Source: Alphaproteobacteria bacterium
GTDB taxonomy: Bacteria; Pseudomonadota; Alphaproteobacteria; Rhizobiales; CAJQND01
DNA: 64,000 bases
Assembly: GCA_024227565.1 (NCBI GenBank)
Contig: JAAEUE010000155.1
Span: 1 to 64,000, forward strand
Reading direction: 5' to 3'
The notes beneath the pieces are model-generated. The model saw only the letters and a list, made by a program, of their open reading frames with translations. It did not search any database and had not been told where the DNA came from. Numbering within the stretch: position 1 is the first letter of the stretch; every line of letters begins with the position of its first letter. This document shows, in pieces, positions 1-64,000 of this stretch. A program made the translations under genes and the position numbers.

Positions 1-325
1 ATGCCCCCAACAGCACCATAGAGCCTCAAAAGCCACTCAGGGTGTCCATCAGCAAAAAAATCCCGTCAAAGCACAAATCTGCGCTCAGCTCTGGTTGAAC
101 CAACAATCACCAAGCGTTTTTACACGCCCAAGACCCATAGGAGAAGTGTGGGCGATGACCGATTGTGGCCGCGATACACTGGCAAGGGACGTTGTGTGAC
201 CGGATTAATGGTGTCCGCTTCAGGTGGCAATTCGGTCATGTTAAGTCATATTATCCAGATATTAGTAGGTGCAAGCCTCCGTTGGTTTGGCAAGCCAAAG
301 TCGCCCTGGGCTGTCGGAAGCAAGT
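1..325. other. No gene seen at the left edge
   Basis: This stretch lies downstream of the FecR-like gene. The open frames crossing it are short, lack family resemblance and run antisense into that gene. I see no convincing terminator; a short TTTGGC/GCCAAA inverted repeat near 287-300 has too small a loop to count. Confidence 0.5.
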
Positions 326-3300
326 CTAGAAAATATCCATTGCTGGCGTGCAATTTAATGGATTTGCACATGGATTGGGGCGGCGTTGTCTTCGAATCCG
401 CTTTCGCCTCTTGCGTTTGGTCTCGGCTTTACGCCTCTTTCGCTTCCGCTTTACTTTGCGCCGTTTTTGGGTGCGATCGAAACAGCCCAATTTTCCATTG
501 TCGGCCTTCGCGGCCTTTGTTCCTTTTGGGCAAGAATAACAGGTTGCCCCATTGTTGCCGATTTCCGTTTTCGCATATTGTTGGCCATGCCGCCTTTTGC
601 ACTTTGCGATTGCGCTAACTACATACTTTCTCGATTTCACGCTGGCGCAGCGAAGGGATTCATTGTCGCCAATCCAGTCAAATCCTGATTCACAAACACA
701 CCCGGATCTACCATTCGCATCCGGCTCACTCGCGCGGGAGCGGCCATGGTTACGCTTGCACCTATTGTTGTGAGCGGTTGCAGCCCTACGTCGCCGGGTT
801 TCTGCGCAGGATTTTGTCGCGTTCGACAAACGAGTGTTCAACCGGTTGTAGTAGCCTCGGCTATCAGAGAAAGATTGGCCGAATTTGATCGCCCGACGCG
901 CCGCTTCCAGACCTGCTTCAGAGCAACTGCCGCTTGCCGCTGTCAACTGGCCAGCCACGGCGCGCATTTTCCTAATCCCTGCCAGGTCCTGGTCAATCCT
1001 CCAGTCAATGTCATTGCAGACCATTTTTCTTATGCTTGATCGCTTAAAGTCGCGTTGCGCTCTGCCGCGCGTTTGACGCAGAATTGACTCAGCCTCTGCG
1101 ATGCCGCCGGCATCCCCGTCTCGCATGAGCGTTTGTGCCTTGCGGTACCTCACGGCGACGAGCATGGATTTTTCCATCAGTTTGCGTACGCCCGCAAGGA
1201 CGGTGTGCTGTTTCTTGCCACGTTGCTTTTGGCGGTCAGCGTGTTTTCGAAGCTGAGCAATATGCGCTGAGAATTTGCCAGGATCACAACTTGCGAGTGT
1301 TTGTTTTGCGCGGCGCCATGCGTCCCCCATTCGTTTGATAGTGCCAAGTCCACGGTCAACACGGCCCGCCAGCTTCTTGCAGTTTGTCAAATCCTGGTTG
1401 TTCTTCAGGCCATTAAGCAGTTTCTGGGCATTCTTGATACCGGGAACGCCGTTGTTCTTGTAGTTATTGCTCGCGATATTAAACTGTGCCGCCAGTTGAT
1501 CGCATTTATTGACCTCCGCGAGTTCTTCAGCAGCTGGTCTATTTCTAGACGCCGTTGGCGGAGGGCCGCAATCGGCCTGATTGGATCCCACCTGGCAGCC
1601 CGATGTTGTACCTTTCGGTGTCGCGTCGTCGGTTTGCTTTTTCTCGGCAAGTTTTTTCTCCTCGCCCTCTTTGTGCGATGGCTGGCAGCTTGCTTTGTTG
1701 TCGCTATATGTGCCCTGAGGTATGAACCCCTTATCCAATCCGGTGCCACCCGCGCCCTCTTTTTCCGGTCCACAATCTGTGCTGGGTTTCTTTTCTGCCT
1801 TTTTTCGGTCGCCTTCGGCGATATCGGCATCTTTTTTGTCTGTGTCCGCGATTGGTTTTGCGCAGGCCGTTGCGCGGTCAACTTCTCGAGCAACGCTTTG
1901 CTGCGACGCTTCCAGCTCTTTTAGCGAGGCCCGCAAATCGGCGACGCCAGCATCACGCCGTTCTTTGAACTCCTGAAGCAATTGTTGATAGGCAGGTAGC
2001 GCGCGGTGGATTTCGCCTGCACCCCGCTCGACACAGAAAGCGCGCATTTGATCAAAAGTCCGGGGACAGGAGGCCAGAGACAACGAGCCGTTTGCCAACT
2101 TCTCATATCTAGCTCGATACGCGGTCAACCGAAATTGATAGAGCGCATGCGCCGAGTCTGATAACTCGCCAGACTTTTTCGCAAGAAGCGTCGAGACTTC
2201 TAGTAAAGTTCGTCCCGTATCATGAGCGGTAGCTCCGATCTTTTGCGGCAATCGTGCGGCACCAAGACCCCACAAACCTCCAGGCACACGCATAACATTT
2301 TGTCCTGCTTGTCCGAGGGCGGCGCATTTATCGAATAGCGGCCTTGCCGCGCTATCCAACGCTGACTTGAGGTCACTCACCTTTGGCGGCTCCGCGCCGT
2401 TCAATACACCGCTGATAGTTCCCCCGACCCTTCTGCGCGTATCCTCAAGTGAGGAGTTCATGAGCCTTTGCAAATCACCCAAAGACACAAGATCAGCCGC
2501 CATCGCAGCCCCATCCCGTTCGCTCGCGTTGCTGGTGTTACAGAATCGATCCGCATCCGCTTTGATTGGCTGTTGAGCAGTGCGTATTTGATCAGCAGCT
2601 GAGGAAAGCGCTGACTTGGCGGACTTGATTGCGGCGCCGTGGGAACCGGAAACTGATTCTAGCCTGCTGGTAATGATGTTTTCGGCTTCTGTTATATTTC
2701 GTACGGTTTTTTCCAGTTCGCCACTCGGTGTGACCGCCCGAGCCAACCGCTGGCAAAAGGTGCTCATCGAAGTTCGGTGTCGTTCAAGGTCGCCGATGAG
2801 GCTGTCGAGTTTATTTAACGCTGCGTCGAGCGCTTCTTTTCCGGATGGTTTACGTTCCGCCGTTTCGCCCGCTCCCTGGGTGTCTCCAGTTTCCGGAACC
2901 TCGGTATCAGAAGTCAGCGCCCGGCGCTCGGCATCGGAGAGATCGGAGAGTTCCGCTTGAGAACCGCCATCATGCAGAACAAGCTTCTTGCCTCGTTTTA
3001 CAGCCGTTTGCGGCGTGTCCTTGTTGCCACAAGCAATTTCTCCATCCAGCACGGCTAACGTTGTTGTGCCTTTCTTGGGGTCCCGCTTGGCTATCGCATC
3101 TGTTCCTCGAATGCCACAAAGGGAAGTGCCGGTCCGTACGTTAAACTGACTTCGGAACGCCCAATTCTTGGTAAATGCATCGCCGATCGCCCGATAAACG
3201 GCATCGTCTGAAAGCATCGATATTTTCGAGTCTCGGGTGAGGGAAAACACCGGAGCGTCAAAAAACTTTTCCCACCATTCGTCGATCAAGACACCCTGCA

Positions 3301-3826
3301 ACCGGTCAGCCTGCTGCAACGTTTGCCGAACCCCTAGCGTTGTGCTGCTGCCAACGTTGATGGTGGATTGCTTGGCGCCTTCCACTCTTTTGTATCGGAT
3401 GCCATATGCATCCTCATCTCGCGTGAAGTAGACATTCGACGTACCGGATATAGGATCAGGATATGTAATTCTCGCTCGGCCTCGTTCCCCTGTCTTGACA
3501 ATGCTGTGGGCAAATAACGGGTCGCCACGCTGCGCCTTGAAACAAACCTCATTTAGTTTCGCGTCAGGAGTGCAAATGAGAACATCTTTGAAAACGCTGG
3601 TGAGTTTTGCAATCGGCGGACCAGGTGTCGCCAGGGGGAGCAGTAGGGGATGTTGCGGGTGATACTCAATATAGGCGTCCTGATCAATGTGCGTTGTGCC
3701 TTGGGCCAACAGCGGTGCAGACTTGCCGTCAACCAAGCTAAGCAGCAAGAGACACAACAGGTAAATGCTGGGCCCGCAGAATCTGGAGAAGAGCAACGAG
3801 CGAACCTGGGATCGCAATACCATCAT
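326..3826 (-). CDS. Large secreted FecR-domain protein with coiled coil and Cys-rich tail
   Basis: This 1166-residue exported protein is of unknown function. The N-terminus has basic residues and then a hydrophobic stretch (about 16-40) ending near LLAQG, read as a signal peptide. A FecR-like region follows (about 70-280), with a GD...I.TGERGRARI segment and a VRTGTSLCGIRGTD...LAVLDGEI segment. The middle (about 330-950) is long, charged and mostly helical. Near the C-terminus, paired Cys motifs (CVCESGFDW, CYSCPKG) resemble EGF-like modules, followed by a very Lys/Arg-rich stretch. Its start overlaps the stop of the upstream HtrA-like gene as ATGA, so the two are probably translationally coupled. 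It is last in a four-gene envelope operon. I infer periplasmic or surface location with polyanion or cell-wall contact through the basic tail; the actual role is unknown. Confidence 0.8.
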   Translation of the reverse strand: MMVLRSQVRSLLFSRFCGPSIYLLCLLLLSLVDGKSAPLLAQGTTHIDQDAYIEYHPQHPLLLPLATPGPPIAKLTSVFKDVLICTPDAKLNEVCFKAQRGDPLFAHSIVKTGERGRARITYPDPISGTSNVYFTRDEDAYGIRYKRVEGAKQSTINVGSSTTLGVRQTLQQADRLQGVLIDEWWEKFFDAPVFSLTRDSKISMLSDDAVYRAIGDAFTKNWAFRSQFNVRTGTSLCGIRGTDAIAKRDPKKGTTTLAVLDGEIACGNKDTPQTAVKRGKKLVLHDGGSQAELSDLSDAERRALTSDTEVPETGDTQGAGETAERKPSGKEALDAALNKLDSLIGDLERHRTSMSTFCQRLARAVTPSGELEKTVRNITEAENIITSRLESVSGSHGAAIKSAKSALSSAADQIRTAQQPIKADADRFCNTSNASERDGAAMAADLVSLGDLQRLMNSSLEDTRRRVGGTISGVLNGAEPPKVSDLKSALDSAARPLFDKCAALGQAGQNVMRVPGGLWGLGAARLPQKIGATAHDTGRTLLEVSTLLAKKSGELSDSAHALYQFRLTAYRARYEKLANGSLSLASCPRTFDQMRAFCVERGAGEIHRALPAYQQLLQEFKERRDAGVADLRASLKELEASQQSVAREVDRATACAKPIADTDKKDADIAEGDRKKAEKKPSTDCGPEKEGAGGTGLDKGFIPQGTYSDNKASCQPSHKEGEEKKLAEKKQTDDATPKGTTSGCQVGSNQADCGPPPTASRNRPAAEELAEVNKCDQLAAQFNIASNNYKNNGVPGIKNAQKLLNGLKNNQDLTNCKKLAGRVDRGLGTIKRMGDAWRRAKQTLASCDPGKFSAHIAQLRKHADRQKQRGKKQHTVLAGVRKLMEKSMLVAVRYRKAQTLMRDGDAGGIAEAESILRQTRGRAQRDFKRSSIRKMVCNDIDWRIDQDLAGIRKMRAVAGQLTAASGSCSEAGLEAARRAIKFGQSFSDSRGYYNRLNTRLSNATKSCAETRRRRAATAHNNRCKRNHGRSRASEPDANGRSGCVCESGFDWIGDNESLRCASVKSRKYVVSAIAKCKRRHGQQYAKTEIGNNGATCYSCPKGTKAAKADNGKLGCFDRTQKRRKVKRKRKRRKAETKRKRRKRIRRQRRPNPCANPLNCTPAMDIF

Positions 3827-5640
3827 TGTGAACCGCCACTCTCAAGATCGTCTAGATCTCCCAAATTCTCGGTTTCGCTCGTCTTCTCCTCGTTCTTAAC
3901 CGCTGTCTTCTGCTTCAGCGCGCCGCGCAATGCGTCTGCTAGTTGTGAGCTGACAAGCCCATCGCTTGACTGTCTCTGATCGGATTGGAATTTCCGAATT
4001 GCAGTTTTCGTCTTGCCACCCATCTTGCCGTCGATTGGGCCCGGGTCATATCCGAGATCAGCCAGCATGCGTTGAACGTCAGCAATGGAGGGTGGCCCAT
4101 TCGCGTCACCGGAGGTGCCTAAGCGTTCGACATACCTTACAATCGGCCCGTTGCGCGGAAACCTAACGGCCAAAAATCGCAAGTCCCCAACCTTGTCGGA
4201 GACGAGCAAGAGAAACGAATTTCGACCTTCGTTCTTCAGTTCCTTGGCACGCTTCACCAGATCTGCCAGCCTGGACATTTTGGTCTGCGCTATCTCCAAA
4301 ATGGCATCACCTACCTTAACGCGTTTCTCAGCGGCGTCGCTGTTCGGGTCGATTTTCGTAATCACCAAGCGGGCTTCTACTTTTGGACCTAGCTTGTATC
4401 TCGCACGCAATTCCGGTGTCAGGGCCTCAACTGTCATTCCCGAGAGTTCGACTACTCGGCGGGTTGTGGATGAGGTCTCACTCTTCTTCCCAGTAGTGTC
4501 GGCCGTTTCATCCAGGCGGCCAATTTTAAGGGATTTCGTTAGTGTTTCACCATCGCGGAATACTTCAAGTTCTGCAATTGAACCAATAGGCGTTCGCGCG
4601 ACCATGCGGGGCAGGTCCTTCACCTGCGCGATCACAACTCCATTCCAACGAAGCACAACGTCGCCGGGTTTCAAGCCCGCGATATCGGCGGGGTCGCCTG
4701 GTGTCACACGTGATACGAGTGCTCCCTTGGCCTTCGTCAGCCCAAGCGAACTTGCGATTTCATCTGTTACAGGCTGGATTAGCACCCCGATCTTGCCGCG
4801 CCGCGTCTCTCCAAATTGCCTTAGTTGATTAACCACGCGCTTGGCGGTCGAAGATGGAATCGCAAAGCCGAGACCGATTGATCCTCCGGTCGGGGAAATT
4901 ATTGCAGTCGCTATGCCGACCACCTCACCTTTGAGGTTGAAAACTGGTCCGCCTGAATTTCCACGATTGATAGCCGCATCTGTTTGAAAATAATCGTCGT
5001 AGGGGCCCGCATTAATGTCGCGATTTTTAGCTGAGACGATACCCACAGATACCGTGCCACCAAGACCAAACGGATTGCCAATCGCGATCACCTGTTCGCC
5101 GACGCGCAACGTTTCTGAGTCTCCAAATGTTATGGAGGTCAGAGGGGATACTGGCTCGACCTTTAAAACCGCCAAGTTCGTTTTTGAATCCCGACCGACA
5201 ATTTTGGCTTTCAGTTTTGTTCCATCGGAAAACCCGACCGTGATTTCATCAGCATCAGCAATGACATGATTGTTTGTGACGACTAAGCCCGCTGCATCGA
5301 TAACGAAACCGCTGCCGAGTGAGTTGGTCCTTTTAGCTTTGGTTTTATTTTTGCCTCCCTTGCCTTTTGGTTTGGGTTTGAAAAAGTTCTCAAAAAAGGG
5401 ATCGCCGGCGAACGGGCTATCTTTCGGTGTTGCTCGATCGGCTGTATTGGAGTTTGCGTTCTTTCGGGAAAGGTTTTTTGCCGAGATGTTCACAACGGCT
5501 GGAAGAACCCGCTCTACCAAGTTTGGAATTAACGCCGGATCATGAGCATGAGGCGAACTTGAAACCGCGACCAACAACATCGAGGTCAGGGCCACAAGGC
5601 GAAACAGCCAATTTGGCCGGCCAGCCGTGCGGACAGTCAT
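3823..5640 (-). CDS. HtrA/DegP-like protein, catalytic Asp replaced by Asn; two PDZ and PG-binding domains
   Basis: A 605-residue HtrA-family protein with a signal peptide, trypsin-like domain (about 40-270), two PDZ-like regions (about 275-370 and 390-490) and a PG_binding_1 domain (about 515-580; LADLGYDPGPIDGKMG). I chose the ATG at 5640 because a GGAGG sits just ahead of it and it aligns with the start of the paralogue; an in-frame upstream start at 5697 would overlap that paralogue's stop. With this start the catalytic His is His125 (TNNHVIAD) and the nucleophile Ser229 (GNSGGP). The position of DegP Asp135, in the motif D-(I/L)-A, is Asn155 (KTNLAVLK, codon AAC). The triad is therefore incomplete. 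It probably anchors at peptidoglycan in the periplasm. It shares an acidic C-terminal tail (LGDLDDL) with its paralogue. Residual or no proteolysis is an inference. Confidence 0.88.
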   Translation of the reverse strand: MTVRTAGRPNWLFRLVALTSMLLVAVSSSPHAHDPALIPNLVERVLPAVVNISAKNLSRKNANSNTADRATPKDSPFAGDPFFENFFKPKPKGKGGKNKTKAKRTNSLGSGFVIDAAGLVVTNNHVIADADEITVGFSDGTKLKAKIVGRDSKTNLAVLKVEPVSPLTSITFGDSETLRVGEQVIAIGNPFGLGGTVSVGIVSAKNRDINAGPYDDYFQTDAAINRGNSGGPVFNLKGEVVGIATAIISPTGGSIGLGFAIPSSTAKRVVNQLRQFGETRRGKIGVLIQPVTDEIASSLGLTKAKGALVSRVTPGDPADIAGLKPGDVVLRWNGVVIAQVKDLPRMVARTPIGSIAELEVFRDGETLTKSLKIGRLDETADTTGKKSETSSTTRRVVELSGMTVEALTPELRARYKLGPKVEARLVITKIDPNSDAAEKRVKVGDAILEIAQTKMSRLADLVKRAKELKNEGRNSFLLLVSDKVGDLRFLAVRFPRNGPIVRYVERLGTSGDANGPPSIADVQRMLADLGYDPGPIDGKMGGKTKTAIRKFQSDQRQSSDGLVSSQLADALRGALKQKTAVKNEEKTSETENLGDLDDLESGGSQ

Positions 5641-5693
5641 TTTACCCTCCTTGTTCGCAGGATGCTTCCTGCACTTTCGAGGCCGCAGCACCA

Positions 5694-7526
5694 TCATTGT
5701 GAACTGCCAGTATCAAGATCATCAAGATCTCCTAATTGATCTGTCTCGTTTGTGTTCGCCTCGTTCTTAACCGCCGCCCTCTGCTTCAGCGCCGCACGCA
5801 ATGACTTCGCCAAACGGGAGCTCACAAGTCCATCACTTGACTGTCCTTGATCGGTTTGAAATTTGCGGATTGCGACCTTTGTCTTGCCACCCATCTTGCC
5901 GTCGATTGGGCCTGGGTCGTATCCAAGATCGGCCAACATGCGCTGCACATCGGCAAGAGAGAGTGGTACACTCGGATTATCCGCTGTGCCCGCGCCAACG
6001 AAGCGTTTTACGAAAGACTCGGCGCTTTTCTTTAATCCTATGAACCGCACATCTCCCCGCCTGTTTGAGATCAGAACCAAAACAGTTGGCCGGCCATCCT
6101 TTTCGAGCTGCGCTGCACTTTTGACCACATCCCCCAAGCTTGAAACTTTTTCCTTGCCCAATTCTGCAATAACATCTCCGGGTGTGATCTTCTGTTCCGC
6201 CGCATCGCTTTCAGGATGCACGTTTGTCACCACAACTCCTGCCGTTACCTTGGGCTCGATTTTGAACTCTGCGCGCCGCGCGCGTGTCAGAGCCGTTAGG
6301 GTGACCCCCATCCATTCAATTTCGGAGAGTATTTGACTGGAACCCTTGTTCGTGGCCTTGCTGTCAGGCGAAGCCGCTGAGTGCGAGGACTCCTCCAGAC
6401 GGGCGACAGTGACTTTTTTGGCCAACCTCTCACCATCACGAAAGATGATGGCATCCACCACAGAGCCAGGCGGTGTTCCGGCCACCATGCCTGGCAGGGC
6501 CCTCATCTGCGGAACTTCCACGCCGTTCCAGCGCAGCAGCACGTCGCCTTTCTTCAGTCCAGCCTGCTCAGCGGGTCTGCCAGGGATCACTTCGTTGATG
6601 AGTGCACCTGTAGATTTTGCGAGACCTATTGCACTTGCAACCTCATCCGTTACCGTCTGAATTCTCACGCCTATTGTGCCGCGCCGAGTTTCTCCAAATT
6701 GCCTCAATTGAGCGACCACATTCTTGGCGGTCGAAGACGGCACCGCAAAGCCGATGCCAATTGATCCCCCGCTGGGGGATATTATGGAAGTGTTTACCCC
6801 GACCACTTCGCCATGAAGATTGAACATTGGCCCACCGTTGTTGCCACGGTTAACGGCAGCGTCACTCTGAATAAAATCGTCGTAGGATCCCGCATTAATG
6901 TCGCGATTCTTAGCTGAAACAACCCCCAGGGACACTGTGCCACCAAGCCCAAATGGATTGCCGATTGCAATTACCTGCTCGCCAACGCGCAGTGTTTTGG
7001 AGTCGCCAAATGCTACAGACGTCAGTGGAGCAACAGGCTCCACCTTGAGAACAGCCAAGTCGGTCTTCGCGTCTGTGCCGACAATTTTGGCTTTCAGCTT
7101 TGTTCCACCGGAAAATCCGACCGTGATTTCATCAGCATCAGCAATGACATGATAGTTTGTAACCACTAAGCCAGCTGCATCGATGATAAATCCCGAACCG
7201 AGCGACTGCACTTTGCGCGGCCGGGAGCGACGCTTTCTCTTGCCCGTTTTGGGATCTTTCGCAAAAAACTCCTCGAAAAATTCTCTGAAGGGTGAGCCTT
7301 CAGGGAGATTCGGAACGGAAGGCGCGCTTGTCTTTGCATCTTTGGAAGCCTTGGCTTTACCGGTTGTAGAGATGTTTACAACGGCCGGAAGGACCCGTTC
7401 CACAATATCGGGAATCTGCGCGGGATCGTGGGCGTGGATGGAACTGCTCATGATCATAAGTAGCGCCACCAAGCAGCACAATTGAAAGGTCGTTTTTGTT
7501 ACAACGAACAGCTGCCATTTCTGCAT
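5694..7526 (-). CDS. HtrA/DegP-like pseudoprotease, catalytic Ser replaced by Asn; PDZ and PG-binding domains
   Basis: A 610-residue tandem paralogue of the next gene downstream, with the same layout: signal peptide, trypsin-like domain, two PDZ-like regions, PG_binding_1 domain and acidic LGDLDDL tail. His126 (TNYHVIAD) and Asp156 (KTDLAVLK) of the triad are present. The nucleophile position is Asn230 (GNNGGP, codon AAC) where HtrA enzymes have Ser in GNSGGP, so classical serine protease activity should be lost. The rest of the domain, including the oxyanion-loop glycines, is intact, arguing for a retained binding or chaperone role. The gene lies 56 bases after the PDZ-only gene, and its stop abuts a remnant start shared with the downstream paralogue. 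It could instead act as a regulatory partner in mixed trimers with the paralogue. Confidence 0.9.
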   Translation of the reverse strand: MQKWQLFVVTKTTFQLCCLVALLMIMSSSIHAHDPAQIPDIVERVLPAVVNISTTGKAKASKDAKTSAPSVPNLPEGSPFREFFEEFFAKDPKTGKRKRRSRPRKVQSLGSGFIIDAAGLVVTNYHVIADADEITVGFSGGTKLKAKIVGTDAKTDLAVLKVEPVAPLTSVAFGDSKTLRVGEQVIAIGNPFGLGGTVSLGVVSAKNRDINAGSYDDFIQSDAAVNRGNNGGPMFNLHGEVVGVNTSIISPSGGSIGIGFAVPSSTAKNVVAQLRQFGETRRGTIGVRIQTVTDEVASAIGLAKSTGALINEVIPGRPAEQAGLKKGDVLLRWNGVEVPQMRALPGMVAGTPPGSVVDAIIFRDGERLAKKVTVARLEESSHSAASPDSKATNKGSSQILSEIEWMGVTLTALTRARRAEFKIEPKVTAGVVVTNVHPESDAAEQKITPGDVIAELGKEKVSSLGDVVKSAAQLEKDGRPTVLVLISNRRGDVRFIGLKKSAESFVKRFVGAGTADNPSVPLSLADVQRMLADLGYDPGPIDGKMGGKTKVAIRKFQTDQGQSSDGLVSSRLAKSLRAALKQRAAVKNEANTNETDQLGDLDDLDTGSSQ

Positions 7527-7582
7527 TGGACGCTCTCAATTCTTTCTGAATCCTGCAAACTCAAGATTCATTAACTCGCCCC

Positions 7583-8677
7583 TTAATCCAGTTCATCCAG
7601 CCCTTCCAACTTCAACGGGCCTTCCTCTTCAACAGGCGGGACCATCGAGGTATTTGCCGCCTCATTTTTTCGCTTTGCGGCCTCGTGGATTTTTCGAAGC
7701 AGCCATGGTGAAAGCTCCCCACTCTGACGTATTCCTCGATCACGCCGAAACGCTGATATCGCTGATCGAACCCGATTGCCTAGCACGCCGTCCTTTGGAC
7801 CTGGATCGTACCCAAGCGCGCTCAGATCGCGCTGAAGCTTCAGCACCGCTGAACGCGAAGTTATGCCTTGGGTCGTAGATTTGCGGGCATGTAAAGCGGT
7901 TCGCTCGGTTCTTACGGTGGGTGATTTTGTTTGCACCAACGCCAAGCGGATCACCCGCCCCGACCGCTTCACGCGCATCCTCCATTTGCGGTTTCCGGCG
8001 GCGAGTGCGCTTACAAGATCCGATACAGTTTCAGTTTTTCGTTCATTGATTTCAGAAACAATGTCTCGTTTGCGGAATCCATTGGTGTTTGCAGTCCGCG
8101 CTCCTGGATCAATTATTACGACCCCGCGCTCAAGCGCGCCAAGCTCCAACTCCGTTCCTACGGCTGGAGACAGGTTCGCCATGATTGCGCCTGAAAATGG
8201 ATTGCGACCGCTGATGAGCGTTTGGCGGCGAGGCGGAATTTCAGGTGCCGCCTCGGCTCGCACCCGTACAGTGTTGACCTGACCGGCACGACTGTAAGTA
8301 AGAATAAATGTTCCAGCGGGTGAGATTTCCTTCAGAAAAAGGTCCAAATCCTGAGGGCCGGTTAATTGCACAGCATCAAGTGCAATAAGCACGTCGCCTT
8401 TCACAATCCCAGCTGATCTTAGCGGGCTTGACCGATGCAGTTCCCTCACCAACGCCCCTCTGGTGGAGCTTAAACGATATGCCTCAGCAATTTCCTCTGG
8501 CACCCTTGAGGCAAGCGCGCCACTCCAACTGCCTTGAACCTCAGCGGCGGCGTTCGAGGCTTGGGCAATTACTATTTGTCCGTCCGAGCTAGCCTCGTTT
8601 GCGGCGGTACCGTCAGGAATTGATGTAAGACACGTAACGAGGAGCAAACATAGGGGCCGGACAGGTTCTGAGACCAT
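7583..8677 (-). CDS. Secreted PDZ-domain protein with peptidoglycan-binding domain, no protease domain
   Basis: A protein of about 364 residues that looks like the C-terminal half of the two downstream HtrA paralogues. A signal peptide is followed by a first PDZ-like region (GALVRELHRSSPLRSAGIVKGDVLIALD), a second weaker PDZ-like region (about 170-250), and a PG_binding_1 domain (LSALGYDPGPKDGVLGNRVRSAI). The tail ends EGLDELD, echoing the acidic tails of the HtrA proteins. I prefer ATG 8677, with GGTGAG about five bases upstream, over a GTG at 8686. It is first in the operon. A plausible role is scaffold or substrate adaptor for the HtrA-like proteins at the cell wall; this is inferred from domain sharing alone. 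Confidence 0.82.
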   Translation of the reverse strand: MVSEPVRPLCLLLVTCLTSIPDGTAANEASSDGQIVIAQASNAAAEVQGSWSGALASRVPEEIAEAYRLSSTRGALVRELHRSSPLRSAGIVKGDVLIALDAVQLTGPQDLDLFLKEISPAGTFILTYSRAGQVNTVRVRAEAAPEIPPRRQTLISGRNPFSGAIMANLSPAVGTELELGALERGVVIIDPGARTANTNGFRKRDIVSEINERKTETVSDLVSALAAGNRKWRMRVKRSGRVIRLALVQTKSPTVRTERTALHARKSTTQGITSRSAVLKLQRDLSALGYDPGPKDGVLGNRVRSAISAFRRDRGIRQSGELSPWLLRKIHEAAKRKNEAANTSMVPPVEEEGPLKLEGLDELD

Positions 8678-8686
8678 ACATCTCAC

Positions 8687-9164
8687 CGTTCCCCGGTATC
8701 GTCGCCTCTTCTCTCAGTCAAGATAACCACAAATATGAACTGCTAACAAGCAACCCACCACTAAGACATCGACAGATGCCTTGTGCACGTTAGTTTATTC
8801 TCGTTCAAATTCGGGATTATCTTCAATAGCAAATAGATTAGATTTAGCACTGAACCCACAAGATCTGACCCGTTGAGACGTCTCAATACGAATGAACATC
8901 GGACATCAAGATCCTAATGATCGATTGATTGTTCAGTGGTGGTAGTCCTGTGTCCATACAGGAGCACCGAGAGTCTGATCATGGCACGTTCCGGACTCTC
9001 TGCTCGACTAAACAGAGAGTCTGAATTCAGGTGGCAAGCCGACATCTGAGGTGAAAACGGACATGGGTGTCTGCTTTTGGGTGAGAACCCGACCACCCGC
9101 CACTTAGCTCAACACGGAGATTGATGACCCTGATCAGCCACCCTGATCGGCCTTATGGGGCGGC
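8687..9164. other. Intergenic region upstream of the HtrA operon
   Basis: A 478-base gap between the PDZ gene and the RDD gene, both on the minus strand. It must hold the promoter of the HtrA operon. The notable feature is a perfect 14-base palindrome near 8880. A decamer GAGAGTCTGA occurs twice around 8969-9020, with a related inverted copy between. No credible protein-coding frame is seen. Confidence 0.5.
8873..8886. promoter_or_regulatory. Perfect 14-base palindrome upstream of the HtrA operon
   Basis: TTGAGACGTCTCAA is self-complementary and lies about 195 bases upstream of the first gene of the HtrA operon, in otherwise AT-rich non-coding DNA. It could be an operator for a dimeric regulator. 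No regulator gene is adjacent, so the assignment is tentative. Confidence 0.35.
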
Positions 9165-9983
9165 TCACTCCTTCAGACTTTTGCTTTGAAGGAAATCTTC
9201 TGTCAGGCCCGTATTTAGGTTGGCGAACTGATCCCAATAGGTTCGTCCGCGCCAACGGAGGAAAGAGCCAAACTGAAACCAGATCGCAGCCATAGAAAAT
9301 GCGAAGCCTAACGCCATCCATTTCCAAAAACCAGATTGTTCCAGATCCGATGACATCGATCGGAGCAGTTTTGCTGCTTCGTCAATATCGAAATTGATAC
9401 TCATGTAGACGGTGTAAAGGGAAAACAGAGAGATGATCACAAAGATAACGGCCTTGAGGTACTCACGTTTGAGGCTGGACTTAATATCCGGTTTCTCGAA
9501 GGCGGCAGTGTTGACAGCCAAGCGCATCAGCCGGTTTCCTGGCGTCTGGCCCCACTTGGTGAGAAAAAGAGCAAATATTAACGGCGCTACAAGAGCCAGG
9601 AATGGATCGGATATAATATATGTGTGTTGTTTTCCGTTTTCATCTGAATAATAATTTAGATTAACTCTGTATGTATTGTTTTCTTTTTTCCATGTTTTTT
9701 GAAATATTGTTGTATAGTGAGATGTTGTCAGCATATTGGTTTGTTTACAGAGAAATTGTTGATGTTTTTGACCCTCTTCGAGGGGGAGGAGCTCATTCAT
9801 TCGTTCTTTTGCAACGAGATCGTCCCGCGCTTCACAGTTTGTGAGTTTGAGGAGAGCAGGGGCCAAAATTCTTGACGAAAAAGCGCCATTTAGTGTTGCG
9901 GCGATAATCGTAACAAAAATACTGCAAATCAAGAGATCAATTGCATAAGCAAAACACCTCCGCCAGAAATACCTATTTTTCAT
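9165..9983 (-). CDS. RDD-family integral membrane protein
   Basis: A 272-residue membrane protein. The N-terminus RRCFAYAIDLLICSIF carries the Arg-Asp pattern of the RDD family, and predicted membrane segments lie at about 12-35, 125-145, 180-205 and 220-240. A periplasmic or cytoplasmic loop (about 45-120) is rich in Asn, Lys and Tyr. The start at 9983 is chosen because a run of G lies about eight bases before it; a longer frame begins at 10004. Part of the gene (about 9630-9730) is far more AT-rich than its neighbours, which suggests transfer or relaxed selection. RDD proteins are poorly understood; some are proposed transporters. No operon partner is obvious. Confidence 0.75.
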   Translation of the reverse strand: MKNRYFWRRCFAYAIDLLICSIFVTIIAATLNGAFSSRILAPALLKLTNCEARDDLVAKERMNELLPLEEGQKHQQFLCKQTNMLTTSHYTTIFQKTWKKENNTYRVNLNYYSDENGKQHTYIISDPFLALVAPLIFALFLTKWGQTPGNRLMRLAVNTAAFEKPDIKSSLKREYLKAVIFVIISLFSLYTVYMSINFDIDEAAKLLRSMSSDLEQSGFWKWMALGFAFSMAAIWFQFGSFLRWRGRTYWDQFANLNTGLTEDFLQSKSLKE

Positions 9984-10234
9984 GCTAATCCCCCAAAACT
10001 CCAATCTGCTCGATAGTTTTTAGCTTACTGAGTCAAATTTGAACATATCTGTTTATGAAGATTTGAACCGGTAGATCACACATGGAGAATGCTCATATTT
10101 TACGGCGCGATCTGATGAGTGTGCCTGGCGCGCCGAAATGAGCTCAAACCATCCGTTTGTGGCGCAACGCATGAATGACCCCATAGGCCACGCTAGCCCC
10201 GTCGCCCACTCCCGCCGCCTTGAGCTTCAGTGGT
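9984..10234. other. Intergenic gap between RDD gene and acyl-CoA ligase gene
   Basis: About 250 bases, including the leader of the RDD gene. The part near 10010-10110 is AT-rich and probably holds its promoter. Nothing else is recognisable. Confidence 0.4.
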
Positions 10235-11833
10235 TCACCGCGCCAATTTCACCCCCGCCGCTTCCCGGTCCCAGGTCTCTGCGCTCACCCCCGCCTCGCG
10301 CAACGGGAACTTCTGAATTTTCCTCGTCGGCGTTTTAGGCAATTCAGCCACGGCCTCCACATATCGCGGCACCATGAAGTAGGCCATGCGGGGCTCCAGA
10401 AAGCGGATCAGATGTTCAGGGTCCAATGTGTGCCCCGGCTTGGCGACAACCACCGCCATGACCTCCTGCTCGGTGTGCGAAGACTCAACAGGGATCACCG
10501 CACTTTCCAGAACGTCCGGGTGGCTGTTGATCTCGTTTTCAACTTCCATGGAGGAAATGTTCTCCCCGCGCCGCCTGATCGCATCCTTGGAACGGTCTAC
10601 GAAATAGTAGTTCCCAGCTTCGTCCCGCATCAACATGTCGCCCGTGTGGAACCATTGGTTGCGCCAGGCGCTCACTGTCCATTCGGGATGGTTCCAGTAG
10701 CCGTTGGAAATGATCCACGGTTCCTTGGTGCGCACCAGCGCTTCGCCAGGCACGCCGGGCGGAACTTCCCTGTCATCCTCATCAACAATGCGCACGTCGT
10801 AGCGGTCTTCCGCCAGGCGGCCGCACGACTTGTTGTCCACCAGATCAAAGCCCGAACGCATGGGGCAGTTCATCTCCGTGCCGCCCCAGGTGGTTGAGAC
10901 CAGACAGTCGAACCGGGACTTGAACGCCTCGGTCTCCGGGATCAAGGGCACCATGAGCACCCGCTCAAGCGGGTTGTCTGCATCATCGGCCAAGGGCTCT
11001 TGCCCATAGAGGAAGTTCGCCATGGCTCCCAGCAGAAAGCTTGTCGTTGCCCGGTGGCGGCGCACATCCGTCCAGAACGCATGCGCGCTGAACGCGCCGG
11101 GAAGGACTGCGGTGGCCCCGGCGATGCAGGCGCAATAGACCAGGGCAAACTGGCCGGCCAGATGAAACAGCGGAAGCGGCGCGTAGTAAACATCGTCCTC
11201 CTTGAGCTCAAGCATCTCAACAACCCCATAGGCGTATTCATACGCATGGGCATGGGTGATGGTCGCGCCTTTCGAGGGCCCTGTCGTGCCCGATGTGTAC
11301 ATCACCGCCATCAGGTCGCGGTAGCGCGGCCCGGTGCCTTGCCACGTGTCAGGGGAGGCAAACAGCTCATGATAGTCCCGCAGCTCGAACCGGTCAGACT
11401 TCGCCGATGGCCCTGCCCCCACCACATAGAGCTGCTCCAGCGTGTTCAGATCGCCTGCAACCGCCTCGATGCGCTCCAGATAGTCTGCATGCACCACCAT
11501 GATCTTGGCGCTGGAATCGTTGATCACATAGGACAGGATCGACCCTCTGTAGTGCACATTCACCGGCACCTCGATTGCGCCAAGCTTGGACAGCGCGCAC
11601 CAGGCCCAAATGTAGTCCACCGTGTCGGGCAGCATGAGCGCCACCGTGTCGCCGGCCTCAACACCGGCATCGGCAAACCCTTGGGCCATCCGGCCCGAGC
11701 GGATGTCAACATCGCCATAGCTGTAGCGGTCATCCCCGGTGACGATCCACGGCTTGTCTGGAGATCGCGCAACGCGTTTGGCCAGGACCGTTGCCAGATC
11801 CTGTTCGCGCCGGGGATCTGAAAACGGGATCAT
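10235..11833 (-). CDS. AMP-forming acyl-CoA synthetase (CaiC-like)
   Basis: A 532-residue ANL-superfamily ligase that activates a carboxylic acid as an acyl-AMP and transfers it to CoA. The P-loop-like motif YTSGTTGPSKG is at about 179-189. The STTWGGTEMN adenine-binding motif, the DRSKDAIRRRGENIS hinge region and the C-terminal catalytic Lys context PTRKIQKFP are all present, so it should be active. ATG 11833 sits just after the stop of the enoyl-CoA hydratase gene; a longer frame to 11875 would overlap that gene. Resemblance is to crotonobetaine/carnitine-CoA ligases and other short or aryl acid ligases. The substrate cannot be read from sequence. It works with the adjacent hydratase in a degradative CoA-thioester pathway. 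Confidence 0.88.
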   Translation of the reverse strand: MIPFSDPRREQDLATVLAKRVARSPDKPWIVTGDDRYSYGDVDIRSGRMAQGFADAGVEAGDTVALMLPDTVDYIWAWCALSKLGAIEVPVNVHYRGSILSYVINDSSAKIMVVHADYLERIEAVAGDLNTLEQLYVVGAGPSAKSDRFELRDYHELFASPDTWQGTGPRYRDLMAVMYTSGTTGPSKGATITHAHAYEYAYGVVEMLELKEDDVYYAPLPLFHLAGQFALVYCACIAGATAVLPGAFSAHAFWTDVRRHRATTSFLLGAMANFLYGQEPLADDADNPLERVLMVPLIPETEAFKSRFDCLVSTTWGGTEMNCPMRSGFDLVDNKSCGRLAEDRYDVRIVDEDDREVPPGVPGEALVRTKEPWIISNGYWNHPEWTVSAWRNQWFHTGDMLMRDEAGNYYFVDRSKDAIRRRGENISSMEVENEINSHPDVLESAVIPVESSHTEQEVMAVVVAKPGHTLDPEHLIRFLEPRMAYFMVPRYVEAVAELPKTPTRKIQKFPLREAGVSAETWDREAAGVKLAR

Positions 11834-11837
11834 GGGC

Positions 11838-12644
11838 TCAGCGGCCCTTGAACGTGGGGTTACGCTTTTCCCCAAAGGCGGTGATCGCCTCGCCGTAGTC
11901 TTCGGTGTAGATCAGGTTGGTGATGGTTTGCTTCTCCATCTCCAGGGTCGATTCAAATCCGGCTTCAACCGCGTTCTGCAGCATGCGCTTGTGGTTCACC
12001 ACAGCAAGCGGCGCGCGGGTCATGATCACCCGGGCAAGCCGTTCGGCTTCCTTCTCCTCCTCGCCCAAGGGAACGAGCTTGTTCACCAGGCCAATGCGGT
12101 AGCCCTCGGCCGCATCAATGAACTCGCCGGTGAGCACAAGCTCGCGTGCTTTGTTCAGGCCCACGATCATGGGCAGGAGTTTTGAGGCGCCGCCGGTAAT
12201 GGTCATGCCGGCATTGGCTTCGGGAAATCCGAACTTGGCATTTTCCGCAGCCACGATCATGTCGGAATCAATGGCGATCTCAAATCCGCCGCCCACCGCA
12301 TAGCCGCGCACAGCGGCAATCACCACTTTGCGCGCCTTGCGGATGATGCGCGGGATCTCCTGCAGGCTTTCTGTGATGTCCTCGACGATGTCGATGATGG
12401 GGTGGATCTCACCGCTCTTGATCCGTGGATATTCTTCCAGCGCAACCTTCAAATCGTCCCCGGCACAAAAGGCATCGCCAACGCTGGAGATGATGATCAC
12501 CTTGACCGCGTCATCGTCAGCGGCCTGCTGCAGTGTCGAGACGAGAGCCCGTGCTTCTTCTGGATTGAATGCGTTCAGCAGTTCAGGCCGGTTGAAGCGG
12601 ATCCATCCAATTCCCTCATTGATCTCATAAAGCAGCTCAGCCAT
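11838..12644 (-). CDS. Enoyl-CoA hydratase/isomerase (crotonase family)
   Basis: A 268-residue crotonase-fold enzyme. The oxyanion-hole segment DAFCAGDDLK (about 60-70) and AAVRGYAVGGGFEIAIDSD (about 110-130), plus the acidic FPEANAG segment, are typical of active hydratases. The start at 12644 has a textbook GGAGGAAAC before the ATG; an upstream in-frame start at 12800 has no such signal. It is the first gene of a two-gene operon with the acyl-CoA ligase, separated by four bases. The exact reaction (hydratase, carnitinyl-CoA dehydratase-like or isomerase) is open. Confidence 0.88.
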   Translation of the reverse strand: MAELLYEINEGIGWIRFNRPELLNAFNPEEARALVSTLQQAADDDAVKVIIISSVGDAFCAGDDLKVALEEYPRIKSGEIHPIIDIVEDITESLQEIPRIIRKARKVVIAAVRGYAVGGGFEIAIDSDMIVAAENAKFGFPEANAGMTITGGASKLLPMIVGLNKARELVLTGEFIDAAEGYRIGLVNKLVPLGEEEKEAERLARVIMTRAPLAVVNHKRMLQNAVEAGFESTLEMEKQTITNLIYTEDYGEAITAFGEKRNPTFKGR

Positions 12645-12906
12645 GTTTCCTCCCTCGCGCCGTTCGGCTTGTTCTGGTTTCCAGCGACATTTAACACCGA
12701 ACCTTCGCGAACTTTCAATGCTTGGATCTGCAGCTTGGTTGGATTGACCAAAGGCCCAGGTGAAGGGCGTCCACACAGAGGAAAATGTGTCACCGGCCAC
12801 CGCGTAATCATGCTACGTGTTCGTATGTAAATGACCGAAAACACCCGGGTTTCTGAGCCTTTGTCTGTGATCTGGCCCGCTGAAAACCCCATAAGAGTGA
12901 GCCGCT
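12645..12906. promoter_or_regulatory. Divergent promoter region, hydratase/ligase operon and DUF2848 gene
   Basis: A 262-base gap between divergent genes. It contains a weak inverted repeat TACG-N4-CGTA at 12814-12825 within a longer imperfect dyad, possibly an operator. No regulator gene lies next to it. Confidence 0.35.
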
Positions 12907-13605
12907 ATGAAAAGCCTTTCGTTCCAACTGATCTCCGATGACACCCCCCATCCCCAAGAGATAACCATTGATCGCACAATCGTCGCCGGCTGGACCGCGC
13001 GCAACGTTGCGGCCATGGAGAAGCATATTGCCGAACTGGAAGAGCTTGGCGTCACCCGGCCGGTGCGCACGCCCATGTTCTACCGGGTGTCCTGCAGTTG
13101 CCTCACTCTCGCCGATGAAATCGAGGTCATCGGCCATGCCTCAAGCGGGGAGGTGGAGTTCGTGCTGGTCAACTTCGATGGCGACATCTGGCTCGGCACC
13201 GGGTCAGACCATACCGACCGCGAGGCCGAGGCCGTTGGCGTGACCTTATCCAAGCAGATGTGTGACAAGCCGCTGGCGGGCGCTCTTTGGCGCCTTTCGG
13301 ACGTGGCTGACCATTGGGACGAACTGCAGCTCAAGGCATCCGCGGTCATCGATGGTGAGCGGGTCCCGTATCAGGAAGGCCAGGTCAGCGCCATGCTTGC
13401 GCCGGAAACCTTGCTTGAACTCTATGCAGCCGAAGATCAGGCGAAGGGCGGGTTTAGCCCAGGCGACGTGATGTTCTGCGGAACGCTGCCGGCCATCGGC
13501 GGCGTGCGGCCCGGTGCGCGCTTTGAGTTTGAACTGGTGGACCCGGTTCTGAACCGGCGCCTCACCCACGGCTACGCCGTTGTAGAGCTGCCGATCGAAG
13601 GCTAG
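12907..13605 (+). CDS. DUF2848 family protein
   Basis: A 232-residue soluble protein that I recognise as DUF2848, a family distantly like fumarylacetoacetate hydrolases. Typical features are the N-terminal VAGWTARN segment, PMFYRVS, the GSDHTDREAE motif and the C-terminal GDVMFCGTLPAIGGVRPG. Several acidic and His residues could bind a metal. It lies divergent from the hydratase/ligase operon and converges on the cupin gene, sharing a CTAG stop. A hydrolase or isomerase role in the same degradative block is likely but unproven. Confidence 0.8.
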   Translation: MKSLSFQLISDDTPHPQEITIDRTIVAGWTARNVAAMEKHIAELEELGVTRPVRTPMFYRVSCSCLTLADEIEVIGHASSGEVEFVLVNFDGDIWLGTGSDHTDREAEAVGVTLSKQMCDKPLAGALWRLSDVADHWDELQLKASAVIDGERVPYQEGQVSAMLAPETLLELYAAEDQAKGGFSPGDVMFCGTLPAIGGVRPGARFEFELVDPVLNRRLTHGYAVVELPIEG

Positions 13606-13985
13606 CTCTCGTCGTAATAGTGGGCTTCCAAGAGCACACAGCCTTCAACTGACTTGAAGGGCCCATGATAGACGCCGGGCGGACGGCAGGCATAGGTGTG
13701 TTGGACAAAGGGCTCTCCGCCGTCACCGTTCTCATCATTGCCGACGGTGAGGTCGCCGGACACCAGATAAACCTCTTCCCAATAATCGTGCACGAACGGG
13801 GCGGTGGTGAAGACCCCCGGTCCGAACCGCAGCAATCGGGTCCGGTTTCCGGTTTGCGCCTCCTCGTCCAGAGAGCCGGCCAGGATCTTTTGTTGGATGC
13901 CTGACGGATAACCCTCAGGGGTGTGCCAGCCGTCCGTACCCATATCCACGGGATGGAATTCTTTGTGTTCTTTGTTGATCGTCAT
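13602..13985 (-). CDS. Small cupin-domain protein
   Basis: A 127-residue single-cupin protein. The FVHDYWEEVYLVSGDLTVG segment (about 64-82) and the YACRPPGVYHGPF segment (about 97-109) carry the two cupin motifs, with His and Glu residues able to bind a metal. It follows the HpaB-like gene by nine bases, suggesting co-transcription. Its stop codon overlaps that of the convergent DUF2848 gene within one CTAG. It may be a ring-cleavage-type dioxygenase, isomerase or sensor; the sequence does not decide. Confidence 0.8.
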   Translation of the reverse strand: MTINKEHKEFHPVDMGTDGWHTPEGYPSGIQQKILAGSLDEEAQTGNRTRLLRFGPGVFTTAPFVHDYWEEVYLVSGDLTVGNDENGDGGEPFVQHTYACRPPGVYHGPFKSVEGCVLLEAHYYDES

Positions 13986-13994
13986 GGAAGGTTC

Positions 13995-15479
13995 CTATTG
14001 TGCTGCAATCTGGTCATCGCCTGGAAGTTCGTCTTCAAGCGCGTAGCTGTCAAGCATCTGATCGACCAGGGCGGTGCAGCTGTCCCAGTCAAAGGTGCGG
14101 AAGCTGTGGCCCTTGGTCACGAATGAGGCCCCGGCATAGAACATTTCATACTGGGTATGGCGTGAGGCGAACTCAGAGCCCACCGCGTCCCAGGCCAGCT
14201 TGTAGAACTTGACCTTGGTTTCACTGTCTGCGGCCGGCGAGTTTTGGGTTTTGCCGATAAGCTCGCGCAAATCCGGGTTGCCGAAGTCGGCCACGGATGA
14301 AGGCAGCATGATCATGCCCCCGCCGGCCAGGTCGCGCAGGGTGGTGATGACTTTTGAGTAGAGCTGCTGGGTGAGAACCTGAGCGGCGTAAAGGGTGTGG
14401 CGGTCGGGAACGAAATAGTCGCCGCGCTGGCTGCCCTTCACCTCCATGGCATGCACCATCGCATCCACCATGGCGCATTCGGCCGCCAGATTGCCGAGGG
14501 TTTCGCGCACCTGGGGAAATCCGGTGGTTCCGTTCACATCGGCAATGCGCCGGCCAAGGCCGAGCAGGAAGCGCATCTTCACCATCAGGCGCACCTGGGC
14601 CTGATAGTTTTGATACACATGGGCCGGCGTGGCATGAAACTGCTTTTGGCACATGGCCAAATCCTGATTGATGAAGACCCGGTCCCAGGGCACCTTCACG
14701 TCATCGAAATACAGAACGGCATCATTTTCATCGAAACGGCTGGCCAATGGGTTGTCGAACACCGAAGGCGCGTTCTCCTCGTAAGACTTGCGCGACAGTA
14801 TCTTGAGCCCCTTGGCATTCATGGGCACGGCGCAGGAGATGGCATACCGTTCATCGCCAGGCTGCAGCGGCTGGATGCAGGTGACGAACACCTCGTTGGC
14901 CATAATCCCGCCGGTCGCCAGCATCTTGGCGCCCCGCAGGGTGATGCCTTCGGCATCTTGATCCACCACGCCAGTGGTGAGGAATTCATCTTCCTGCTCA
15001 TGGGCCGCTTTCGATCTGTCGGCCTGCGGGTTGATGATCACGTAGGTGAGGTAAAGCTCATTGTCGCGCGCATACCGGTAGTAATCCGACAGGGCATCCG
15101 CGCGGGCCGGGTCATGCTCTTCAAACACCTCGCGGCCCATGTGCATGCCCGCGATGCAAGACGCCACATGGTCCGGCGCGCGCCCCAGGAAGCCTGCGTG
15201 CAGCTCGGTCCAGGCCTCCAGCCCCGTGCGCCGCTCCACCAGCTCGTCGAACGAGGTTGGCAGCTGCCAGATCCTGTTGGCGCGGTTGCCGGTCTCGGGC
15301 ACCTTGAAGGTCATGAGGTCGAGGTTTTCGTCAGCGCTCTGAAAGTCATAGAGGCGGCCCACGGACGCCACCACATTGCGGAAGGCTGCATGGGTGGTCA
15401 CATCGTCCACCACAGCGCCGTTCAAATAGACCTGGCGCCCATCGTTCAGGGATCCGATATGCTGTTCACCGTTTTTCAC
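13995..15479 (-). CDS. HpaB-family FADH2-dependent monooxygenase (4-hydroxyphenylacetate 3-hydroxylase-like)
   Basis: A protein of about 494 residues of the HpaB/PvcC/Hpa monooxygenase family, which uses reduced flavin from a separate reductase to hydroxylate phenols. The N-terminal domain runs to about residue 260. The central RGAKMLATGGIMANEVFV strand region and the C-terminal helical domain with LPSSVADFGNPDLR are typical. I prefer the GTG at 15479, which has GAAAGGG upstream; longer in-frame starts lack this. No flavin reductase is in the window, so it must borrow one. Its neighbours (cupin, DUF2848, CoA ligase, hydratase) suggest an aromatic or phenylpropanoid-like degradation block. Confidence 0.85.
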   Translation of the reverse strand: MKNGEQHIGSLNDGRQVYLNGAVVDDVTTHAAFRNVVASVGRLYDFQSADENLDLMTFKVPETGNRANRIWQLPTSFDELVERRTGLEAWTELHAGFLGRAPDHVASCIAGMHMGREVFEEHDPARADALSDYYRYARDNELYLTYVIINPQADRSKAAHEQEDEFLTTGVVDQDAEGITLRGAKMLATGGIMANEVFVTCIQPLQPGDERYAISCAVPMNAKGLKILSRKSYEENAPSVFDNPLASRFDENDAVLYFDDVKVPWDRVFINQDLAMCQKQFHATPAHVYQNYQAQVRLMVKMRFLLGLGRRIADVNGTTGFPQVRETLGNLAAECAMVDAMVHAMEVKGSQRGDYFVPDRHTLYAAQVLTQQLYSKVITTLRDLAGGGMIMLPSSVADFGNPDLRELIGKTQNSPAADSETKVKFYKLAWDAVGSEFASRHTQYEMFYAGASFVTKGHSFRTFDWDSCTALVDQMLDSYALEDELPGDDQIAAQ

Positions 15480-15692
15480 TGTGCATGCCCTTTCATCGAT
15501 CGTGCAGACAACGCCCTGGCCGGCTGGACCAGCTTCAGGCAACTATCGCAAACTGTCGTTGCCGATGAAAGCATGGCGCGCGTTGAATTGGAATGGTCGG
15601 CAGCGCTTGCTGGCTTGCCGATGAATGAACGCGAAGGAGGCCGCGACACGTCGCAGCCTCAGGTTTGAATTCGGTTTTCTTGGATAGAGCGG

Positions 15693-15747
15693 AAAGGCAC
15701 GCTCAAGCAAATAGAGGGTTACTTTTGATTTGCTCTCGCGTGCCTTT
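15693..15747 (-). terminator. Inverted repeat after the haem-protein gene
   Basis: Arms at 15693-15712 and 15728-15747 match at about 17 of 20 positions, immediately after the stop of the minus-strand gene. The stem is strong but the following T-run is poor, so termination may be partial or the structure may protect the mRNA end. Confidence 0.55.
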
Positions 15748-15752
15748 GAGGT

Positions 15753-18221
15753 TTAGTTGACGAGGAACTTGATGGCTGTACGGCCAGCTGCTTCCTGCTT
15801 CGTCACCTTCTTGCCGGTTTTCTTGTCTTTCACCTTCACCGTGGGCACCACTTTGATGGCACGGGTGGCGAACTTTCTGTACTCGCCGATTGAGGTGAAG
15901 GCGTTCTTGGCAAAGTCGTGCTTGATGCCCTTGCTGGCAGCTTTGGTTTTTCTGCACAGGGCAACAACGGTTTCCTTGCCAGGATCCTGCAGTTGGAACT
16001 TGAACTTCGCTTTCTTGCCAGGGAAGTGGAACTCCTTATTGGCTTTCAGGAAGTTCTTCTGCTGGAACTTGTTGGGGAAGATCACCGTGGCCTTGTCCTT
16101 GGCATCCACATTGATCAGGGTCAGGAAGCAGTCCTGCTCTGTCTTCACGGTGAACACTGCATGCTCATGCACCTTGTAAGACGACTTGTCAGAGAACAGC
16201 GCCAGGTGGAATGAACCTGAATTCAGGCGGTCTTTCGCGTCAGGCTTTGCAACACCTTCGGTGGCTACAGCCGTCTCAGTTGCCGCTTCCGCAGAGATCT
16301 TGAGGACTTCACCCTCGGTGACCTGCGGAATGAGCGTTGCGAAAACCACTTCGAAGTGATCGCGAGGGACAAGACCCTGTTCCAGGCGACGCTTCAAGGC
16401 GAAGGCTTCTCCGCCAGCAGCACCGAGCGCGTCTTTGAACTCACCTTCCAGCTGGCCAAATTCAACCGCTGCCGTGCGCATGGTCAGATCTTGACGCTCA
16501 TAGAGGTCTGAGAGAGCGTTGACCATTTCCACATCGTTGAGCTTCAGGCGGGGATCCAAGCCAGCGCGCTTCATTGCGGCGGCCCAGGTGCCCTGATCCT
16601 CATCCAGCATACGCTTCATGGTATTAGCGTCCGGATAGAGTGCCTTAACGGCGTCGCGTGTGGCCTTGGGGAACGACCGTGTCGCCATGACATGTTTCCG
16701 AACGTCATCCTTGGCTTTGCGGATGCCTTGGTCATGACAGCCCAGGCAAGAGATGCCGTTGGTCACAGCAAAGTCCTTGCGGGAAATGTCGCGGACGATC
16801 TCGGTCGGGCCTTTGTTGATCCGTTTGCCATCGGCTGTGTTCAGGTAGTAGGCGTGAAATCCGTTAGGCAGGGAGAAGATTGTCTCTCCGCCATCATGAC
16901 GAAAACTTTCTTTGCCGGTTGGCCCCATGGGAAATGCAAGCAGGCTCTGTCTTTCGCGGTTGCCTGCGAAATCATAGGAGGTCCAGAAAACGCCGTTGGA
17001 AATTGTATGGCGTTCGATCAGCCTGTTGTTCTGGCTGACACCGGATTTTTGGAAGCCGGCGCGGTGGGCAAGGAAGTTTTTGATGTTCGCTTCAACATCC
17101 AAGCCAAGTTGCTTCTGCAGGCCTTGGAAGGTGTCAGGCAACTTCAACAAGGCATGATAGAGTGCCGGACGCGAGGCAGCAAAGGCGAACCAGTCGCCAC
17201 GCACGTAAGGCAACTGCGTATTCGTCGCGGTTTGCAGAAAGCTGAACATCTGCGTGTCTGGCTTGATACCATAGGGGTAGGATGCCAGGATCGTCGTCCA
17301 GTCATTCTCGGTCCATTTCAAGTCGGAAAGATGGAACCGGATGATGCTTCTTGCCGGATCAACGGTCTCGAGCTTCACCACATCGGAATTTTGACTGAGG
17401 CTGTTCAAGAGCTTCACCACTGCTTGGCGGTAAACCTCCATGTTCTTATCAGGTGTGCAGGTGTTGGTGAGGTGAGTGAGGGTAATGTAACGGGTCCCCT
17501 TCACGCGGTGGTCTTGCAGTGAATTCAAATCGTTTGCGATGGCCTGAACAATCTGCTCATCGCTCATAAAGTCATCAGACTTGCACGAGGCGGCCACCTG
17601 TTGACCCAGAGACGACACCCAATCGCGCAAAGCAGCGATTTCGTTGGACGTGGGCGAGGGGAAGCCAGAATCTTCACCGGTCAGTTCCGCATTGCGCACA
17701 TCATAAGGCATGTCGGCCCGCACCGGGTCTGCGGTGCGCTTGATCAGTTCGGACGCGTCCGGGTTGCCTGGCAGCACGAACCTTGAATTTGTCGCCAATT
17801 CATGAAGTTTCAGCACGTTGCCGAAGTTGCTCGCCACTTTCTCTCGCTTGCCCAACTGACCAGCTTGGTGGCAGCGGGCGCAGTGCTTGTCGAGAACGTC
17901 GAACGCTGCCTTTGCAACAGGGTCTTTCGGCGGGTCAATTTTTTCCGCCGCTGGCTGGGTTTCGGCCGCTGCAACCTCGGTTGTCTCGGCTTCTGCCGCT
18001 GCGGGCTGTGTTGCCTCAGCTTCGGTTGCCGCAGGCGCGGTTGCTTCCGATTCGGTTGCCGCAGGTTCTTTCGCCGCAGGTTCGGTTTCGGCAGCAGCTT
18101 CGCTGTTTTGGGCCGTGGTTATGGTTGAATTTGCATCGTTTGCAGTGCTGAGCTGCACCTGCGCGCCGAAAGCTGCGCACGTGAGCATCGTAGTGAGGAG
18201 GGTTTTGGCGAGTTTGGTCAT
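15753..18221 (-). CDS. Exported protein with two c-type haem motifs and C-terminal DUF4384
   Basis: An 822-residue exported protein. After the signal peptide there is an Ala/Glu/Thr/Pro-rich low-complexity spacer (about 40-95), then a cytochrome c-like domain with CARCH (Cys114, Cys117, His118) and a possible Met ligand in ADMPYD. The middle section is all-helical and unrecognised. A second haem motif, CLGCH (Cys492, Cys495, His496), follows. The C-terminus (about 680-770) matches DUF4384 (FLTLINVDAKDKATVIFPN), a module otherwise typical of caspase-linked signalling proteins. ATG 18221 has GGAAG just ahead; a GTG lies at 18233. A perfect Crp-type site is about 60 bases upstream. I infer a periplasmic redox sensor or electron-transfer partner working with the nearby caspases, which share DUF4384. 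Confidence 0.85.
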   Translation of the reverse strand: MTKLAKTLLTTMLTCAAFGAQVQLSTANDANSTITTAQNSEAAAETEPAAKEPAATESEATAPAATEAEATQPAAAEAETTEVAAAETQPAAEKIDPPKDPVAKAAFDVLDKHCARCHQAGQLGKREKVASNFGNVLKLHELATNSRFVLPGNPDASELIKRTADPVRADMPYDVRNAELTGEDSGFPSPTSNEIAALRDWVSSLGQQVAASCKSDDFMSDEQIVQAIANDLNSLQDHRVKGTRYITLTHLTNTCTPDKNMEVYRQAVVKLLNSLSQNSDVVKLETVDPARSIIRFHLSDLKWTENDWTTILASYPYGIKPDTQMFSFLQTATNTQLPYVRGDWFAFAASRPALYHALLKLPDTFQGLQKQLGLDVEANIKNFLAHRAGFQKSGVSQNNRLIERHTISNGVFWTSYDFAGNRERQSLLAFPMGPTGKESFRHDGGETIFSLPNGFHAYYLNTADGKRINKGPTEIVRDISRKDFAVTNGISCLGCHDQGIRKAKDDVRKHVMATRSFPKATRDAVKALYPDANTMKRMLDEDQGTWAAAMKRAGLDPRLKLNDVEMVNALSDLYERQDLTMRTAAVEFGQLEGEFKDALGAAGGEAFALKRRLEQGLVPRDHFEVVFATLIPQVTEGEVLKISAEAATETAVATEGVAKPDAKDRLNSGSFHLALFSDKSSYKVHEHAVFTVKTEQDCFLTLINVDAKDKATVIFPNKFQQKNFLKANKEFHFPGKKAKFKFQLQDPGKETVVALCRKTKAASKGIKHDFAKNAFTSIGEYRKFATRAIKVVPTVKVKDKKTGKKVTKQEAAGRTAIKFLVN

Positions 18222-18247
18222 CTTGGCTTCCACTGAACTGGTTTTTT

Positions 18248-18316
18248 GAACCTTAACAGTTCCAGCGCGTCACGATGTGACATCCGTCACAGCGCGCGCT
18301 GAAACTGTTAAGGTTC
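18248..18316. repeat. Long inverted repeat enclosing a Crp site
   Basis: Arms at 18248-18270 and 18294-18316 match at 21 of 23 positions. The centre of symmetry is within two bases of the centre of the TGTGA-N6-TCACA site. On the minus strand the hairpin is followed by an A-run, not a T-run, so it is not a normal terminator for the cytochrome c' gene. A regulatory cruciform, mRNA hairpin or extended operator are all possible. Confidence 0.75.
18276..18291. promoter_or_regulatory. Perfect Crp-type binding site
   Basis: TGTGACATCCGTCACA fits the consensus TGTGA-N6-TCACA exactly. It is centred about 62 bases upstream of the ATG of the two-haem DUF4384 gene. A Crp/Fnr gene paired with an adenylate cyclase gene lies within 1 kb, which makes it the obvious regulator. 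Confidence 0.72.
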
Positions 18317-18338
18317 GGTCCCCGGTGGGCTAAGATTG

Positions 18339-18788
18339 TTAGTTTTTCTTGATTCTATAATCCTGGTGGCAGGCCTTGCAGTTTTTTGCAAGGGCACCAA
18401 AAGCTGTCTTGAAATCGCCTTCGCCAGCCTTTGCCGCTTTGACTGCGGCAGCCGAAGCTTCCTGGAATTTCGCCGTCAAAGCATCAAATCCGGCTTTGTC
18501 TTCCCAAATTTTCGGGGCCGCTTCAGTGTCTCCGCCCGTTTTGGAGCTATCAGGGAACATGGATGAGAGACCTGATGCAGATGAGTTCATCACACGCATG
18601 GCCAGTTCGGCGGCAAGGCTGTCAAACGGGATTTTCCCTTTTACCATTCCTCCGGCGACGCGCATGGCAGCACCAACATTCTTCATCATGGCCTGCCGGT
18701 TCGCGATGGGATCGCTTGCGATGCTTGCAGTGGTGCCCACCAGACTGGCAACGCAGAAGGCGGCAACTTTAATGTAAGTAGTTTTCAT
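18339..18788 (-). CDS. Cytochrome c'-family protein
   Basis: A 149-residue periplasmic four-helix cytochrome of the c' type. It has a clear signal peptide (cleavage near IASD), an N-terminal RQAMMKNVGAAM helix and the haem-binding CKACH motif near the C-terminus, followed by DYRIKKN. That placement is diagnostic of cytochrome c'/c-556. The start at 18788 has AAAGGATCG before the ATG; an upstream extension has no signal. It lies upstream of the two-haem DUF4384 gene on the same strand, with the Crp site between them. Known family roles are gas (NO) binding or electron transfer. Confidence 0.88.
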   Translation of the reverse strand: MKTTYIKVAAFCVASLVGTTASIASDPIANRQAMMKNVGAAMRVAGGMVKGKIPFDSLAAELAMRVMNSSASGLSSMFPDSSKTGGDTEAAPKIWEDKAGFDALTAKFQEASAAAVKAAKAGEGDFKTAFGALAKNCKACHQDYRIKKN

Positions 18789-19059
18789 ATCGATCCTTTG
18801 CAAAAAACGAGATTCCGGAAAGCAAATGGTAGCGATAGTTTTTCGTCCGCGCAATGAACTTTAGAGGAAAAACCGCGTAATACTATGACCGCAAATGAAA
18901 AATGCTGTAATTGTGACACAGGGCGGAAATCAGGCTTGGTTTACACCCGTTTACGCTGGGGTGTTGCTAAATGGGAACAATGTGGGTCTGATGGAACCTA
19001 GATCGCGGGGGAGACGTCTGCGTGCTCGGCCGGGGAGTGGACGAAACAGGAAAAGAGCG
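18789..19059. promoter_or_regulatory. Divergent promoter region, cytochrome c' and crp operon
   Basis: About 270 bases between divergent transcription units. A lone TGTGA half-site (ATTGTGACA) occurs near 18910, but no full Crp palindrome is seen. No coding frame is convincing apart from the short leader next to crp. Confidence 0.4.
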
Positions 19060-19089
19060 ATGAGCGTGTCAGTAGGTGGTCGAACATGA
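19060..19089 (+). CDS. Possible nine-codon leader ORF coupled to crp
   Basis: An ATG preceded by AGGAAAAGAG opens a nine-codon frame (MSVSVGGRT) whose TGA overlaps the crp start as ATGA. This would couple crp translation to the leader. It may also be chance, since the crp start has its own AGGTGG. Confidence 0.3.
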   Translation: MSVSVGGRT

Positions 19090-19793
19090 GACGGTATTCT
19101 CTTGAGGAAAAGAGCAAGCTGCTGCGTAACCACTTTCTCCTGAAAACCCTCTCCGACGAGGATCTGGAAAAGCTTGCGCGCTATTCACAGGTGCAAGAGG
19201 TGGAACCTGGCACCGTGATTTTCAGCAAGAGCGATGCGGGCGACAGCATGATGGTGATCATCGCCGGCAAAGTGGTGATCGGGTCGACGTCGGTGGCCGG
19301 CAAGGAACTGGTTCTGAACATCATCGGCGAAGGCGAAGTTCTCGGTGAAATCGCATTCATTGACGGCGAAGCGCGCACGGCAGATGCCCGTGCGCTTGAG
19401 GAAACCGTCTATCTGGTGTTGGAGCGGCGTTACTTTCAGCCCTTGCTGGACGAGCAGCCAAAGCTCGCCTCCGAACTTCTGGGTGTTCTGTGCCAACGGT
19501 TGCGCAACACCACGGACCAAATGGAAGACACGGCATTTTATGAGCTCAAAACCAGACTGGCGCGCAAACTCATGGCATTTGCCCAACATTATGGCGAGGC
19601 GTCCAATGAGCTCGACAATGTTGAACTGCCGGTCAACCAATCGGAACTGGGAGCAATGCTCAGCGCAACGCGAGAGAGTGTGAACCGTCAGTTGCGCGAG
19701 TTGGCAAACGCTGGGCTCATAGAACTCAACCAGGGCGCCATCACCATTCTTGACCGCGATGGCTTAGACGACCAGGCGCAGGAGTATTCGTGA
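19086..19793 (+). CDS. Crp/Fnr-family transcription regulator, probable cAMP receptor
   Basis: A 235-residue regulator. The cyclic-nucleotide domain spans about 15-135. Its phosphate-binding cassette reads GEIAFIDGEARTADARA, keeping the Gly-Glu and Arg-Thr features that contact cAMP in Crp. No Fnr-type Cys cluster is present. A long C-helix leads to the winged helix (about 175-225: NQSELGAMLSATRESVNRQLREL). The stop overlaps the cyclase start as GTGA, so receptor and cyclase are made together. The two TGTGA-N6-TCACA-like sites flanking this locus fit the usual recognition pattern of such a helix with Arg-Glu-Ser. cAMP binding is inferred from motif and gene pairing. Confidence 0.9.
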   Translation: MRRYSLEEKSKLLRNHFLLKTLSDEDLEKLARYSQVQEVEPGTVIFSKSDAGDSMMVIIAGKVVIGSTSVAGKELVLNIIGEGEVLGEIAFIDGEARTADARALEETVYLVLERRYFQPLLDEQPKLASELLGVLCQRLRNTTDQMEDTAFYELKTRLARKLMAFAQHYGEASNELDNVELPVNQSELGAMLSATRESVNRQLRELANAGLIELNQGAITILDRDGLDDQAQEYS

Positions 19794-21799
19794 TCTTGCA
19801 AAGTCTGAAGGCTAAAGCCGCTGGCAAGGCTCCTGAGAACGATGGCTCCCCGGGCAGCGAGCGTCTTTCATGGCGGCTCACCACGGTGCTCACGCTGGTG
19901 GCGACCGCCGCCGTGTTGGCGTTGCGCGCCCTTGGAGGTTTGGAATTTCTAGAGCTTGCGGCCTATGACCAGTTCTTGAGAATGCGTAGCGGGCACTTGG
20001 AACAACCGCCAAATGTTGCCGTTTTGGCCATAGATGATGCCGAGTTGGACAAATCAGGCTGGCCATACCCGGACAAGGATCTTTCGCGCCTCATCCAGGC
20101 AGGCCTGGATGCAGACGCTGCAGTCGTAGCCATCGACATCTATCGCGGAACGCCTGTGGCGCCGGGTTCAGAGGCATTGAACAAGGTTTTGAAAGAGACA
20201 AACAACGTGGTGGGCGTGTTCAAGTTTGGTGCGACCGATGACAAAACGGTCAAACCCCCTGCTGCCATCGTGAGCAAACTCAGGACTGGTTTCACAGACA
20301 TGTTGACCGACCGGGGCGATGCTTTCGTCAGGCGCAGTTTGCTCTATGCGGGCGATGGCAAGAGCGTCGCCACAAGTTTGGGCGCACAAACCGCGCGCAT
20401 ATGGCTGAAGGGCAAAAAGATTGTTCCACGGGCATCCCCCGACAACCGCAGACACCTGAAACTCGGTGAGGCGGTGCATGTTCCGCTCCACAAAAATTTC
20501 GGTGGCTATCGAAATATGGATGCCAAGGGCTACCAGTTTCTCTTCGACTTCCGGCGAACGCCGGCTGAAGTCCCCACGGTTAAGGCAAGCGAGTTACGGG
20601 CCGGCACCGCCGACGCCAAGAAGCTAGAAGGGCGCATTGTCTTCATCGGCGTGACCAGCCAGTCGGTCAAAGATTATTTTGCCGCCCCCGTGCGTGCCGA
20701 TGCCGCAAAGCGCCAGATCTACGGCGTTTATCTGCATGCTCTTGCAGCCGATCAGCTGGTGCGCATGGCGCTGGGACAAAGCGGCGCGGCGCAGTCTTTG
20801 CCTATGCCGCTCACCCTATTTCTCTGCGCCTTGATCGCGTTTGTCTCAGGGGCCGTTATCCGCACCAGAAACCTCTCTCAGGAACAGCTCTTGGGTGCGG
20901 TTGTGCTCGTTGTGGCGGTCTCGGGGTTGAGTTATCTGGCCTTTGTCTATGACTGGTGGGTTCCGGTTGTGCCGTTCTTGTTGTGTGGGCTCCTGTCCAT
21001 GATATTGGCGGTTGGTTTCAAGGAGATCACCGAACGGCGCAGGCGTGCCGCCCTTGCCGGATTGCTGGCCAATCAAGTTTCCCCGGCCATTGCCCGTGAG
21101 CTGTGGGACCATCGCCACATGATCCTGGATGGGGGCCGGCCCAAGCCCGTTCGCCTCACCGCAACGGTTATGTTTGTAGATTTGGAAGGTTCCACCAGCA
21201 ATGCAGACGAGCTGCCCCCAGAAGAGCTTGTTGCTTGGGTGAGCGCATTTCTCGAGGAAGCCGCCAACGCAGTCATCAGATACAACGGTGTCATTGAGAA
21301 ATTCACCGGCGACGGTCTCATGGCGGTATTTGGTATTCCGGTGCCCCGCACAACTGATGAGGAAATTGCCGATGACGTTCGGCGCGCTTGCGATTGTGCA
21401 ATCGATATTGCCGAGCGCACCGACCGGTTGAACGAGCGCGCCGCTGCCAACAATACGCCATATACAAAGTGCAGGGTTGGCATTCATACTGGCCGTTTGT
21501 CTGCCGGCAACGTGGGCACCAAGCAGCGTATGAGCTACACTGTCATTGGTCAGGCGGCCAATCTGGCGGCGCGGCTGGAAGCCTATGGGAAAGATGACCC
21601 GCTTGTGGCGCAAACCCCCTCAGGCGAGGTCATTGACTGCCGCGTACTCCTGAGCGAAGATTCTGCATCGCTGTTGAATGGACGCTATAATTTGGAACCG
21701 CTCGGAAAAGCAGATCTGCGCGGTTCCCGTGATAAGATGAAAATATACAGGCTTCCAACCAAGCCCGTCATTGAAACCCTTCAAGGAGGCTCCGAATGA
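19790..21799 (+). CDS. CHASE2-domain class III adenylate cyclase
   Basis: A 669-residue membrane cyclase. One N-terminal membrane segment (about 30-52) leads to an extracytoplasmic CHASE2 sensor (about 55-320; YDQFLRMRS, VAVLAIDD). Three membrane segments follow (about 325-410), then the catalytic domain (about 450-630). The metal ligands are in FVDLEGST and FTGDGLM. The Lys of EKFTGD and the Thr of SYTVIGQAANLAARLEA match the purine-specifying pair of adenylate rather than guanylate cyclases, and the Arg of AARLEA is kept. It starts with GTG inside the crp stop and ends overlapping the DUF928 start. It should convert an envelope signal into cAMP for the adjacent Crp. Confidence 0.92.
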   Translation: MILQSLKAKAAGKAPENDGSPGSERLSWRLTTVLTLVATAAVLALRALGGLEFLELAAYDQFLRMRSGHLEQPPNVAVLAIDDAELDKSGWPYPDKDLSRLIQAGLDADAAVVAIDIYRGTPVAPGSEALNKVLKETNNVVGVFKFGATDDKTVKPPAAIVSKLRTGFTDMLTDRGDAFVRRSLLYAGDGKSVATSLGAQTARIWLKGKKIVPRASPDNRRHLKLGEAVHVPLHKNFGGYRNMDAKGYQFLFDFRRTPAEVPTVKASELRAGTADAKKLEGRIVFIGVTSQSVKDYFAAPVRADAAKRQIYGVYLHALAADQLVRMALGQSGAAQSLPMPLTLFLCALIAFVSGAVIRTRNLSQEQLLGAVVLVVAVSGLSYLAFVYDWWVPVVPFLLCGLLSMILAVGFKEITERRRRAALAGLLANQVSPAIARELWDHRHMILDGGRPKPVRLTATVMFVDLEGSTSNADELPPEELVAWVSAFLEEAANAVIRYNGVIEKFTGDGLMAVFGIPVPRTTDEEIADDVRRACDCAIDIAERTDRLNERAAANNTPYTKCRVGIHTGRLSAGNVGTKQRMSYTVIGQAANLAARLEAYGKDDPLVAQTPSGEVIDCRVLLSEDSASLLNGRYNLEPLGKADLRGSRDKMKIYRLPTKPVIETLQGGSE

Positions 21800-22464
21800 G
21801 CATATGCAGACAGAAGAACGTTCGAGCTTGTGTCCTCGCAGTTGGCCTCTCGCTAGGCATGGCTGCGGCTCAACTGGTTTCCATGCCAAGCTCATCGCTT
21901 GCCCAAAGCACGAATGAGGAGGTTGACGTTGTCTTTGTGCCGCCTGTCGATGGCGCGCCGGCGGAGCGGATCGGCGCAGGCACCCGCGGCTCCGGGTCTC
22001 CAAGCGATCGTCTAAAGTTGATCGTCCCGCAGGGCGGTGCGCTCAGTTCCTCAACTTCGCCGGTGCTTTATTGGTGGATAGCCGCGCCCTACAAAGGCAA
22101 GCTGCAGCTCAGCCTTACCCGGGATGGAACCGACGCTCCGTTGCTCGATGCGGTTGAAGACGTTTCCTTGAAGGCAGGCCTGAACACGCTCAGCCTGGGC
22201 GATTTTGGTGTGCGGCTGCAGGCGGGCGACATTTACCGCTGGAGCATTTCACTTGCGGGCGGGGATCTCAATGAATCAGCCTTCAGCTATGTTGAGTTTC
22301 GTAAAACCGACGTTGCCTCTGGTGGCAACCCGGCAAAAAACGCCAAAGCCCTGGCGGGAGCAGGCATCTGGTACGACGCCTTCGCCCTGGTTGCGGCGAA
22401 CGAAAAATTAAGCGGAGCCCGCGATGCCATGTTGGGCCAAGTTGGCATTAAACTGACCAACTAG
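21796..22464 (+). CDS. DUF928 family exported protein
   Basis: A 222-residue protein with a signal peptide (to about residue 37) and a DUF928 domain: RIGAGTRGSG, LKLIVPQGGALSSSTSPVLYWWI, LQAGDIYRWSISL and a final GIWYDAFALVAAN. DUF928 is best known from cyanobacteria, where, from memory, it recurs beside CHASE2 and CHAT/caspase-type proteins; here it sits beside CHASE2 and caspases. It overlaps the cyclase stop by four bases and ends inside the CTAG of the two-hairpin repeat. A periplasmic partner or ligand of the CHASE2 sensor is a reasonable inference. Confidence 0.82.
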   Translation: MSICRQKNVRACVLAVGLSLGMAAAQLVSMPSSSLAQSTNEEVDVVFVPPVDGAPAERIGAGTRGSGSPSDRLKLIVPQGGALSSSTSPVLYWWIAAPYKGKLQLSLTRDGTDAPLLDAVEDVSLKAGLNTLSLGDFGVRLQAGDIYRWSISLAGGDLNESAFSYVEFRKTDVASGGNPAKNAKALAGAGIWYDAFALVAANEKLSGARDAMLGQVGIKLTN

Positions 22465-22567
22465 AGCTTATTCCGCTCAGGTTGAGCGGAATAAGCTCCA
22501 GATTATCGTTACGAACGAGCAACTTATCTCCGACGAGACGTAACCCTCTGATCGGAGGTTGCTCTAG
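22461..22567 (+). repeat. Two-hairpin dispersed repeat, copy 1
   Basis: About 107 bases bounded by CTAG at each end. The first hairpin (22464-22498) has a perfect 16-base stem and three-base loop. The second (22517-22564) has GAGCAAC/GTTGCTC outer arms. The inverted copy at 56441-56548 shares most of the sequence. It sits between convergent DUF928 and caspase genes and supplies the DUF928 stop codon, and could act as a two-way terminator. The CTAGAGC end resembles small palindromic repeats of Rhizobiales. Confidence 0.85.
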
Positions 22568-22579
22568 GGCATGTGTGGC

Positions 22580-24094
22580 TTATTTGACGATTTCATACTC
22601 TAGCGCACCCAAAGACCAACGGACGGCGCGGTTCTTCTTGTCCTTGCGGTGAACTGCCAAGAGATTGGAGGCGAGGTCGGTGACGAACTCCTCTGAATTG
22701 GGCACCACCGCTATCGCACGGTTGGCCGCGAGCAGTTGGTCAAGAGGCACTTTGTCTTCGGTCACGATGGCCAAAAGCTTGCCCCGGCCAAGCGGCTTGC
22801 CGGCTGCAAACGCGAACCCATAATAGTCATCCGGAATGGTGATCTTGCGGCCCGGCACGATCTCATGGTCACGCCCGTTCTGCAACATGATATCGTTCGG
22901 AATGAGCTGAGTAACTTCGCCGTTTGCGTTGACATCCAGGAGAATGAGTGAACCGGGTCTCTTCGCGGTCACCGATATTCTGAATTCCTGGCCAAGGTGC
23001 AGAGTGCCGCCCGGTGACAGTTCAATGTGCACATCCGCATCATTCGATTGAACAAGAACTTCGGCGACAGCTTCAGCGGCGCCGGCTTCAGGTTTGCTGG
23101 GCGGCTTTTCTGCGGTCTCAGTTGTCGTCTCCTCGCTGCCACCAGACGCCGGCTCGGCGGCAACCGGAACAATCGCCCGGGACAGCGCGCTTGGGTGAGA
23201 TTCCAATGTGGGTGTAAATCCAAGCTGGCTGCAGCGCGGGTTGGTCTTGCAATATTCTGCGGCTTCAATGCGCAGATAGGCGATCAGTTCGGCGTGGGTC
23301 ACGGTGCCGTTCTTGTTCTTGTCGGCCAGCTTCTTGCCAACCCCGTTGATGAAATTGCGGGTGAACACGCCGCCACCCAGCGTGTCCCAGGAAAACTGGT
23401 TGGCTGAGGCTGCAGACCAAATCTTCAACTTGCTGGCAGACTGCAGAAAACTTGCCTCGCCCCGGTGCGCGCGAACCTGATCAGAGGTTGGCGCGGCACC
23501 TCTTGTGCTCAAATCTGGAATGAAGGTTCTTGCTTGATCTTCGGATGTACCGGCGTCCTGTTCGGCCACGCCGCGTGAAATCGTGCCGGAATGACAGGAA
23601 TCGATGATCACGGTCAGGTCCCGGTCGGACATCTGGGTCAGAATGGCGCCGAACTCGTCGTCGGTGATCTGGTTGCCGCCCTCTTTCGTGGTGTCGATCG
23701 GCGACAGGGTTTCGTCCAAGCCGTCCTTTTCATCACTGTTGTTGTCCGGCAGCTGACTGCCATGGCCGGAGTAGTAGATGAACACCTTGTCGCCCGCCTT
23801 GGTGGAGCGGATCAGCCAGTTGTTCATGGTGCGCAGCAGGTTCTTGCGCGTTGCCTGGCTGTCTTTGAGAACCGCGATTTCATCGGTCCGGTAGCCCATA
23901 TGATCCTTCAGGAACTTCTCCATCCGGACCAGATCGCGCGGCGGCCCCACCAGAGGGCGAATATTCTGATAGGCACCAATGCCGATAAGCAGCGCTTTTT
24001 GACTGGCCTCAGCCGGAGACGGCAGTGCACTGCATGCGGCAACGGCCCCGGCAACGAGACTTAGGGCGAGGGTATATGATCGGCGAAACTGCAT
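22580..24094 (-). CDS. Exported caspase-like protease (peptidase C14) with EF-hand and DUF4384
   Basis: A 504-residue metacaspase-type protein. The N-terminus has a hydrophobic segment with a possible lipobox (VAAC, Cys21). The caspase domain (about 32-250) holds the dyad His111 (YYSGHGSQ) and Cys167 (DSCHSGT). DEKDGLDETLSPID matches the acidic S1-pocket region of metacaspases, predicting Arg/Lys specificity. A canonical 12-residue EF-hand loop (DKNKNGTVTHAE, 258-269) follows. The C-terminus (about 350-450) is DUF4384-like (SLILLDVNANGEVTQLIPND). It follows the other caspase gene by 14 bases. Ca2+ control and periplasmic action are inferences. Confidence 0.9.
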   Translation of the reverse strand: MQFRRSYTLALSLVAGAVAACSALPSPAEASQKALLIGIGAYQNIRPLVGPPRDLVRMEKFLKDHMGYRTDEIAVLKDSQATRKNLLRTMNNWLIRSTKAGDKVFIYYSGHGSQLPDNNSDEKDGLDETLSPIDTTKEGGNQITDDEFGAILTQMSDRDLTVIIDSCHSGTISRGVAEQDAGTSEDQARTFIPDLSTRGAAPTSDQVRAHRGEASFLQSASKLKIWSAASANQFSWDTLGGGVFTRNFINGVGKKLADKNKNGTVTHAELIAYLRIEAAEYCKTNPRCSQLGFTPTLESHPSALSRAIVPVAAEPASGGSEETTTETAEKPPSKPEAGAAEAVAEVLVQSNDADVHIELSPGGTLHLGQEFRISVTAKRPGSLILLDVNANGEVTQLIPNDIMLQNGRDHEIVPGRKITIPDDYYGFAFAAGKPLGRGKLLAIVTEDKVPLDQLLAANRAIAVVPNSEEFVTDLASNLLAVHRKDKKNRAVRWSLGALEYEIVK

Positions 24095-24108
24095 GCGATT
24101 GTGTCCTG

Positions 24109-25677
24109 TTAGTTCGCTGTAAATATCCCGGTGTAGCCAAGTTGAAACGTTTTACCGTCTAAGGCTTGCCGCAACAGCAGGCGCAGTTTTCCGGCAGCCT
24201 TGCGCCCATCCAGTTTTTTCAGAGCTTTGATCAGCTGGGCATTCTGTTCGTTGGCGGCGATTGCCACCAGATGATCGGCACCAAAGGGCGCGACCACTTT
24301 CAGCGGAAAGCGAAGCGGCTGGCCCTGCTTGAGGATGCCATGGTAGCGCGGGTCAGGGTCCTGGGGAGCAGGCAGGATGAACTGCACGGTGCCGTCAACC
24401 GCCAGGTTGAACGCGGTCAACTTGGGATGATTGTGCCCGCCAAGCTGGATCGCGATCTGTTCGCCCGACCGGTGCAATTTGTCATTGGGCTCTACGCGCA
24501 CCGACAATGGATTGGTTTCGGCCAGCTGAGCCAGATCGCGCAGCAGCAGCCACTTGTCGACAATCGCTTGGGCGTTGGCCGCGCTTGCTTTGGCACCAAG
24601 ATGGGCGATCACATCGCCATTGCTTGTCAACACATCGCCGCTGGCATAGTCCCAAATCAGATCAGCATTTTCGGTGGCCGCAAGGGTAACGTTTGTCAGT
24701 TCTCCGCCCAAGCCGTTGTTTGCAGGCGGATTGACGATGCTCAGAGTTGCCGGCCGGTCGAATTCGTCCGGCTCAGCCTTGCCCACGTTCAGGGTAATCT
24801 CGGCAGGCTTGCCGCGGGGTGTCATTTGCGGATGCTGCCGGCCAGAAGAGCGGGTGCGAACCGATTCGGTAACGTACCGGGCCAGCTCAGCTGTGTTCAC
24901 CTTGCCGTTCTTGTCGATGTCTGCGTTGCCCCGCAGAGCACGCGCGAAGCTCCACGACAAAGCGCCTCGAGGTTTCTGATCAATCTTGATTTCCTGCACC
25001 ACCTGGTCATCGCGCACGGCGCCGAAATAGACGATGTTGTCCAGGTCTTCCGGGTTCAACGCCGCCGTTGCCTCAGTTGGTTTGGGCAATGGATCATCGA
25101 CGATCGCGCCGTAACCGCCCAGGCGGGTGCGCAACACACCCGAGCGGCTGTCGAAGCCGCGGGTCATGGTTCCTGAATGGCAGGAATCTGCCAGAAAAAT
25201 GATCTTCAAATGGCGCGCCTTGGCGAACAACAGGTTGATCTCATCGTCGAGGATGCGCTCACCATTGCCGGGCCGGATGTTTTGAAAACCGGCGAGCTGG
25301 AATGTTTCATCCAGGCGGTCGGTCTCGCTGCCCACCACGCGTTCAGGTTCTTGACCGCCATGGCCGGCATAGGAAAAGACGATCGTGTCGCCCGGTGCCG
25401 CTTCTTCGGTGAGGTCGCGCCAGCTCTGCAGAATTTTTGCCCGTGTGGCCTCGCCGTCCAGCAGCAGGATAACCTTCTTGGCACCCATGGTGCGCAGGGC
25501 ACTGTCGATATCGCGGGCATCGTTCACTGCCCCGGCAAGCGAGGGCAGGTGTTGGTATTTATCAATCCCAACCACAAGGCCATAGACCTCGGCGCGCGCG
25601 CCAGTGGCCGCGAAAAGACAAAAAGAAAGGGCTAGGAGGAGGGTACGCGCGGCAACCGTACTTACAAAAGCTCTCAT
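24109..25677 (-). CDS. Second exported caspase-like protease with EF-hand and DUF4384-like region
   Basis: A 522-residue metacaspase-type protein with a cleavable signal peptide (ATGARA-E, about 30). The caspase domain has His106 (SYAGHGGQ) and Cys166 (DSCHSGT), so the dyad is intact. SETDRLDETFQLAG stands at the S1-pocket region. A canonical EF-hand loop, DIDKNGKVNTAE, spans 253-264. The C-terminal region (about 390-490; LTAFNLAVDGTVQFILPA) is DUF4384-like. Its start overlaps the OmpA-family gene stop as ATGA, and the other caspase follows. Sequence identity to that caspase is modest, so they are old paralogues, possibly an activation pair or with different substrates. Confidence 0.9.
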   Translation of the reverse strand: MRAFVSTVAARTLLLALSFCLFAATGARAEVYGLVVGIDKYQHLPSLAGAVNDARDIDSALRTMGAKKVILLLDGEATRAKILQSWRDLTEEAAPGDTIVFSYAGHGGQEPERVVGSETDRLDETFQLAGFQNIRPGNGERILDDEINLLFAKARHLKIIFLADSCHSGTMTRGFDSRSGVLRTRLGGYGAIVDDPLPKPTEATAALNPEDLDNIVYFGAVRDDQVVQEIKIDQKPRGALSWSFARALRGNADIDKNGKVNTAELARYVTESVRTRSSGRQHPQMTPRGKPAEITLNVGKAEPDEFDRPATLSIVNPPANNGLGGELTNVTLAATENADLIWDYASGDVLTSNGDVIAHLGAKASAANAQAIVDKWLLLRDLAQLAETNPLSVRVEPNDKLHRSGEQIAIQLGGHNHPKLTAFNLAVDGTVQFILPAPQDPDPRYHGILKQGQPLRFPLKVVAPFGADHLVAIAANEQNAQLIKALKKLDGRKAAGKLRLLLRQALDGKTFQLGYTGIFTAN

Positions 25678-26591
25678 CGCAACAACTCTACCCGGCGGCT
25701 CATCTGATGGAGCTCTTCAACCGAATATTTCTCCGGATTGGTAGGCTCGAAAGGCTGGCGTTCCCCATGGCCAATGATCTTGATATCGGCAGCATACTCT
25801 GCAGCGCTCAAGAATTCTTTGACCCTCTCTGCCCGCCTGATTGAAAGCTCATGATTTGCGGCATCCGATCCCACAGGGTCGGTGTGGCCCGCCAAAGTGA
25901 TGGACGGGGCGCCTTGTGCCTTGAGGTAGGAGAGCAGATCCTGTGCAGCCGCAGTGCCCTTCTCGGTAAAATCGGCACTGCCGAATTCAAATGTGATGGG
26001 CACGGCCACTTTTTTGATTACGACACCTCGGATGGACGGCGCCCCAAGACCTGTGGGGGCGCCGCGGGTGCGCGGCACGGCAACATAATTCTGTGACAAC
26101 AGGCGCGCTGTTTCCGCCTTGCCAACAATCATCTTGATTGTGGCGGCTGAAGGGGCCTTCTTCGTCAGAGTTGCATCATCGATCGCGTCCAGCGCCTGCT
26201 GATAGCGCTTCGTGGCTTCTTCGCGGTTGAGCCTGTCATCAGAAATATCACCGAGCGTGGCAAGAACTTGCCAATGGCGGTAATAGTGCAGGCTGTCGAT
26301 CAGATCGATTTCCAGCTCTTCCAATTTGCGGCCCTGTTTCAGCGCGGCTTCAACTTTCGCGGTGATGGCGACGGAAACCTTGCGGCCCAGTGCGCGCTTG
26401 AAGTCTGCGTCACAATCAGCCCGCGCCTCTGCCTTGGCAAAAAGCGCTTTTAGCGTTTCCACATCTTGGTTGGCTTGATTGGTTTGTTCGAAAAGCTGTG
26501 TGCACGTTATAGCACTTTGCGCGGACGTAACTGCGCCACAAAGGATGAAAGCCGCGGTGGCCAAGCTTAGTGATGTTTTTCCTAAGACCAT
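25674..26591 (-). CDS. OmpA-family peptidoglycan-associated protein
   Basis: A 305-residue exported protein. A signal peptide is followed by a helical region (about 30-180) with tetratricopeptide-like character and a C-terminal OmpA domain (about 195-305). TFEFGSADFTEKG, LAGHTDPVGSDAANHELSIRRAERVKEFL and IIGHGERQP are the peptidoglycan-binding signature, with the Asp and Arg contacts present. It is the first gene of the OmpA-caspase-caspase operon, coupled by ATGA to the caspase. A Crp-like site lies about 90 bases before its start. It may tether or present the caspases at the cell wall; this is inferred from operon order. Confidence 0.88.
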   Translation of the reverse strand: MVLGKTSLSLATAAFILCGAVTSAQSAITCTQLFEQTNQANQDVETLKALFAKAEARADCDADFKRALGRKVSVAITAKVEAALKQGRKLEELEIDLIDSLHYYRHWQVLATLGDISDDRLNREEATKRYQQALDAIDDATLTKKAPSAATIKMIVGKAETARLLSQNYVAVPRTRGAPTGLGAPSIRGVVIKKVAVPITFEFGSADFTEKGTAAAQDLLSYLKAQGAPSITLAGHTDPVGSDAANHELSIRRAERVKEFLSAAEYAADIKIIGHGERQPFEPTNPEKYSVEELHQMSRRVELLR

Positions 26592-26673
26592 GTCTGAGCC
26601 TAGTTTTTTTGTTCTTCGGTTGCGATGTCACCATACAATAGGTCTGACTGTAGGAGAATGAAAAGATCTTTGC

Positions 26674-26689
26674 AGTGACTCAAGTCACA
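26674..26689. promoter_or_regulatory. Near-consensus Crp-type site upstream of OmpA-caspase operon
   Basis: AGTGACTCAAGTCACA matches TGTGA-N6-TCACA at nine of ten key positions. It is centred about 90 bases upstream of the OmpA-family start and about 126 upstream of the divergent GntR gene. With the perfect site at 18276 it brackets the crp-cyclase operon. Confidence 0.6.
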
Positions 26690-26692
26690 TCG

Positions 26693-26777
26693 TGGAAATT
26701 CCAAAACAGCCCGCATCAACAAGTGTGGCCCTGAGGCTCGCTATCGGGCGAGAAATTCGATAATTTCCAAATTCGAT
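26693..26777. promoter_or_regulatory. Repeated motifs in the GntR promoter
   Basis: AAATTCGAT occurs at 26753-26761 and 26769-26777, within a GAAATT-N4-AATTTC inverted repeat (26752-26767). A TGGAAATTCCA palindrome lies at 26693-26703. These are 30 to 115 bases before the GntR start and could be its autoregulatory operators. Confidence 0.45.
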
Positions 26778-26807
26778 GGCCCGTGCCGGGTGCTTGAGAC
26801 TGCAAAA

Positions 26808-27527
26808 ATGGCTGAATCCGTCCGCTTGTCCTGGAAAAACGTTCGCGATGCCATTCACGAGCGCATTCTGGATTCCACCTATGGGCCAGGCGACAAGCTT
26901 CCCAAGGATGCCCGTTTGGCAGAGGAACTGGGCTGTGCACGCACAACCGTGCAGCGCGCCATGCGCGATCTGTCGGACAGCGGCATCGTGGAACGCCGCC
27001 GCAAGGGCGGGACCCATGTGCGGCTGGATCCGGTGACGCGCGCCACCCTGGACATTCCGATCACCAGAAGAGAGGTCGAGCAAAACGACGCGGTCTATGG
27101 CTATCAACTGGTGAAGAAGGTTTCCGCCAAGATACCCCCTTCGATCGCGGCGAACTTTGAACTTTCCACCCCAACCACAATGCTTCACATCGAAGCGCTG
27201 CATTTGGCCGATCAGCGGCCCTACATCTATGAAGATCGATGGGTGTCTGAACACACCGTGCCGGAAATTGCGGATGTGGATCTTTCCACCGAGAGCGCGA
27301 ATGAGTGGCTTGTCCGCAACCGGCCCTATAGCCGCTGCGATTTGCGTTTCTTTGCCATAAAGGCAAGCGAGTATCACGCAAAGCTGCTGGACACATCCCC
27401 AAACGAGGCTCTCCTCGTCATGGAGCGCACAACATGGATCGGCAAAAATCCGATCACCACGGTCAAGGCGGTCAGCACGCCAGGTTATCAATTGCTGACC
27501 CAAATTCAGGGCTCAGCAGGTCCATAA
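26808..27527 (+). CDS. GntR/HutC-type transcription regulator with UTRA domain
   Basis: A 239-residue regulator. The winged helix (about 1-70) contains YGPGDKLPKDARLAEELGCARTTVQRAMRDLSDSGIVERRRKGGTHV. The C-terminal UTRA-type effector domain (about 95-230) includes LHLADQRPYIYEDRW and MERTTWIGKNPITTVKAV. I chose ATG 26808 over an upstream TTG at 26790. The family binds small histidine-like, sugar or amino-acid ligands. The LMW-phosphatase-like gene follows after 13 bases and may be co-transcribed. The target is unknown; repeated motifs just upstream suggest autoregulation. Confidence 0.87.
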   Translation: MAESVRLSWKNVRDAIHERILDSTYGPGDKLPKDARLAEELGCARTTVQRAMRDLSDSGIVERRRKGGTHVRLDPVTRATLDIPITRREVEQNDAVYGYQLVKKVSAKIPPSIAANFELSTPTTMLHIEALHLADQRPYIYEDRWVSEHTVPEIADVDLSTESANEWLVRNRPYSRCDLRFFAIKASEYHAKLLDTSPNEALLVMERTTWIGKNPITTVKAVSTPGYQLLTQIQGSAGP

Positions 27528-27540
27528 TGGGAGCGCGCAG

Positions 27541-28023
27541 GTGATCCGAGTTCTATTTGTTTGCACCGGAAATGTCTTTCGCAGCCTCACCGCCGAATAT
27601 GCACTCAAACAGCAAGTGGACGGTCAGGGGCGCCTTCATGTGTCCTCGGCAGGAACCCGCGATGCGCCGGAGATCAGTGTCCGTGAGGATGTGGCCGCCT
27701 ATCTGATGGACAAAGGGTTGGATGTGTCCAACCATCAGCGCAGGTTGGTCACCACAGAACTGCTGGAGCGGACCGATCTGGTGGTTGCCATGAACACAGA
27801 TCATCAGAAAACCCTGCATGAACGGCACGGCCTGAAAGCGCCGCTCTATATGGAGGCTTGCGGAAAAGGTGCGCTACCGCTGTTGGATGTGGATGATCTG
27901 TTCGCGCGCAGCGAATGGTACAGCCCGGCTGCGATCGGCCATATTCAGCAGATCATCGATCAGATTGTTGCCGCCTCGCCGGCGCTATCCGCGCGGTTGC
28001 TTGCCGATAATGCCGGGGGTTAG
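27541..28023 (+). CDS. Low-molecular-weight protein-tyrosine-phosphatase-like protein
   Basis: A 160-residue LMW-PTP/arsenate-reductase-fold protein with a GTG start. The phosphate loop is VCTGNVFRSLTAE, with nucleophile Cys8 and Arg14 in the CX5R(S) pattern. The usual second Cys (NxCRSP) is Phe here and Pro is replaced by Leu. The C-terminal general-acid DPY motif is not obvious; LLDVDDLF may stand in. It could dephosphorylate protein tyrosine or arginine. The gene lies just after the GntR regulator and ends in a four-base overlap with the convergent Tat-exported protein gene. Confidence 0.8.
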   Translation: MIRVLFVCTGNVFRSLTAEYALKQQVDGQGRLHVSSAGTRDAPEISVREDVAAYLMDKGLDVSNHQRRLVTTELLERTDLVVAMNTDHQKTLHERHGLKAPLYMEACGKGALPLLDVDDLFARSEWYSPAAIGHIQQIIDQIVAASPALSARLLADNAGG

Positions 28024-29375
28024 ACAGCCTGATTGCCGCTGACCGTGAGGTTGTCGGGTTGGGGCACGCCGGGTTTGGCAAGATCGCCCGTGACAGGCTT
28101 GTTCCAGTGCATGCCGAAAATGGCGCCCTTTTTCGCACCTGAGATAATGTTGTTGCTGATCATGGCCCGCCCGGCGCCCTTGGTGGTGGTGGCTTCCACG
28201 CCAATGGGGCAGTCTTTGATCATGTTGCCGGTGGCAACCGCATTCTGCAGATACTGGCCCCAGCCAAGCGCAATGCCGGACCGGGCGGCATTTTCCACCA
28301 CATTGCCGGTGAGCGCAGTGTCCCCGTCGGCGCCGATGCCGACGCCCCAGCCGTCGTTGAAGCGCTTTCGGGTGATGTTGCGGATCAGGTTGCCGGAACA
28401 GACGGCCAAACGCCCGCCTTCGTTCAGGTTTGTGATGGCGATGCCGATGGCGGCCGTGTCGACGATGTTGTTGCTGACCACGGCGCCCTGAAAGGCGAAC
28501 TCCACGTAGAGCGCAACCTCGTGCAGGTCGGAACAATTGTTCCCCGTGATTTGAACATTGTCGCCGGAATTGCAGCGCACGGCGGAAAATTTGCAAGCGG
28601 AGATGACGTTGTCGGACACGGTCACATGGGCCGCCCGGTAGATGTTGATGCCATTGCCGTTTTGGCCCGAGCCACCATCTTTGGCGCCAATGTTCCGGAT
28701 GCGGTTCTGCGCAACGATGCTGCCGTCCCGGCGTTTTTTCGATTGCCAAATGAGAATGCCGTTGTTTTCGCATTTTTCCACCAGGTTGCCGGTGATCGTC
28801 ATCCCTGTGGAATCGATGGAGAACAGACCAGCGTTCCGGTTTTCAGCAAACGTGCTGCCGGTCACCGACCCGCCGCACCCCTTCAGTGAGAGCCCGCTGC
28901 GCCGCGAGCGCAGGAAACTGCAGCGTTCAATCCGCAATGCGCTTGTGCCGCGGCATTCAACCAGGCCGCCAAGCGTTTCGCCCAATGGGGCCGCAAAATT
29001 GCCGTCAAACGTGAGACCATCAAGAGCCACCGTCTTTGTGTCTTCGACCAGGAGCAGGGATTTTCCGCCAGCGGCCACGATCTGGGTTTGGCCGGGAACG
29101 CCCATCACATGAAGGGTGCCGCGAATGCTCAATGTGTTGGTGAAATAGGTGCCGCCGGGCAGAAACAGGGTGCGCTTTTGCTTGATCGCCGCGGTAATGG
29201 CTTTTTGCAATGCGCCGGTCTGAGGTTTGCTGCGGCCGGGCTTTGCCCCAAAATCAGACGCAACCAGTGCGGTTCGCGAAGCCGATTTGGCATGGGCCCC
29301 AGAACTGGCCAAAACCGCCAGGCCTGCGCCAATTCCGGCGCTGCCGGCCATGAAAGATCGCCGCGTCGTGGTCAT
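28020..29375 (-). CDS. TIGR03808-type Tat-exported repetitive protein
   Basis: A 451-residue protein with a Tat signal (TTTRRSFMAGSAGIGAGLAVLASSGAHA) and a right-handed parallel beta-helix made of many N-x-I-x-x-N/G repeats (about 120-440). Pectate-lyase-like N-terminal segments include FGAKPG...ALQKAI and LFLPGGTYFT. I recognise it as the TIGR03808 family, found mainly in Rhizobiales. Beta-helix proteins often bind or cleave polysaccharide, but no catalytic set is assignable here. It converges with the phosphatase-like gene. Confidence 0.85.
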   Translation of the reverse strand: MTTTRRSFMAGSAGIGAGLAVLASSGAHAKSASRTALVASDFGAKPGRSKPQTGALQKAITAAIKQKRTLFLPGGTYFTNTLSIRGTLHVMGVPGQTQIVAAGGKSLLLVEDTKTVALDGLTFDGNFAAPLGETLGGLVECRGTSALRIERCSFLRSRRSGLSLKGCGGSVTGSTFAENRNAGLFSIDSTGMTITGNLVEKCENNGILIWQSKKRRDGSIVAQNRIRNIGAKDGGSGQNGNGINIYRAAHVTVSDNVISACKFSAVRCNSGDNVQITGNNCSDLHEVALYVEFAFQGAVVSNNIVDTAAIGIAITNLNEGGRLAVCSGNLIRNITRKRFNDGWGVGIGADGDTALTGNVVENAARSGIALGWGQYLQNAVATGNMIKDCPIGVEATTTKGAGRAMISNNIISGAKKGAIFGMHWNKPVTGDLAKPGVPQPDNLTVSGNQAV

Positions 29376-29419
29376 GAATGTTGCTCCAGATCTGCTTTTG
29401 GCAGTATCCGATGCAAAAC

Positions 29420-30418
29420 CTATGCCTTTTCAGCGCTTTCCAGCAGCTCGCGCACGGCCAAAACCGGGGTGAGCCGCCCTTCGGACACTTGCGCTTCCAG
29501 GCCGGGCAGGCGCTGTTTGATCGTCTCATTTTGCCGGAACCGGGTCATCATCCGCTCTTCCAGCATGGCCCACATCCAGCGCACCCTCTGATCTTTGCGC
29601 CGGGCGTCAAACTCACCGGTTCCGCTCAAGACTTCCCGATGGCGCTCAATTTCCGACCAAAGAGTGTCGAGCCCCTGGTTTTTCAACCCCGAAACCGTGA
29701 TCACCGGCGGGGCCCAATTCGGGCTCTGGGGGGTTAGAATGTTGAAGGCCGCGCGGTATTCCGAAGCTGCAGCAACGGCACGCGCGGCGTTGTCGCCGTC
29801 GGCCTTGTTCACGGCGATCATATCGGCGATTTCCAGGACCCCCTTCTTGATGCCCTGCAGCTCATCGCCGGCGCCGGGCAGCATCAGCACCAGGAAGAAG
29901 TCCACCATATCGGCGACCGCGGTCTCCGACTGGCCAATGCCAACAGTTTCCACAATGATGATGTCGAATCCTGCAGCCTCGCACAGCAGCATGGTCTCGC
30001 GGGTTCGCCGGGTGACGCCGCCCAGGGTTGAGCCGGTGGGCGAGGGGCGAATGAAGGCGTTCTGGTCTGACGCCAAGGCCGTCATCCGGGTCTTGTCGCC
30101 CAGAATGGATCCGCCGCTGCGCTGGCTTGTGGGGTCAACCGCCAGAACGGCCACCTTGTGGCCAGCCTCGGTGAGGTTGCGTCCGAAAGTGTCGATTGTG
30201 GTGGATTTACCCACTCCGGGCACACCCGTAATGCCGATGCGCAGCGCCTTGCCCGTTGCGGGCGTGAGGCTGAGCAGAAGTTGCTGCGCCTGATCCTCAT
30301 GGTCAGGGCGCTTGCTCTCCACCAGGGTAATGGCGCGCCCAAGGGCGGCCCGCTCGCCGGCTTTCAAGGCTTCTGCCAGGGTCTGCAGTTCAGGGGTCAT
30401 TTGCTCTGAAGCGCTCAT
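29420..30418 (-). CDS. meaB: Methylmalonyl-CoA mutase-associated GTPase MeaB
   Basis: A 332-residue G3E-family GTPase. The Walker A motif GVPGVGKST is at about 64-72. DPTSQRSGGSILGDKTRM, the ETVGIGQSE switch region and the NKAD guanine-specificity motif (about 205) are all present. MeaB protects methylmalonyl-CoA mutase and gates cofactor loading. It lies directly downstream of mutA and scpA on the same strand, consistent with that partnership. Confidence 0.95.
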   Translation of the reverse strand: MSASEQMTPELQTLAEALKAGERAALGRAITLVESKRPDHEDQAQQLLLSLTPATGKALRIGITGVPGVGKSTTIDTFGRNLTEAGHKVAVLAVDPTSQRSGGSILGDKTRMTALASDQNAFIRPSPTGSTLGGVTRRTRETMLLCEAAGFDIIIVETVGIGQSETAVADMVDFFLVLMLPGAGDELQGIKKGVLEIADMIAVNKADGDNAARAVAAASEYRAAFNILTPQSPNWAPPVITVSGLKNQGLDTLWSEIERHREVLSGTGEFDARRKDQRVRWMWAMLEERMMTRFRQNETIKQRLPGLEAQVSEGRLTPVLAVRELLESAEKA

Positions 30419-30473
30419 TGGCGCTGCTTAGCCCGATTTGCCCGGCACGTCACCCTCTGTGGCGGCGGCAAAT

Positions 30474-32627
30474 CTACTCCGCTGCATCAGCGTAGCCGCG
30501 CTCAGCACTCAATTGTCTGATCAGATCCTGGGCAGCTGTGCTGATCACAGTGCCAGGCGGGAAGATGGCAGCCGCGCCGGCTTGTTTCAGGGCATCGAAA
30601 TCCTGTGGTGGGATGACCCCGCCCACAACAACCATAATGTCTTCGCGCCCCAGCGCGCCCAGTGCGGCTTTGAGATCCGGCACCAGGGTCAGGTGACCTG
30701 CCGCCAACGACGACACGCCAATTATGTGTACGTCATTTTCAACGGCCTGTTGCGCCACCTCATCCGGTGTTGAAAACAGCGGCCCGATGTCCACATCAAA
30801 ACCAATATCGGCAAACGCGGTGGCGATCACTTTCTGGCCCCGATCGTGACCGTCCTGGCCCATCTTGGCGATGAGGATGCGCGGGCGGCGGCCATCGGCA
30901 TCTTCGAAGGCATCCACCATCTTGCGGGTTTCTTCCACGGCACCTGACATCTTGCTGGCCTCCTTGCTGTAGACGCCCTGAATGGCGCGGATCTCGGCCA
31001 CGTGCCGGCCCCACGAACGCTCCATAGCGGCGGAGATTTCACCAACGGTGGCTTTGGCGCGGCCAGCATTCACCGCAGCCTCCAGCAGATTGCCTTCGCC
31101 GGTTTCTGCAACTTTGCCCAAGGCATCAAGCATGGCTTGGGTTTCGGCCTCATTGCGCTCGGCCTTCAAGCGTTTCAGCTTGGCGTTCTGCTCGGTGCGC
31201 ACCTTGGCGTTTTCAACTTTCAGCACTTCAATGTTGTCGGGCTCATCAACCTGGAACTTGTTGACCCCCACTACGGTCTGCGCGCCGGAATCGATGCGGG
31301 CCTGGGTGCGGGCTGCCGCTTCCTCGATCCTGAGCTTGGGAATGCCGGCCTCAATCGCCTTGGCCATGCCGCCCAGCTCTTCAACTTCCTGAATGTGTGC
31401 CCAGGCCTTCTGGGCCAGGTCATGGGTCAGGCGCTCAACATAATAGCTGCCGCCCCACGGATCGATCACCCGGCAGGTGCCGGTTTCCTGTTGCAGGAAC
31501 AATTGGGTGTTGCGGGCAATGCGGGCGGAGAAATCTGTTGGCAGGGCCAAGGCTTCATCCAGCGCATTGGTGTGCAACGATTGTGTGTGGCCTTGCGTTG
31601 CGGCCATGGCCTCAATGCAGGTGCGGGTGACGTTGTTGTAAACGTCCTGCGCGGTGAGCGACCAGCCGGAGGTCTGGCAATGGGTGCGCAGGCTGAGCGA
31701 CTTGTCTGACTTCGGCTCAAACGGCGTCAGCAACTTGGCCCACAACAACCGCGCCGCGCGCATCTTGGCGATCTCCATGTAGAAGTTCATGCCGATCGCC
31801 CAGAAGAACGAGAGCCGCGGGGCAAAGGCATCGATATCGAGACCTGCGGCAACTCCGGCGCGGGCATATTCCACGCCGTCCGCCAAGGTGTAGGCGAGCT
31901 CAAGGTCTGCCGTCGCGCCGGCTTCCTGCATGTGATAGCCGGAAATGGAGATGGAGTTGAACTTCGGCATATGCCGCGATGTGTAGCCGAAGATGTCCGA
32001 CACAATGCGCATGGAGGGCGTTGGCGGATAGATATACGTGTTGCGCACCATGAACTCTTTCAGAATGTCGTTCTGAATGGTGCCGGCCAGCTTCTCCGGG
32101 GCCACGCCCTGCTCTTCGGCGGCTACAATGTAGAGCGCCAGAACCGGCAACACCGCGCCGTTCATGGTCATGGAGACGCTCATCTGATCGAGCGGAATGC
32201 CGTCGAACAGAGTCCGCATGTCAAAGATGCTGTCGATGGCCACACCAGCCATCCCCACATCGCCTACCACCCTGGGGTGATCGGAATCATAGCCCCGGTG
32301 GGTCGCCAGATCGAAGGCGATGGAGAGGCCTTTCTGGCCGGCTTTGAGATTGCGCCGGTAAAAGGCGTTGGAATCTTCAGCGGTGGAGAAGCCGGAATAC
32401 TGGCGGACGGTCCAGGGCCGGGTGGCATACATGGTCGGGTAAGGGCCGCGCAGATAGGGCGCAATGCCGGGCCAGCCGTTGATGAAATCAAGACCGGCCG
32501 TATCTGCCGGGCCATATCCTGGCTTCACGGCAATGCCTTCAGGGGTCTCCCAGCTTTCGCCGGACGCCGGGCTGGTGCCGGCTGGCGAGGCAAAGTCGAT
32601 CTTGGTGAAATCAGGGATGGCGGTCAT
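30474..32627 (-). CDS. scpA: Methylmalonyl-CoA mutase large subunit
   Basis: A 717-residue adenosylcobalamin-dependent mutase that interconverts (R)-methylmalonyl-CoA and succinyl-CoA in propionate degradation. The substrate-binding TIM barrel (about 60-400) includes [29 protein letters not shown] and the catalytic-His segment [12 protein letters not shown]. The C-terminal B12 domain has the cobalt-binding DGHDRG motif (about 605). Length and motifs are standard. It overlaps the mutA stop by four bases and is followed by meaB. With the MMSDH gene at 40.5 kb it suggests propionyl-CoA and valine degradation. Confidence 0.97.
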
Positions 32628-34438
32628 GGTGCAACTCCCAAAAGCGCATGGGCGTCTTTCAATAGGGCCAGTATATCACAACCGGCATAAACAAATGTAC
32701 CCACACCGGCAGCGCCAAGCCCATCGTCCGGGCGCCCGGCCAGATAGACATGCTTGGCCCCGGCTTCACTCAGCGCCTTGGCCGCATCGGCTGCTTTGGC
32801 CTGATAGACCTCATCGCTGGAACAGAGGATGGCAATCTGCGCATCGCTCTGTGCAAATGCGGCAGCGGCAGCGGCGCCATCTTCAAACCCGTCATTCTGC
32901 AGCGCTTCAATTCCGCCCGCTTCAAACACGTTCGCGGCCCAGGTGGCGCGAGTGGTGAAGTCGGCCACCGAGCCCAGATTGGCGAGCAGGATCTTTGGCC
33001 GTGCACCGGAGGTTTGGGTGGCCTGATCTGAGGCATCGCGCAGGGCTTCAAAGGGCTCGCTGGCCCGGTAAGGCGCTAGGGTGTTGGTGGCTGCAAACGC
33101 AGATGCCTCCAAGAGCGCCAGAACATCTGCCGGGGTTTCAGCGAGATGTGGAAACTCAGACACGCCGGTCAGGGCATCCTTGCGCTTGGCAACGTTCTTG
33201 GCGCGGGCCTCTTTGGTCTCCGCAATCTGGCATTGAATGTTGCCGCTCGAGAGCGCCTCGATGATACCGCCGGCGGCTTCTATCTCCTGGAACCGGCGCC
33301 AAGCTTCGGTTGCCATTTCATGGGCCACGCCGTCCATGAACCCGGAGCCTGCTGCAGGGTCTGCCACATGGCCAAGACGTGATTCCTCGCCCAAAACCAG
33401 CTGAACGTTCCGGGCCATGCGGCGGGCAAAGCGGTCCGGCAGGCCGATGGCGCTGGTGAAGGGCAGCATGGTCAGGCTGTCGGCGCCGGCCGTGGCTGCA
33501 GCGAACGTGGCCGCTGTGGCGCGCAGCAGGTTCACATGGGGATCGCGCTTGCTCATCATGCGCCAGCTGGCTTCTGCATGCAGCTTTAGGGGCGCAGGAG
33601 ACAAGTCCATTGCTTCCTGCACCCGCGCCCACAGAAGGCGTGCCGCGCGAAACTTGGCGGCAGACAGGAACATGTCCGCATCAACACTCAATACCATCGC
33701 CACTTGGCTCACTGCGGTTGCGAGCGGAACGCCAGCCCCCTCCAGCCAGCGCAGATAGGTCACGGCAGCTGCCAGTGCGCAGGCAAGTTCTTGGGCTTCT
33801 GAGGCGCCGGCATTGTGAAACGCGCGGCCATCGGCCTGGAACGCGGTTATCGAGCTGCCGGCGGGAACAACGTCCAAGGCATTTTTCTGATCGACTTGCG
33901 TTCCGTGTAGGGCCAACTGGCCAATCGGGTCCAGGCCAAGAGTGATGTCGGCCGAACCAGCATCAATGCCCCGTTTTTCGTACAGCGCCAGCAGAGCGGC
34001 CGCAGCCTCGGGGCCGCGTTGCCCGGCGTCCAGCCTGAGCGGGATCATGTCCAGATGAACCCCATCCAGCAGCCGGTCGAAGTCTTCCACAGTGTTGGCC
34101 TCAACGCCAAAACCTGACGGGCCGCCGTGACCCGACAGCAGCATCGAGAGCCCGCTCGCTCCAGCCTCAAGATCGCGCAACACTTGGGTGTTGGCGTCTT
34201 CAACTGCAGGAATATCCACCCGTTGCAGAATGGCCCAACCTTGCGCCGCTTTTTGCGGCACGTCGGCTCCGGCGCTCTGCTCATAGATGGGTTGCAGCTT
34301 CAGGCCGTCATAAGTGGTGGTGACCAAGCGCTTGTCAAAGTCAGCGCCTTTGAGAGTTTTATCCACCAAGACCAACCACGCTTCACGGTCTGCGGCGGGA
34401 AAGCTGTCTGCAAGGGTCAGGTCGGTCATTTTGGTCAC
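32624..34438 (-). CDS. mutA: Methylmalonyl-CoA mutase small (beta) subunit
   Basis: A 604-residue protein homologous to the large subunit but without the DxHxxG cobalt-binding motif, as expected for the non-catalytic MutA partner. The barrel part is recognisable from [25 protein letters not shown] and [28 protein letters not shown]. It is the first gene of mutA-scpA-meaB. I see no cobalamin riboswitch in the 150 bases upstream. The heterodimeric form (MutA/MutB) is the type found in many alphaproteobacteria. Confidence 0.94.
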
Positions 34439-34529
34439 TTCAAAGGCGGGCCATGCTGCACTGCATCATTTGTTATAGCGCACCTCGGGTCAACTGCAAA
34501 ATGAGCCTTTCGCAGGGGGTGTCACCTCT

Positions 34530-34570
34530 CCCGCACTCCTGCGAAGGCTGGAGCCAATGGCTCTGAGCCG
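34530..34570. repeat. Degenerate member of the CCTGCGAAAGCAGG repeat family
   Basis: CCCGCACTCCTGCGAAGGCTGGAGCC followed by GGCTCTGAG resembles the fuller copies near 38056 and 45336, with several changes that weaken the hairpin. Confidence 0.5.
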
Positions 34571-34592
34571 GCTGTCGGCTTTGCGAAAACCG

Positions 34593-35933
34593 CTAGGCGG
34601 CTTGGTTGTAAGATGCAGGACGCGATTTCAGTCTGAGGCGCCTGAACAGGGCGCTGGTGCACCGCCAGGCCAAGGCTAATGGCAAGCCGGACCTGATTTT
34701 AAACTCTTCGTACCGGAAGTTCGCCCGTTTGACCCCGGCGGCCAATAGATCCTTGCGAAGACTTTCGCGCATATTTTCCCCGCCGCAGAAGGAAACAACG
34801 CTCCGCGGCAAGTTAGGAACGTGTTCCCGCATCAGGTCAATGCTCAAGCGCTGGCCAGCGCGCGACTCGCAAAGGTGGACATGGAAACTCGGATCTGAGG
34901 CAGCGCGATCATAAAGCTCGCTGAGATGCGCCACGTCGTCTCTTGTCCTGCAACAGACAAACAGGTGGATTGGCTCATGATCGGCCTTCAGGTCATCGGC
35001 CCACGCAAGAAAGGGGGTTATCCCAATTCCGCCAGCCACCCAAATCTGGGGCTGACCGGTCTGACGATAGCGAAAATGGCCAAAGGCTTGGGAGACCTGT
35101 GCCGTCTGGCCGGTCTTAAGGGCGTCAACCAACGCTTCAGTGCCTGCGCCAAGCGGCTTGATGGTAAAGCGGAGACTGTGATTTGAATTCGGTGCCTTCG
35201 ATATGGTGAACGGGTGAATTTCGCTGTGAGCAGAACTATCAAGCCCGACAAACGCGAACTGTCCTGCATGATGACGGAGCCCTTTCTTTTCCGGTACCAG
35301 GGTCACTGAAATGGCCTGCCCGGTGTTTTCGACCCCGGTAACCTTGTAAGGCCTCATGCGGCGCATCCAGCGCACTGGCATCAAGGTGTAGAAGTAGGCC
35401 ACGAGCCCGAGAACACTCAAGGCCAGGATGTACAAACCCATTGGCGAAGAGTTGGAGAAGGACTTCTCAATGAAATAGGCATGGAAAGCTGCCGCTGCAA
35501 AGACCGCCCCCATCAGCTTATGGCTGGCGCGCCACCAATGATAGGGGATGAAAGTTATCAGCGTTATTGCAACCAAAGCCAACAATCCGTTGTAACTCAG
35601 TTCTGCCACATCCTCCGCAAGGTCCTCAAAGCGGCCGCCAAACTCCATTCCTTTGATTTCCGGGTCAATGGCTTCATGCAGAAGCACAGCGGCCACCGCG
35701 ATAATCCCGAGCCACTTGTGCAGGAGGTAAACCCGATCAAGGCCGCCGTACACCAGCTCGACCCCCGGCCAGCGGGTCGCCAACACCATGATCTGTGCCA
35801 TCGCAATCAGCGCGGCGAAGCCGAGATACTGACTGAAGACGGCAGGCAGGCTCTTTGTCGCCAGCAACGGCGCAAAGTGAAGCAATGGCGCAGCCAGCAG
35901 CGCGCAGCAGACGATTAGACCAAAACGTCTCAT
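34593..35933 (-). CDS. Ferric-reductase-like membrane protein with FAD/NAD(P)H domain
   Basis: A 446-residue membrane oxidoreductase. Six predicted membrane segments (about 5-215) carry the haem-ligand His residues typical of ferric-reductase transmembrane domains (LLHKWLG, LLHEAID, HWWRASHKLMG, FHAYFIE). The cytoplasmic FNR-type domain follows, with HPFTISKAP (FAD), GGIGITPFLAW (NAD(P)H) and the C-terminal FCGGENMR. The family moves electrons from NAD(P)H across the membrane to ferric iron, flavin or a partner. The gene stands alone, and 3' residues are Arg-rich. Confidence 0.85.
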   Translation of the reverse strand: MRRFGLIVCCALLAAPLLHFAPLLATKSLPAVFSQYLGFAALIAMAQIMVLATRWPGVELVYGGLDRVYLLHKWLGIIAVAAVLLHEAIDPEIKGMEFGGRFEDLAEDVAELSYNGLLALVAITLITFIPYHWWRASHKLMGAVFAAAAFHAYFIEKSFSNSSPMGLYILALSVLGLVAYFYTLMPVRWMRRMRPYKVTGVENTGQAISVTLVPEKKGLRHHAGQFAFVGLDSSAHSEIHPFTISKAPNSNHSLRFTIKPLGAGTEALVDALKTGQTAQVSQAFGHFRYRQTGQPQIWVAGGIGITPFLAWADDLKADHEPIHLFVCCRTRDDVAHLSELYDRAASDPSFHVHLCESRAGQRLSIDLMREHVPNLPRSVVSFCGGENMRESLRKDLLAAGVKRANFRYEEFKIRSGLPLALAWRCTSALFRRLRLKSRPASYNQAA

Positions 35934-36057
35934 GTGGATGTATCAACCCTTGGAAGTTCGCCCCCCTATATGGAGGGCTCTGCCAGTTTGGCTATGGAAC
36001 CAAGGTTGATTGCGGCTGAAATAAGCGAAAGTTTATGCCGAATGCAGCGAAGGACGC

Positions 36058-36453
36058 CTAGATGTAGTCACTGACGCCTGGAATGCCCTCAACCGCCCGG
36101 CGCACAAGATCTTCGCCGCCTTCTTGTTTCGCGTGATCCAGAAGGCCGGTTCCGATGCCTTTGATCTGGTCCATGGAAAGCCCATCGGACTGCAGCGAGC
36201 CCACCAGCTTCATGGCTTCGCCGGCGCCGCCGCCCATGAGGCCGCCCAGCATGCCACCAAGTCCGCCGCCGCCGCCGCCGCCTGCATATTCGGCGGCCAG
36301 ATCGCCGGCGCCCGGCAGCTTTTCAAACAGTTCGCTCACCGCGCCGCTGTCTCCCTGGTTTTGCAACAGCGACAGCACCATGCCCACGGCCTTATGGGCC
36401 AAAGCTTCGTCAATTCCGAACTGGCTGGCCAGTTGTGAGATCAATTGCTCCAT
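36058..36453 (-). CDS. Small DUF2780-like protein with glycine-rich linker
   Basis: A 131-residue soluble protein. A helical N-terminus (about 1-60; QFGIDEALAHKAVGMVLSLL and LFEKLPGAGDLAAEYA) is joined by a run of Gly (about 60-78) to a C-terminal helical part (SMDQIKGIGTGLLDHAKQEGG). The layout resembles DUF2780/DUF937-type proteins. The start at 36453 has a TTGGAGG before it, unlike the longer frame to 36519. It is divergent from the HerA-like ATPase gene. Function unknown. Confidence 0.7.
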   Translation of the reverse strand: MEQLISQLASQFGIDEALAHKAVGMVLSLLQNQGDSGAVSELFEKLPGAGDLAAEYAGGGGGGGLGGMLGGLMGGGAGEAMKLVGSLQSDGLSMDQIKGIGTGLLDHAKQEGGEDLVRRAVEGIPGVSDYI

Positions 36454-36580
36454 GAGAGCCTCCAAGAAAGTGCGCCCCGGCCAATGAGCTCGGGGCGGCG
36501 TGATTGCTTCTGCGGTCAATTTATAGCAGATTGCGCCGCAACAGAACCCTCACCAACAGATGTGACAGGCAATTAATTTC

Positions 36581-38053
36581 ATGACGGACGGCACCCAGAT
36601 TTTCATCGGCACGGCGCAAGAAAAACAGTTCCTCAATTTGAAGTTGGCCAACCGACATGGACTGGTCACAGGAGCCACCGGCACCGGCAAGACCGTAACC
36701 CTGCAAATCCTTGCTGAAGGCTTTGCTGACCAGGGCGTGCCTGTGTTCGCTGCAGACGTGAAGGGCGATCTGTCCGGCGTATCTGCTGAGGGGGAGCCGA
36801 AGGACTTTCTGATCGAGCGGGCCACCAAGATCGGCTTCGACGATTATGGCTTTGAAGCTTATCCGACCGTGTTCTGGGATCTGTTCGGCGAGCAGGGTCA
36901 TCCGATCCGCACCACAATCACCGAAATGGGCCCGCTGCTGCTCTCGCGCCTGCTCAATCTCACCGAAGCCCAGGAAGGCGCACTGAACATCGCGTTCCGG
37001 ATCGCCGATGAAGAAGGCCTGGCGGTTCTCGATTTGAAGGACTTGCGGGCGCTGCTCATCGAAATCGGCGAGCGGGCCAAAGAGATCCGCACCGAGTACG
37101 GCACCGTCTCCAAGCAGTCCATCGGCGCCATCCAGCGCCGGCTGCTGGTTTTGGAAGAGCAAGGGGCTGAAAGCTTCTTCGGCGAGCCGGCCCTCGACAT
37201 CAAAGACATTATGCGCACAACCCGCGATGGCCGCGGCTACATCAACGTTCTGGCGGCCGACAAGCTCATGCTGTCGCCACAGCTTTATGCCACCTTCCTG
37301 CTGTGGCTGTTGTCGGAGCTGTTCGAAGAGCTTCCCGAGGTTGGGGATCCCGACAAGCCCAAGCTGGTGTTCTTCTTTGACGAAGCCCACTTGCTGTTCG
37401 ATGAGGCGCCCAAGGCGCTGATTGATAAGGTTGAGCAGGTGGTGCGCCTGATCCGCTCCAAAGGCGTCGGGGTCTATTTCGTCACACAGAACCCACTTGA
37501 TGTGCCTGAAACCGTGCTCTCCCAGCTTGGCAACCGCATCCAGCACGCGCTGAGAGCCTATACGCCGCGCGAGCAGAAGGCGGTGAGAACCGCAGCGTCC
37601 ACCTTCCGCCAGAACCCGGACATCGATACGGAAACAGCCATCACCCAGCTTGGTGTCGGCGAGGCTCTTGTGTCCACGTTGGAGAAAAAGGGCGTGCCGT
37701 CAATGGTGCAGCAGACCCTGATCCGCCCACCGTCATCGCGGATGGGCCCGGTCGAGGACGCAGAGCGCCGCAAGGTCATCAACAACAGCCCCGTGTTCGG
37801 GATTTATGATGAGACGGTGGACCGGGAATCCGCCTTTGAGATCTTGAAGGAGCGGGCCGAAACCAGGGCTGATGCTGCAGAAAAGGCGGCTGAAGAAATG
37901 GCCCAGGCCAAAGAGGCCAAGAAGAAATCGGGCGGACGCCGCAGCCGCCGCATGAGCCACACGGAACGTTTCATCAGCTCAGCCGTTCGCACCATTGGCA
38001 CTCAGATCGGCCGGGCGCTGATCAGGGGCATTTTGGGTAGCCTGCGGCGCTAA
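36581..38053 (+). CDS. HerA-like ATPase, DUF853 (YjgR) family
   Basis: A 490-residue P-loop ATPase of the HerA/FtsK class. Walker A GATGTGKT (about 31-38), the DVKGDLSG segment and Walker [13 protein letters not shown] (about 263-274) are intact, and the [30 protein letters not shown] region is the typical C-terminal helicase segment. The tail is Lys/Arg-rich and predicted to contact nucleic acid or membrane. Length matches the YjgR/DUF853 family, whose exact role is unsettled. The gene is followed by a hairpin repeat and the convergent zapE. Confidence 0.9.
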
Positions 38054-38055
38054 CT

Positions 38056-38140
38056 CCCCGCGTCCCTGCGAAAGCAGGGACCCATTGGACCAACCCGCCC
38101 GCTCAGAGCTATGGACCCCTGCTTTCGCAGGGGTGCGGGT
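38056..38140. terminator. Long hairpin repeat between convergent genes
   Basis: Arms at about 38057-38081 and 38113-38139 are near-perfect complements built on CCTGCGAAAGCAGG. The element fills the gap between the convergent HerA-like and zapE genes and probably terminates both. Related copies lie near 34530 and 45336. Confidence 0.75.
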
Positions 38141-39231
38141 TACGGCGCCATCAGATACTCTTCTGACTGCATCTCGATCAGGCGGGACGCCGTTCGGTTG
38201 AACTCGAACGCATGGTCGCCTTCCGGATAGATCTTGGCCGGGGCAACCGCCGCTGACGCGATCAGGCGCACGTGATTGTCGTAAAGCGCATCGATCAGGA
38301 TGACGAAGCGCTTGGCTTCGTTGCGCCGGGCCTTGGAGAGCTTTGGGATGTTCTCCACAATCACCGTGTGGAAGGTCTTGGCGATCTTCAGAAAATCGCC
38401 AGGCCCCAGCGGTTTCTCGCATAAGTCTGAAAAGTCAAAGCGCGCCACCGACCGGGCCGCCTGAGGAACCACGAGCGTGCGCCCTGTCACCTCAAGTTCC
38501 GCGGGTGGTCCGCTCTCGCATTCGGTGAGTTCTTCCCACATGGTCTGCAATTCAGTGTCGGCTTCAGCGCCCAACGGGGTCACGTAAACCTTGTGGCCCA
38601 TCAGCCGGTCCAGGCGGTAGTCCTTTTCTCCGTCAAGCGACACAACTTGCATCTTCTGCTGCATGAGCTTGATGAAAGGCAGAAAACTGTTGCGATTGAG
38701 GCCATGCTCATAAAGGCCATCGGGCTCGATGTTGGAGGTCGCAACCACGATGATGCCGTGCTCGAACAGCGCCGTGAACAAGCGGCCCAGGATCATCGCA
38801 TCGGTGATGTCGGTGACCTGGAATTCGTCGAAACACAGAACGGTGGCCTCTGCGGCGATCTCGGCGGCCACCGGCGGAATGGGGTCGTTGTGCTGCTTGC
38901 GCCAATGGTGCACCCGGGCGTGAACCTGTTGCATGAACTCATGAAAATGGATGCGGGACTTCGGCTTGATCCGCGCCAGGTCGTAGAACATGTCCATCAG
39001 CATGGTCTTGCCGCGGCCAACATCCCCGTGGATGTAGAGCCCCACAGGCACCGGGGCCTGCTTGGAAAGGCCAAGCCATTTCATCACACCATTGGGCTCG
39101 TTGCCGGGCTCATAAACGTCCAGCGCATCGCACAGGGCATCGAGTTTCTTGGCCACGACGGCCTGCTCAATGTCGGCGCCCAGCTCTCCGCGCTCAACTT
39201 GCAAGTGGTATGTGTCGTAGACCCGGCCCAT
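38140..39231 (-). CDS. zapE: Cell division ATPase ZapE (AFG1 family)
   Basis: A 363-residue AFG1-like AAA+ ATPase. Walker A GDVGRGKT is at about 69-76 and Walker B VLCFDEFQV at about 131-139. The ATSN sensor, LDRLMG and the final FVILIDALYDNHVRLIASA segment are family hallmarks. In E. coli ZapE interacts with FtsZ and destabilises the ring under stress; mitochondrial AFG1 has a protein quality-control role. The stop lies at the edge of the hairpin repeat shared with the HerA-like gene. Confidence 0.93.
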   Translation of the reverse strand: MGRVYDTYHLQVERGELGADIEQAVVAKKLDALCDALDVYEPGNEPNGVMKWLGLSKQAPVPVGLYIHGDVGRGKTMLMDMFYDLARIKPKSRIHFHEFMQQVHARVHHWRKQHNDPIPPVAAEIAAEATVLCFDEFQVTDITDAMILGRLFTALFEHGIIVVATSNIEPDGLYEHGLNRNSFLPFIKLMQQKMQVVSLDGEKDYRLDRLMGHKVYVTPLGAEADTELQTMWEELTECESGPPAELEVTGRTLVVPQAARSVARFDFSDLCEKPLGPGDFLKIAKTFHTVIVENIPKLSKARRNEAKRFVILIDALYDNHVRLIASAAVAPAKIYPEGDHAFEFNRTASRLIEMQSEEYLMAP

Positions 39232-39278
39232 GGCGCGCGCTTATGGCGCGCAAGGCCCGCCAATGCAAGGGCTGAAGA

Positions 39279-39590
39279 TCAGGCGCCCGGCAGCAGCGTT
39301 GCCAAAGGGGCCTGTTCCCAGGCATGTCCACTGGCGATGACGCAGGAAACACCCTGCACATTGGTGCGGACCATGCTCCAGGTGCCGCCGGCAGAAACGT
39401 AGAGCTCCACCAGGCCTTTCTGATTGGCGAGGCCAATGGCCTGGCGTTTTTCAGAAAAGCGTTTGTCCAGGATTTTGACGATATTGTCCCGCGGGGCACA
39501 GAACGACCGCGCCTCGGCTATGTTGGGACTTGCAAACGCGGCAAGCAGCAGGGCTGCGGCCACAAATGCGGATTTCAGCAATCCAAACAT
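39279..39590 (-). CDS. Small exported protein, paralogue A
   Basis: A 103-residue protein with a signal peptide (cleavage near AEARS). The mature part has two Cys (in SFCAPRDN and GVSCVIASGHAWE) and a small beta-rich core, VELYVSAGGTWSMVRTNVQG. It is clearly paralogous to the next small gene, with the same Cys spacing. I know no function. Similar small proteins occur in Rhizobiales genomes as hypotheticals. The Cys pair probably forms a disulphide in the periplasm. Confidence 0.75.
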   Translation of the reverse strand: MFGLLKSAFVAAALLLAAFASPNIAEARSFCAPRDNIVKILDKRFSEKRQAIGLANQKGLVELYVSAGGTWSMVRTNVQGVSCVIASGHAWEQAPLATLLPGA

Positions 39591-39788
39591 TTCACTACCT
39601 CCTGTTCAGCTCCAGGGCCGCCAGGAGGCAAGTCAAAGATCGCCTTCAGCAGTTGCCCGGAGCGAAGGGTTCGACGGTAAGGGTCATCCCTTTTCTCCCT
39701 GGTCTCCAATGCACGTCGTATTCATGAGATCGGGCTGTGCCCGTTCACGTTCAAGACGCGCCAAACTCACGTGTTGGTGAGGCTGAAA

Positions 39789-40124
39789 TTAAATGCCCGG
39801 CTCGACCATCGCCACTTTGGGCGCGTCTTCCCAGGAATGCCCGGCGGCAATGATGCAACTGACCCCGTTCAGGTCGGTCATCACCAGGGTCCATGATCCG
39901 GTGTCGGACACGAACACTTCCATAACCCGGCGGCTGGCCACAAGGCCGAGGCCCTTGCGGGCTTCCTTGTATTTGCCGGTCAGGGCTTTTGTCAGCTTTT
40001 TGTGCGGTCCGCAGGCCATGCTGGCCTCGGCGGGCAGAGAAAAGCTTAAAATCAAGGCGCCAGCGGCAACCACAGTTGCAAACAGGCGGCGGCACGTCGT
40101 GATGGAATTCAGATCGACCATCAT
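39789..40124 (-). CDS. Small exported protein, paralogue B
   Basis: A 111-residue relative of the preceding small protein. A signal peptide (to about residue 35) precedes MACGPHKKLTKALTGKYKEARKGLGL and MEVFVSDTGSWTLVMTDLNGVSCIIAAGHSWEDAP. The pattern C...K...E.R...GL...VS..G.W..V.T..NGVSC.IA.GH.WE.AP is shared. The two genes are on the same strand about 200 bases apart, so a tandem duplication is likely. Confidence 0.75.
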   Translation of the reverse strand: MMVDLNSITTCRRLFATVVAAGALILSFSLPAEASMACGPHKKLTKALTGKYKEARKGLGLVASRRVMEVFVSDTGSWTLVMTDLNGVSCIIAAGHSWEDAPKVAMVEPGI

Positions 40125-40501
40125 TACCTCCTAACGCAAGTTCCGGCTTCACGCCGGCAGGAGGTTATTCAGAAAAGAACAGCCATCTAGACCGGCACCG
40201 CAACGCAAACGCACCTGCACTCACATTATTCGCGCCCCTACGCCACCCTTCCCCTCTTATGCTTAACTTTAAGATGGTGCGCGGAATTGGTTAATGCGGG
40301 ATTAAGCTTCAACAGACGTGATTACACACAAACGTGAAAAGGGCGCATTCGTCTCAATTGACGTTATTCCTCATCCATGCCGTCCTCGGGCTTGACCCGA
40401 GGACCCGCTGCCACAAGCTCTAGGCCCTGCCGCATGGGCCCTCGGGTCAAGCCCGAGGGCTACATTCAGACAGTTTTGATCACATCTAAATTCGCCGCGT
40501 T
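40125..40501. other. Intergenic region with a paired palindromic repeat
   Basis: A 377-base gap. Apart from the CCTCGGG repeat pair near 40384-40458 it is AT-rich (about 40230-40350) and non-coding. The promoter of the small exported protein gene probably lies in its left part. Confidence 0.5.
40384..40458. repeat. Paired 19-base palindromic repeats
   Basis: CCTCGGGCTTGACCCGAGG at 40384-40402 recurs as its exact reverse complement at 40440-40458. Each unit is itself a 7-base-arm hairpin. This is a typical alphaproteobacterial dispersed palindrome and may end transcription of the MMSDH gene, whose stop is 44 bases away. Confidence 0.75.
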
Positions 40502-42001
40502 TTAGTTCATTGTCGGAATGACAAACTCTGCGCCCTCTTTCATGCCCGATGGCCAGCGTGAGGTCACGGTCTTGGTGCGGGTGTAGAACCGCACTGAATC
40601 CGGGCCATGCTGGTTGAGGTCGCCGAAGGCTGAACGCTTCCAGCCGCCGAAGGTATGGTAGGCGAGGGGAACCGGGATCGGCACGTTGATGCCCACCATG
40701 CCGATGTTGATGCGGTTGGCGAACTCACGGGCTGCATCGCCGTCGCGGGTGTAGATCGCAACGCCGTTGCCATATTCGTGGCTCATGGGAAGATCGATTG
40801 CTTCTTCATACGTCTTGGCGCGCACCACCGAGAGCACGGGGCCGAAGATCTCTTCCTTATAGATCCGCATGTCCTTGGTCACATTGTCGAACAGGCAGCC
40901 GCCCATGAAGTAGCCGTTCTCAAAGCCTTGCATGGAGAAGTCACGGCCATCCACGGCCAAGTTTGCGCCTTCCTCGATGCCGAGATTCACATAACCCCGG
41001 ACCCGGTCCAGCGCCTGTTGGGTTACCACCGGGCCGTAGTCAGCCTCACGGTCAGTGGATGGGCCGATCTTCAGGCTCTCAACCCGCGGGATGAGCTTTT
41101 CAACCAACGCATCCGCCGTGGCTTCACCAACCGGAACGGCAACCGAGATCGCCATGCAGCGCTCGCCGGCCGAGCCGTAGCCGGCCCCGATGAGCGCATC
41201 GACAGCCTGATCCAGATCGGCATCAGGCATGATGATCATGTGGTTCTTGGCGCCGCCGAAGCATTGAACCCGTTTGCCGTTCGCGGTGCCGCGCGAATAG
41301 ACATATTCGGCAATGGCGGTGGAGCCAACAAAGCCAACCCCTTGGATGACTTCATTGTCCAAAATAGCGTCCACGGCTTCCTTGTCGCCGTTGACCACAT
41401 TCAGAATGCCTTCCGGCAGGCCGGCCTCAATCATCAGCTCGCCCAAGCGCAAAGGCAGGGACGGGTCGCGCTCAGAGGGTTTCAGAATGAAAGCATTGCC
41501 GCAGGCAATCGCCGGGCACATTTTCCACATGGGGATCATGGCCGGGAAGTTGAACGGTGTAATGCCGGCAGCCACGCCCAGGGGCTGGCGCATGGAATAC
41601 ATGTCGATGCCCGGGCCGGCGCTGTCAGAATATTCGCCTTTCAGCAAATGGGGGATGCCAAGGGAAAACTCAGCCACCTCAATGCCGCGCTGAATGTCGC
41701 CATGGCTGTCGGGAATGGTCTTGCCATGCTCACGTGAAAGCATCTGGGCGAGCTCTTCTTTTTCCGCGTTCACCAGGTCGATGAACTTCATCATCACCCT
41801 GGCGCGCACTTGCGGGTTCTTTGCCGCCCATGCTGGCTGGGCTGCTGCTGCATTGGCCACCGCGGCGTTAAGTTCTTCGGTTGATGCCAGAGCCACTTTG
41901 GCCTGCACTTCGCCGGTGTTCGGGTCGTAAACGTCGGCGAACCGACCGCTGGTTCCCGCGACGTTCTTGCCGCCGATAAAATGTCCGATTTCCTTGACCA
42001 T
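40502..42001 (-). CDS. mmsA: CoA-acylating methylmalonate-semialdehyde dehydrogenase
   Basis: A 499-residue aldehyde dehydrogenase of the MMSDH/IolA branch, which converts methylmalonate semialdehyde to propionyl-CoA in valine and inositol degradation. FNFPAMIPMWKMCPAIACGNAFILKPSE, the GFVGST NAD motif and the catalytic Cys in GSAGERCMAIS are present, and the Glu of ordinary ALDHs is absent as expected. FGDLNQHGPDSVRFYT is typical of the family. Its product feeds the mutase encoded at 30-34 kb. Confidence 0.95.
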   Translation of the reverse strand: MVKEIGHFIGGKNVAGTSGRFADVYDPNTGEVQAKVALASTEELNAAVANAAAAQPAWAAKNPQVRARVMMKFIDLVNAEKEELAQMLSREHGKTIPDSHGDIQRGIEVAEFSLGIPHLLKGEYSDSAGPGIDMYSMRQPLGVAAGITPFNFPAMIPMWKMCPAIACGNAFILKPSERDPSLPLRLGELMIEAGLPEGILNVVNGDKEAVDAILDNEVIQGVGFVGSTAIAEYVYSRGTANGKRVQCFGGAKNHMIIMPDADLDQAVDALIGAGYGSAGERCMAISVAVPVGEATADALVEKLIPRVESLKIGPSTDREADYGPVVTQQALDRVRGYVNLGIEEGANLAVDGRDFSMQGFENGYFMGGCLFDNVTKDMRIYKEEIFGPVLSVVRAKTYEEAIDLPMSHEYGNGVAIYTRDGDAAREFANRINIGMVGINVPIPVPLAYHTFGGWKRSAFGDLNQHGPDSVRFYTRTKTVTSRWPSGMKEGAEFVIPTMN

Positions 42002-42126
42002 ATCCTTGCCGCCCCGCCTTTTCAGATCAGGCCTCGAAGCGTCCCTTGTTGGAGTGAAGCTGAGCCGACACTATCGGGCTTTCCATAGGGCGGCAAGATG
42101 CAACGCTTAGGCTGCGGCTGTTGGTG

Positions 42127-43284
42127 TCACCAATTGGTGGGTGTTGGTCTGTTGCGGATTTTGAGGTTGCGCAACTCATCCACATTCTTCACGCCGAGCT
42201 GCAGCATGTTGTTGCAATAATCATCCCTGAGCACATTCATCACATGCTGCCCGCCCGCTTCGCCCAGAGCGGCCACCGCATAGAGGAAGGGGCGGCCGAG
42301 CAGGCAGAAATCGGCGCCCAATGCCCGGGCGCGCACGATGTCGAGTCCGCTTCTGATGCCGGAATCAAAGATGATGCTCATTTTGCCGCCAACCTCAGCG
42401 GCAATTTCCGGCAACACAGAGATGGTGGCCGGTGCCGCGTCCGTTTGCCGGGCGCCGTGGTTGGACACCACAATGCCATCAAACCCGCGCTTGGCCGCTT
42501 CCACGGCATCGCCCACGTCCATGATGCCTTTCAAGATCACCGGGCCGTCCCAAAGATCGCGCACCGCTGACACATCATCCCAATCCGGCCGGCCGTGCAA
42601 CAAGGCGGCAAGGAAGGTGCGCAAGTCAGAATTATCCGTGCGGTATTTCTCCAAAGTCACCAGATGGGGCATCTTGTGGGTCAGCGTGGAAAGGCTCCAG
42701 GCTGGATTCCGGGTTGCTTGCCACAGGGTCGCAAGGTCTTTCTTCGGCGGCATGCGCAAACCCGCCTTGAGCTGCCGCTCGCGGGTGCTGGTCACGGGCA
42801 CATCGACGGTGATCACCAGAACCTTGAAGCCGGCGTCTTTGCCCCGGCGCAGTATGTCGTCGCGCACTTCCAGGTTCTTGGTAGGGTAATATTGATACCA
42901 GCCATACTCGCCCACCTCCGGGCCAACGGTTTCCGGCGTCTCGGCGCCCACGGTGCTGAGGCAATAAGGCAGCTTCATCTGCGCTGCGGCTCGGGCCAGG
43001 AAGATCTCGGTCTTGGGCCACACCAGCCCGGACATGCCCACCGGCGCAACGCCGAACGGGGCTTCATACTCTTGTCCAAATAGCGTGGTTTTGAACTCTG
43101 CTTCGATCTTGCCCGGCAGCATCCGCGGCACGATCTCGATCTCCCGCAAGGCGCTCTCGTTGCGGGCCTTTCCGTCTTCGATGCCGGTGCTGCTGTCGAG
43201 AAACTCCCAGGCGAAATGAGGCAATCGGGTTCTGGCGCGTTCTCTCAGATAGTGCACTGAGGGATAGCGGGTCAGGTCGGTCAT
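42127..43284 (-). CDS. FMN-dependent alpha-hydroxy-acid dehydrogenase (LldD-like)
   Basis: A 385-residue enzyme of the glycolate oxidase / L-lactate dehydrogenase family. The substrate-binding Tyr at PSVHYLRERA, the FMN segment APVGMSGLVWP, TVDVPVTSTRER, VILKGIMDVGDA and the catalytic-His motif VSNHGARQTD are all present. The last motif usually reads SNHGGRQLD, so the pocket may differ slightly. Substrate (lactate, glycolate, mandelate or another 2-hydroxyacid) is not decidable. It is divergent from the MIP channel gene. Confidence 0.9.
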   Translation of the reverse strand: MTDLTRYPSVHYLRERARTRLPHFAWEFLDSSTGIEDGKARNESALREIEIVPRMLPGKIEAEFKTTLFGQEYEAPFGVAPVGMSGLVWPKTEIFLARAAAQMKLPYCLSTVGAETPETVGPEVGEYGWYQYYPTKNLEVRDDILRRGKDAGFKVLVITVDVPVTSTRERQLKAGLRMPPKKDLATLWQATRNPAWSLSTLTHKMPHLVTLEKYRTDNSDLRTFLAALLHGRPDWDDVSAVRDLWDGPVILKGIMDVGDAVEAAKRGFDGIVVSNHGARQTDAAPATISVLPEIAAEVGGKMSIIFDSGIRSGLDIVRARALGADFCLLGRPFLYAVAALGEAGGQHVMNVLRDDYCNNMLQLGVKNVDELRNLKIRNRPTPTNW

Positions 43285-43449
43285 GGCGGGATGAGCTTGC
43301 TATTTGAGATATTTGAAGGAGGCAGTCTTAGCATCAGGCTTGTGCAAAGAACATGGGCAATTGGCCCCTGGCGGCGGAGGTGTCTTGCGCCTTGCGCTTT
43401 TCTGAGGCAACTGGTTCGGTTAGCTGTGGGAAGACGAGGGGTACTGACG

Positions 43450-44136
43450 ATGGCAAACTTCGATATGGCGCGGCGCCTGGCGGCCGAAGCCCTGGGCACC
43501 GGGTTGCTGGTGTGCACGGTTGTTGGGTCCGGCATCATGGCCGACAAGTTGAGCGACGACGTGGCTGTTTCCCTATTGGGCAACACAATCCCCACCGGCG
43601 CCATTCTGGTGGTGCTGATCACGATATTCGGCCCGATTTCCGGGGCGCACTTCAACCCGGCGGTCTCTCTGGGTTTTGCCGTGAAACGCGACCTGCCGTG
43701 GACCGAACTGGTACCCTACATTGCGGCGCAGGTTGCGGGCGGCATCGTGGGCACCTTCGTGGCCCATCTGATGTTCGACCTCAGTGTGCTGCAGGCCTCG
43801 ACCACCGTGCGAACGGGTGGGGCGCAATGGTTTGCCGAATGGGTCGCCGCCTTTGGGCTCATGGCTATCATCCTGGGCGGCATCAGATTCCGGGCCGACG
43901 CAGTGCCCTGGCTTGTGGGGCTTTACATCACGGCAGCTTATTGGTTCACAGCTTCCACGTCGTTCGCCAATCCGGCGGTGGCGATCGCCCGCGCCTTCAC
44001 CGATACGTTCTCCGGCATCCGCCCGATTGACCTTCCTGGCTTCATCATTGCCGAATGCATCGGCGCCGTGTGTGCGGTTCTGTTGTTTGGCTGGCTCCTG
44101 GCCCCGGGCGATGATAAGACGGGGCCGAATTCCTGA
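43450..44136 (+). CDS. MIP-family channel, AqpS-like
   Basis: A 228-residue aquaporin-fold channel with six membrane segments. The first NPA loop is GAHFNPAVSLGF, the second is SFANPAVAIARAF. In ordinary aquaporins and glycerol channels the second NPA is followed at once by the selectivity-filter Arg; here it is Val. This matches the AqpS-like branch that, in Rhizobiales, accompanies arsenic genes and passes arsenite or methylarsenite. The start at 43450 follows a GAGGGG; a longer frame from 43291 is less likely. No arsR or arsC gene is adjacent, although an LMW-phosphatase-fold gene exists at 27.5 kb. Confidence 0.85.
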   Translation: MANFDMARRLAAEALGTGLLVCTVVGSGIMADKLSDDVAVSLLGNTIPTGAILVVLITIFGPISGAHFNPAVSLGFAVKRDLPWTELVPYIAAQVAGGIVGTFVAHLMFDLSVLQASTTVRTGGAQWFAEWVAAFGLMAIILGGIRFRADAVPWLVGLYITAAYWFTASTSFANPAVAIARAFTDTFSGIRPIDLPGFIIAECIGAVCAVLLFGWLLAPGDDKTGPNS

Positions 44137-44161
44137 TCCCACTTCACGTCTTGAGGCTTTT

Positions 44162-45103
44162 ATGGGCACGAGCACCCACGAATACGTTGACGATCCCCGC
44201 AACGCCGACATCCTGATCTCCATCAACGGAGAGATGGTGCCGCGGGCTGAGGCCATGGTGTCGGTGTTTGATTCCGGCTTCATTTTGGGCGACGGTGTCT
44301 GGGAAGGCTTGCGCGTGCATGAGGGCGGGATCGCCTTTCTGGATGCCCATCTGGAGCGGCTCTACGAAGGCGCCCGGGCCATCGACATGGAGATGGATGT
44401 TTCTCCCGATGCTCTGGCCAAGCGGCTGTTCGACTGCCTGGCGGCCAATGACATGGGCGAAGGGGTGCACATTCGCCTGATGGTCACCCGGGGCATCAAG
44501 GCAACCCCCTATCAAGACCCGCGCGTAACGATTTCGCCGCCCACCATTGTCATCATTCCGGAATACAAGACCGCCAAGCCTGAGGTTCTGGAGCGGGGCA
44601 TCACGCTCTTCACCACCCACATCCGCCGCACCTCGCCGGACACCCAAGACCAGAAGCTTAATTCACACTCCAAGCTCAACTGCATCCAGGCGTGTATCCA
44701 GGCGGCCAAGGCCGGCGCTGATGAAGCTTTGATGCTGGACCCTCAGGGCTTTGTAGCGACCTGCAACTCGACGCATTTTTTCATCGTGCGCCGCGGCGAG
44801 GTCTGGACCTCAAGCGGTGACTACTGCCTGGGCGGCATCACCCGCGGGAATGTCATCAGAGTGTGTGAAGAAAACGGCATCCCGATCCGCCAGAAGAACT
44901 TCTCCACCACCGATGTTTACAGCGCCGACGAAGCCTTCGTCACCGGCACTTTTGCCGGCCTGTGCCCGGTGCGCGAAATTGACGGGCGCCCGATTGGCCA
45001 TCCCACCAAGCCGCGCACCGACGGCAAGGTGATGGGCCCCATGACGGGGCGGCTGATTGAGCTTTATCAGGCGATGATCAAGCGTGAAACGGCGCGTCCC
45101 TGA
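44162..45103 (+). CDS. Class IV aminotransferase (branched-chain/D-amino-acid type)
   Basis: A 313-residue PLP enzyme of fold type IV. FDSGFILGDGVWEGLRVHEG, LDAHLERLYEGA, the PLP-Lys region LNSHSKLNCIQACIQA, GADEALMLDPQGFVATCNSTHFFIV and GITRGNVIRVCEENGI are family hallmarks. The gene begins 25 bases after the channel gene; a longer frame overlapping that gene is a shadow. It could be a branched-chain aminotransferase, D-amino-acid aminotransferase or (R)-amine transaminase. The SHSK context differs from standard IlvE. Confidence 0.88.
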   Translation: MGTSTHEYVDDPRNADILISINGEMVPRAEAMVSVFDSGFILGDGVWEGLRVHEGGIAFLDAHLERLYEGARAIDMEMDVSPDALAKRLFDCLAANDMGEGVHIRLMVTRGIKATPYQDPRVTISPPTIVIIPEYKTAKPEVLERGITLFTTHIRRTSPDTQDQKLNSHSKLNCIQACIQAAKAGADEALMLDPQGFVATCNSTHFFIVRRGEVWTSSGDYCLGGITRGNVIRVCEENGIPIRQKNFSTTDVYSADEAFVTGTFAGLCPVREIDGRPIGHPTKPRTDGKVMGPMTGRLIELYQAMIKRETARP

Positions 45104-45564
45104 CCGGTGGGTTGAAAATTGTCACCTAAAAAGGCCATATAGAGCTAATTAAGGACTAAATTCAGCAGCTTACGCGAATTTGGGTTCGTTTCGCAGAATC
45201 GTGTTTTTTGCCGGTTTCCCGCCGTTGAAGATGAACAGATTTGGGTGGGTGGTATGATCAATATCACCTATTTAGTGGCAAAACCGTATGACGCCACACC
45301 CCTGCCCGTTTCCGCGTTCCTGCCCATCCCCCCCCCCCGCATCCCTGCGAAAGCAGGGATCCATGCGAGCCAACCACATGCTCAGAGCACAAGGGTGTGG
45401 GACAGACCCCTCAGCCATCAAGCGTCGCAGCCTGGCCGCCCAGGTGCTCCACCAGAGCGCCAGGCCGAAGGCGGAACTGCAATGGTGCTTGCCTCTTGAT
45501 CCGCACACTGCCAAAAAGTGGCAGCATTTGTCTGTAGTGGGGCTGGGCAGGGGAAGGGCCGTTT
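45104..45564. other. Intergenic region with poly-C tract and hairpin repeat
   Basis: A 461-base gap with no credible gene. The left third is AT-rich. An 11-base C run lies at 45328-45338 directly before a CCTGCGAAAGCAGG repeat. A CTGCCA-N5-TGGCAG hairpin is at 45508-45524, about 40 bases before the mscS-like gene. Confidence 0.6.
45336..45388. repeat. CCTGCGAAAGCAGG repeat, partial copy
   Basis: This copy shares CCCGC(A/G)TCCCTGCGAAAGCAGGGA(T/C)CCAT, a CCAACC block and GCTCAGAGC with the element at 38056-38140 but lacks its second long arm. Confidence 0.7.
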
Positions 45565-46890
45565 ATGTTTGATCCGAAATATTGGCAGGCACTGTCTGAT
45601 CAGTGGCTTGCGCGCCTGATCGACTGGACCACCGATCCGGCCTTCTATGTGCAGATTGGCGCAATCATTGCCGCGGTTTTCCTGGCCTATCTGATCGCAG
45701 GGCAAATCCGCAAACATATTCCCGTGTTCCGCGCCGCCCCTGAAGAGGGCCGGTTTCAACGTGCCCTGTCCGTGGTCTACAGTTTGCGCGATCTTCTCTT
45801 TCCGCTGCTTGCGGTCACCATGCTGGCCATTGCGGTGGAGGCCTGCTTGGGCCTGGTACAGTCTGCCTGGCTGGTGCGCATTGCCCAGAGCGTGGGCGTT
45901 ATCGCCGTGCTCTACACGGCCATCACCCGGCTCATCAGCCATCCCTTGGTGCGCGGCGCCTGTCTGTGGATCGGCATTCCGGTTGCCACGCTGAAGGTCT
46001 TCGACTGGCTGGATGAAGCGGTTGGCTTTCTCGACGGCATGGCGCTTGAGGCGGGCAATGTGCGCGTTTCGCTCTATCTGCTCGTTAAAGCGGCAATTGC
46101 CGGGGGCGTCTTGTTTTGGCTTGGCCGGATCTCGTCGAACGCCGGGCAAAAGGCCATCCGCGCGCAGCAGGCTTTGGATGTGCCGACCCGCGAACTGTTC
46201 GCCAAACTGTTCCAGACGATACTATTCGTTGTCCTGTTCGTCCTTTTGCTCCAGGTGCTCGGGCTTGATCTCACGGCACTCACGGTCTTCGGTGGTGCGC
46301 TTGGTGTGGGCCTCGGGTTTGGCTTGCAGCAGATCGCCTCAAACTTCATCTCCGGCATGATCCTGCTTCTGGAGCGATCGGTTTCTGTGGGGGATTACAT
46401 TGAGCTGGATGACGGCAAGGCCGGCATCCTGAAAGAGCTCAACATGCGCTCCTCCACCCTGGAGACGTTCGACGGCAAAGAGATCAATGTGCCGAACGAA
46501 ACCTTCATCACCTCACGCTTTGTCAACTGGACGCGCGATGATCCGCGCCAGCGCTATGAGGTGGAGTTCTCCGTGTCCTACGCAACCGATCTTCACATCG
46601 TGCCGCCCGCAGTGGAAAAGGCAGTGCTGAAACATCCGCGCGTCCTTACCGAGCCCGAAGAGCCTGATTGCGAATTGCGTGGGTTCGGAGATTCGGGCGT
46701 CAATTTTGCCGTGGAGTTTTGGGTCGATGGCCTGGATGATGGCCCCAATAAATTCTCCTCCGACGTTCTGTTCCTGGTGTGGGATGCGCTGAAGGAAGCC
46801 GGCGTCGGCATGCCGTTCCCGCAGCGCGAGGTGCGCATTCTGGGGGGCGAGGCCGCGGTGCTCAGCGCCAAAGCCAAGAGTGCCAAATAG
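45565..46890 (+). CDS. MscS-family mechanosensitive channel
   Basis: A 441-residue channel. Four or five membrane segments (about 25-260) precede the pore helix and beta domain: VFGGALGVGLGFGLQQIASNFISGMILLLERSVSVGDYIEL, with small residues spaced as in the TM3 pore. The KEINVPNETFITSRFVNWTRDD cytoplasmic domain follows. It is longer than E. coli MscS because of extra N-terminal helices. It probably releases solutes on hypo-osmotic shock. Its stop is two bases from the stop of the convergent azlD. Confidence 0.92.
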   Translation: MFDPKYWQALSDQWLARLIDWTTDPAFYVQIGAIIAAVFLAYLIAGQIRKHIPVFRAAPEEGRFQRALSVVYSLRDLLFPLLAVTMLAIAVEACLGLVQSAWLVRIAQSVGVIAVLYTAITRLISHPLVRGACLWIGIPVATLKVFDWLDEAVGFLDGMALEAGNVRVSLYLLVKAAIAGGVLFWLGRISSNAGQKAIRAQQALDVPTRELFAKLFQTILFVVLFVLLLQVLGLDLTALTVFGGALGVGLGFGLQQIASNFISGMILLLERSVSVGDYIELDDGKAGILKELNMRSSTLETFDGKEINVPNETFITSRFVNWTRDDPRQRYEVEFSVSYATDLHIVPPAVEKAVLKHPRVLTEPEEPDCELRGFGDSGVNFAVEFWVDGLDDGPNKFSSDVLFLVWDALKEAGVGMPFPQREVRILGGEAAVLSAKAKSAK

Positions 46891-46891
46891 A

Positions 46892-47197
46892 TTACGACAC
46901 CAGGAAGGTGCAGGCCGCAGCAATCGCAACGCCGGCGCTCATGGCCGCATAGGCGTTCCGCACCACCAGCATGACACAGATGGCGGCAAGCACCGCCAGG
47001 CTCGTGCGCATTCCGCCCCGGGCGCATTCTGAGACCACAATGGCCACCAGAACCGATGAGGCCATCGTCTTGAGCACGGCCTCAATGCGCGGCGTCATGG
47101 CCACGTGGCTCATCAGCTCCGAGCCGGCAATGCGCGTGGCGTAGACCACCAGCGCCATCAGCGCGATGGTGCCATATCCAAAGACACTAGCGTCCAT
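46892..47197 (-). CDS. azlD: AzlD-like branched-chain amino-acid exporter subunit
   Basis: A 101-residue, very hydrophobic protein with three or four membrane segments, TIALMALVVYATRIAGSELM being the typical AzlD start. ATG 47197 lies inside the end of azlC (11-base overlap), the usual arrangement. It pairs with AzlC as a small-plus-large exporter. The frame upstream of 47197 is not coding. Confidence 0.85.
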   Translation of the reverse strand: MDASVFGYGTIALMALVVYATRIAGSELMSHVAMTPRIEAVLKTMASSVLVAIVVSECARGGMRTSLAVLAAICVMLVVRNAYAAMSAGVAIAAACTFLVS

Positions 47198-47897
47198 ACA
47201 TGAACCCTCCAACGGCACCGCCCGCCAGGGCGGCCGCAACGATGTTCCAACCTGAGGGCAGAACATGCAGGCCCAGCAGCGCCACACCGGCGGCGGCCGC
47301 AGCGGGCAGAACCGTGCGGTGCCCCTGCCAGCGTTCAAGCCAACGGGTCAAAAGCATCGCAGCGAAATAACTCGCCATCAAAACGTCGATGCCAAAGCGG
47401 TCCAGATCACCGAATTGCTTGCCGGCGATCGCGCCGATGGCGGTGCCAATGACCCAGGAGAGCCACAAGGCCGCCCCGCCGCCGATGAGGCGCCCGATAT
47501 CCCGTTCGTCCCGGTCGAAGGCCGCTGAACTGTCAGCAAAATTGGGGTCGCTCAGCACGGATAGACTTGCCAGGCGTTTGGTGCGGTCAACCTGATTGAG
47601 CCAGGGCGACAAGGCTGCACCCAACAGGATGTGACGCGTGCTGATCGCCAGAACCACGAGCAGCAGAGACACCAATGTGCCGGTCTCCCACAGCTGCAAT
47701 GCTGCGAACTGGGCGGCGGCAGAGAAGACCAGCACGCTCATGGTGAGGGTTTGCTCAAGCGGCATGCCACGTTCCACAGCCGCCACACCGAAGGCCATGC
47801 CGAACGGCACCAGGAACACGGCAAGCCCCGCCATCTGGCGCAAACCCCGGGCAATGCCGCCCATGGTGAGGCGTACTTCATCGTTTCTAACTGTCAT
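47187..47897 (-). CDS. azlC: AzlC-like amino-acid exporter subunit
   Basis: A 236-residue membrane protein with about five to eight helices. GLAVFLVPFGMAFGVAAVERG, SAAAQFAALQLWE and STRHILLGAALSPWL are AzlC hallmarks. Substrate is presumably a branched-chain or related amino acid. Its start codon lies inside a 20-base inverted repeat, and a CGNR regulator is divergent 59 bases away, so expression is probably repressed by that regulator. Confidence 0.88.
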   Translation of the reverse strand: MTVRNDEVRLTMGGIARGLRQMAGLAVFLVPFGMAFGVAAVERGMPLEQTLTMSVLVFSAAAQFAALQLWETGTLVSLLLVVLAISTRHILLGAALSPWLNQVDRTKRLASLSVLSDPNFADSSAAFDRDERDIGRLIGGGAALWLSWVIGTAIGAIAGKQFGDLDRFGIDVLMASYFAAMLLTRWLERWQGHRTVLPAAAAAGVALLGLHVLPSGWNIVAAALAGGAVGGFMYGR

Positions 47898-47906
47898 AAC
47901 AGTTAG
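47887..47906. promoter_or_regulatory. Operator 1 at azlC start
   Basis: CTAACTGT-CATA-ACAGTTAG has perfect 8-base arms and overlaps the azlC ATG. A related dyad lies 42 bases to the right. Confidence 0.65.
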
Positions 47907-47928
47907 ATTAAATATTACACCTTGTCTG

Positions 47929-47948
47929 TCAACCGGTATAACGGTTAG
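47929..47948. promoter_or_regulatory. Operator 2 next to the CGNR gene
   Basis: TCAACCGGTATAACGGTTAG aligns with operator 1 at about 15 of 20 positions. The centres are 42 bases apart, four helical turns, with the AT-rich shared promoter between. The likely binder is the adjacent CGNR protein. Confidence 0.6.
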
Positions 47949-47956
47949 AATGAAGA

Positions 47957-48523
47957 ATGAGCTATCAAGATTACCCAGTTCACCTCATCGGTGGCCGCAT
48001 TTGCCTTGATTTTCTCAACACCGCCAACTGGAATGCAGATGGCACGGTGGGGGTGGAAAGGCTTGCAAGCATTGAGGATTTGCAGACCTGGATCAAGGCC
48101 GCAGGGCTTCATTGCCGTGGGGCCGGATCGCAGCAGGAACTTGAGCAGACCATTCTGCAGTTCCGCGCTTCGCTGCGCAGGGTCGTTCTGTCGGCCGTTC
48201 AGAACGCCGACCCGCGTATGGTTGATGTTGCGCTGCTGAACGCGGCAGCGCAACTGCCCGGCAACTATGCTCCGCTGGAAATCTCGAACGATGGGTTTGC
48301 CGTTGCTTCCAGCTCGCCGCTTGCCTACGGCCTCGCTCTGTCCGCCATCGCCATGTTGACGGACAGCCGGGAAATCGACCGCGTAAAGATGTGCCCGGGC
48401 GGTGGGTGTGGCTGGATGTTTCTGGATGAAAGCGCAAACGGGCGCCGGCAGTGGTGCTCAATGGAGATGTGCGGCAACCGCGAAAAAGCGCGCCGCCATT
48501 ATGCGCGCACGCGCAGCACCTAA
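47957..48523 (+). CDS. CGNR zinc-finger / ABATE-domain regulator
   Basis: A 188-residue regulator. The N-terminal ABATE domain begins LIGGRICLDFLNTANW. The C-terminal zinc finger CPGGGCGWMFLDESANGRRQWCSMEMCGNREKARRHYAR has the four metal Cys and the CGNR signature. Such proteins bind stress-type ligands and DNA. It is divergent from azlCD with paired operators in the gap, suggesting it controls the exporter and itself. Its stop overlaps that of the convergent HxlR gene. Confidence 0.9.
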   Translation: MSYQDYPVHLIGGRICLDFLNTANWNADGTVGVERLASIEDLQTWIKAAGLHCRGAGSQQELEQTILQFRASLRRVVLSAVQNADPRMVDVALLNAAAQLPGNYAPLEISNDGFAVASSSPLAYGLALSAIAMLTDSREIDRVKMCPGGGCGWMFLDESANGRRQWCSMEMCGNREKARRHYARTRST

Positions 48524-49221
48524 ACCGCAGCAGCCTCTGGCAAGTTCGATTTTATCTGCGACAGCGGGCTCAGATTGAGCCAGTCCGCCAGTTTCTTCTT
48601 TGCTGGTGAGGTTCCCATCACGTCTAGCCGGTCCGTGCTCATGGCCGTTGTAAGAGTAAGGTCGCCGCGCACCAGATAGATCATGTCCGGCAGGTTGCAG
48701 GTCAGATAGAGATCTACATCATAACCTGGATCCTCAAGGCACAGTTCGCACTCATCCTTATGGTTCACGAACCACCACCGGTCCTTGCCCGACGGCTGAT
48801 CGGAGAAATGCAAGTGGATCACGGAGCGCTCCTTGCCGAATGCGTTGGCCTTCACACTGCGCTCCAGAGTCCAGAGCAACAAACCAAGATCGATCTCCCC
48901 TTCGGCCAATTGCCGTCGCGACCAGCGCTGTCCCCAAACCCCGAGCGTTTCCACCAGGGGCACAAACTCCACGCCTGCAGGGGTGAGATGATAGGTCCAC
49001 GACTTGCCGGTGGCGGAGCGGCGGCGCTCTACAACACCTTCAGCCACCAACTGCTTAAGCCGCCGGGACAGAAGGGTGGGCGACATCAAGGGCACGCCGC
49101 GCTGCAATTCTGAAAAGCGGGAGGCGCCAAACGCCAGATCGCGCACAATGAGCGGCGTCCAGCGCTCGCAGAACAACTCGGCGGCCTTGGCAACCGGGCA
49201 AAATTGTCCGTAACTCTTCAT
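48520..49221 (-). CDS. HxlR-type regulator with SCP2-like C-terminal domain
   Basis: A 233-residue protein. The HxlR winged helix (about 1-100) includes FCERWTPLIVRDLAFGASRFSELQRGVPLMSPTLLSRRLKQL, followed by SWTYHLTPAG. The C-terminal part (about 125-225) is SCP2-like, as in several HxlR regulators, and may bind a hydrophobic ligand. It is divergent from a methyltransferase gene, its likely target. Confidence 0.85.
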   Translation of the reverse strand: MKSYGQFCPVAKAAELFCERWTPLIVRDLAFGASRFSELQRGVPLMSPTLLSRRLKQLVAEGVVERRRSATGKSWTYHLTPAGVEFVPLVETLGVWGQRWSRRQLAEGEIDLGLLLWTLERSVKANAFGKERSVIHLHFSDQPSGKDRWWFVNHKDECELCLEDPGYDVDLYLTCNLPDMIYLVRGDLTLTTAMSTDRLDVMGTSPAKKKLADWLNLSPLSQIKSNLPEAAAV

Positions 49222-49237
49222 GGCTTGAACCTCCTGC

Positions 49238-49249
49238 CTATCACGATAG
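49238..49249. promoter_or_regulatory. Possible HxlR operator
   Basis: CTATC-AC-GATAG lies 17 bases upstream of the HxlR start in the divergent gap to the methyltransferase gene. Related GATAG/GATAAG strings occur further on. The assignment is tentative. Confidence 0.35.
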
Positions 49250-49355
49250 CAATTCTGCTGATCGATAAGGTACTACACTTTCTGGACTATTTTTCGGGGA
49301 CATCAGGTTTCATGATAGCTCGAAATTCAAAGCCAAACGGGAACGGAGTGACACC

Positions 49356-50156
49356 ATGGAAGCAGCAGAAAAGGGCCAATTAACGCGCAGTGCGGCAGAT
49401 GTGTATGACGAATTCTTTGTGCCTTCATTGTTTCAGCAATGGGCCGCGCCGGTTGTGGAGGCAGCGGGTGTAAGGTCTGGCCATGCGGTGTTGGATGTGG
49501 CTTGCGGCACCGGCGTGCTGGCCTGCGAGGCAGCGGCACGAACCGGGCAGGAGGGCTCCGTTGTCGGTCTTGACGTGAACGAAGGCATGCTGGCTGTGGC
49601 CCGGCGCACCAAGCCCGATATCCGCTGGCAAAACGGCCGCGCTGAGGAACTGCCCTTTGCCGATGCCGCGTTTGATGCGGTGATCAGTCAGTTCGGTCTG
49701 ATGTTCTTTGAAGACCGAGTGGCCGCTTTGAGAGAAATGTGGCGGGTGCTCCGCCCGGGGGGCGGGCTGGCCGTTGCGGTCTGGGACCGGATGGACACCT
49801 CGCCGGGTTATGCAGCCATGGAGCAGCTTCTTCAGCGACTGTTCGGCGACACCGCCGCGCTGGCCCTCCAGGCGCCTTTCAATCTGGGTGACACCGCGCT
49901 CTTGCCGCCACTGTTCTCAGAGGCGGGCATTGCGAATGTGCAACTGCAAACCCAAACTGGCACAGCCCGCTTTCCCTCGCTCAGCGCCTGGGTGCACACA
50001 GATGTGAAGGGGTGGACTTTGGCGGGCCTCATTGATGAGGCCCAATACCAGGTTCTGCAGAACGAGGCCCAGACCGCCCTTGCAGCCTTTGTTCAAAAAG
50101 ATGGCACCGTGGCATTCGATGCGCCGGCGCACATTGTTTCTGCGGTGAAGCCCTGA
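49356..50156 (+). CDS. Class I SAM-dependent methyltransferase
   Basis: A 266-residue methyltransferase of the UbiE-like type. Motif I is VLDVACGTGVLACEAA (about 46-61), the acidic end of beta-2 is VVGLDVNEGML, and post-motif DAVISQFGLMFFEDR and VLRPGGGLAVAVWD follow. The acceptor is unknown; resemblance is to small-molecule C- or O-methyltransferases. The gene is monocistronic, next to its putative HxlR regulator. Confidence 0.88.
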   Translation: MEAAEKGQLTRSAADVYDEFFVPSLFQQWAAPVVEAAGVRSGHAVLDVACGTGVLACEAAARTGQEGSVVGLDVNEGMLAVARRTKPDIRWQNGRAEELPFADAAFDAVISQFGLMFFEDRVAALREMWRVLRPGGGLAVAVWDRMDTSPGYAAMEQLLQRLFGDTAALALQAPFNLGDTALLPPLFSEAGIANVQLQTQTGTARFPSLSAWVHTDVKGWTLAGLIDEAQYQVLQNEAQTALAAFVQKDGTVAFDAPAHIVSAVKP

Positions 50157-50160
50157 GGGC

Positions 50161-50844
50161 TCAAACCGCGGGGGGAGAGGGAGGGGTGCTCAAGTGGCCC
50201 CGCTTGATCCAGACCCGCGTGCCCTGATCTCCGGCCGTTGCGGTGGTCTGGCCCCCCTTGGGCAAGCGCAGCCAGGATTGCTCTTCGAAGGTTTCGCCTG
50301 CCTCCGCGAAGCTGCCGTCCAGAAGCAGCACTTCAAGGCCTCCAGCCTGCCCATCAAGCTCTATCTGGCTGCCGGCAGCCCACCGTTCCAGGCTCACGTG
50401 CTCGCGGTCGTCTTCGAACAGCTCCAACACCTCAGCGCCGGGGCGGGCCGGATCTGGCGTGAACGGCTTTTCGGCAGTGTCCACACGCACATGGGTGCGG
50501 TCTGCCAGATTGAACTGCCAGAGCTTGACGAAGATGGTGCACCCGGGTTCCGAACCGGGTGTATGGCTCGACTCCGGCGGATTGCGGATGTAGCTGCCGG
50601 CGGGAAAGTCGCCGTGCTCATCCTGGAACACCCCATCGAGCACCAGGAACTCCTCGCCTCCGGTGTGTACGTGAGGCGAAAAGGAGCTGCCTGGTGCAAA
50701 GCGCACGATGCTGGTTGCGCGCGCCACTTCGTCGCCCAGCCTGTCCAGCATGCGCCGGTCAACACCGGCCATGGGCGAGGCCTTCCACGCCATCTTGCCT
50801 GCATGCACCGCAGCGCGTTTGGAGAAGTCACCGTTGAGTTCCAT
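50161..50844 (-). CDS. Double-cupin ChrR-like protein
   Basis: A 227-residue protein. The first cupin (about 40-125) has the full metal set HVHTGGEEFLVLDGVF...PAGSYIRNPPESSH. The second cupin (about 140-215) lacks the His residues. This resembles the ChrR cupin domain of anti-sigma factors, but no zinc-binding anti-sigma segment is present, so a dioxygenase or binding role is likelier. The ATG at 50844 with AAAGG upstream is preferred over 50874, which overlaps the hydantoinase stop. Confidence 0.78.
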   Translation of the reverse strand: MELNGDFSKRAAVHAGKMAWKASPMAGVDRRMLDRLGDEVARATSIVRFAPGSSFSPHVHTGGEEFLVLDGVFQDEHGDFPAGSYIRNPPESSHTPGSEPGCTIFVKLWQFNLADRTHVRVDTAEKPFTPDPARPGAEVLELFEDDREHVSLERWAAGSQIELDGQAGGLEVLLLDGSFAEAGETFEEQSWLRLPKGGQTTATAGDQGTRVWIKRGHLSTPPSPPAV

Positions 50845-50863
50845 GGCCCATGCCTTTCTTTGA

Positions 50864-52780
50864 TCAATTGGCAATCCGCGGGCGGCCCGAGGCTGTGGCC
50901 GAAATGTGCGATTCTATCAGCGTCTGCGTGCCCTCGATATCCGCAGTCTTGTCGGCCCGGGCAAACTTGACCGAAATGTCGCCTGCGCCGGCGGTCTCGG
51001 CTGAACGCCGAACTTCGTCTTCCAGGCGAGTGTGCACCTCGCTGAGGGCAGCATCAAGGCTTGGATAGTCCTTTGGCGTGCTGTCGGCAGCGCCCAGGAA
51101 GATCCGGTAGCGCCCTTGGTCGGGCTGGGTGATCAGAGCATCGCGCGTGATGCGCACCTGTCCCACCACGGCGCCAACCGCGTTGGCCACGCCGGCATGT
51201 TCAGGAATGACCGCATTGGTGCCGAGCAGTTTGGCAACACCGGGATAGTAAATCGGCGCAGAGGCGCCCAGGCCGATGACGGGGATGGAGAGTCTCATCT
51301 CCATCTCCACCAGGCCGGGGGCGCGGCCCTCGGCGAGCTGGCGCAGCACGAACAGGGCGGGGTTCGCATCATCATGACCATCATCGTGCATGGCCTGGGT
51401 GAGCAGGGCTTGGGCCGAGGTGAGTTCCAACGTGTCGATGATGAACCGCGCCAGCTCTGTGGCGCCGGCCATATAGGGCTGCCCCAGGCCGTCCTTGCGC
51501 GAGGCGTAGATCGCCAGGCCGCGCGATACCAGGCGGTTCAACGTGCCGTGCTGCATGCGGGTCTTCAAAGCCTTGTCGAATGCCAGCGGCGCAGGAGTGA
51601 TCACGTCGAGCAGTGCTTGCTCCTTTTCCGGCAGGGCAGCCAGGTGCGCGCTGCTGCGGCCTACCGCGGTCACGAACACGCCGTCATTGTCCTCGTGACG
51701 GCCGCGCTTGGCCTGCCGCTCCAGAGTTTGGTGGACCAGCTCGCGGTTTTCCATGGCAAACAGGCAAAGCGGGATCACGCGCCGGGGGCCAAGCTCCATG
51801 CGTAGCTTGGTGCCTTGGGGCACCACCCGAATCTCGCTGTCGCCGCCAAGGCCGATGGTGCGCATATCCACCGCCTCAACCATGGTGCGCCAGCCGCCCA
51901 CCGTGGCCCCTTGGGTGTCGAGCCGTGGCTGGCCGTCCTGCAGCACGGCGGAATCCGTCGTGGTGCCGCCAATGTCGGAGACGATGGCGTTTTTCTCTCC
52001 GGTCAGCCACGAGGCGCCGACCACGCTGGCCGCCGGGCCGGACAAGATGGTTTCGATAGGTTTGAGTTTGGCGACCTCGGCGGAGATCAAGGCGCCATCA
52101 CCGCGCACCACCATCACCGGTGCGTCTATTCCAACCTCGGAAAAATGCTTCTCGGCCGATGCAATGAGATGATGGATCAGGCTGATCAATCTGGTGTTCA
52201 AGACACACGTGAGCGCCCGGCGCGGACCGTCCAGCTTGCTGGAAAGTTCGTGACTGCAGGTCACCGGCAGGCCGGTCTGCTCCCAGATCATGTCCCGCGC
52301 CTGGACTTCGTGGGCCGGGTTGCGCACCGCGAACTGTCCGGCAACGGCAACCGCTGAAATCTGGCCGCGCAAGGCTTCAAGCGATGAAGCAAGATAGTCG
52401 GCACCAAATGGTGCGTCTTGTGAGCCGTCGGCGTTATGGCCTCCGGAGACGATTATGTACGGATCATCCTGGAGAGCCTCGGCTAGGCCGGCTCGGCCGA
52501 GTGCGTTTTCATCGAAGCCTATCAGGACCAGACACACCCGCCCGCCCTGGCCTTCCACCAGCGCGTTGGTGGCAAGGGTGGTGGAGAGCGATACCAGTCC
52601 GATTTCGGCGGCCGGAAGCCCAGATGCCTCCAGCGCCGCGGACACTGCGCCGGCAATGCCAACCGACAGATCATGCCGTGTGGTGAGCGCCTTGGCGGTC
52701 TCGATCACGCCTTTGTCTTCGTCGAACAAAACTGCGTCCGTGTAGGTGCCGCCGGTGTCGATGCCCAAAAGTATAGACAT
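50864..52780 (-). CDS. Hydantoinase/oxoprolinase family protein (HyuA-like)
   Basis: A 638-residue ATP-dependent ring-opening enzyme of the HyuA/OplA family. The N-terminal ATPase segment GIDTGGTYTDAVLFDED, the STTLATNALVEGQGG region and SDIGGTTTDSAVLQDGQP are family hallmarks. No HyuB partner is seen. It lies 16 bases downstream of the agmatinase-like gene and before the cupin gene, so a cyclic-amide or guanidino-compound degradation operon is likely. The precise substrate is open. Confidence 0.87.
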   Translation of the reverse strand: MSILLGIDTGGTYTDAVLFDEDKGVIETAKALTTRHDLSVGIAGAVSAALEASGLPAAEIGLVSLSTTLATNALVEGQGGRVCLVLIGFDENALGRAGLAEALQDDPYIIVSGGHNADGSQDAPFGADYLASSLEALRGQISAVAVAGQFAVRNPAHEVQARDMIWEQTGLPVTCSHELSSKLDGPRRALTCVLNTRLISLIHHLIASAEKHFSEVGIDAPVMVVRGDGALISAEVAKLKPIETILSGPAASVVGASWLTGEKNAIVSDIGGTTTDSAVLQDGQPRLDTQGATVGGWRTMVEAVDMRTIGLGGDSEIRVVPQGTKLRMELGPRRVIPLCLFAMENRELVHQTLERQAKRGRHEDNDGVFVTAVGRSSAHLAALPEKEQALLDVITPAPLAFDKALKTRMQHGTLNRLVSRGLAIYASRKDGLGQPYMAGATELARFIIDTLELTSAQALLTQAMHDDGHDDANPALFVLRQLAEGRAPGLVEMEMRLSIPVIGLGASAPIYYPGVAKLLGTNAVIPEHAGVANAVGAVVGQVRITRDALITQPDQGRYRIFLGAADSTPKDYPSLDAALSEVHTRLEDEVRRSAETAGAGDISVKFARADKTADIEGTQTLIESHISATASGRPRIAN

Positions 52781-52796
52781 AATCTATCCGGAGAAC

Positions 52797-53798
52797 TTAG
52801 GCGTTTGCCGAATGCCGGTCGGCAATCAGGCTGATGATTTCGAACATCACCGCGGCAGCAACCATGGAGGTGATGTTGTTGGGCTGATCCTTGGTGGGCA
52901 TCAGGCACACAACATCTCCGCCCACCACATTGAGCCCGCGCACGGATTGCACCAGCTCAACCGCTTCATCGATATTGAACCCCCGGCATCCGGCCTCAAG
53001 GTTCGAAACCGCCGGAGCAATGGTGGGGTCCAGGCAATCCAGATCAAAAGTGATGTAGAGCGGGGCATCGCCGATGCGCTCGCGGATGATATCGCAACAC
53101 TTTGCGGCGCCTATTTCCCGGTAACGGTCCATGGTGATGACCTCATAGCCAAGGTCATAGCTCGGCTGCAGCCAGTCCAGCGAGCGGGTGTTGCCGCGCA
53201 GGCCAATCTGAACACTTTTGGTTGCATCCACATGCCCTTGGCGCACCAGATAGCTGCCCCAATGGGCGGCAGATTTCTTGGCGCCCAGGAAATGGTCAAG
53301 CTGGTCGTAGGTGTCGGTGTGGGCATCCAGATGGAGCAAGGCCACCGGCTGATCGTTCGTGAGCTTAGAGCCAGGGCCCGCCAACCCCTGCAGCACGCCG
53401 CCGGTGATGCCATGGTCGCCGCCAATGGACACGGGCCGCACGCCGGCCGCGCTCACCTTCTTGAAATACTCGGTCATGCGCTCGATGCACATTTCGTTGT
53501 TGTTGAGCTCGGGCAGGGGCACGTCACCCAAATCGTTGATGCGGCAAGTCTCCCAGGGCGAGAGGCCAAAACCGTTATGGACCCGCCTGGCGTTGGGCGA
53601 CACATTGCGCACCGCCCTTGGCCCTAAATGCTGGTCATGTTCGGTGGTGCCGTTGCCCGCGCTATGGGGAATGCCCACCAGGCCAATGTCGCAGTTGGTC
53701 AGATCAGGATCATGCGGACAGCGGAACAGGGTGGGCACGCCCCACCAGTATGTGGTCTCAAGGACTTGTTGCTCAGCATCGCCGGTTTTGAGGGTCAT
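52797..53798 (-). CDS. Agmatinase/ureohydrolase family protein
   Basis: A 333-residue arginase-fold hydrolase. The manganese ligands are in SIGGDHGITGG, LLHLDAHTDTYD and ITFDLDCLDPTIAP. It removes urea from agmatine or another guanidino acid; family members also use guanidinobutyrate or guanidinopropionate, so speB identity is not proven. ATG 53798 with GGAGCG upstream is preferred. It is first of an operon with the hydantoinase and cupin genes, with the LacI regulator gene just upstream. Confidence 0.87.
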   Translation of the reverse strand: MTLKTGDAEQQVLETTYWWGVPTLFRCPHDPDLTNCDIGLVGIPHSAGNGTTEHDQHLGPRAVRNVSPNARRVHNGFGLSPWETCRINDLGDVPLPELNNNEMCIERMTEYFKKVSAAGVRPVSIGGDHGITGGVLQGLAGPGSKLTNDQPVALLHLDAHTDTYDQLDHFLGAKKSAAHWGSYLVRQGHVDATKSVQIGLRGNTRSLDWLQPSYDLGYEVITMDRYREIGAAKCCDIIRERIGDAPLYITFDLDCLDPTIAPAVSNLEAGCRGFNIDEAVELVQSVRGLNVVGGDVVCLMPTKDQPNNITSMVAAAVMFEIISLIADRHSANA

Positions 53799-53910
53799 GG
53801 GGAACGCTCCAATCACTTGTGCAAGGCACGGGGGGTTACTCTGTGCGCATCGCCTTACAACGGATTGGACAATTTGGGGAGGTGAAAAAGGCTACGTGCC
53901 GGTGAATGGA

Positions 53911-54960
53911 CTACGCCGGGGGCCGGCCGGTGGACTCGCGGATGATAAGATCGGTCTCCAGCGGTCTGGGCAGGGGAGGTTGAACACCTGAGAGGGTCGC
54001 GATCAGATATTTGGCAGCTTCCTCGCCGATTTCCATGTTGGGCGTGCGCACGGTGGTCAGCTTGGGCGAGATCTGGGCGGCCAGCCAGGTGTCGTCAAAG
54101 GCGGCGATGGAAACCTGTCCCGGCACCGCAATGTTCTGCGCGGCCGCCTCGAAAATGGCGCCATAGGCCAGCGGTTCGGCGCCGCAGAAGATTGCCGTTG
54201 GCGGCGCATCCTGGCTCATGATGAGGCGCAGCATCTCGCGGCCCTGCTCAACCCCGAAGGGGCGTTCGATCAGGTATTGATCCGCCAGTTTATGGCCATG
54301 CTTTGCATAGCTTTTGCGAACACCCGCCAAGCGATCCTGGGCCCGGTCGTTATCAGCAAGGATCCCAGAGAACACCGCGATGCGTTCATGGCCTAAACTG
54401 AATAGGTAGTCGGTCAAATGTTCAGCTGCAGCACAATTGTCAAACCCAACCGCCGGATGAGGTTGATGATCTGCTGAGCGCCAAACGGTGACATAGGGAA
54501 TGCCGTGCGCGCGGATCAGCTCATAAATTTCGTCATCACGGGCAAGGCCCACAAGCATGAGCGCGTCGATGCCGCTTTGGAGCATGCGCCGCACATGCTG
54601 CTTCTCGCGGGCCGGATCATAGGTGGAGGAGGCAACAATGACCGTGTAATCTGCATCCGACATGGTGCGCTGGAAAGCATCCAACGAGGCGCCAAACAGT
54701 GTGTTGTCGATTGCCGGGAACACCGCGCCAACCATACGTGACTGGTTGGAGGCAAGTGCCCGGGCTGCGCCGTGGGGCACATAACCCAAAGCCTGGATGG
54801 CCTGTTTCACCCGTGTGCGCTTTTCCAGATTCACGCTTTCTGGCCGGTTGAGACAGCGCGAGACAGTGGCTGGAGAAACCTGGGCCAAATGCGCCACATC
54901 ATCCAGGGTAACCCGGCCCGCAGGGGATGATTTGGAAGCGCTTTCAGACGAGATGGCCAT
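53911..54960 (-). CDS. LacI-family transcription regulator
   Basis: A 349-residue regulator. The helix-turn-helix and hinge (about 15-70) read VTLDDVAHLAQVSPATVSRCLNRPESVNLEKRTRVKQAIQALGYVPHGAARALASN. The periplasmic-binding-protein-like effector domain follows. A near-perfect LacI operator lies inside codons 5-10 of its own gene, and a perfect one 145 bases upstream. It may regulate itself, the agmatinase operon downstream, and the divergent ABC transporter. Confidence 0.93.
   Translation of the reverse strand: MAISSESASKSSPAGRVTLDDVAHLAQVSPATVSRCLNRPESVNLEKRTRVKQAIQALGYVPHGAARALASNQSRMVGAVFPAIDNTLFGASLDAFQRTMSDADYTVIVASSTYDPAREKQHVRRMLQSGIDALMLVGLARDDEIYELIRAHGIPYVTVWRSADHQPHPAVGFDNCAAAEHLTDYLFSLGHERIAVFSGILADNDRAQDRLAGVRKSYAKHGHKLADQYLIERPFGVEQGREMLRLIMSQDAPPTAIFCGAEPLAYGAIFEAAAQNIAVPGQVSIAAFDDTWLAAQISPKLTTVRTPNMEIGEEAAKYLIATLSGVQPPLPRPLETDLIIRESTGRPPA
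54933..54946. promoter_or_regulatory. LacI-type operator inside the lacI-like gene
   Basis: TGGAAGCGCTTTCA is a one-mismatch palindrome with the AGCGCT core of LacI/GalR operators, about 15-28 bases inside the coding region. It lies 175 bases centre-to-centre from the perfect operator. Confidence 0.55.
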
Positions 54961-55104
54961 GCGCCAAGTGTTTCCAACTTTGCGGATGAATGCAAGCTGT
55001 TTTCATTTACGCCAATTAATTTAGAGGGTTATGCGAGATGGTTTCATTTCTAGAATTTCCAACGCCTCAAACTTGACTCTCGTTAAGAACTTTGCGAAGT
55101 TTTG

Positions 55105-55124
55105 ATTTGAAAGCGCTTTCAAAT
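55105..55124. promoter_or_regulatory. Perfect 20-base LacI-type operator
   Basis: ATTTGAAAGCGCTTTCAAAT is fully self-complementary and carries the GAAAGCGCTTTC core typical of LacI-family sites. It lies between the LacI gene and the ABC transporter. Confidence 0.8.
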
Positions 55125-55329
55125 GATAAAACAAACAAAACAAGAAGCGCGTTGCTGGAAGGTTGAGGGAACGGTGTCATCACAACATCGTATGCAAAAC
55201 GGCTGCAGGCGGACGATACTGTTCGCCGGCTGCATTTGTGCGCGTTGTTGATTGGAGAGCCCTTGGGGCGCTTGTCATTGGATGATTAGATAAGAAATTT
55301 TGGCCCTTACTTTCTAAGTTGGTGCGCAT

Positions 55330-55379
55330 TAGGGTGCGCCCACCCTAGAGGGCCGAAAAGGCAGCAGATCAAAATCTGC
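55330..55379 (+). promoter_or_regulatory. Two-hairpin leader before the ABC binding-protein gene
   Basis: TAGGGTG-N4-CACCCTA (55330-55347) and GCAGAT-N4-ATCTGC (55364-55379) lie within 90 bases of the start codon, ahead of an AAAGGAG. They could stabilise or regulate this highly translated message. I do not recognise a known riboswitch. Confidence 0.45.
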
Positions 55380-55420
55380 AGGTTAAACAGGGTGTTGGGA
55401 GCAAAAGGAGTCATACCCAA

Positions 55421-56377
55421 ATGAAATTCAACAAAACTTTGCTGGGCACAAGCCTGGCTGTTGCACTGATGGGCTCAACGGCAGCTCAGGCCGCTGACGT
55501 TGTCATCGGTGTGCCGAACTGGCCGTCCGTGCGCGTAACCGCACACGTTCTGAAGACCGTGTTGGAAGAAAACCTCGGTCTTGAAGTTGAGCTGCAAAAC
55601 GGCACGAACCCGGTTGTGTTCGAAGCCATGGATTCCGGTGCCATGCATGTGCACCCGGAAGTATGGCTGCCAAACCAGGTCAACTTGAACAAAAAGTTCG
55701 TGATGGAAAAGAAGACTGTTCGCCAGACCGCTGCAGGTGTTGCAGGCGACCAGGCCATGTGCGTAACCAAGGGCACAGCAGAGCGGACAGGCATCAAAGA
55801 GCTGTCTGAACTGTCCAACCCTGACATGGCGAAGAACTTCGACACCGATGGTGACGGCAAAGGCGAAATCTGGATCGGCGCTGCCGGTTGGGCTTCCACC
55901 AACGTCGAGAAGATCCGTGCCAAGTCTTATGGTTATTCTGAAACCATGAAGCTGAAGGAAATGGACGAGACTTTGGCTCTGGCCGAGGTGGACAACGCTG
56001 TGTCCAAGAAGACCGACATCGTGTTCTTCTGCTACACACCGCACCACATGTTCGCTTTGCACGAGCTGGTGATCTTGAAAGAGCCAGCATACGACGAAGC
56101 CAAGTGGAAAGTGATCCAGCCGACAGACGATCCGGAATGGCTTGAAAAATCAAGCGCACCGGTTGCCTGGAACACGGCCTACCTGCACATCCACTATGCA
56201 GCAGCTCTAGAGAAGAGCCATCCTGCAGCAGCTAAGATGCTTGCTAGCGTCAAGCTCAACACAGACCAAGTTTCTGCAATGACCTACGCATTGGTCGTGA
56301 AGAAAGCAGACCCGGCAGAATATGCCAAGAAATGGGTCTCTGAAAACGGTGCTGTGGTTGACGCCTGGCTGAAGTAA
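55421..56377 (+). CDS. Betaine/choline-type ABC transporter substrate-binding protein
   Basis: A 318-residue periplasmic protein of the OpuAC/ProX family. A clear signal peptide (AAQA-ADV) precedes VIGVPNWPSVRVTAHVLKTVLEENLG. The conserved HPEVWLPNQ segment, FDTDGDGKGEIWIGAAGWASTNVEKIRAKSYG and FFCYTPHHMFALHEL are typical, with Trp and Tyr residues for a cation-pi quaternary-amine box. Start signal AAAGGAG is strong. The downstream hairpin at 56390 suggests it is made in excess over the ATPase and permease. Ligand could be glycine betaine, choline or proline betaine. Confidence 0.9.
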   Translation: MKFNKTLLGTSLAVALMGSTAAQAADVVIGVPNWPSVRVTAHVLKTVLEENLGLEVELQNGTNPVVFEAMDSGAMHVHPEVWLPNQVNLNKKFVMEKKTVRQTAAGVAGDQAMCVTKGTAERTGIKELSELSNPDMAKNFDTDGDGKGEIWIGAAGWASTNVEKIRAKSYGYSETMKLKEMDETLALAEVDNAVSKKTDIVFFCYTPHHMFALHELVILKEPAYDEAKWKVIQPTDDPEWLEKSSAPVAWNTAYLHIHYAAALEKSHPAAAKMLASVKLNTDQVSAMTYALVVKKADPAEYAKKWVSENGAVVDAWLK

Positions 56378-56389
56378 TACACCGATTTG

Positions 56390-56429
56390 GACGGGCGGCG
56401 TGACAGGATCACGCCGCCCGTCTATTCTT
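56390..56429 (+). terminator. Strong hairpin after the binding-protein gene
   Basis: A 14-base perfect stem (56390-56403 with 56409-56422) with a five-base loop is followed by TATTCTTT. It is a good intrinsic terminator or attenuator inside the transporter operon. Confidence 0.8.
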
Positions 56430-56440
56430 TATGGGGACGT

Positions 56441-56548
56441 TAGAGCAACCTCCGATCAGATGGTTACGTATGAGCGGAGATAAGTTGCTCGCCAGTAAAG
56501 ATAATCTGGGGCATCTTCCGCTCAAAATTTGAGCGGAAGTTGCCCTAG
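56441..56548 (-). repeat. Two-hairpin dispersed repeat, copy 2 (inverted)
   Basis: This is the reverse-complement relative of the element at 22461-22567. It contains a 12-base-arm hairpin at 56515-56539, and the GAGCAAC/GTTGCTC hairpin at 56443-56490 with a conserved TCTGATCGGAGGTTGCTCTA end (read on the minus strand). It sits between the binding-protein and ATPase genes. The first-hairpin sequences differ between copies by paired changes that keep the stem. Confidence 0.85.
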
Positions 56549-56598
56549 TGACGAGGCGCGGCGAAATTCCTTCGCCGCATAGCGGGTGAGGTGGCAGC

Positions 56599-57648
56599 GT
56601 GGACGAAGAAGTCATTCGACTGGAAAACGTTTGGAAAATTTTTGGGGACCGGGCCGACGAAGCCATGGCCGCCATCAAAAAAGACAATCTTACAAAAGCA
56701 GAAGTTCTTTCACAATTTCAATGCGTTGTGGGCATCGCCGATTGTTCGTTCTCGGTGCCGCGCGGTGAAATTTTCTGCATCATGGGGCTATCGGGCTCGG
56801 GTAAATCCACCCTGGTGCGCCACCTGAACCGGCTTATCGAGCCAACCTCCGGCAAAATCCATGTTTTGGGCAAAGACATGATATCCCTACCCGCCGAGGA
56901 GCTCCGCGAGATGCGCGCCATGCACATCGGCATGGTGTTCCAGCACATGGCCCTGCTGCCGCACCGCACGGTGCGCGACAATGTGGGTTTCCCTCTTCAG
57001 GTGCGCGGCGAACCCAAATCCAAGCGCTGGGCAACCTCGCAACACTGCTTGAATCTGGTGAACCTGGACGGCTACGAGGACCGCTTCCCGCGGGAACTCT
57101 CCGGCGGCATGCAGCAGCGTGTGGGCCTGGCCAGGGCGTTGGCATCAGACCCTGAAGTCCTGCTCATGGACGAGCCGTTCTCGGCGCTCGATCCGTTGAT
57201 CCGCCGCCAATTGCAGGACCAGTTCATGGCGCTTTCGGCGGAGCTGCAGAAGACCACGATCTTCATCACCCACGATTTGGATGAAGCCATCCGCATCGGC
57301 AACCGCATCGCCATCATGAAGGATGGCCGCATTGTGCAGATCGGCACGCCGGAAGACATCGTGACCAACCCCACCGATGATTACGTGAAGGATTTTGTGG
57401 AAGGCATCTCCAAGCTGAAGCTTGTGTTCGCCCACACCATCATGGAGAAGATCGGAAAATACAAACCGGCCCGCGGCGAAGCGCTTTCGAAATCGCCTCG
57501 TGTGCCGCATGACACCGATCTTGATCATCTCATCGATATCTCGACAGAAACGACCCAACCCATCGTGATCACGGATGATGACGGTAAGGATGTTGGCGTC
57601 ATCAACAAATCGACCCTGCTCAAGGGCATTAAGGGAGGCAAGGCATGA
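56599..57648 (+). CDS. ABC transporter ATPase (ProV/OpuAA-like)
   Basis: A 349-residue ATPase with a GTG start. GLSGSGKST (Walker A, about 72-80), VFQHMALLPHRTVRDN (Q-loop), LSGGMQQRVGLARAL (signature) and LLMDEPFSALDP (Walker B) are intact. The N-terminal insertion EAMAAIKKDNLTKAEVLSQFQCVVG is typical of quaternary-amine importers. The C-terminus has one CBS-like part (IVITDDDGKDVGVINKSTLLKGI), shorter than ProV's pair. It overlaps the permease gene by four bases. Confidence 0.93.
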   Translation: MDEEVIRLENVWKIFGDRADEAMAAIKKDNLTKAEVLSQFQCVVGIADCSFSVPRGEIFCIMGLSGSGKSTLVRHLNRLIEPTSGKIHVLGKDMISLPAEELREMRAMHIGMVFQHMALLPHRTVRDNVGFPLQVRGEPKSKRWATSQHCLNLVNLDGYEDRFPRELSGGMQQRVGLARALASDPEVLLMDEPFSALDPLIRRQLQDQFMALSAELQKTTIFITHDLDEAIRIGNRIAIMKDGRIVQIGTPEDIVTNPTDDYVKDFVEGISKLKLVFAHTIMEKIGKYKPARGEALSKSPRVPHDTDLDHLIDISTETTQPIVITDDDGKDVGVINKSTLLKGIKGGKA

Positions 57649-59219
57649 CCGATACAGGCCTCGAACTTGGCGCCAGCGATCTCGATCACTCAGTCGGTGG
57701 GTTCGCCAAGGAAAATAGAGACTATTACACTGGAGAGTTCGAGAAGATCCAAGGGACCACCGGTTTCCCCTGGTCTTGGAACACCATGGCGGCCGTTGTG
57801 GGCCCGCTCTGGGGAGCCTGGCGCGGTGCGTGGGGCTTCTTTTGGACATTCCTGGTTCTGGAACTGTTTGCCTTCGTTCAACTTGGCCGCGGCCTCTGGG
57901 GCGAATTGGGAGCAGATCAGCTTGCCAAGGTCGAACGGCTGACGGCAAACATTGCCAAGCGCGAGCAGCAAGCCAAAGAGGCGGTTGCCGCTGGCGATCA
58001 GGCTGCCGCGGACGGTGCGTTGAAGATTGCGGAAAACCTGAAAAAGGTGGTCGTCAGCGCGCAGGAGGCAGCCGACAAGGCCGCCGGCGAAGCCTCGACC
58101 ATCTTGCTGATCGGCATTGCGCTTTTGATCGCCGTGAAGGTCATTGAAGGCTTCTATGCGAACATCGCCTATGAGAAGCAATATCTCGGCTGGCGCGCCA
58201 ATCCTGACAAGGTGCAGGCCGGGCCCAACACGGGAAGCGCCATTTTCGGCGGCATATTATTGGTAGCCATCTGGCCGCTAACCTTGTTCCGCTTCACCGT
58301 TACCGATCCGGACAAGATCCTTTCCTCGCTCACCGGTGGTTTCCTGGGCGGCAGCGTGCCAATCACCGAGTTTCCGGTGAAGAAGGAATTCTACGCCTCA
58401 TGGGCCAAGAAAGGCGATGCCGGATTTGACTTCCTGGCCAATGAGTTCGGCACGGTGTTCAACGGTGTGACCGCCACAATCCGTGCGGTTCTCGATTTCC
58501 TGGAGATCATCTTGATCCAAACCCCATGGCCCGTGGTCATGGTGGTGATCGTGGTCATGGCGTTCCGCCTTGCCGGCCCGCGCGTCGCCGTCTTCACAGC
58601 CGCCTCGCTCTTGTATTTGAGCTTCATGGGCCTGTGGGAGCTCTCCATGATCACCGTGGCGCTGATCGGCGCAGGTGCTGCCTTGTGCGTCATCTTCGGC
58701 ATTCCGCTCGGCATTTGGTTCGGTAAATCCAAGCGGGCATACACATTCGCCGAGCCGGTTCTGGACTTTATGCAGACCATGCCGGCGTTCGTGTATCTGA
58801 TCCCGATCATCGCGTTCTTCGGGACCGGCAAGCCTCCGGGCGTTCTGGCGACCATCATCTTCGCCATGCCGCCGGTGATCCGCCTTACCGCGCTTGGTAT
58901 GCGCGGTGTGCCGGAAGCCACCAAGGAAGCGGCTGTGGCCTTCGGGTGCTCGCGCTGGCAATTGCTCATGAACGTGGAACTGCCATTGGCAATGCCCTCC
59001 ATCATGACCGGCATCAACCAGACCATTTTGATGAGCCTGTCCATGGTGGTGATTGCATCGCTGATTGGCGCTGAGGGCCTGGGTGCGTTGATCCTGGAAG
59101 CTCTGCAGTACGCGGCCAAAGGCCAAGGCCTGCTCGGCGGTCTCGCCATCCTGTTCTGCGCCATGGTCATCGACCGTATCGCGCAAGGCATGTATCGCCG
59201 GAAGACCGAAGGGCAATAA
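57645..59219 (+). CDS. ABC transporter permease (ProW-like) with long N-terminal extension
   Basis: A 524-residue permease, about 200 residues longer than typical ProW/OpuAB. The N-terminal part (about 40-85) is FPWSWNTMAAVVGPLWGAWRGAWGFFW..., resembling a DUF2628-like membrane module. A charged coiled-coil (about 95-150) and further membrane segments (about 155-225) follow. The permease core (about 280-520) has the EAA loop GVPEATKEAAVAFGCSRWQLLMNVELPLAMPSIM. The extension may sense osmolarity or anchor a partner; this is speculative. Confidence 0.9.
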   Translation: MTDTGLELGASDLDHSVGGFAKENRDYYTGEFEKIQGTTGFPWSWNTMAAVVGPLWGAWRGAWGFFWTFLVLELFAFVQLGRGLWGELGADQLAKVERLTANIAKREQQAKEAVAAGDQAAADGALKIAENLKKVVVSAQEAADKAAGEASTILLIGIALLIAVKVIEGFYANIAYEKQYLGWRANPDKVQAGPNTGSAIFGGILLVAIWPLTLFRFTVTDPDKILSSLTGGFLGGSVPITEFPVKKEFYASWAKKGDAGFDFLANEFGTVFNGVTATIRAVLDFLEIILIQTPWPVVMVVIVVMAFRLAGPRVAVFTAASLLYLSFMGLWELSMITVALIGAGAALCVIFGIPLGIWFGKSKRAYTFAEPVLDFMQTMPAFVYLIPIIAFFGTGKPPGVLATIIFAMPPVIRLTALGMRGVPEATKEAAVAFGCSRWQLLMNVELPLAMPSIMTGINQTILMSLSMVVIASLIGAEGLGALILEALQYAAKGQGLLGGLAILFCAMVIDRIAQGMYRRKTEGQ

Positions 59220-59245
59220 GCCCCTTCGTTCAACGACACATCAAG

Positions 59246-59276
59246 CGCCCGGGCAAAGATTTTGCCCGGGCGTTTT
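59246..59276 (+). terminator. Intrinsic terminator of the ABC transporter operon
   Basis: A perfect 12-base GC-rich stem (CGCCCGGGCAAA and complement) with a three-base loop, followed by TTTTC, lies 27 bases after the permease stop. The convergent LysR gene ends about 30 bases further on. Confidence 0.9.
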
Positions 59277-59307
59277 CATTTGACTCGGCCAAACGCGCCG
59301 GAATGTT

Positions 59308-60213
59308 TCAGGATTGCTCCTGATTGCCGGAAAACAAGCGGGCATTGCGCTGGAACAAAGTGCTGAGGCGCTGGGCGACGAGCCGAACCGCCCGGTCGTG
59401 CCGGTCGTCATCATGGCTCACCAGCCATTGGTCGTGCGTCAGCGCCTCAATGCACCCTGAGGCGCGCGCAAGGCCCTGTTCAAGGTCACCGATAAAGCAG
59501 GGCAGAATACATAATCCTGCGCCGGCCTGGGCCGCATTGAGCACCGCTTGCGTGCTGGAACATTTCAGCTTTGGGTCTGCCTCCAGGCGTGCTGCCAGCC
59601 ACACCGCCGAGGGCACCAGCGGGCCCGGCGGATGAAATCCAATCCAGGCAGAGCTTTGGTACCGCATCTCATCATCCCTGGTTTGGGGATGTTGCTGCAC
59701 GAACGTCTTTGCGCCATAGACCGCGAACGCAACCGCACCGAGCCGCTTGCCGGCCAGGCCTTGTGTGTCGGGCCTGCGATTGCGTAGCCCGAGATTGGCC
59801 TGTCTGCGCAGCAGATCTGTAGCAGCCGAACCGGTTTTGATCTCAACGCTTAAGCTGTCGTTCTCTGCGACCAGGCCGGCGATGTTGCGGGCGAGATACG
59901 CTCCGGTCCACTCGCCGGCCGCGATGGTGACCAGCGCGTTCGGCGCAGCCGACGTGCGCCAGCGTTCGATGCCCAGCACCGCGCGCTCCATCTCCTCCGC
60001 ATGGGCCAGCAGTTCAAGGCCATCGCTGGTTAGCTCATATCCCTGCTGATGTCGGGTGAAGAGACGCATCCCGAGCCCGCGCTCAAGCGCCAGTATCCGC
60101 CGGCCCAAGGTTGGCGCGCTGGCACGCACAGCCTTTGCGCCACCGGCCAGCCCGCCGCCGCGGGCAACGGCTAGGAACAGTCGGAGATCATTCCAATCAA
60201 GTATTTCATTCAT
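59308..60213 (-). CDS. LysR-family transcription regulator
   Basis: A 301-residue regulator. The HTH (about 5-65; WNDLRLFLAVARGGGLAGGAKAVRASAPTLGRRILALERGLGMRLFTRH) departs from the usual motif, with Ala-Pro-Thr-Leu-Gly in the recognition helix. The effector domain follows, with MRYQSSAWIGFHPPG. It is divergent from the aldo/keto reductase gene. TTTCAT...ATGAAA dyads cover its start codon and the shared promoter, suggesting autoregulation. Confidence 0.9.
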   Translation of the reverse strand: MNEILDWNDLRLFLAVARGGGLAGGAKAVRASAPTLGRRILALERGLGMRLFTRHQQGYELTSDGLELLAHAEEMERAVLGIERWRTSAAPNALVTIAAGEWTGAYLARNIAGLVAENDSLSVEIKTGSAATDLLRRQANLGLRNRRPDTQGLAGKRLGAVAFAVYGAKTFVQQHPQTRDDEMRYQSSAWIGFHPPGPLVPSAVWLAARLEADPKLKCSSTQAVLNAAQAGAGLCILPCFIGDLEQGLARASGCIEALTHDQWLVSHDDDRHDRAVRLVAQRLSTLFQRNARLFSGNQEQS

Positions 60214-60219
60214 GAAATA
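60202..60219. promoter_or_regulatory. LysR site 1 over its own start codon
   Basis: TATTTCAT-TC-ATGAAATA has perfect 8-base arms and includes the LysR ATG (60211-60213). Confidence 0.55.
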
Positions 60220-60233
60220 GATACTTCGTTATT

Positions 60234-60245
60234 TTTCATATGAAA
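60234..60245. promoter_or_regulatory. LysR site 2 in the divergent promoter
   Basis: TTTCATATGAAA is a perfect palindrome sharing TTTCAT/ATGAAA with site 1. The centres are 29 bases apart. Confidence 0.55.
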
Positions 60246-60316
60246 TTCAATGGGTTTAGGTGATCGTATGAATTCAACCATTCGATCATTCATAATTGAG
60301 CAATGCGAAAACCAAC

Positions 60317-61333
60317 ATGCATCCCACATTCAGAGAGCGGCGTTTAGGCAAAATCGGGCCGGTTGTCGGGCCCATAGGCATCGGAACCTGGGCTCTGGGA
60401 GGGCCGTTCTTCAGCGGCGAAGGCTGCGCCTACCCCACCGGTGCGCCTCTTGGTTATGGCGCGGTGGATGACAAGACTTCTGAACGCGCGATCCATTGTG
60501 CGCTTGATCTGGGCGCCAGGCTGTTCGATACGGCCGATGCCTATGGAACCGGCCACGCTGAGCGTCTGTTGGGCCGTGCCCTGGCGGACCGCCGCCACCA
60601 GGCCGTTATCGCCACAAAGTTCGGTAACACCTTTCACGCACCAACCCGCGAGCTCACCGGCACGGATGTCTCGCCCGGCTACATCCGCACAGCGTGTCAG
60701 GCTTCCCTGTCACGGCTGAAAACCGATTGGATTGATCTCTACCAGCTTCATGTGGGCGAACTGCCTGCGCAACAGGCGGCCGATGTTGCCGGCACCCTGG
60801 AGGATATGTGCGATGAAGGGTTGATCGGTGCCTATGCCTGGAGCACGGATGATCCGGCGTGCGCTGCTCTGTTTGCCGCAAAACCGCGCGGTGTGGCGAT
60901 GCAGTTCGACATGAATGTGTTTGAAGACGCACCGGCCATGCTGGAGGTGTGTGACGAGCACGAGGTGGCGGGTCTCATACGCGCGCCATTGGCCATGGGT
61001 TTTTTAACTGGCAAGTTCTCGTCAAGCTCCGAACTCGCAGCAGATGACATTCGCAGCCGCCCACCGGCCTGGCTCAGGTATTTCCAGCAAGGCGGTGCCA
61101 GTGTGCCGGAGTGGAACCAGCGGCTTGACGCCATTCGCGGCGTCCTCACCAGCGCAGGCCGCACCCCGGCGCAAGGGGCCTTGGCCTGGATTTGGGCCCG
61201 CCACCGGCTTGCCATCCCGATCCCGGGCGCGCGCACCGCGGCGCAAGTGGAGGAAAACTTGGGTGCCGCCGAATTCGGTCCTCTGAGCTCCGATCAGATG
61301 TGTGAGATCGATGCGATCTTGAGACGGCGCTAA
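60317..61333 (+). CDS. Aldo/keto reductase
   Basis: A 338-residue AKR-fold oxidoreductase. The catalytic tetrad is visible: Asp and Tyr in LFDTADAYGTGHAE, Lys in IATKFGN and His in YQLHVGE. The C-terminal IPIPGARTAAQVEENL binds NADP(H). ATG 60317 is preferred over a TTG at 60296, though neither has a strong ribosome site. Carbonyl substrate unknown. Divergent LysR regulator is the likely controller. Confidence 0.88.
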   Translation: MHPTFRERRLGKIGPVVGPIGIGTWALGGPFFSGEGCAYPTGAPLGYGAVDDKTSERAIHCALDLGARLFDTADAYGTGHAERLLGRALADRRHQAVIATKFGNTFHAPTRELTGTDVSPGYIRTACQASLSRLKTDWIDLYQLHVGELPAQQAADVAGTLEDMCDEGLIGAYAWSTDDPACAALFAAKPRGVAMQFDMNVFEDAPAMLEVCDEHEVAGLIRAPLAMGFLTGKFSSSSELAADDIRSRPPAWLRYFQQGGASVPEWNQRLDAIRGVLTSAGRTPAQGALAWIWARHRLAIPIPGARTAAQVEENLGAAEFGPLSSDQMCEIDAILRRR

Positions 61334-61701
61334 TCGGCTCTGGAAACGGCGTTGGCCAGATCAACCGGGCTTCCGTGAGGGGTGGCGAGATAGGCCTGCT
61401 TCCAGGCCTCACGCCTTGCCTCCAGCGTAGCAAACGGCACCGCATCGCTCTGGGCGAGCAAACCCTCCAGCGCGCGTAGTGCGGCTTTGTAGTAGGTCTG
61501 CGCCGTGTCATCAGCGCCTGCAGCTTCCGCCGCCTTCAATTCGCGGCCCAGGGTCTTCGACCAGGCGGCGGCCTTAAAGGTTCCCGCGTTCACCATCGCA
61601 TCTGCGATGGCGAGCACCTGGGCCTGCCACAGTTCTTCGAACACCGGCTCAGCGTCCATCTTCTTCAGCGGCTTCAGGGCGTCCGTTTCAGAGGGGCTCA
61701 A
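61330..61701 (-). CDS. Nitrile hydratase accessory (activator) protein
   Basis: A 123-residue protein resembling the nitrile hydratase activator/beta-like N-terminal fold (VFEELWQAQVLAIADAMVNAGTFKAAAWSKTLGRELKAAE...TYYKAALRALEGLL). It helps load cobalt into the alpha subunit. The start is a TTG at 61701 with GGGAGAG about eight bases ahead, overlapping the beta gene by 14 bases; no in-frame ATG fits. It is third in the alpha-beta-activator operon. Confidence 0.85.
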   Translation of the reverse strand: MSPSETDALKPLKKMDAEPVFEELWQAQVLAIADAMVNAGTFKAAAWSKTLGRELKAAEAAGADDTAQTYYKAALRALEGLLAQSDAVPFATLEARREAWKQAYLATPHGSPVDLANAVSRAD

Positions 61702-62347
61702 GGTAGCTCTCCCATAGGTCCAGATAGACCCGGTCGCGCTTGTCGCCCGCTTCAGGCCAAAGGTTTTTGGCGTCGAACACAACTGAGTAGAGATGTTGGC
61801 CCATCTCATGGCCTTTGGCACTTTCATCGGGAAAGATGTGGGCGCCGTGATGGGCGTGAATCAGGCCGGGCTTGCCGCGAGCGTAGCCGGGCAGGCGTGT
61901 GTGATGCTGTTGGGTGAACTCCAAGGTCCGCACGTGGTCGCCGACCTTGAGTGCAGGTGCTGCGTCTATGATCCGGGAAAAGTCCGTGCCTTGCGAAGCG
62001 TCCTGGGCAATCGCCTCGGCAACACTTTGAACCCTGGCTTCACGATCTTTCTGTGTGGCCGAATGTCCGCTTCTCACTTCGTCCAGAGTGATCACTCCGG
62101 CATTGATATATGTGGCCAGCTCGGTCTGGGCCCAACTGTCGAAGTAGGGCCGGGTGAGATAGTCTACCGGATCTATGAGTTCACGCACATGGCGCCACCA
62201 GTCGATGGTGACGCCTGGGGCGCCGGCGCCGCTGCGGGAAATGCCCCACATGCGCCCCTCCCAGTCATGGTGAAACGGGGTGTCCGCCTCATCGGTCACA
62301 ACCGGGCCGAAACCTTCCTTGCCTCCAAGATCGTGAGGCCCATCCAT
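61688..62347 (-). CDS. nthB: Nitrile hydratase beta subunit
   Basis: A 219-residue beta subunit. [16 protein letters not shown] is the family's typical N-terminus. FHHDWEGRMWGI and the C-terminal SH3-like barrel (KVGDHVRTLEFTQQHHTRLPGYARGKPGLIHAHHG...HLYSVVFDAKNLWPEA) are complete. Its start overlaps the alpha stop as TGATG. Length is normal. Confidence 0.94.
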   Translation of the reverse strand: MDGPHDLGGKEGFGPVVTDEADTPFHHDWEGRMWGISRSGAGAPGVTIDWWRHVRELIDPVDYLTRPYFDSWAQTELATYINAGVITLDEVRSGHSATQKDREARVQSVAEAIAQDASQGTDFSRIIDAAPALKVGDHVRTLEFTQQHHTRLPGYARGKPGLIHAHHGAHIFPDESAKGHEMGQHLYSVVFDAKNLWPEAGDKRDRVYLDLWESYLEPL

Positions 62348-62997
62348 CAGCTCGTCCCCGTGGCTGTTGCAGAAAACTTCCGGTCGGTGCCGATCATGGC
62401 GTTCCGCGTCACCAGGCCGGTCAAGGCCTCTTCGTCCAGGCCTTCAGTGCCTGCCGGCCTTTGCGGCACCACGAGATATCTGAGCTCAGCCGTGTTGTCC
62501 CACACCCGCACCTCAATGTCGTCGGCGATGTTCACCCCGAACTCCTGCAGAACCCCGCGCGGGTCCCGCACCGCCCGCGACCGGTAGGCGGCGGTCTTGT
62601 ACCAGTTGGGCGCCACGCCGAGCAGCGCGAACGGGTAGCAGGAGCACAAGGTGCAAACCACGAGATTGTGCACGCTGCCGGTATTCTCCACCGCCTTCAG
62701 ATGCGCCGTGGCGTTGCCAACAAAGTCGAGCTCGTCAATCGCTGCTGTTCCATCGTCCATGAGGCGTGCCTTGAAGGCCGGGTCCGTCCAGGCCTTTGCC
62801 ACCACGCGCGCGCCGCGCTTGGGGCCGATCTCTTCGCTGTAAGCCTCCACCCAGGCATCGATGGTCTGACTGTTCACCAGGCCCTTTTCCACCAGCAGGC
62901 TCTCCAGCGCCTTCACGCGCAAGGCAGGTTCGCTGGGCAGATGGCTGTGCAGGTGGTGATGGATCTTGGCAACTTTGGCAGAATCGTAATTCGACAT
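62347..62997 (-). CDS. nthA: Nitrile hydratase alpha subunit, cobalt type
   Basis: A 216-residue catalytic subunit hydrating nitriles to amides. The metal motif VCTLCSC supplies Cys115, Cys118 and Cys120; Thr after the first Cys indicates cobalt, where iron enzymes have Ser. [19 protein letters not shown] follows. The ATG at 62997 matches the usual N-terminus, ahead of [27 protein letters not shown]. It is first in the operon, divergent from an XRE-cupin regulator. Confidence 0.95.
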
Positions 62998-63147
62998 GGG
63001 GCGGCCTTTTCCAGGAGAAGCGAGCCTGAAGTATGACGCCCCGTTGGAGGCCGCACAATGGGCTGCTTGCAATTTGTCTAGTGGTGACGCACCTTTGGCG
63101 CAGGCTGGCTTTTCGGGGTCAGGCGGACTCGCATTTGAAAGACCGGC

Positions 63148-63759
63148 ATGAATTCCACAGCACCTCCAATTCCCGTGTCGGGAACCCCAACCCTTGAGGC
63201 CTCAATTGGCGTTCAGGTGAAGAAACTGCGAAACGGTTTGGACATGACCATTGGCGATCTTGCCAAGGTCAGCGGGTTGTCGCCAGGCATGGTGTCCAAA
63301 ATCGAAAATGGGCAAACTTCTGCATCGCTTTCAACTCTGCAAGCCTTGGCGAATGCCCTCAACACGCCGATTGCCACGTTCTTCCGCACCTTCGATGAAA
63401 AGCGCGACGCGACCTACGTCAATAGCGGGGAGGGCCTCACCATTGAACGCAGAGGCTCGCGGGCCGGCCATGTCTACCAGCTGCTGGGACATTCGGTGCG
63501 TAGCAAGGTGCGCATCGAGCCCTATCTCATAACTTTGGAAAAGGGCGCCGACAGCTACCCGGTGTTCCAGCATCCCGGCCATGAGTTCATCTACATGCTC
63601 AAAGGCGACGTCACCTACCGTCATGCAGACCAAACCTATCGGCTGAAGCCTGGCGACAGTCTGTTTTTCGACGCTGAAGCCGTTCACGGGCCTGAAGAGC
63701 TCAACAAACTGCCGGCGGTCTATCTCTCCATTATCGTCTCGCCACCTGAGGGAGACTAA
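63148..63759 (+). CDS. XRE-cupin transcription regulator
   Basis: A 203-residue regulator. The HTH (about 20-75: [48 protein letters not shown]) is followed by a cupin (about 110-200: [44 protein letters not shown]). The family senses small metabolites through the cupin. It is divergent from the nitrile hydratase operon by 150 bases and may control it. Confidence 0.9.
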
Positions 63760-63907
63760 GCGCACAGTCCCAATCTGATTGGTTGAGTTGAGAGTGCACC
63801 AAGCACCTAATGTTGCGTTGTGCCCCATTAATGCGCTATTCCGGGTTGTGAGGGACCGGGCGAACTGCAATAGACCGTTCGATCAAGGGGCTGACCAGAC
63901 AAAAGTC

Positions 63908-64000
63908 ATGAGCAATGATGAAGAGAGCGGGCGGCTTGACCCGTCCACGCGAGCAATTCTTACCCATTGGCGCGAAGCGGTGCCGAACGACAGGCTGGCC
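63908..64000 (+). CDS. Truncated gene at window edge, possibly MarR-type
   Basis: An open frame begins with ATG 63908 and runs 31 codons off the end (MSNDEESGRLDPSTRAILTHWREAVPNDRLA). This resembles the N-terminus of some MarR-type regulators, but 31 residues are too few to be sure. No strong ribosome site is visible. Confidence 0.4.
   Translation, partial: MSNDEESGRLDPSTRAILTHWREAVPNDRLA

What the first reader, a model, noticed from the sequence alone, without database searches (positions are those of the whole stretch)
15753..26689. cAMP - Crp - caspase - haem protein system
One contiguous block holds a CHASE2 adenylate cyclase coupled to its Crp receptor and a DUF928 protein, convergent with an OmpA-caspase-caspase operon, and flanked by a cytochrome c' and a two-haem DUF4384 protein. 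Crp-type sites sit upstream of the haem gene and of the OmpA-caspase operon. This suggests that an envelope signal raises cAMP and switches on periplasmic caspases plus a redox partner. Each family is known; the joint circuit is, as far as I know, undescribed.
Basis: partly seen in the sequence, partly recalled or inferred. Interest (0 to 1): 0.88.

Follow-up and report, generated by a model that had tools for sequence, protein, structure and literature searches.

The report
cAMP-switched periplasmic caspase gene cluster
A bacterial gene cluster joins a membrane sensor that should make the messenger cAMP, the cAMP-reading switch protein Crp, and a pair of caspase-like proteases sent to the cell envelope; it recurs in distant bacteria, and Crp-type binding sites lie in its own promoters, which suggests an undescribed way of switching on bacterial caspases.

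Summary
All eight genes are real: haem-DUF4384, cytochrome c', Crp, CHASE2-cyclase, DUF928, two caspases and OmpA. The two Crp-type sites lie where stated. The sensor half is far wider: CHASE2-cyclase + DUF928 + a clan-CD peptidase occurs in Roseobacters (caspase with peptidoglycan-binding domain), and with a CHAT peptidase in Planktothrix, a Desulfarculales MAG and one alphaproteobacterium. Every DUF928 found in about 780 sampled alphaproteobacterial genomes sits next to such a cyclase. TGTGA-N6-TCACA sites are concentrated in the module's own promoters (9 in 2.6 kb against 4 in 166 kb; 29 permuted half-sites give 1 together) and are conserved at the OmpA-caspase promoter across two genera. 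The haem proteins are a genus-level accessory, not core. Best reading: an envelope-sensing cAMP-Crp circuit whose targets include periplasmic caspases. Cyclase product, signal, direction of regulation and protease substrate are inferred. No description of the joint module was found in the searched papers; OmpA-metacaspase operons were known.

The parts
15753..18218 (-). Two-haem (CxxCH at residues 113 and 491) exported protein with C-terminal DUF4384; accessory to the module in this genus
   Evidence: Pfam; motifs; linked only in G000 and G001
18248..18316 (.). Long inverted repeat upstream of the haem gene with the Crp-type site at its tip; arms change with compensation in G001
   Evidence: (RNA fold z -8.7)
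18276..18291 (.). Crp-type site TGTGACATCCGTCACA, about 57 bp upstream of the haem-gene ATG
   Evidence: G001 equivalent TGTGACTGACGTCACA
18339..18785 (-). Cytochrome c' (Cytochrom_C_2), exported, one CxxCH; accessory
   Evidence: Pfam; motif; G001
19086..19793 (+). Crp-family regulator with cyclic-nucleotide pocket residues E88, R97, T98 and a CRP-type recognition helix TRESVNR
19790..21799 (+). CHASE2 class III nucleotide cyclase (D464, K504, D508, T584, N591, R595 all present)
21796..22464 (+). DUF928 exported protein; predicted Ig-like beta-sandwich with C-terminal helices
22580..24094 (-). Caspase (C14) with DUF4384, intact His/Cys dyad (YYSGHG, IDSCH), export signal with a possible lipobox (by eye)
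24109..25677 (-). Caspase (C14), intact dyad (SYAGHG H106, ADSCH C166), export signal (by eye), divergent DUF4384-like C-terminal domain
25674..26591 (-). OmpA-family exported protein, first gene of the caspase operon
26674..26689 (.). Crp-type site (TGTGACTTGAGTCACT on the operon strand), about 82 bp upstream of the OmpA-caspase operon
   Evidence: conserved in G001 and G038

Best explanation
This is a conserved envelope-signalling module. A periplasmic stimulus, perhaps bound or presented by the exported DUF928 protein, is read by the CHASE2 domain of a membrane-bound class III cyclase, which makes cAMP in the cytoplasm. The co-transcribed Crp binds cAMP and then TGTGA-N6-TCACA sites in the module's own promoters. 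It thereby sets the dose of a peptidoglycan- or outer-membrane-associated pair of caspase-type proteases (OmpA-caspase-caspase operon) and, in this genus, of a di-haem DUF4384 protein. Shown here by sequence: gene linkage across families, intact catalytic and ligand-binding residues, and non-random conserved Crp-type sites in module promoters. Inferred: cAMP as the product, which Crp binds, activation rather than repression, the nature of the signal, export of the proteins, and limited proteolysis of envelope proteins as the output.
For: Linkage: Crp, cyclase, DUF928, both caspases and OmpA keep the same order and convergence in G001 (two contigs) and G038 (another family); G039 keeps Crp-cyclase-DUF928-casp1. 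casp1's orthologue is clear (E 2e-293, 1e-175, 2e-160 against 6e-19 for the next-best caspase) and sits in this module in G038 and G039, and beside DUF928 and the rest of the cyclase in G001. All nine DUF928 holders in two samples of Alphaproteobacteria have the cyclase next door, seven of them with Crp too. Residues. Sites: 9 sites with at most one mismatch in 2.6 kb of module promoter gaps against 4 in 166 kb, binomial p about 3e-14; one genome per lineage 7 of 9, p about 6e-12; 29 permuted half-sites give 1 inside and 101 outside in total. Genome-wide the perfect motif exceeds its mirrored control: 12 against 3, 9 against 1, 13 against 0. The window/G001 OmpA promoter homology begins at about the Crp site.
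Against: No Crp-type site was found at the casp1 promoter of G039 or in the L091/G523 module, although both keep Crp. L091/G523 and G188 have no caspase within about 9 kb. The genome holds several Crp/Fnr paralogues (8 hits) and three CHASE2 proteins, so cAMP and the sites may be shared. G039's cyclase has Thr in place of the adenine-selecting Lys. No expression or binding data exist. The promoter-gap test used gaps defined for the module after the first sites had been seen.
Confidence: 0.58

Rival explanations
1. The core is a physical envelope complex: CHASE2-cyclase, DUF928 and a clan-CD peptidase act together, the peptidase cleaving or activating the sensor or DUF928, so the protease lies upstream of cAMP. 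Crp was added in one alphaproteobacterial clade and mainly autoregulates the locus.
For: No Crp was found beside the Roseobacter, cyanobacterial and Desulfarculales versions, which keep cyclase + DUF928 + C14 or CHAT. CHASE2 fused to a caspase is reported in Trichodesmium (PMC2853523, PMC3501461). CHAT replaces C14 in otherwise matching loci.
Against: In the Crp-bearing lineages Crp-type sites lie at the separate OmpA-caspase or DUF928 transcription units, which points to output control. In the reported Trichodesmium fusion the caspase domain is predicted cytoplasmic, unlike here.
Confidence: 0.25
2. The neighbourhood is only loosely functional: Crp is a general cAMP regulator, the sites are ordinary members of a wider Crp regulon, and the caspases are incidental passengers in a genome with 19 of them.
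For: 19 C14 proteins in the genome give about 7% chance of one within 10 kb of a given gene. Twelve perfect Crp-type sites occur genome-wide, including one upstream of a hemA-like gene.
Against: casp1 and OmpA orthologues are retained with the module across families while order, direction and promoter site are kept; caspase or CHAT recurs beside 11 of 22 cyclases of this subfamily and 0 of 59 other cyclase loci.
Confidence: 0.12
3. A cyclic-nucleotide defence or programmed-death system, like Pycsar or the EACC1-associated caspases.
For: PADLOC PycC and caspase models match in part; the NCBIfam EACC1-type caspase model matches weakly.
Against: No TIR or transmembrane effector; the Crp matches only the cNMP-binding part of Pycsar effectors; the EACC1 model scores 50 and 34 bits against a cut-off of 140; the caspases carry export signals; no defence genes were seen among the neighbours examined.
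Confidence: 0.04

Closest known systems
Membrane class III adenylyl cyclase plus Crp-family receptor circuits of bacteria (own knowledge: e.g. rhizobial cyclases with Clr, Pseudomonas CyaB with Vfr)
   Same: Membrane sensor cyclase, cAMP receptor of the CRP type, TGTGA-type sites
   Different: Here cyclase and receptor are one operon with DUF928, and predicted targets are periplasmic caspases
Metacaspase/orthocaspase operons with OmpA (PMC3501461)
   Same: OmpA occurs in 14 predicted metacaspase operons; multi-metacaspase operons are known in Alphaproteobacteria
   Different: No cyclase, Crp or DUF928 coupling is described there
CHASE2-caspase fusion of Trichodesmium (PMC2853523, PMC3501461)
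   Same: CHASE2 sensor tied to a caspase
   Different: Single fused protein with predicted cytoplasmic caspase, no cyclase; here separate genes, exported caspase, cyclase output
CHAT/TPS/TPR proteins beside DUF928 and CHASE2-cyclase in cyanobacteria (loci seen here; no paper found)
   Same: Same CHASE2-cyclase + DUF928 core
   Different: CHAT peptidase instead of C14, no Crp or OmpA found at these loci

Membership tests
Class III adenylyl cyclase | Two metal Asp, substrate-selecting Lys plus Thr/Asp, transition-state Asn and Arg | tested here: met
   D464, D508, K504, T584, N591, R595 align with solved adenylyl cyclases such as CyaB 3r5g
Class III adenylyl cyclase | Makes cAMP in vitro | not testable with these tools
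   enzyme assay needed
Crp (cAMP receptor) family | cNMP-binding domain with phosphate-binding cassette plus Crp winged helix | tested here: met
   Pfam; GEIAFIDGEARTA with E88, R97, T98; TRESVNR helix
E. coli-type CRP equivalog (NF008732) | Curated cut-off 266 bits | tested here: not met
   84 bits: a Crp-family member, not the enteric CRP equivalog
Crp regulon | TGTGA-N6-TCACA sites conserved in promoters of the module | tested here: met
   absent in G039 and L091/G523
Peptidase C14 (metacaspase/orthocaspase) | p20 fold with His-Cys dyad | tested here: met
   SGHG/AGHG and DSCH in both proteins and their orthologues; best PDB matches are metacaspases
Peptidase C14 (metacaspase/orthocaspase) | Arg/Lys-specific proteolysis; location in the periplasm | not testable with these tools
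   signal sequences seen by eye only
Pycsar defence | Pyrimidine cyclase with cyclic-nucleotide-gated TIR or membrane effector | tested here: not met
   no effector found; Crp matches only the nucleotide-binding part
EACC1-associated caspase systems | NF047832 cut-off 140 bits | tested here: not met
   50.0 and 33.5 bits

The most novel reading that the evidence does not exclude
CHASE2-cyclase + DUF928 + a clan-CD peptidase (C14 caspase or CHAT) is a general bacterial envelope-signalling system, in which a periplasmic caspase-like protease and a cyclic-nucleotide sensor form one pathway. In one alphaproteobacterial lineage a dedicated Crp closes the loop by controlling the protease genes.
Probability: 0.45. 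Interest if true: 0.8.

Novelty: new variant of a known kind. Interest (0 to 1): 0.62.

Why it matters
What bacterial caspase homologues do, and what turns them on, is a long-open question. A locus that puts two exported caspases under a dedicated cAMP receptor with recognisable sites makes that question directly testable. DUF928 has almost no literature (one paper in the searched library); an almost obligate cyclase partnership in Alphaproteobacteria gives it a concrete hypothesis.

Tried and rejected
Site count alone in the window: not significant, so conservation was tested instead. The inverted repeat as a dispersed repeat element: unique in the genome. The inverted repeat as an intrinsic terminator: no U run after it on either strand. 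Haem proteins as core: rejected, linked only in the genus, and no Crp-type site at the homologues in G038, G035 or at the G000 and G001 paralogues. Defence system: rejected on missing effectors. The other two CHASE2 proteins of the genome are a different subfamily without caspase or DUF928 within 1.5 kb. Foldseek of the DUF928 model gives only generic Ig/FnIII-like sandwiches with weak scores, so no function could be read from the fold.
Full report
WHAT IS THERE. The window lies on contig C155 of a 5.47-Mb, 418-contig draft genome. Its nearest held relative, in the same genus, is recorded as a Hyphomicrobiales MAG (L089). Crp, CHASE2-cyclase and DUF928 overlap by 4 bp at each junction. OmpA, caspase 1 and caspase 2 form a second tight unit on the other strand, and the two units converge over a hairpin at about 22463-22500. 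The di-haem DUF4384 gene and cytochrome c' run away from Crp.

ACTIVE SITES. The cyclase has all six class III determinants (D464, K504, D508, T584, N591, R595) in register with solved adenylyl cyclases, so adenylyl cyclase activity is the natural prediction. Crp keeps the phosphate-binding cassette (GEIAFIDGEARTA) and a recognition helix with the Arg-Glu-x-x-x-Arg pattern, which by established knowledge of E. coli CRP reads TGTGA. It scores 84 bits against 266 for the enteric CRP equivalog, so it is a Crp-family member rather than that orthologue. Both caspases keep His and Cys (SGHG or AGHG, DSCH) and are closest among solved structures to metacaspases. Both start with an export signal by eye. 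Caspase 1 carries a diverged DUF4384-like C-terminal domain (hhalign probability 76%, E 2.4e-5), so both caspases of the operon and the haem protein probably share that domain.

Crp searched in 41 relatives finds clear orthologues in G001 (91%), G038 (58%) and G039 (53%) only. In G001 the block is split by a contig end, but both halves are there, in the same order. In G038, another family, the order is Crp-cyclase-DUF928 and then, convergent, OmpA, DUF4384, caspase 2, caspase 1, OmpA. In G039 it is Crp-cyclase-DUF928 convergent with caspase 1 and a Sel1/peptidoglycan-binding protein. Caspase 1 has one unmistakable orthologue in each (E 2e-293, 1e-175, 2e-160; the next caspase is 6e-19). It lies inside the module in G038 and G039, and beside DUF928 and the cyclase end in G001.

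WIDER DISTRIBUTION. A scan of one genome per species for the cyclase gave 80 loci. With the window, 22 belong to this CHASE2-cyclase subfamily: 16 have DUF928 and 11 have a C14 or CHAT peptidase in the locus. Of the other 59 cyclase loci none has DUF928, C14 or CHAT. Four Roseobacter-group genomes carry cyclase, DUF928 and a caspase with a peptidoglycan-binding domain as neighbours (L097, L102, L104, L106). Planktothrix (L095) has cyclase-DUF928-TPR-CHAT. A Desulfarculales MAG (L093) has ShlB, TPS-CHAT, cyclase, DUF928. Spirulinaceae L096 has a TPS-CHAT protein near the cyclase.

DUF928 AS MARKER. In samples of 385 genomes of the class and 397 of the order, only nine genomes hold DUF928. All nine have this cyclase next door; seven also have Crp next door (G000, G001, G039, G523, G240, G332, G409), and G038, found separately, makes eight; G047 has cyclase-CHAT-DUF928. 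In cyanobacteria DUF928 is common (32 of 39 genomes). About half of the cyanobacterial loci examined (1.5 kb either side) show CHASE2/cyclase, CHAT or TPS next door.

CRP-TYPE SITES. In the window the two sites are not remarkable by number (1.55 expected). They are remarkable by place and conservation. The OmpA-caspase promoter has TGTGACTTGAGTCACT here, TGTGACCTGTGTCACT in G001 and TGTGATTCACGTCACA in G038. The haem promoter has TGTGACGGATGTCACA here and TGTGACTGACGTCACA in G001 (reading strand). G038 also has TGTGACACAAATCACA before Crp itself. G240, G332 and G409, where DUF928 is its own unit, have TGTGA-N6-TTACA about 50-70 bp before it. G047 has one site in each of its two intergenic gaps. 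Upstream of the OmpA site, G001 and the window have largely unrelated DNA, so the conserved promoter begins at about the site. Over the loci, 9 sites fall in 2.6 kb of module promoter gaps and 4 in the other 166 kb (p about 3e-14); with one genome per lineage it is 7 against 2 (p about 6e-12). The 29 other arrangements of the half-site give one hit inside in total, and 9.1 kb of other intergenic DNA holds none. Genome-wide the perfect motif exceeds its mirrored control in all three genomes. Caveats: gaps were chosen for the module, lineages are not fully independent, and G039 and L091/G523 have no site.

THE INVERTED REPEAT. The haem-gene site sits at the tip of a 69-bp inverted repeat (18248-18316; RNA fold z -8.7), unique in the genome. 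In G001 the arms differ in sequence but still pair (GCAACGTG with CACGTTGC), while TGTGAC and GTCACA are unchanged. This supports two things at once: a kept dyad or hairpin, and a Crp half-site held fixed within it. It also means that the palindrome of that one site is weaker evidence for Crp than the OmpA sites are.

HAEM PART. Cytochrome c' and the haem-DUF4384 gene are linked to the module only in the window's genus; homologues of the haem gene in G038 and G035 lie elsewhere. The 'redox partner' is best regarded as an accessory recruited in this genus, perhaps through its Crp-type site.

MECHANISM. Best reading: envelope stimulus to CHASE2 (possibly through DUF928, a predicted exported Ig-like sandwich), then cAMP, then Crp, then the module's own promoters, so that the amount of exported caspase follows the stimulus. 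The recurrent coupling of the peptidase to peptidoglycan-binding parts (OmpA here, PG_binding_1 in Roseobacters, a PG-binding neighbour in G039) fits action at the cell wall or outer membrane. The main rival is that the peptidase belongs to the sensor itself, since the core without Crp is wider than the Crp version.

KNOWN OR NEW. The searched library (5.39 million open papers) holds one paper with DUF928 (a WD40 survey), none with CHASE2 + caspase + adenylate cyclase + bacteria, and seven with CHASE2 and caspase; none of the passages read describes this module. OmpA in metacaspase operons and multi-metacaspase operons in Alphaproteobacteria were reported in 2012 (PMC3501461), and a CHASE2-caspase fusion in Trichodesmium in 2010 (PMC2853523). 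Subscription papers and preprints are not held, so absence of a report is not proven.

Noticed in passing
window 3826-7526 (-), with 329-3826: Two tandem HtrA-like proteases (trypsin + PDZ + PG_binding_1) next to a 1166-aa protein without any Pfam match and a PDZ/PG-binding protein at 7586-8686; another cluster of envelope proteases about 8 kb from the caspase module.
   Followed up: no
window 18248-18316: 69-bp inverted repeat between cytochrome c' and the haem gene, unique in the genome, arms conserved by compensatory change in G001, not a U-tailed terminator.
   Followed up: partly
L177 (G047) 135-5554: An alphaproteobacterium with CHASE2-cyclase, TPR-CHAT and DUF928 in a row and a Crp-type site in each of the two intergenic gaps.
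   Followed up: partly
L058, site at 1501 (genome C291:45226): Perfect Crp-type site about 80 bp upstream of a gene that looks like 5-aminolevulinate synthase (hemA; by eye, Pfam says aminotransferase class I/II), which would tie haem supply to the same type of regulator.
   Followed up: partly
genome C155:85631 and G001 C111:40538: Identical perfect Crp-type site TGTGATTTCATTCACA in both genomes; in the window's genome it lies near a MerR-like gene (by eye) on the same contig as the window.
   Followed up: no
L041 7720-9732 (G039 cyclase): The adenine-selecting Lys is Thr (VETFTGDG), so the product may differ in that genome.
   Followed up: no
genome G000: 19 caspase-family (C14) proteins in one alphaproteobacterial draft genome, among them a tandem pair on C128.
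   Followed up: no

Follow-up and report, generated by a model that had tools for sequence, protein, structure and literature searches.

The mchA promoter is a class II Crp promoter with an extended -10 element (PMC12360894). The locus described here resembles promoters of the galP1/mchA type in carrying a consensus TGTGA-N6-TCACA box and, 20-21 nt past it, a TGn-extended -10-like hexamer. It differs in that the -10-like element is embedded in one arm of a palindrome that has the Crp site at its centre, and in that the hexamer is poor and the promoter a predicted one. Among alphaproteobacteria, the cGMP-Crp regulator CgrA of Rhodospirillum centenum protects exactly TGTGA-N6-TCACA and is co-located with genes for cyclase subunits (PMC4681086). 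A Crp homologue, the same motif and adjoining cyclase genes are found together here as well, but the partner is a CHASE2 cyclase, with cAMP or cGMP as the putative ligand, and the presumed target is a cytochrome gene. In Sinorhizobium meliloti, which belongs to the same order, the Crp-like regulator Clr works with CHASE2-domain cyclases (PMC10127613, PMC13001267) and has the consensus HGTYHCNNNNGRWACA (PMC10127613). The pairing of a Crp-like regulator with a CHASE2 cyclase is shared, whereas the box at this locus, with a G at the position that is Y in the Clr consensus, conforms to the E. coli-type motif; this mismatch rules out an S. meliloti Clr-type box.

Operons of E. coli are known to have hairpins without a U-tract between their genes that protect the upstream segment; a classical case is pufBALMX, from Rhodobacter capsulatus (PMC5927463). 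The structure examined here is likewise a stable stem without a U-tract between same-strand genes, as in malE-malF and pufBALMX (PMC5927463), but its tip is a conserved Crp-type box and its effect on decay is putative. It shares with repetitive extragenic palindromes its intergenic position and palindromic form. The genome contains two dispersed palindrome families, but this element is a single-copy sequence, and its occurrence only once rules out a REP-type element. No description of a Crp site within an intercistronic hairpin turned up in the literature library searched. We favour, with a probability of roughly 0.55, an account in which the box is a Crp-type activator site serving an internal class II promoter of the DUF4384 gene, and in which the palindrome arms act as a hairpin in read-through RNA.

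The palindrome and its Crp-type box

The window, by which we mean the whole 64-kb stretch of DNA that was analysed, comes from a Hyphomicrobiales bacterium and contains a 69-base inverted repeat. This repeat takes up the intergenic space that separates a cytochrome c' gene from a gene for a DUF4384 c-type cytochrome; both genes are on the minus strand and lie 117 nt apart (Table 1).

Table 1. Coordinates of features at the locus, numbered from the first base of the window.
Feature	Position	Strand	Basis or remark
Inverted repeat that follows the DUF4384 gene; may form a hairpin at the end of the operon	15693-15747		Palindrome scan
Presumed target, lying downstream; encodes a DUF4384 protein that has two CxxCH motifs	15753-18221	-	Pfam DUF4384, E 9e-20
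Near-perfect inverted repeat, sense-RNA hairpin	18248-18316	-	31 pairs closed by a loop of 4 nt; occurs once in the genome
Candidate extended -10 within the 3' arm: TGTTAAGGT, with TGTTAGGGT as its G001 counterpart	18250-18258	-	Putative; hexamer starts 20 nt past the box
Perfect Crp-type box TGTGACATCCGTCACA	18276-18291		TGTGA-N6-TCACA; ten specified bases same in G001
Block of 19 bp, ATCTTAGCCCACCGGGGAC, following the cytochrome c' stop codon and preceding the hairpin	18318-18336	-	Identical in G001
Cytochrome c' gene, upstream of the repeat	18339-18788	-	Pfam Cytochrom_C_2, E 9e-32
Crp/Fnr-family regulator, recognition helix RESVNR	19086-19793	+	91% identical in G001
CHASE2 adenylate/guanylate cyclase, overlapping the regulator stop codon	19790-21799	+	Pfam CHASE2 7e-44, Guanylate_cyc 2e-16

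The repeat spans exactly the 69 bases given in the original prediction. Its arms, put there at 23 bases, are real and measure 22 nt each (18248-18269 and 18295-18316), with 95% complementarity, and the description of box and repeat as nearly concentric is accurate, since their dyad centres (18282 and 18283.5) lie 1.5 bp apart. RNA folding gives -50.7 kcal/mol (z -8.8) for the minus-strand, sense transcript of the repeat and a slightly weaker structure for the plus-strand RNA (-47.3, z -8.5); the fold was matched by 0 of 200 shuffles. Exact arms of at least 16 nt were absent from five trials of Markov-1 random 64-kb sequence. Several other long palindromes occur within the window, from which alone the palindrome background was estimated. 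An intrinsic terminator is ruled out because neither strand has a U-tract 3' of the stem: the minus strand, for which the same had been claimed before, reads AAAAAACC and the plus strand GGTCCCC, and a terminator consensus scan found none there. An Rfam search returned only sub-threshold matches to microRNA precursors, as with any hairpin.

The box at the tip of the structure is two-fold symmetric, matches TGTGA-N6-TCACA without a mismatch, as had been predicted, and is the only perfect example in the window; a search that tolerates one mismatch gives two matches against 1.55 expected. The window scan found no perfect box before the cytochrome c' gene itself, a point against the favoured reading. 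At the genome scale the motif outnumbers a reversed-pattern control in all three genomes compared (12 v 3, 9 v 1 and 13 v 0). None of the remaining 11 perfect boxes of the window's genome lies within a long palindrome, which means that members of the regulon do not in general carry such a hairpin.

Conservation of box and hairpin

The gap has a homologous counterpart in the one same-genus genome compared (G001), where the genes are arranged in the same order. This is the comparison that had been proposed as a check, and the G001 gap retains both the box and the folding (hairpin at about 2485-2554 of L031), again a stable sense-strand stem without a U-tract between same-strand genes. The earlier view of a Crp-type site held within a structure upstream of a haem-protein gene is thereby strengthened. 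The two genomes are well diverged at this locus: 4-fold degenerate sites of the neighbouring genes are just 46% identical. Conservation of the box, and likewise of the 19-bp block at 18318-18336, far exceeds that background, and the constancy of the ten specified bases of the box amid a rewritten stem counts in favour of a Crp site. The 19-bp block, which lies upstream of the box, is left unexplained by the promoter reading and counts against it.

Changes to stem pairs were counted by hand from a structure-based alignment. The tip, six base pairs of TGTGAC/GTCACA with a 2-nt bulge, is the same in both species. Among the 11 pairs of the inner stem, four are unchanged, two have one-sided changes, five show two-sided compensatory changes and none is broken; the 14 pairs of the outer stem comprise 11 unchanged, one with a one-sided change and two broken. 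The 3' outer arm (AACTGTTA[A/G]GGTTC) differs from that of the congener by one change and the 5' outer arm by three, which suggests that the 3' arm, in which the candidate extended -10 lies, is constrained beyond pairing. When only the 17 nt after the box were shuffled in the G001 sequence, the observed energy was reached in 0 of 2000 trials. The three non-Watson-Crick pairs that survive take the form of G-U in the sense strand and would be A-C on the other strand, a weak hint that pairing is being kept in RNA rather than in DNA. The hairpin is known in two species only, and the covariation rests on one comparison. The same comparison bears on two details of the original prediction. GTCAC/GTGAC motifs do recur three times in the centre (18269-18273, 18277-18281 and 18286-18290), but the copy at 18269-18273 is absent from the congener, which reads GTGCGATGTGAC. 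The idea of an extended two-dimer operator loses its footing with that copy, as the arms hold no second conserved pair of TGTGA half-sites outside the box.

Of 397 genomes from the order, 44 encode relatives of the DUF4384 protein (E <= 1e-60), and a profile search of genome contigs with a two-row alignment of the protein recovered 12 loci. One of these, L035 in a genome of another family (G143), encodes an orthologue with 65% protein identity. The order there is cytochrome c', an extra cytochrome gene, a gap with the box and the DUF4384 gene; the box, TGTGACACAGATCACC, has one mismatch, and sliding RNA folds revealed no comparable hairpin. A box without a hairpin and with an altered upstream order indicates that the box goes with the DUF4384 gene, independently of the palindrome. 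The site thus stands before the orthologous gene in perfect form in G001 and with one mismatch in G143. In more distant orthologues the region near the start codon contains no match to the box, even with two mismatches allowed. Regions upstream of some of these also reach -40 or below in sliding folds, so that energy alone is not evidence there.

These data bear directly on an explanation that places the function mainly in RNA, namely an intercistronic hairpin of the malE-malF or puf type that stabilises the cytochrome c' message of a two-gene operon, with TGTGAC/GTCACA as a mere palindromic end of the stem. The close spacing of the same-strand genes, the very stable fold without a U-tract in both species, the compensatory inner stem with its sense-strand G-U rather than A-C pairs, and the protection of upstream operon segments by such hairpins in E. 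coli and pufBALMX (PMC5927463) all speak for it. It does not explain, however, why the box sequence is kept while the adjoining stem changes, why a near-perfect box precedes the G143 orthologue where there is no comparable hairpin, or why the motif is enriched genome-wide. We therefore regard it as unlikely as the principal explanation.

A predicted promoter and its alternatives

Beyond the box lie -10-like hexamers in the window genome, G001 and G143 (TAAGGT, TAGGGT and TACATA, at 20, 21 and 20 nt, respectively). Class II Crp promoters, with the activator centred at -41.5, have 21 nt between box and -10, and the spacing to these candidate hexamers is close to that geometry. The hexamers are weak, that of the window being poor (3/6), and a consensus promoter scan found nothing at the locus. 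TAnnnT at 20-21 nt past the boxes is in small excess, at 5 of 32 oriented boxes, a count that includes this locus and its orthologue.

According to the mechanism we favour, a Crp-family regulator, probably the neighbouring one, would bind the box together with cAMP or cGMP from the partner cyclase, and RNA polymerase would use the extended -10-like sequence, read from 18258 to 18250, to start transcription at a putative site near 18242. In the transcript that reads through from the cytochrome c' gene, the arms of the palindrome would fold into a strong hairpin without a U-tract, which may delimit and shield the cytochrome c' message at its 3' end and decouple this message from the DUF4384 gene. 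With a start near 18242, the Crp-driven transcript would begin beyond the hairpin, and the hairpin would form in read-through RNA only. The mRNA of the Crp target would then contain no hairpin for Crp to block, unlike in the original prediction.

A less likely extension is that a single palindrome has been selected twice, as DNA for a Crp site with its -10 element and as RNA for a decay or processing hairpin, with Crp bound at the tip excluding read-through and so choosing the output. If so, one short palindrome would meet the constraints of protein binding, promoter function and mRNA structure together, the box sequence would be fixed with the stem free to vary as long as pairing persists, and the cytochrome c'/DUF4384 pair would be tied to the adjoining Crp-cyclase module. 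Both components are of known kinds and the interest lies in their overlay, an arrangement that is neat and testable and not very surprising.

Activation itself is the likelier mode of action rather than an observed one. Crp-family proteins can also repress, and the position of the box, past the end of one gene and ahead of a second gene of like orientation, would suit a roadblock or repressor operator acting on transcription from the cytochrome c' gene. The spacing to the -10-like sequence nevertheless fits class II activation in three genomes, and in G143 the box stays with the DUF4384 gene despite a different upstream order, which leaves repression a doubtful alternative to the activator site.

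It is improbable, in our assessment, that only the box matters and that template-switch mutation around it produced the arms as a neutral side effect. Template switching in replication creates hairpins and can keep their arms complementary without selection (PMC8794818), the hairpin is restricted to one genus, and the left outer arm has drifted (3/14 changes, two pairs broken). Against neutrality, the stem is highly stable in both species despite the low identity at neutral sites, an argument tempered by the fact that template switching could itself account for this stability. A DNA switch, in which supercoiling would extrude the palindrome as a cruciform that hides box and -10 while Crp holds the linear form, seems very improbable, because the long arms, small central loop and position of the box at the very tip are outweighed by a GC-rich centre and asymmetric bulges that disfavour extrusion, by the G-T positions and two broken pairs tolerated in G001, and by the location of the other 11 perfect boxes outside long palindromes.

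The neighbouring regulator and other sites in the window

The regulator and CHASE2 cyclase genes form a pair divergent from the cytochrome c' gene. The recognition helix RESVNR of the regulator aligns with RETVNK of the Mycobacterium tuberculosis Crp homologue and is unchanged in G001, and this adjacent protein is a candidate for binding the box. The divergent gap between the cytochrome c' and regulator genes (18789-19085) carries the conserved patches ATTACAGC, GTCATAGT and ATCGCTACCATTTGCTT, and contains no perfect Crp box. On the far side of the regulator-cyclase pair, a gene at 22580-24094 encodes a caspase-like peptidase (Peptidase_C14) with a DUF4384 domain.

Both congeners share a further perfect box of identical sequence, TGTGATTTCATTCACA, at about position 1501-1516 of L024 and L077. 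In the window's genome it stands directly before a gene of about 490 codons and likely marks another member of the regulon.

Two other long palindromes of the window lie at 38057-38139 and 40377-40465. The former belongs to a dispersed palindromic repeat family, with some 40 related copies elsewhere in the genome at 81-88% identity. A further palindrome, TTCCGCTCA-N-TGAGCGGAA, occurs at 22461-22501 and 56506-56548, with 46 exact copies in the genome against none for the reversed control.
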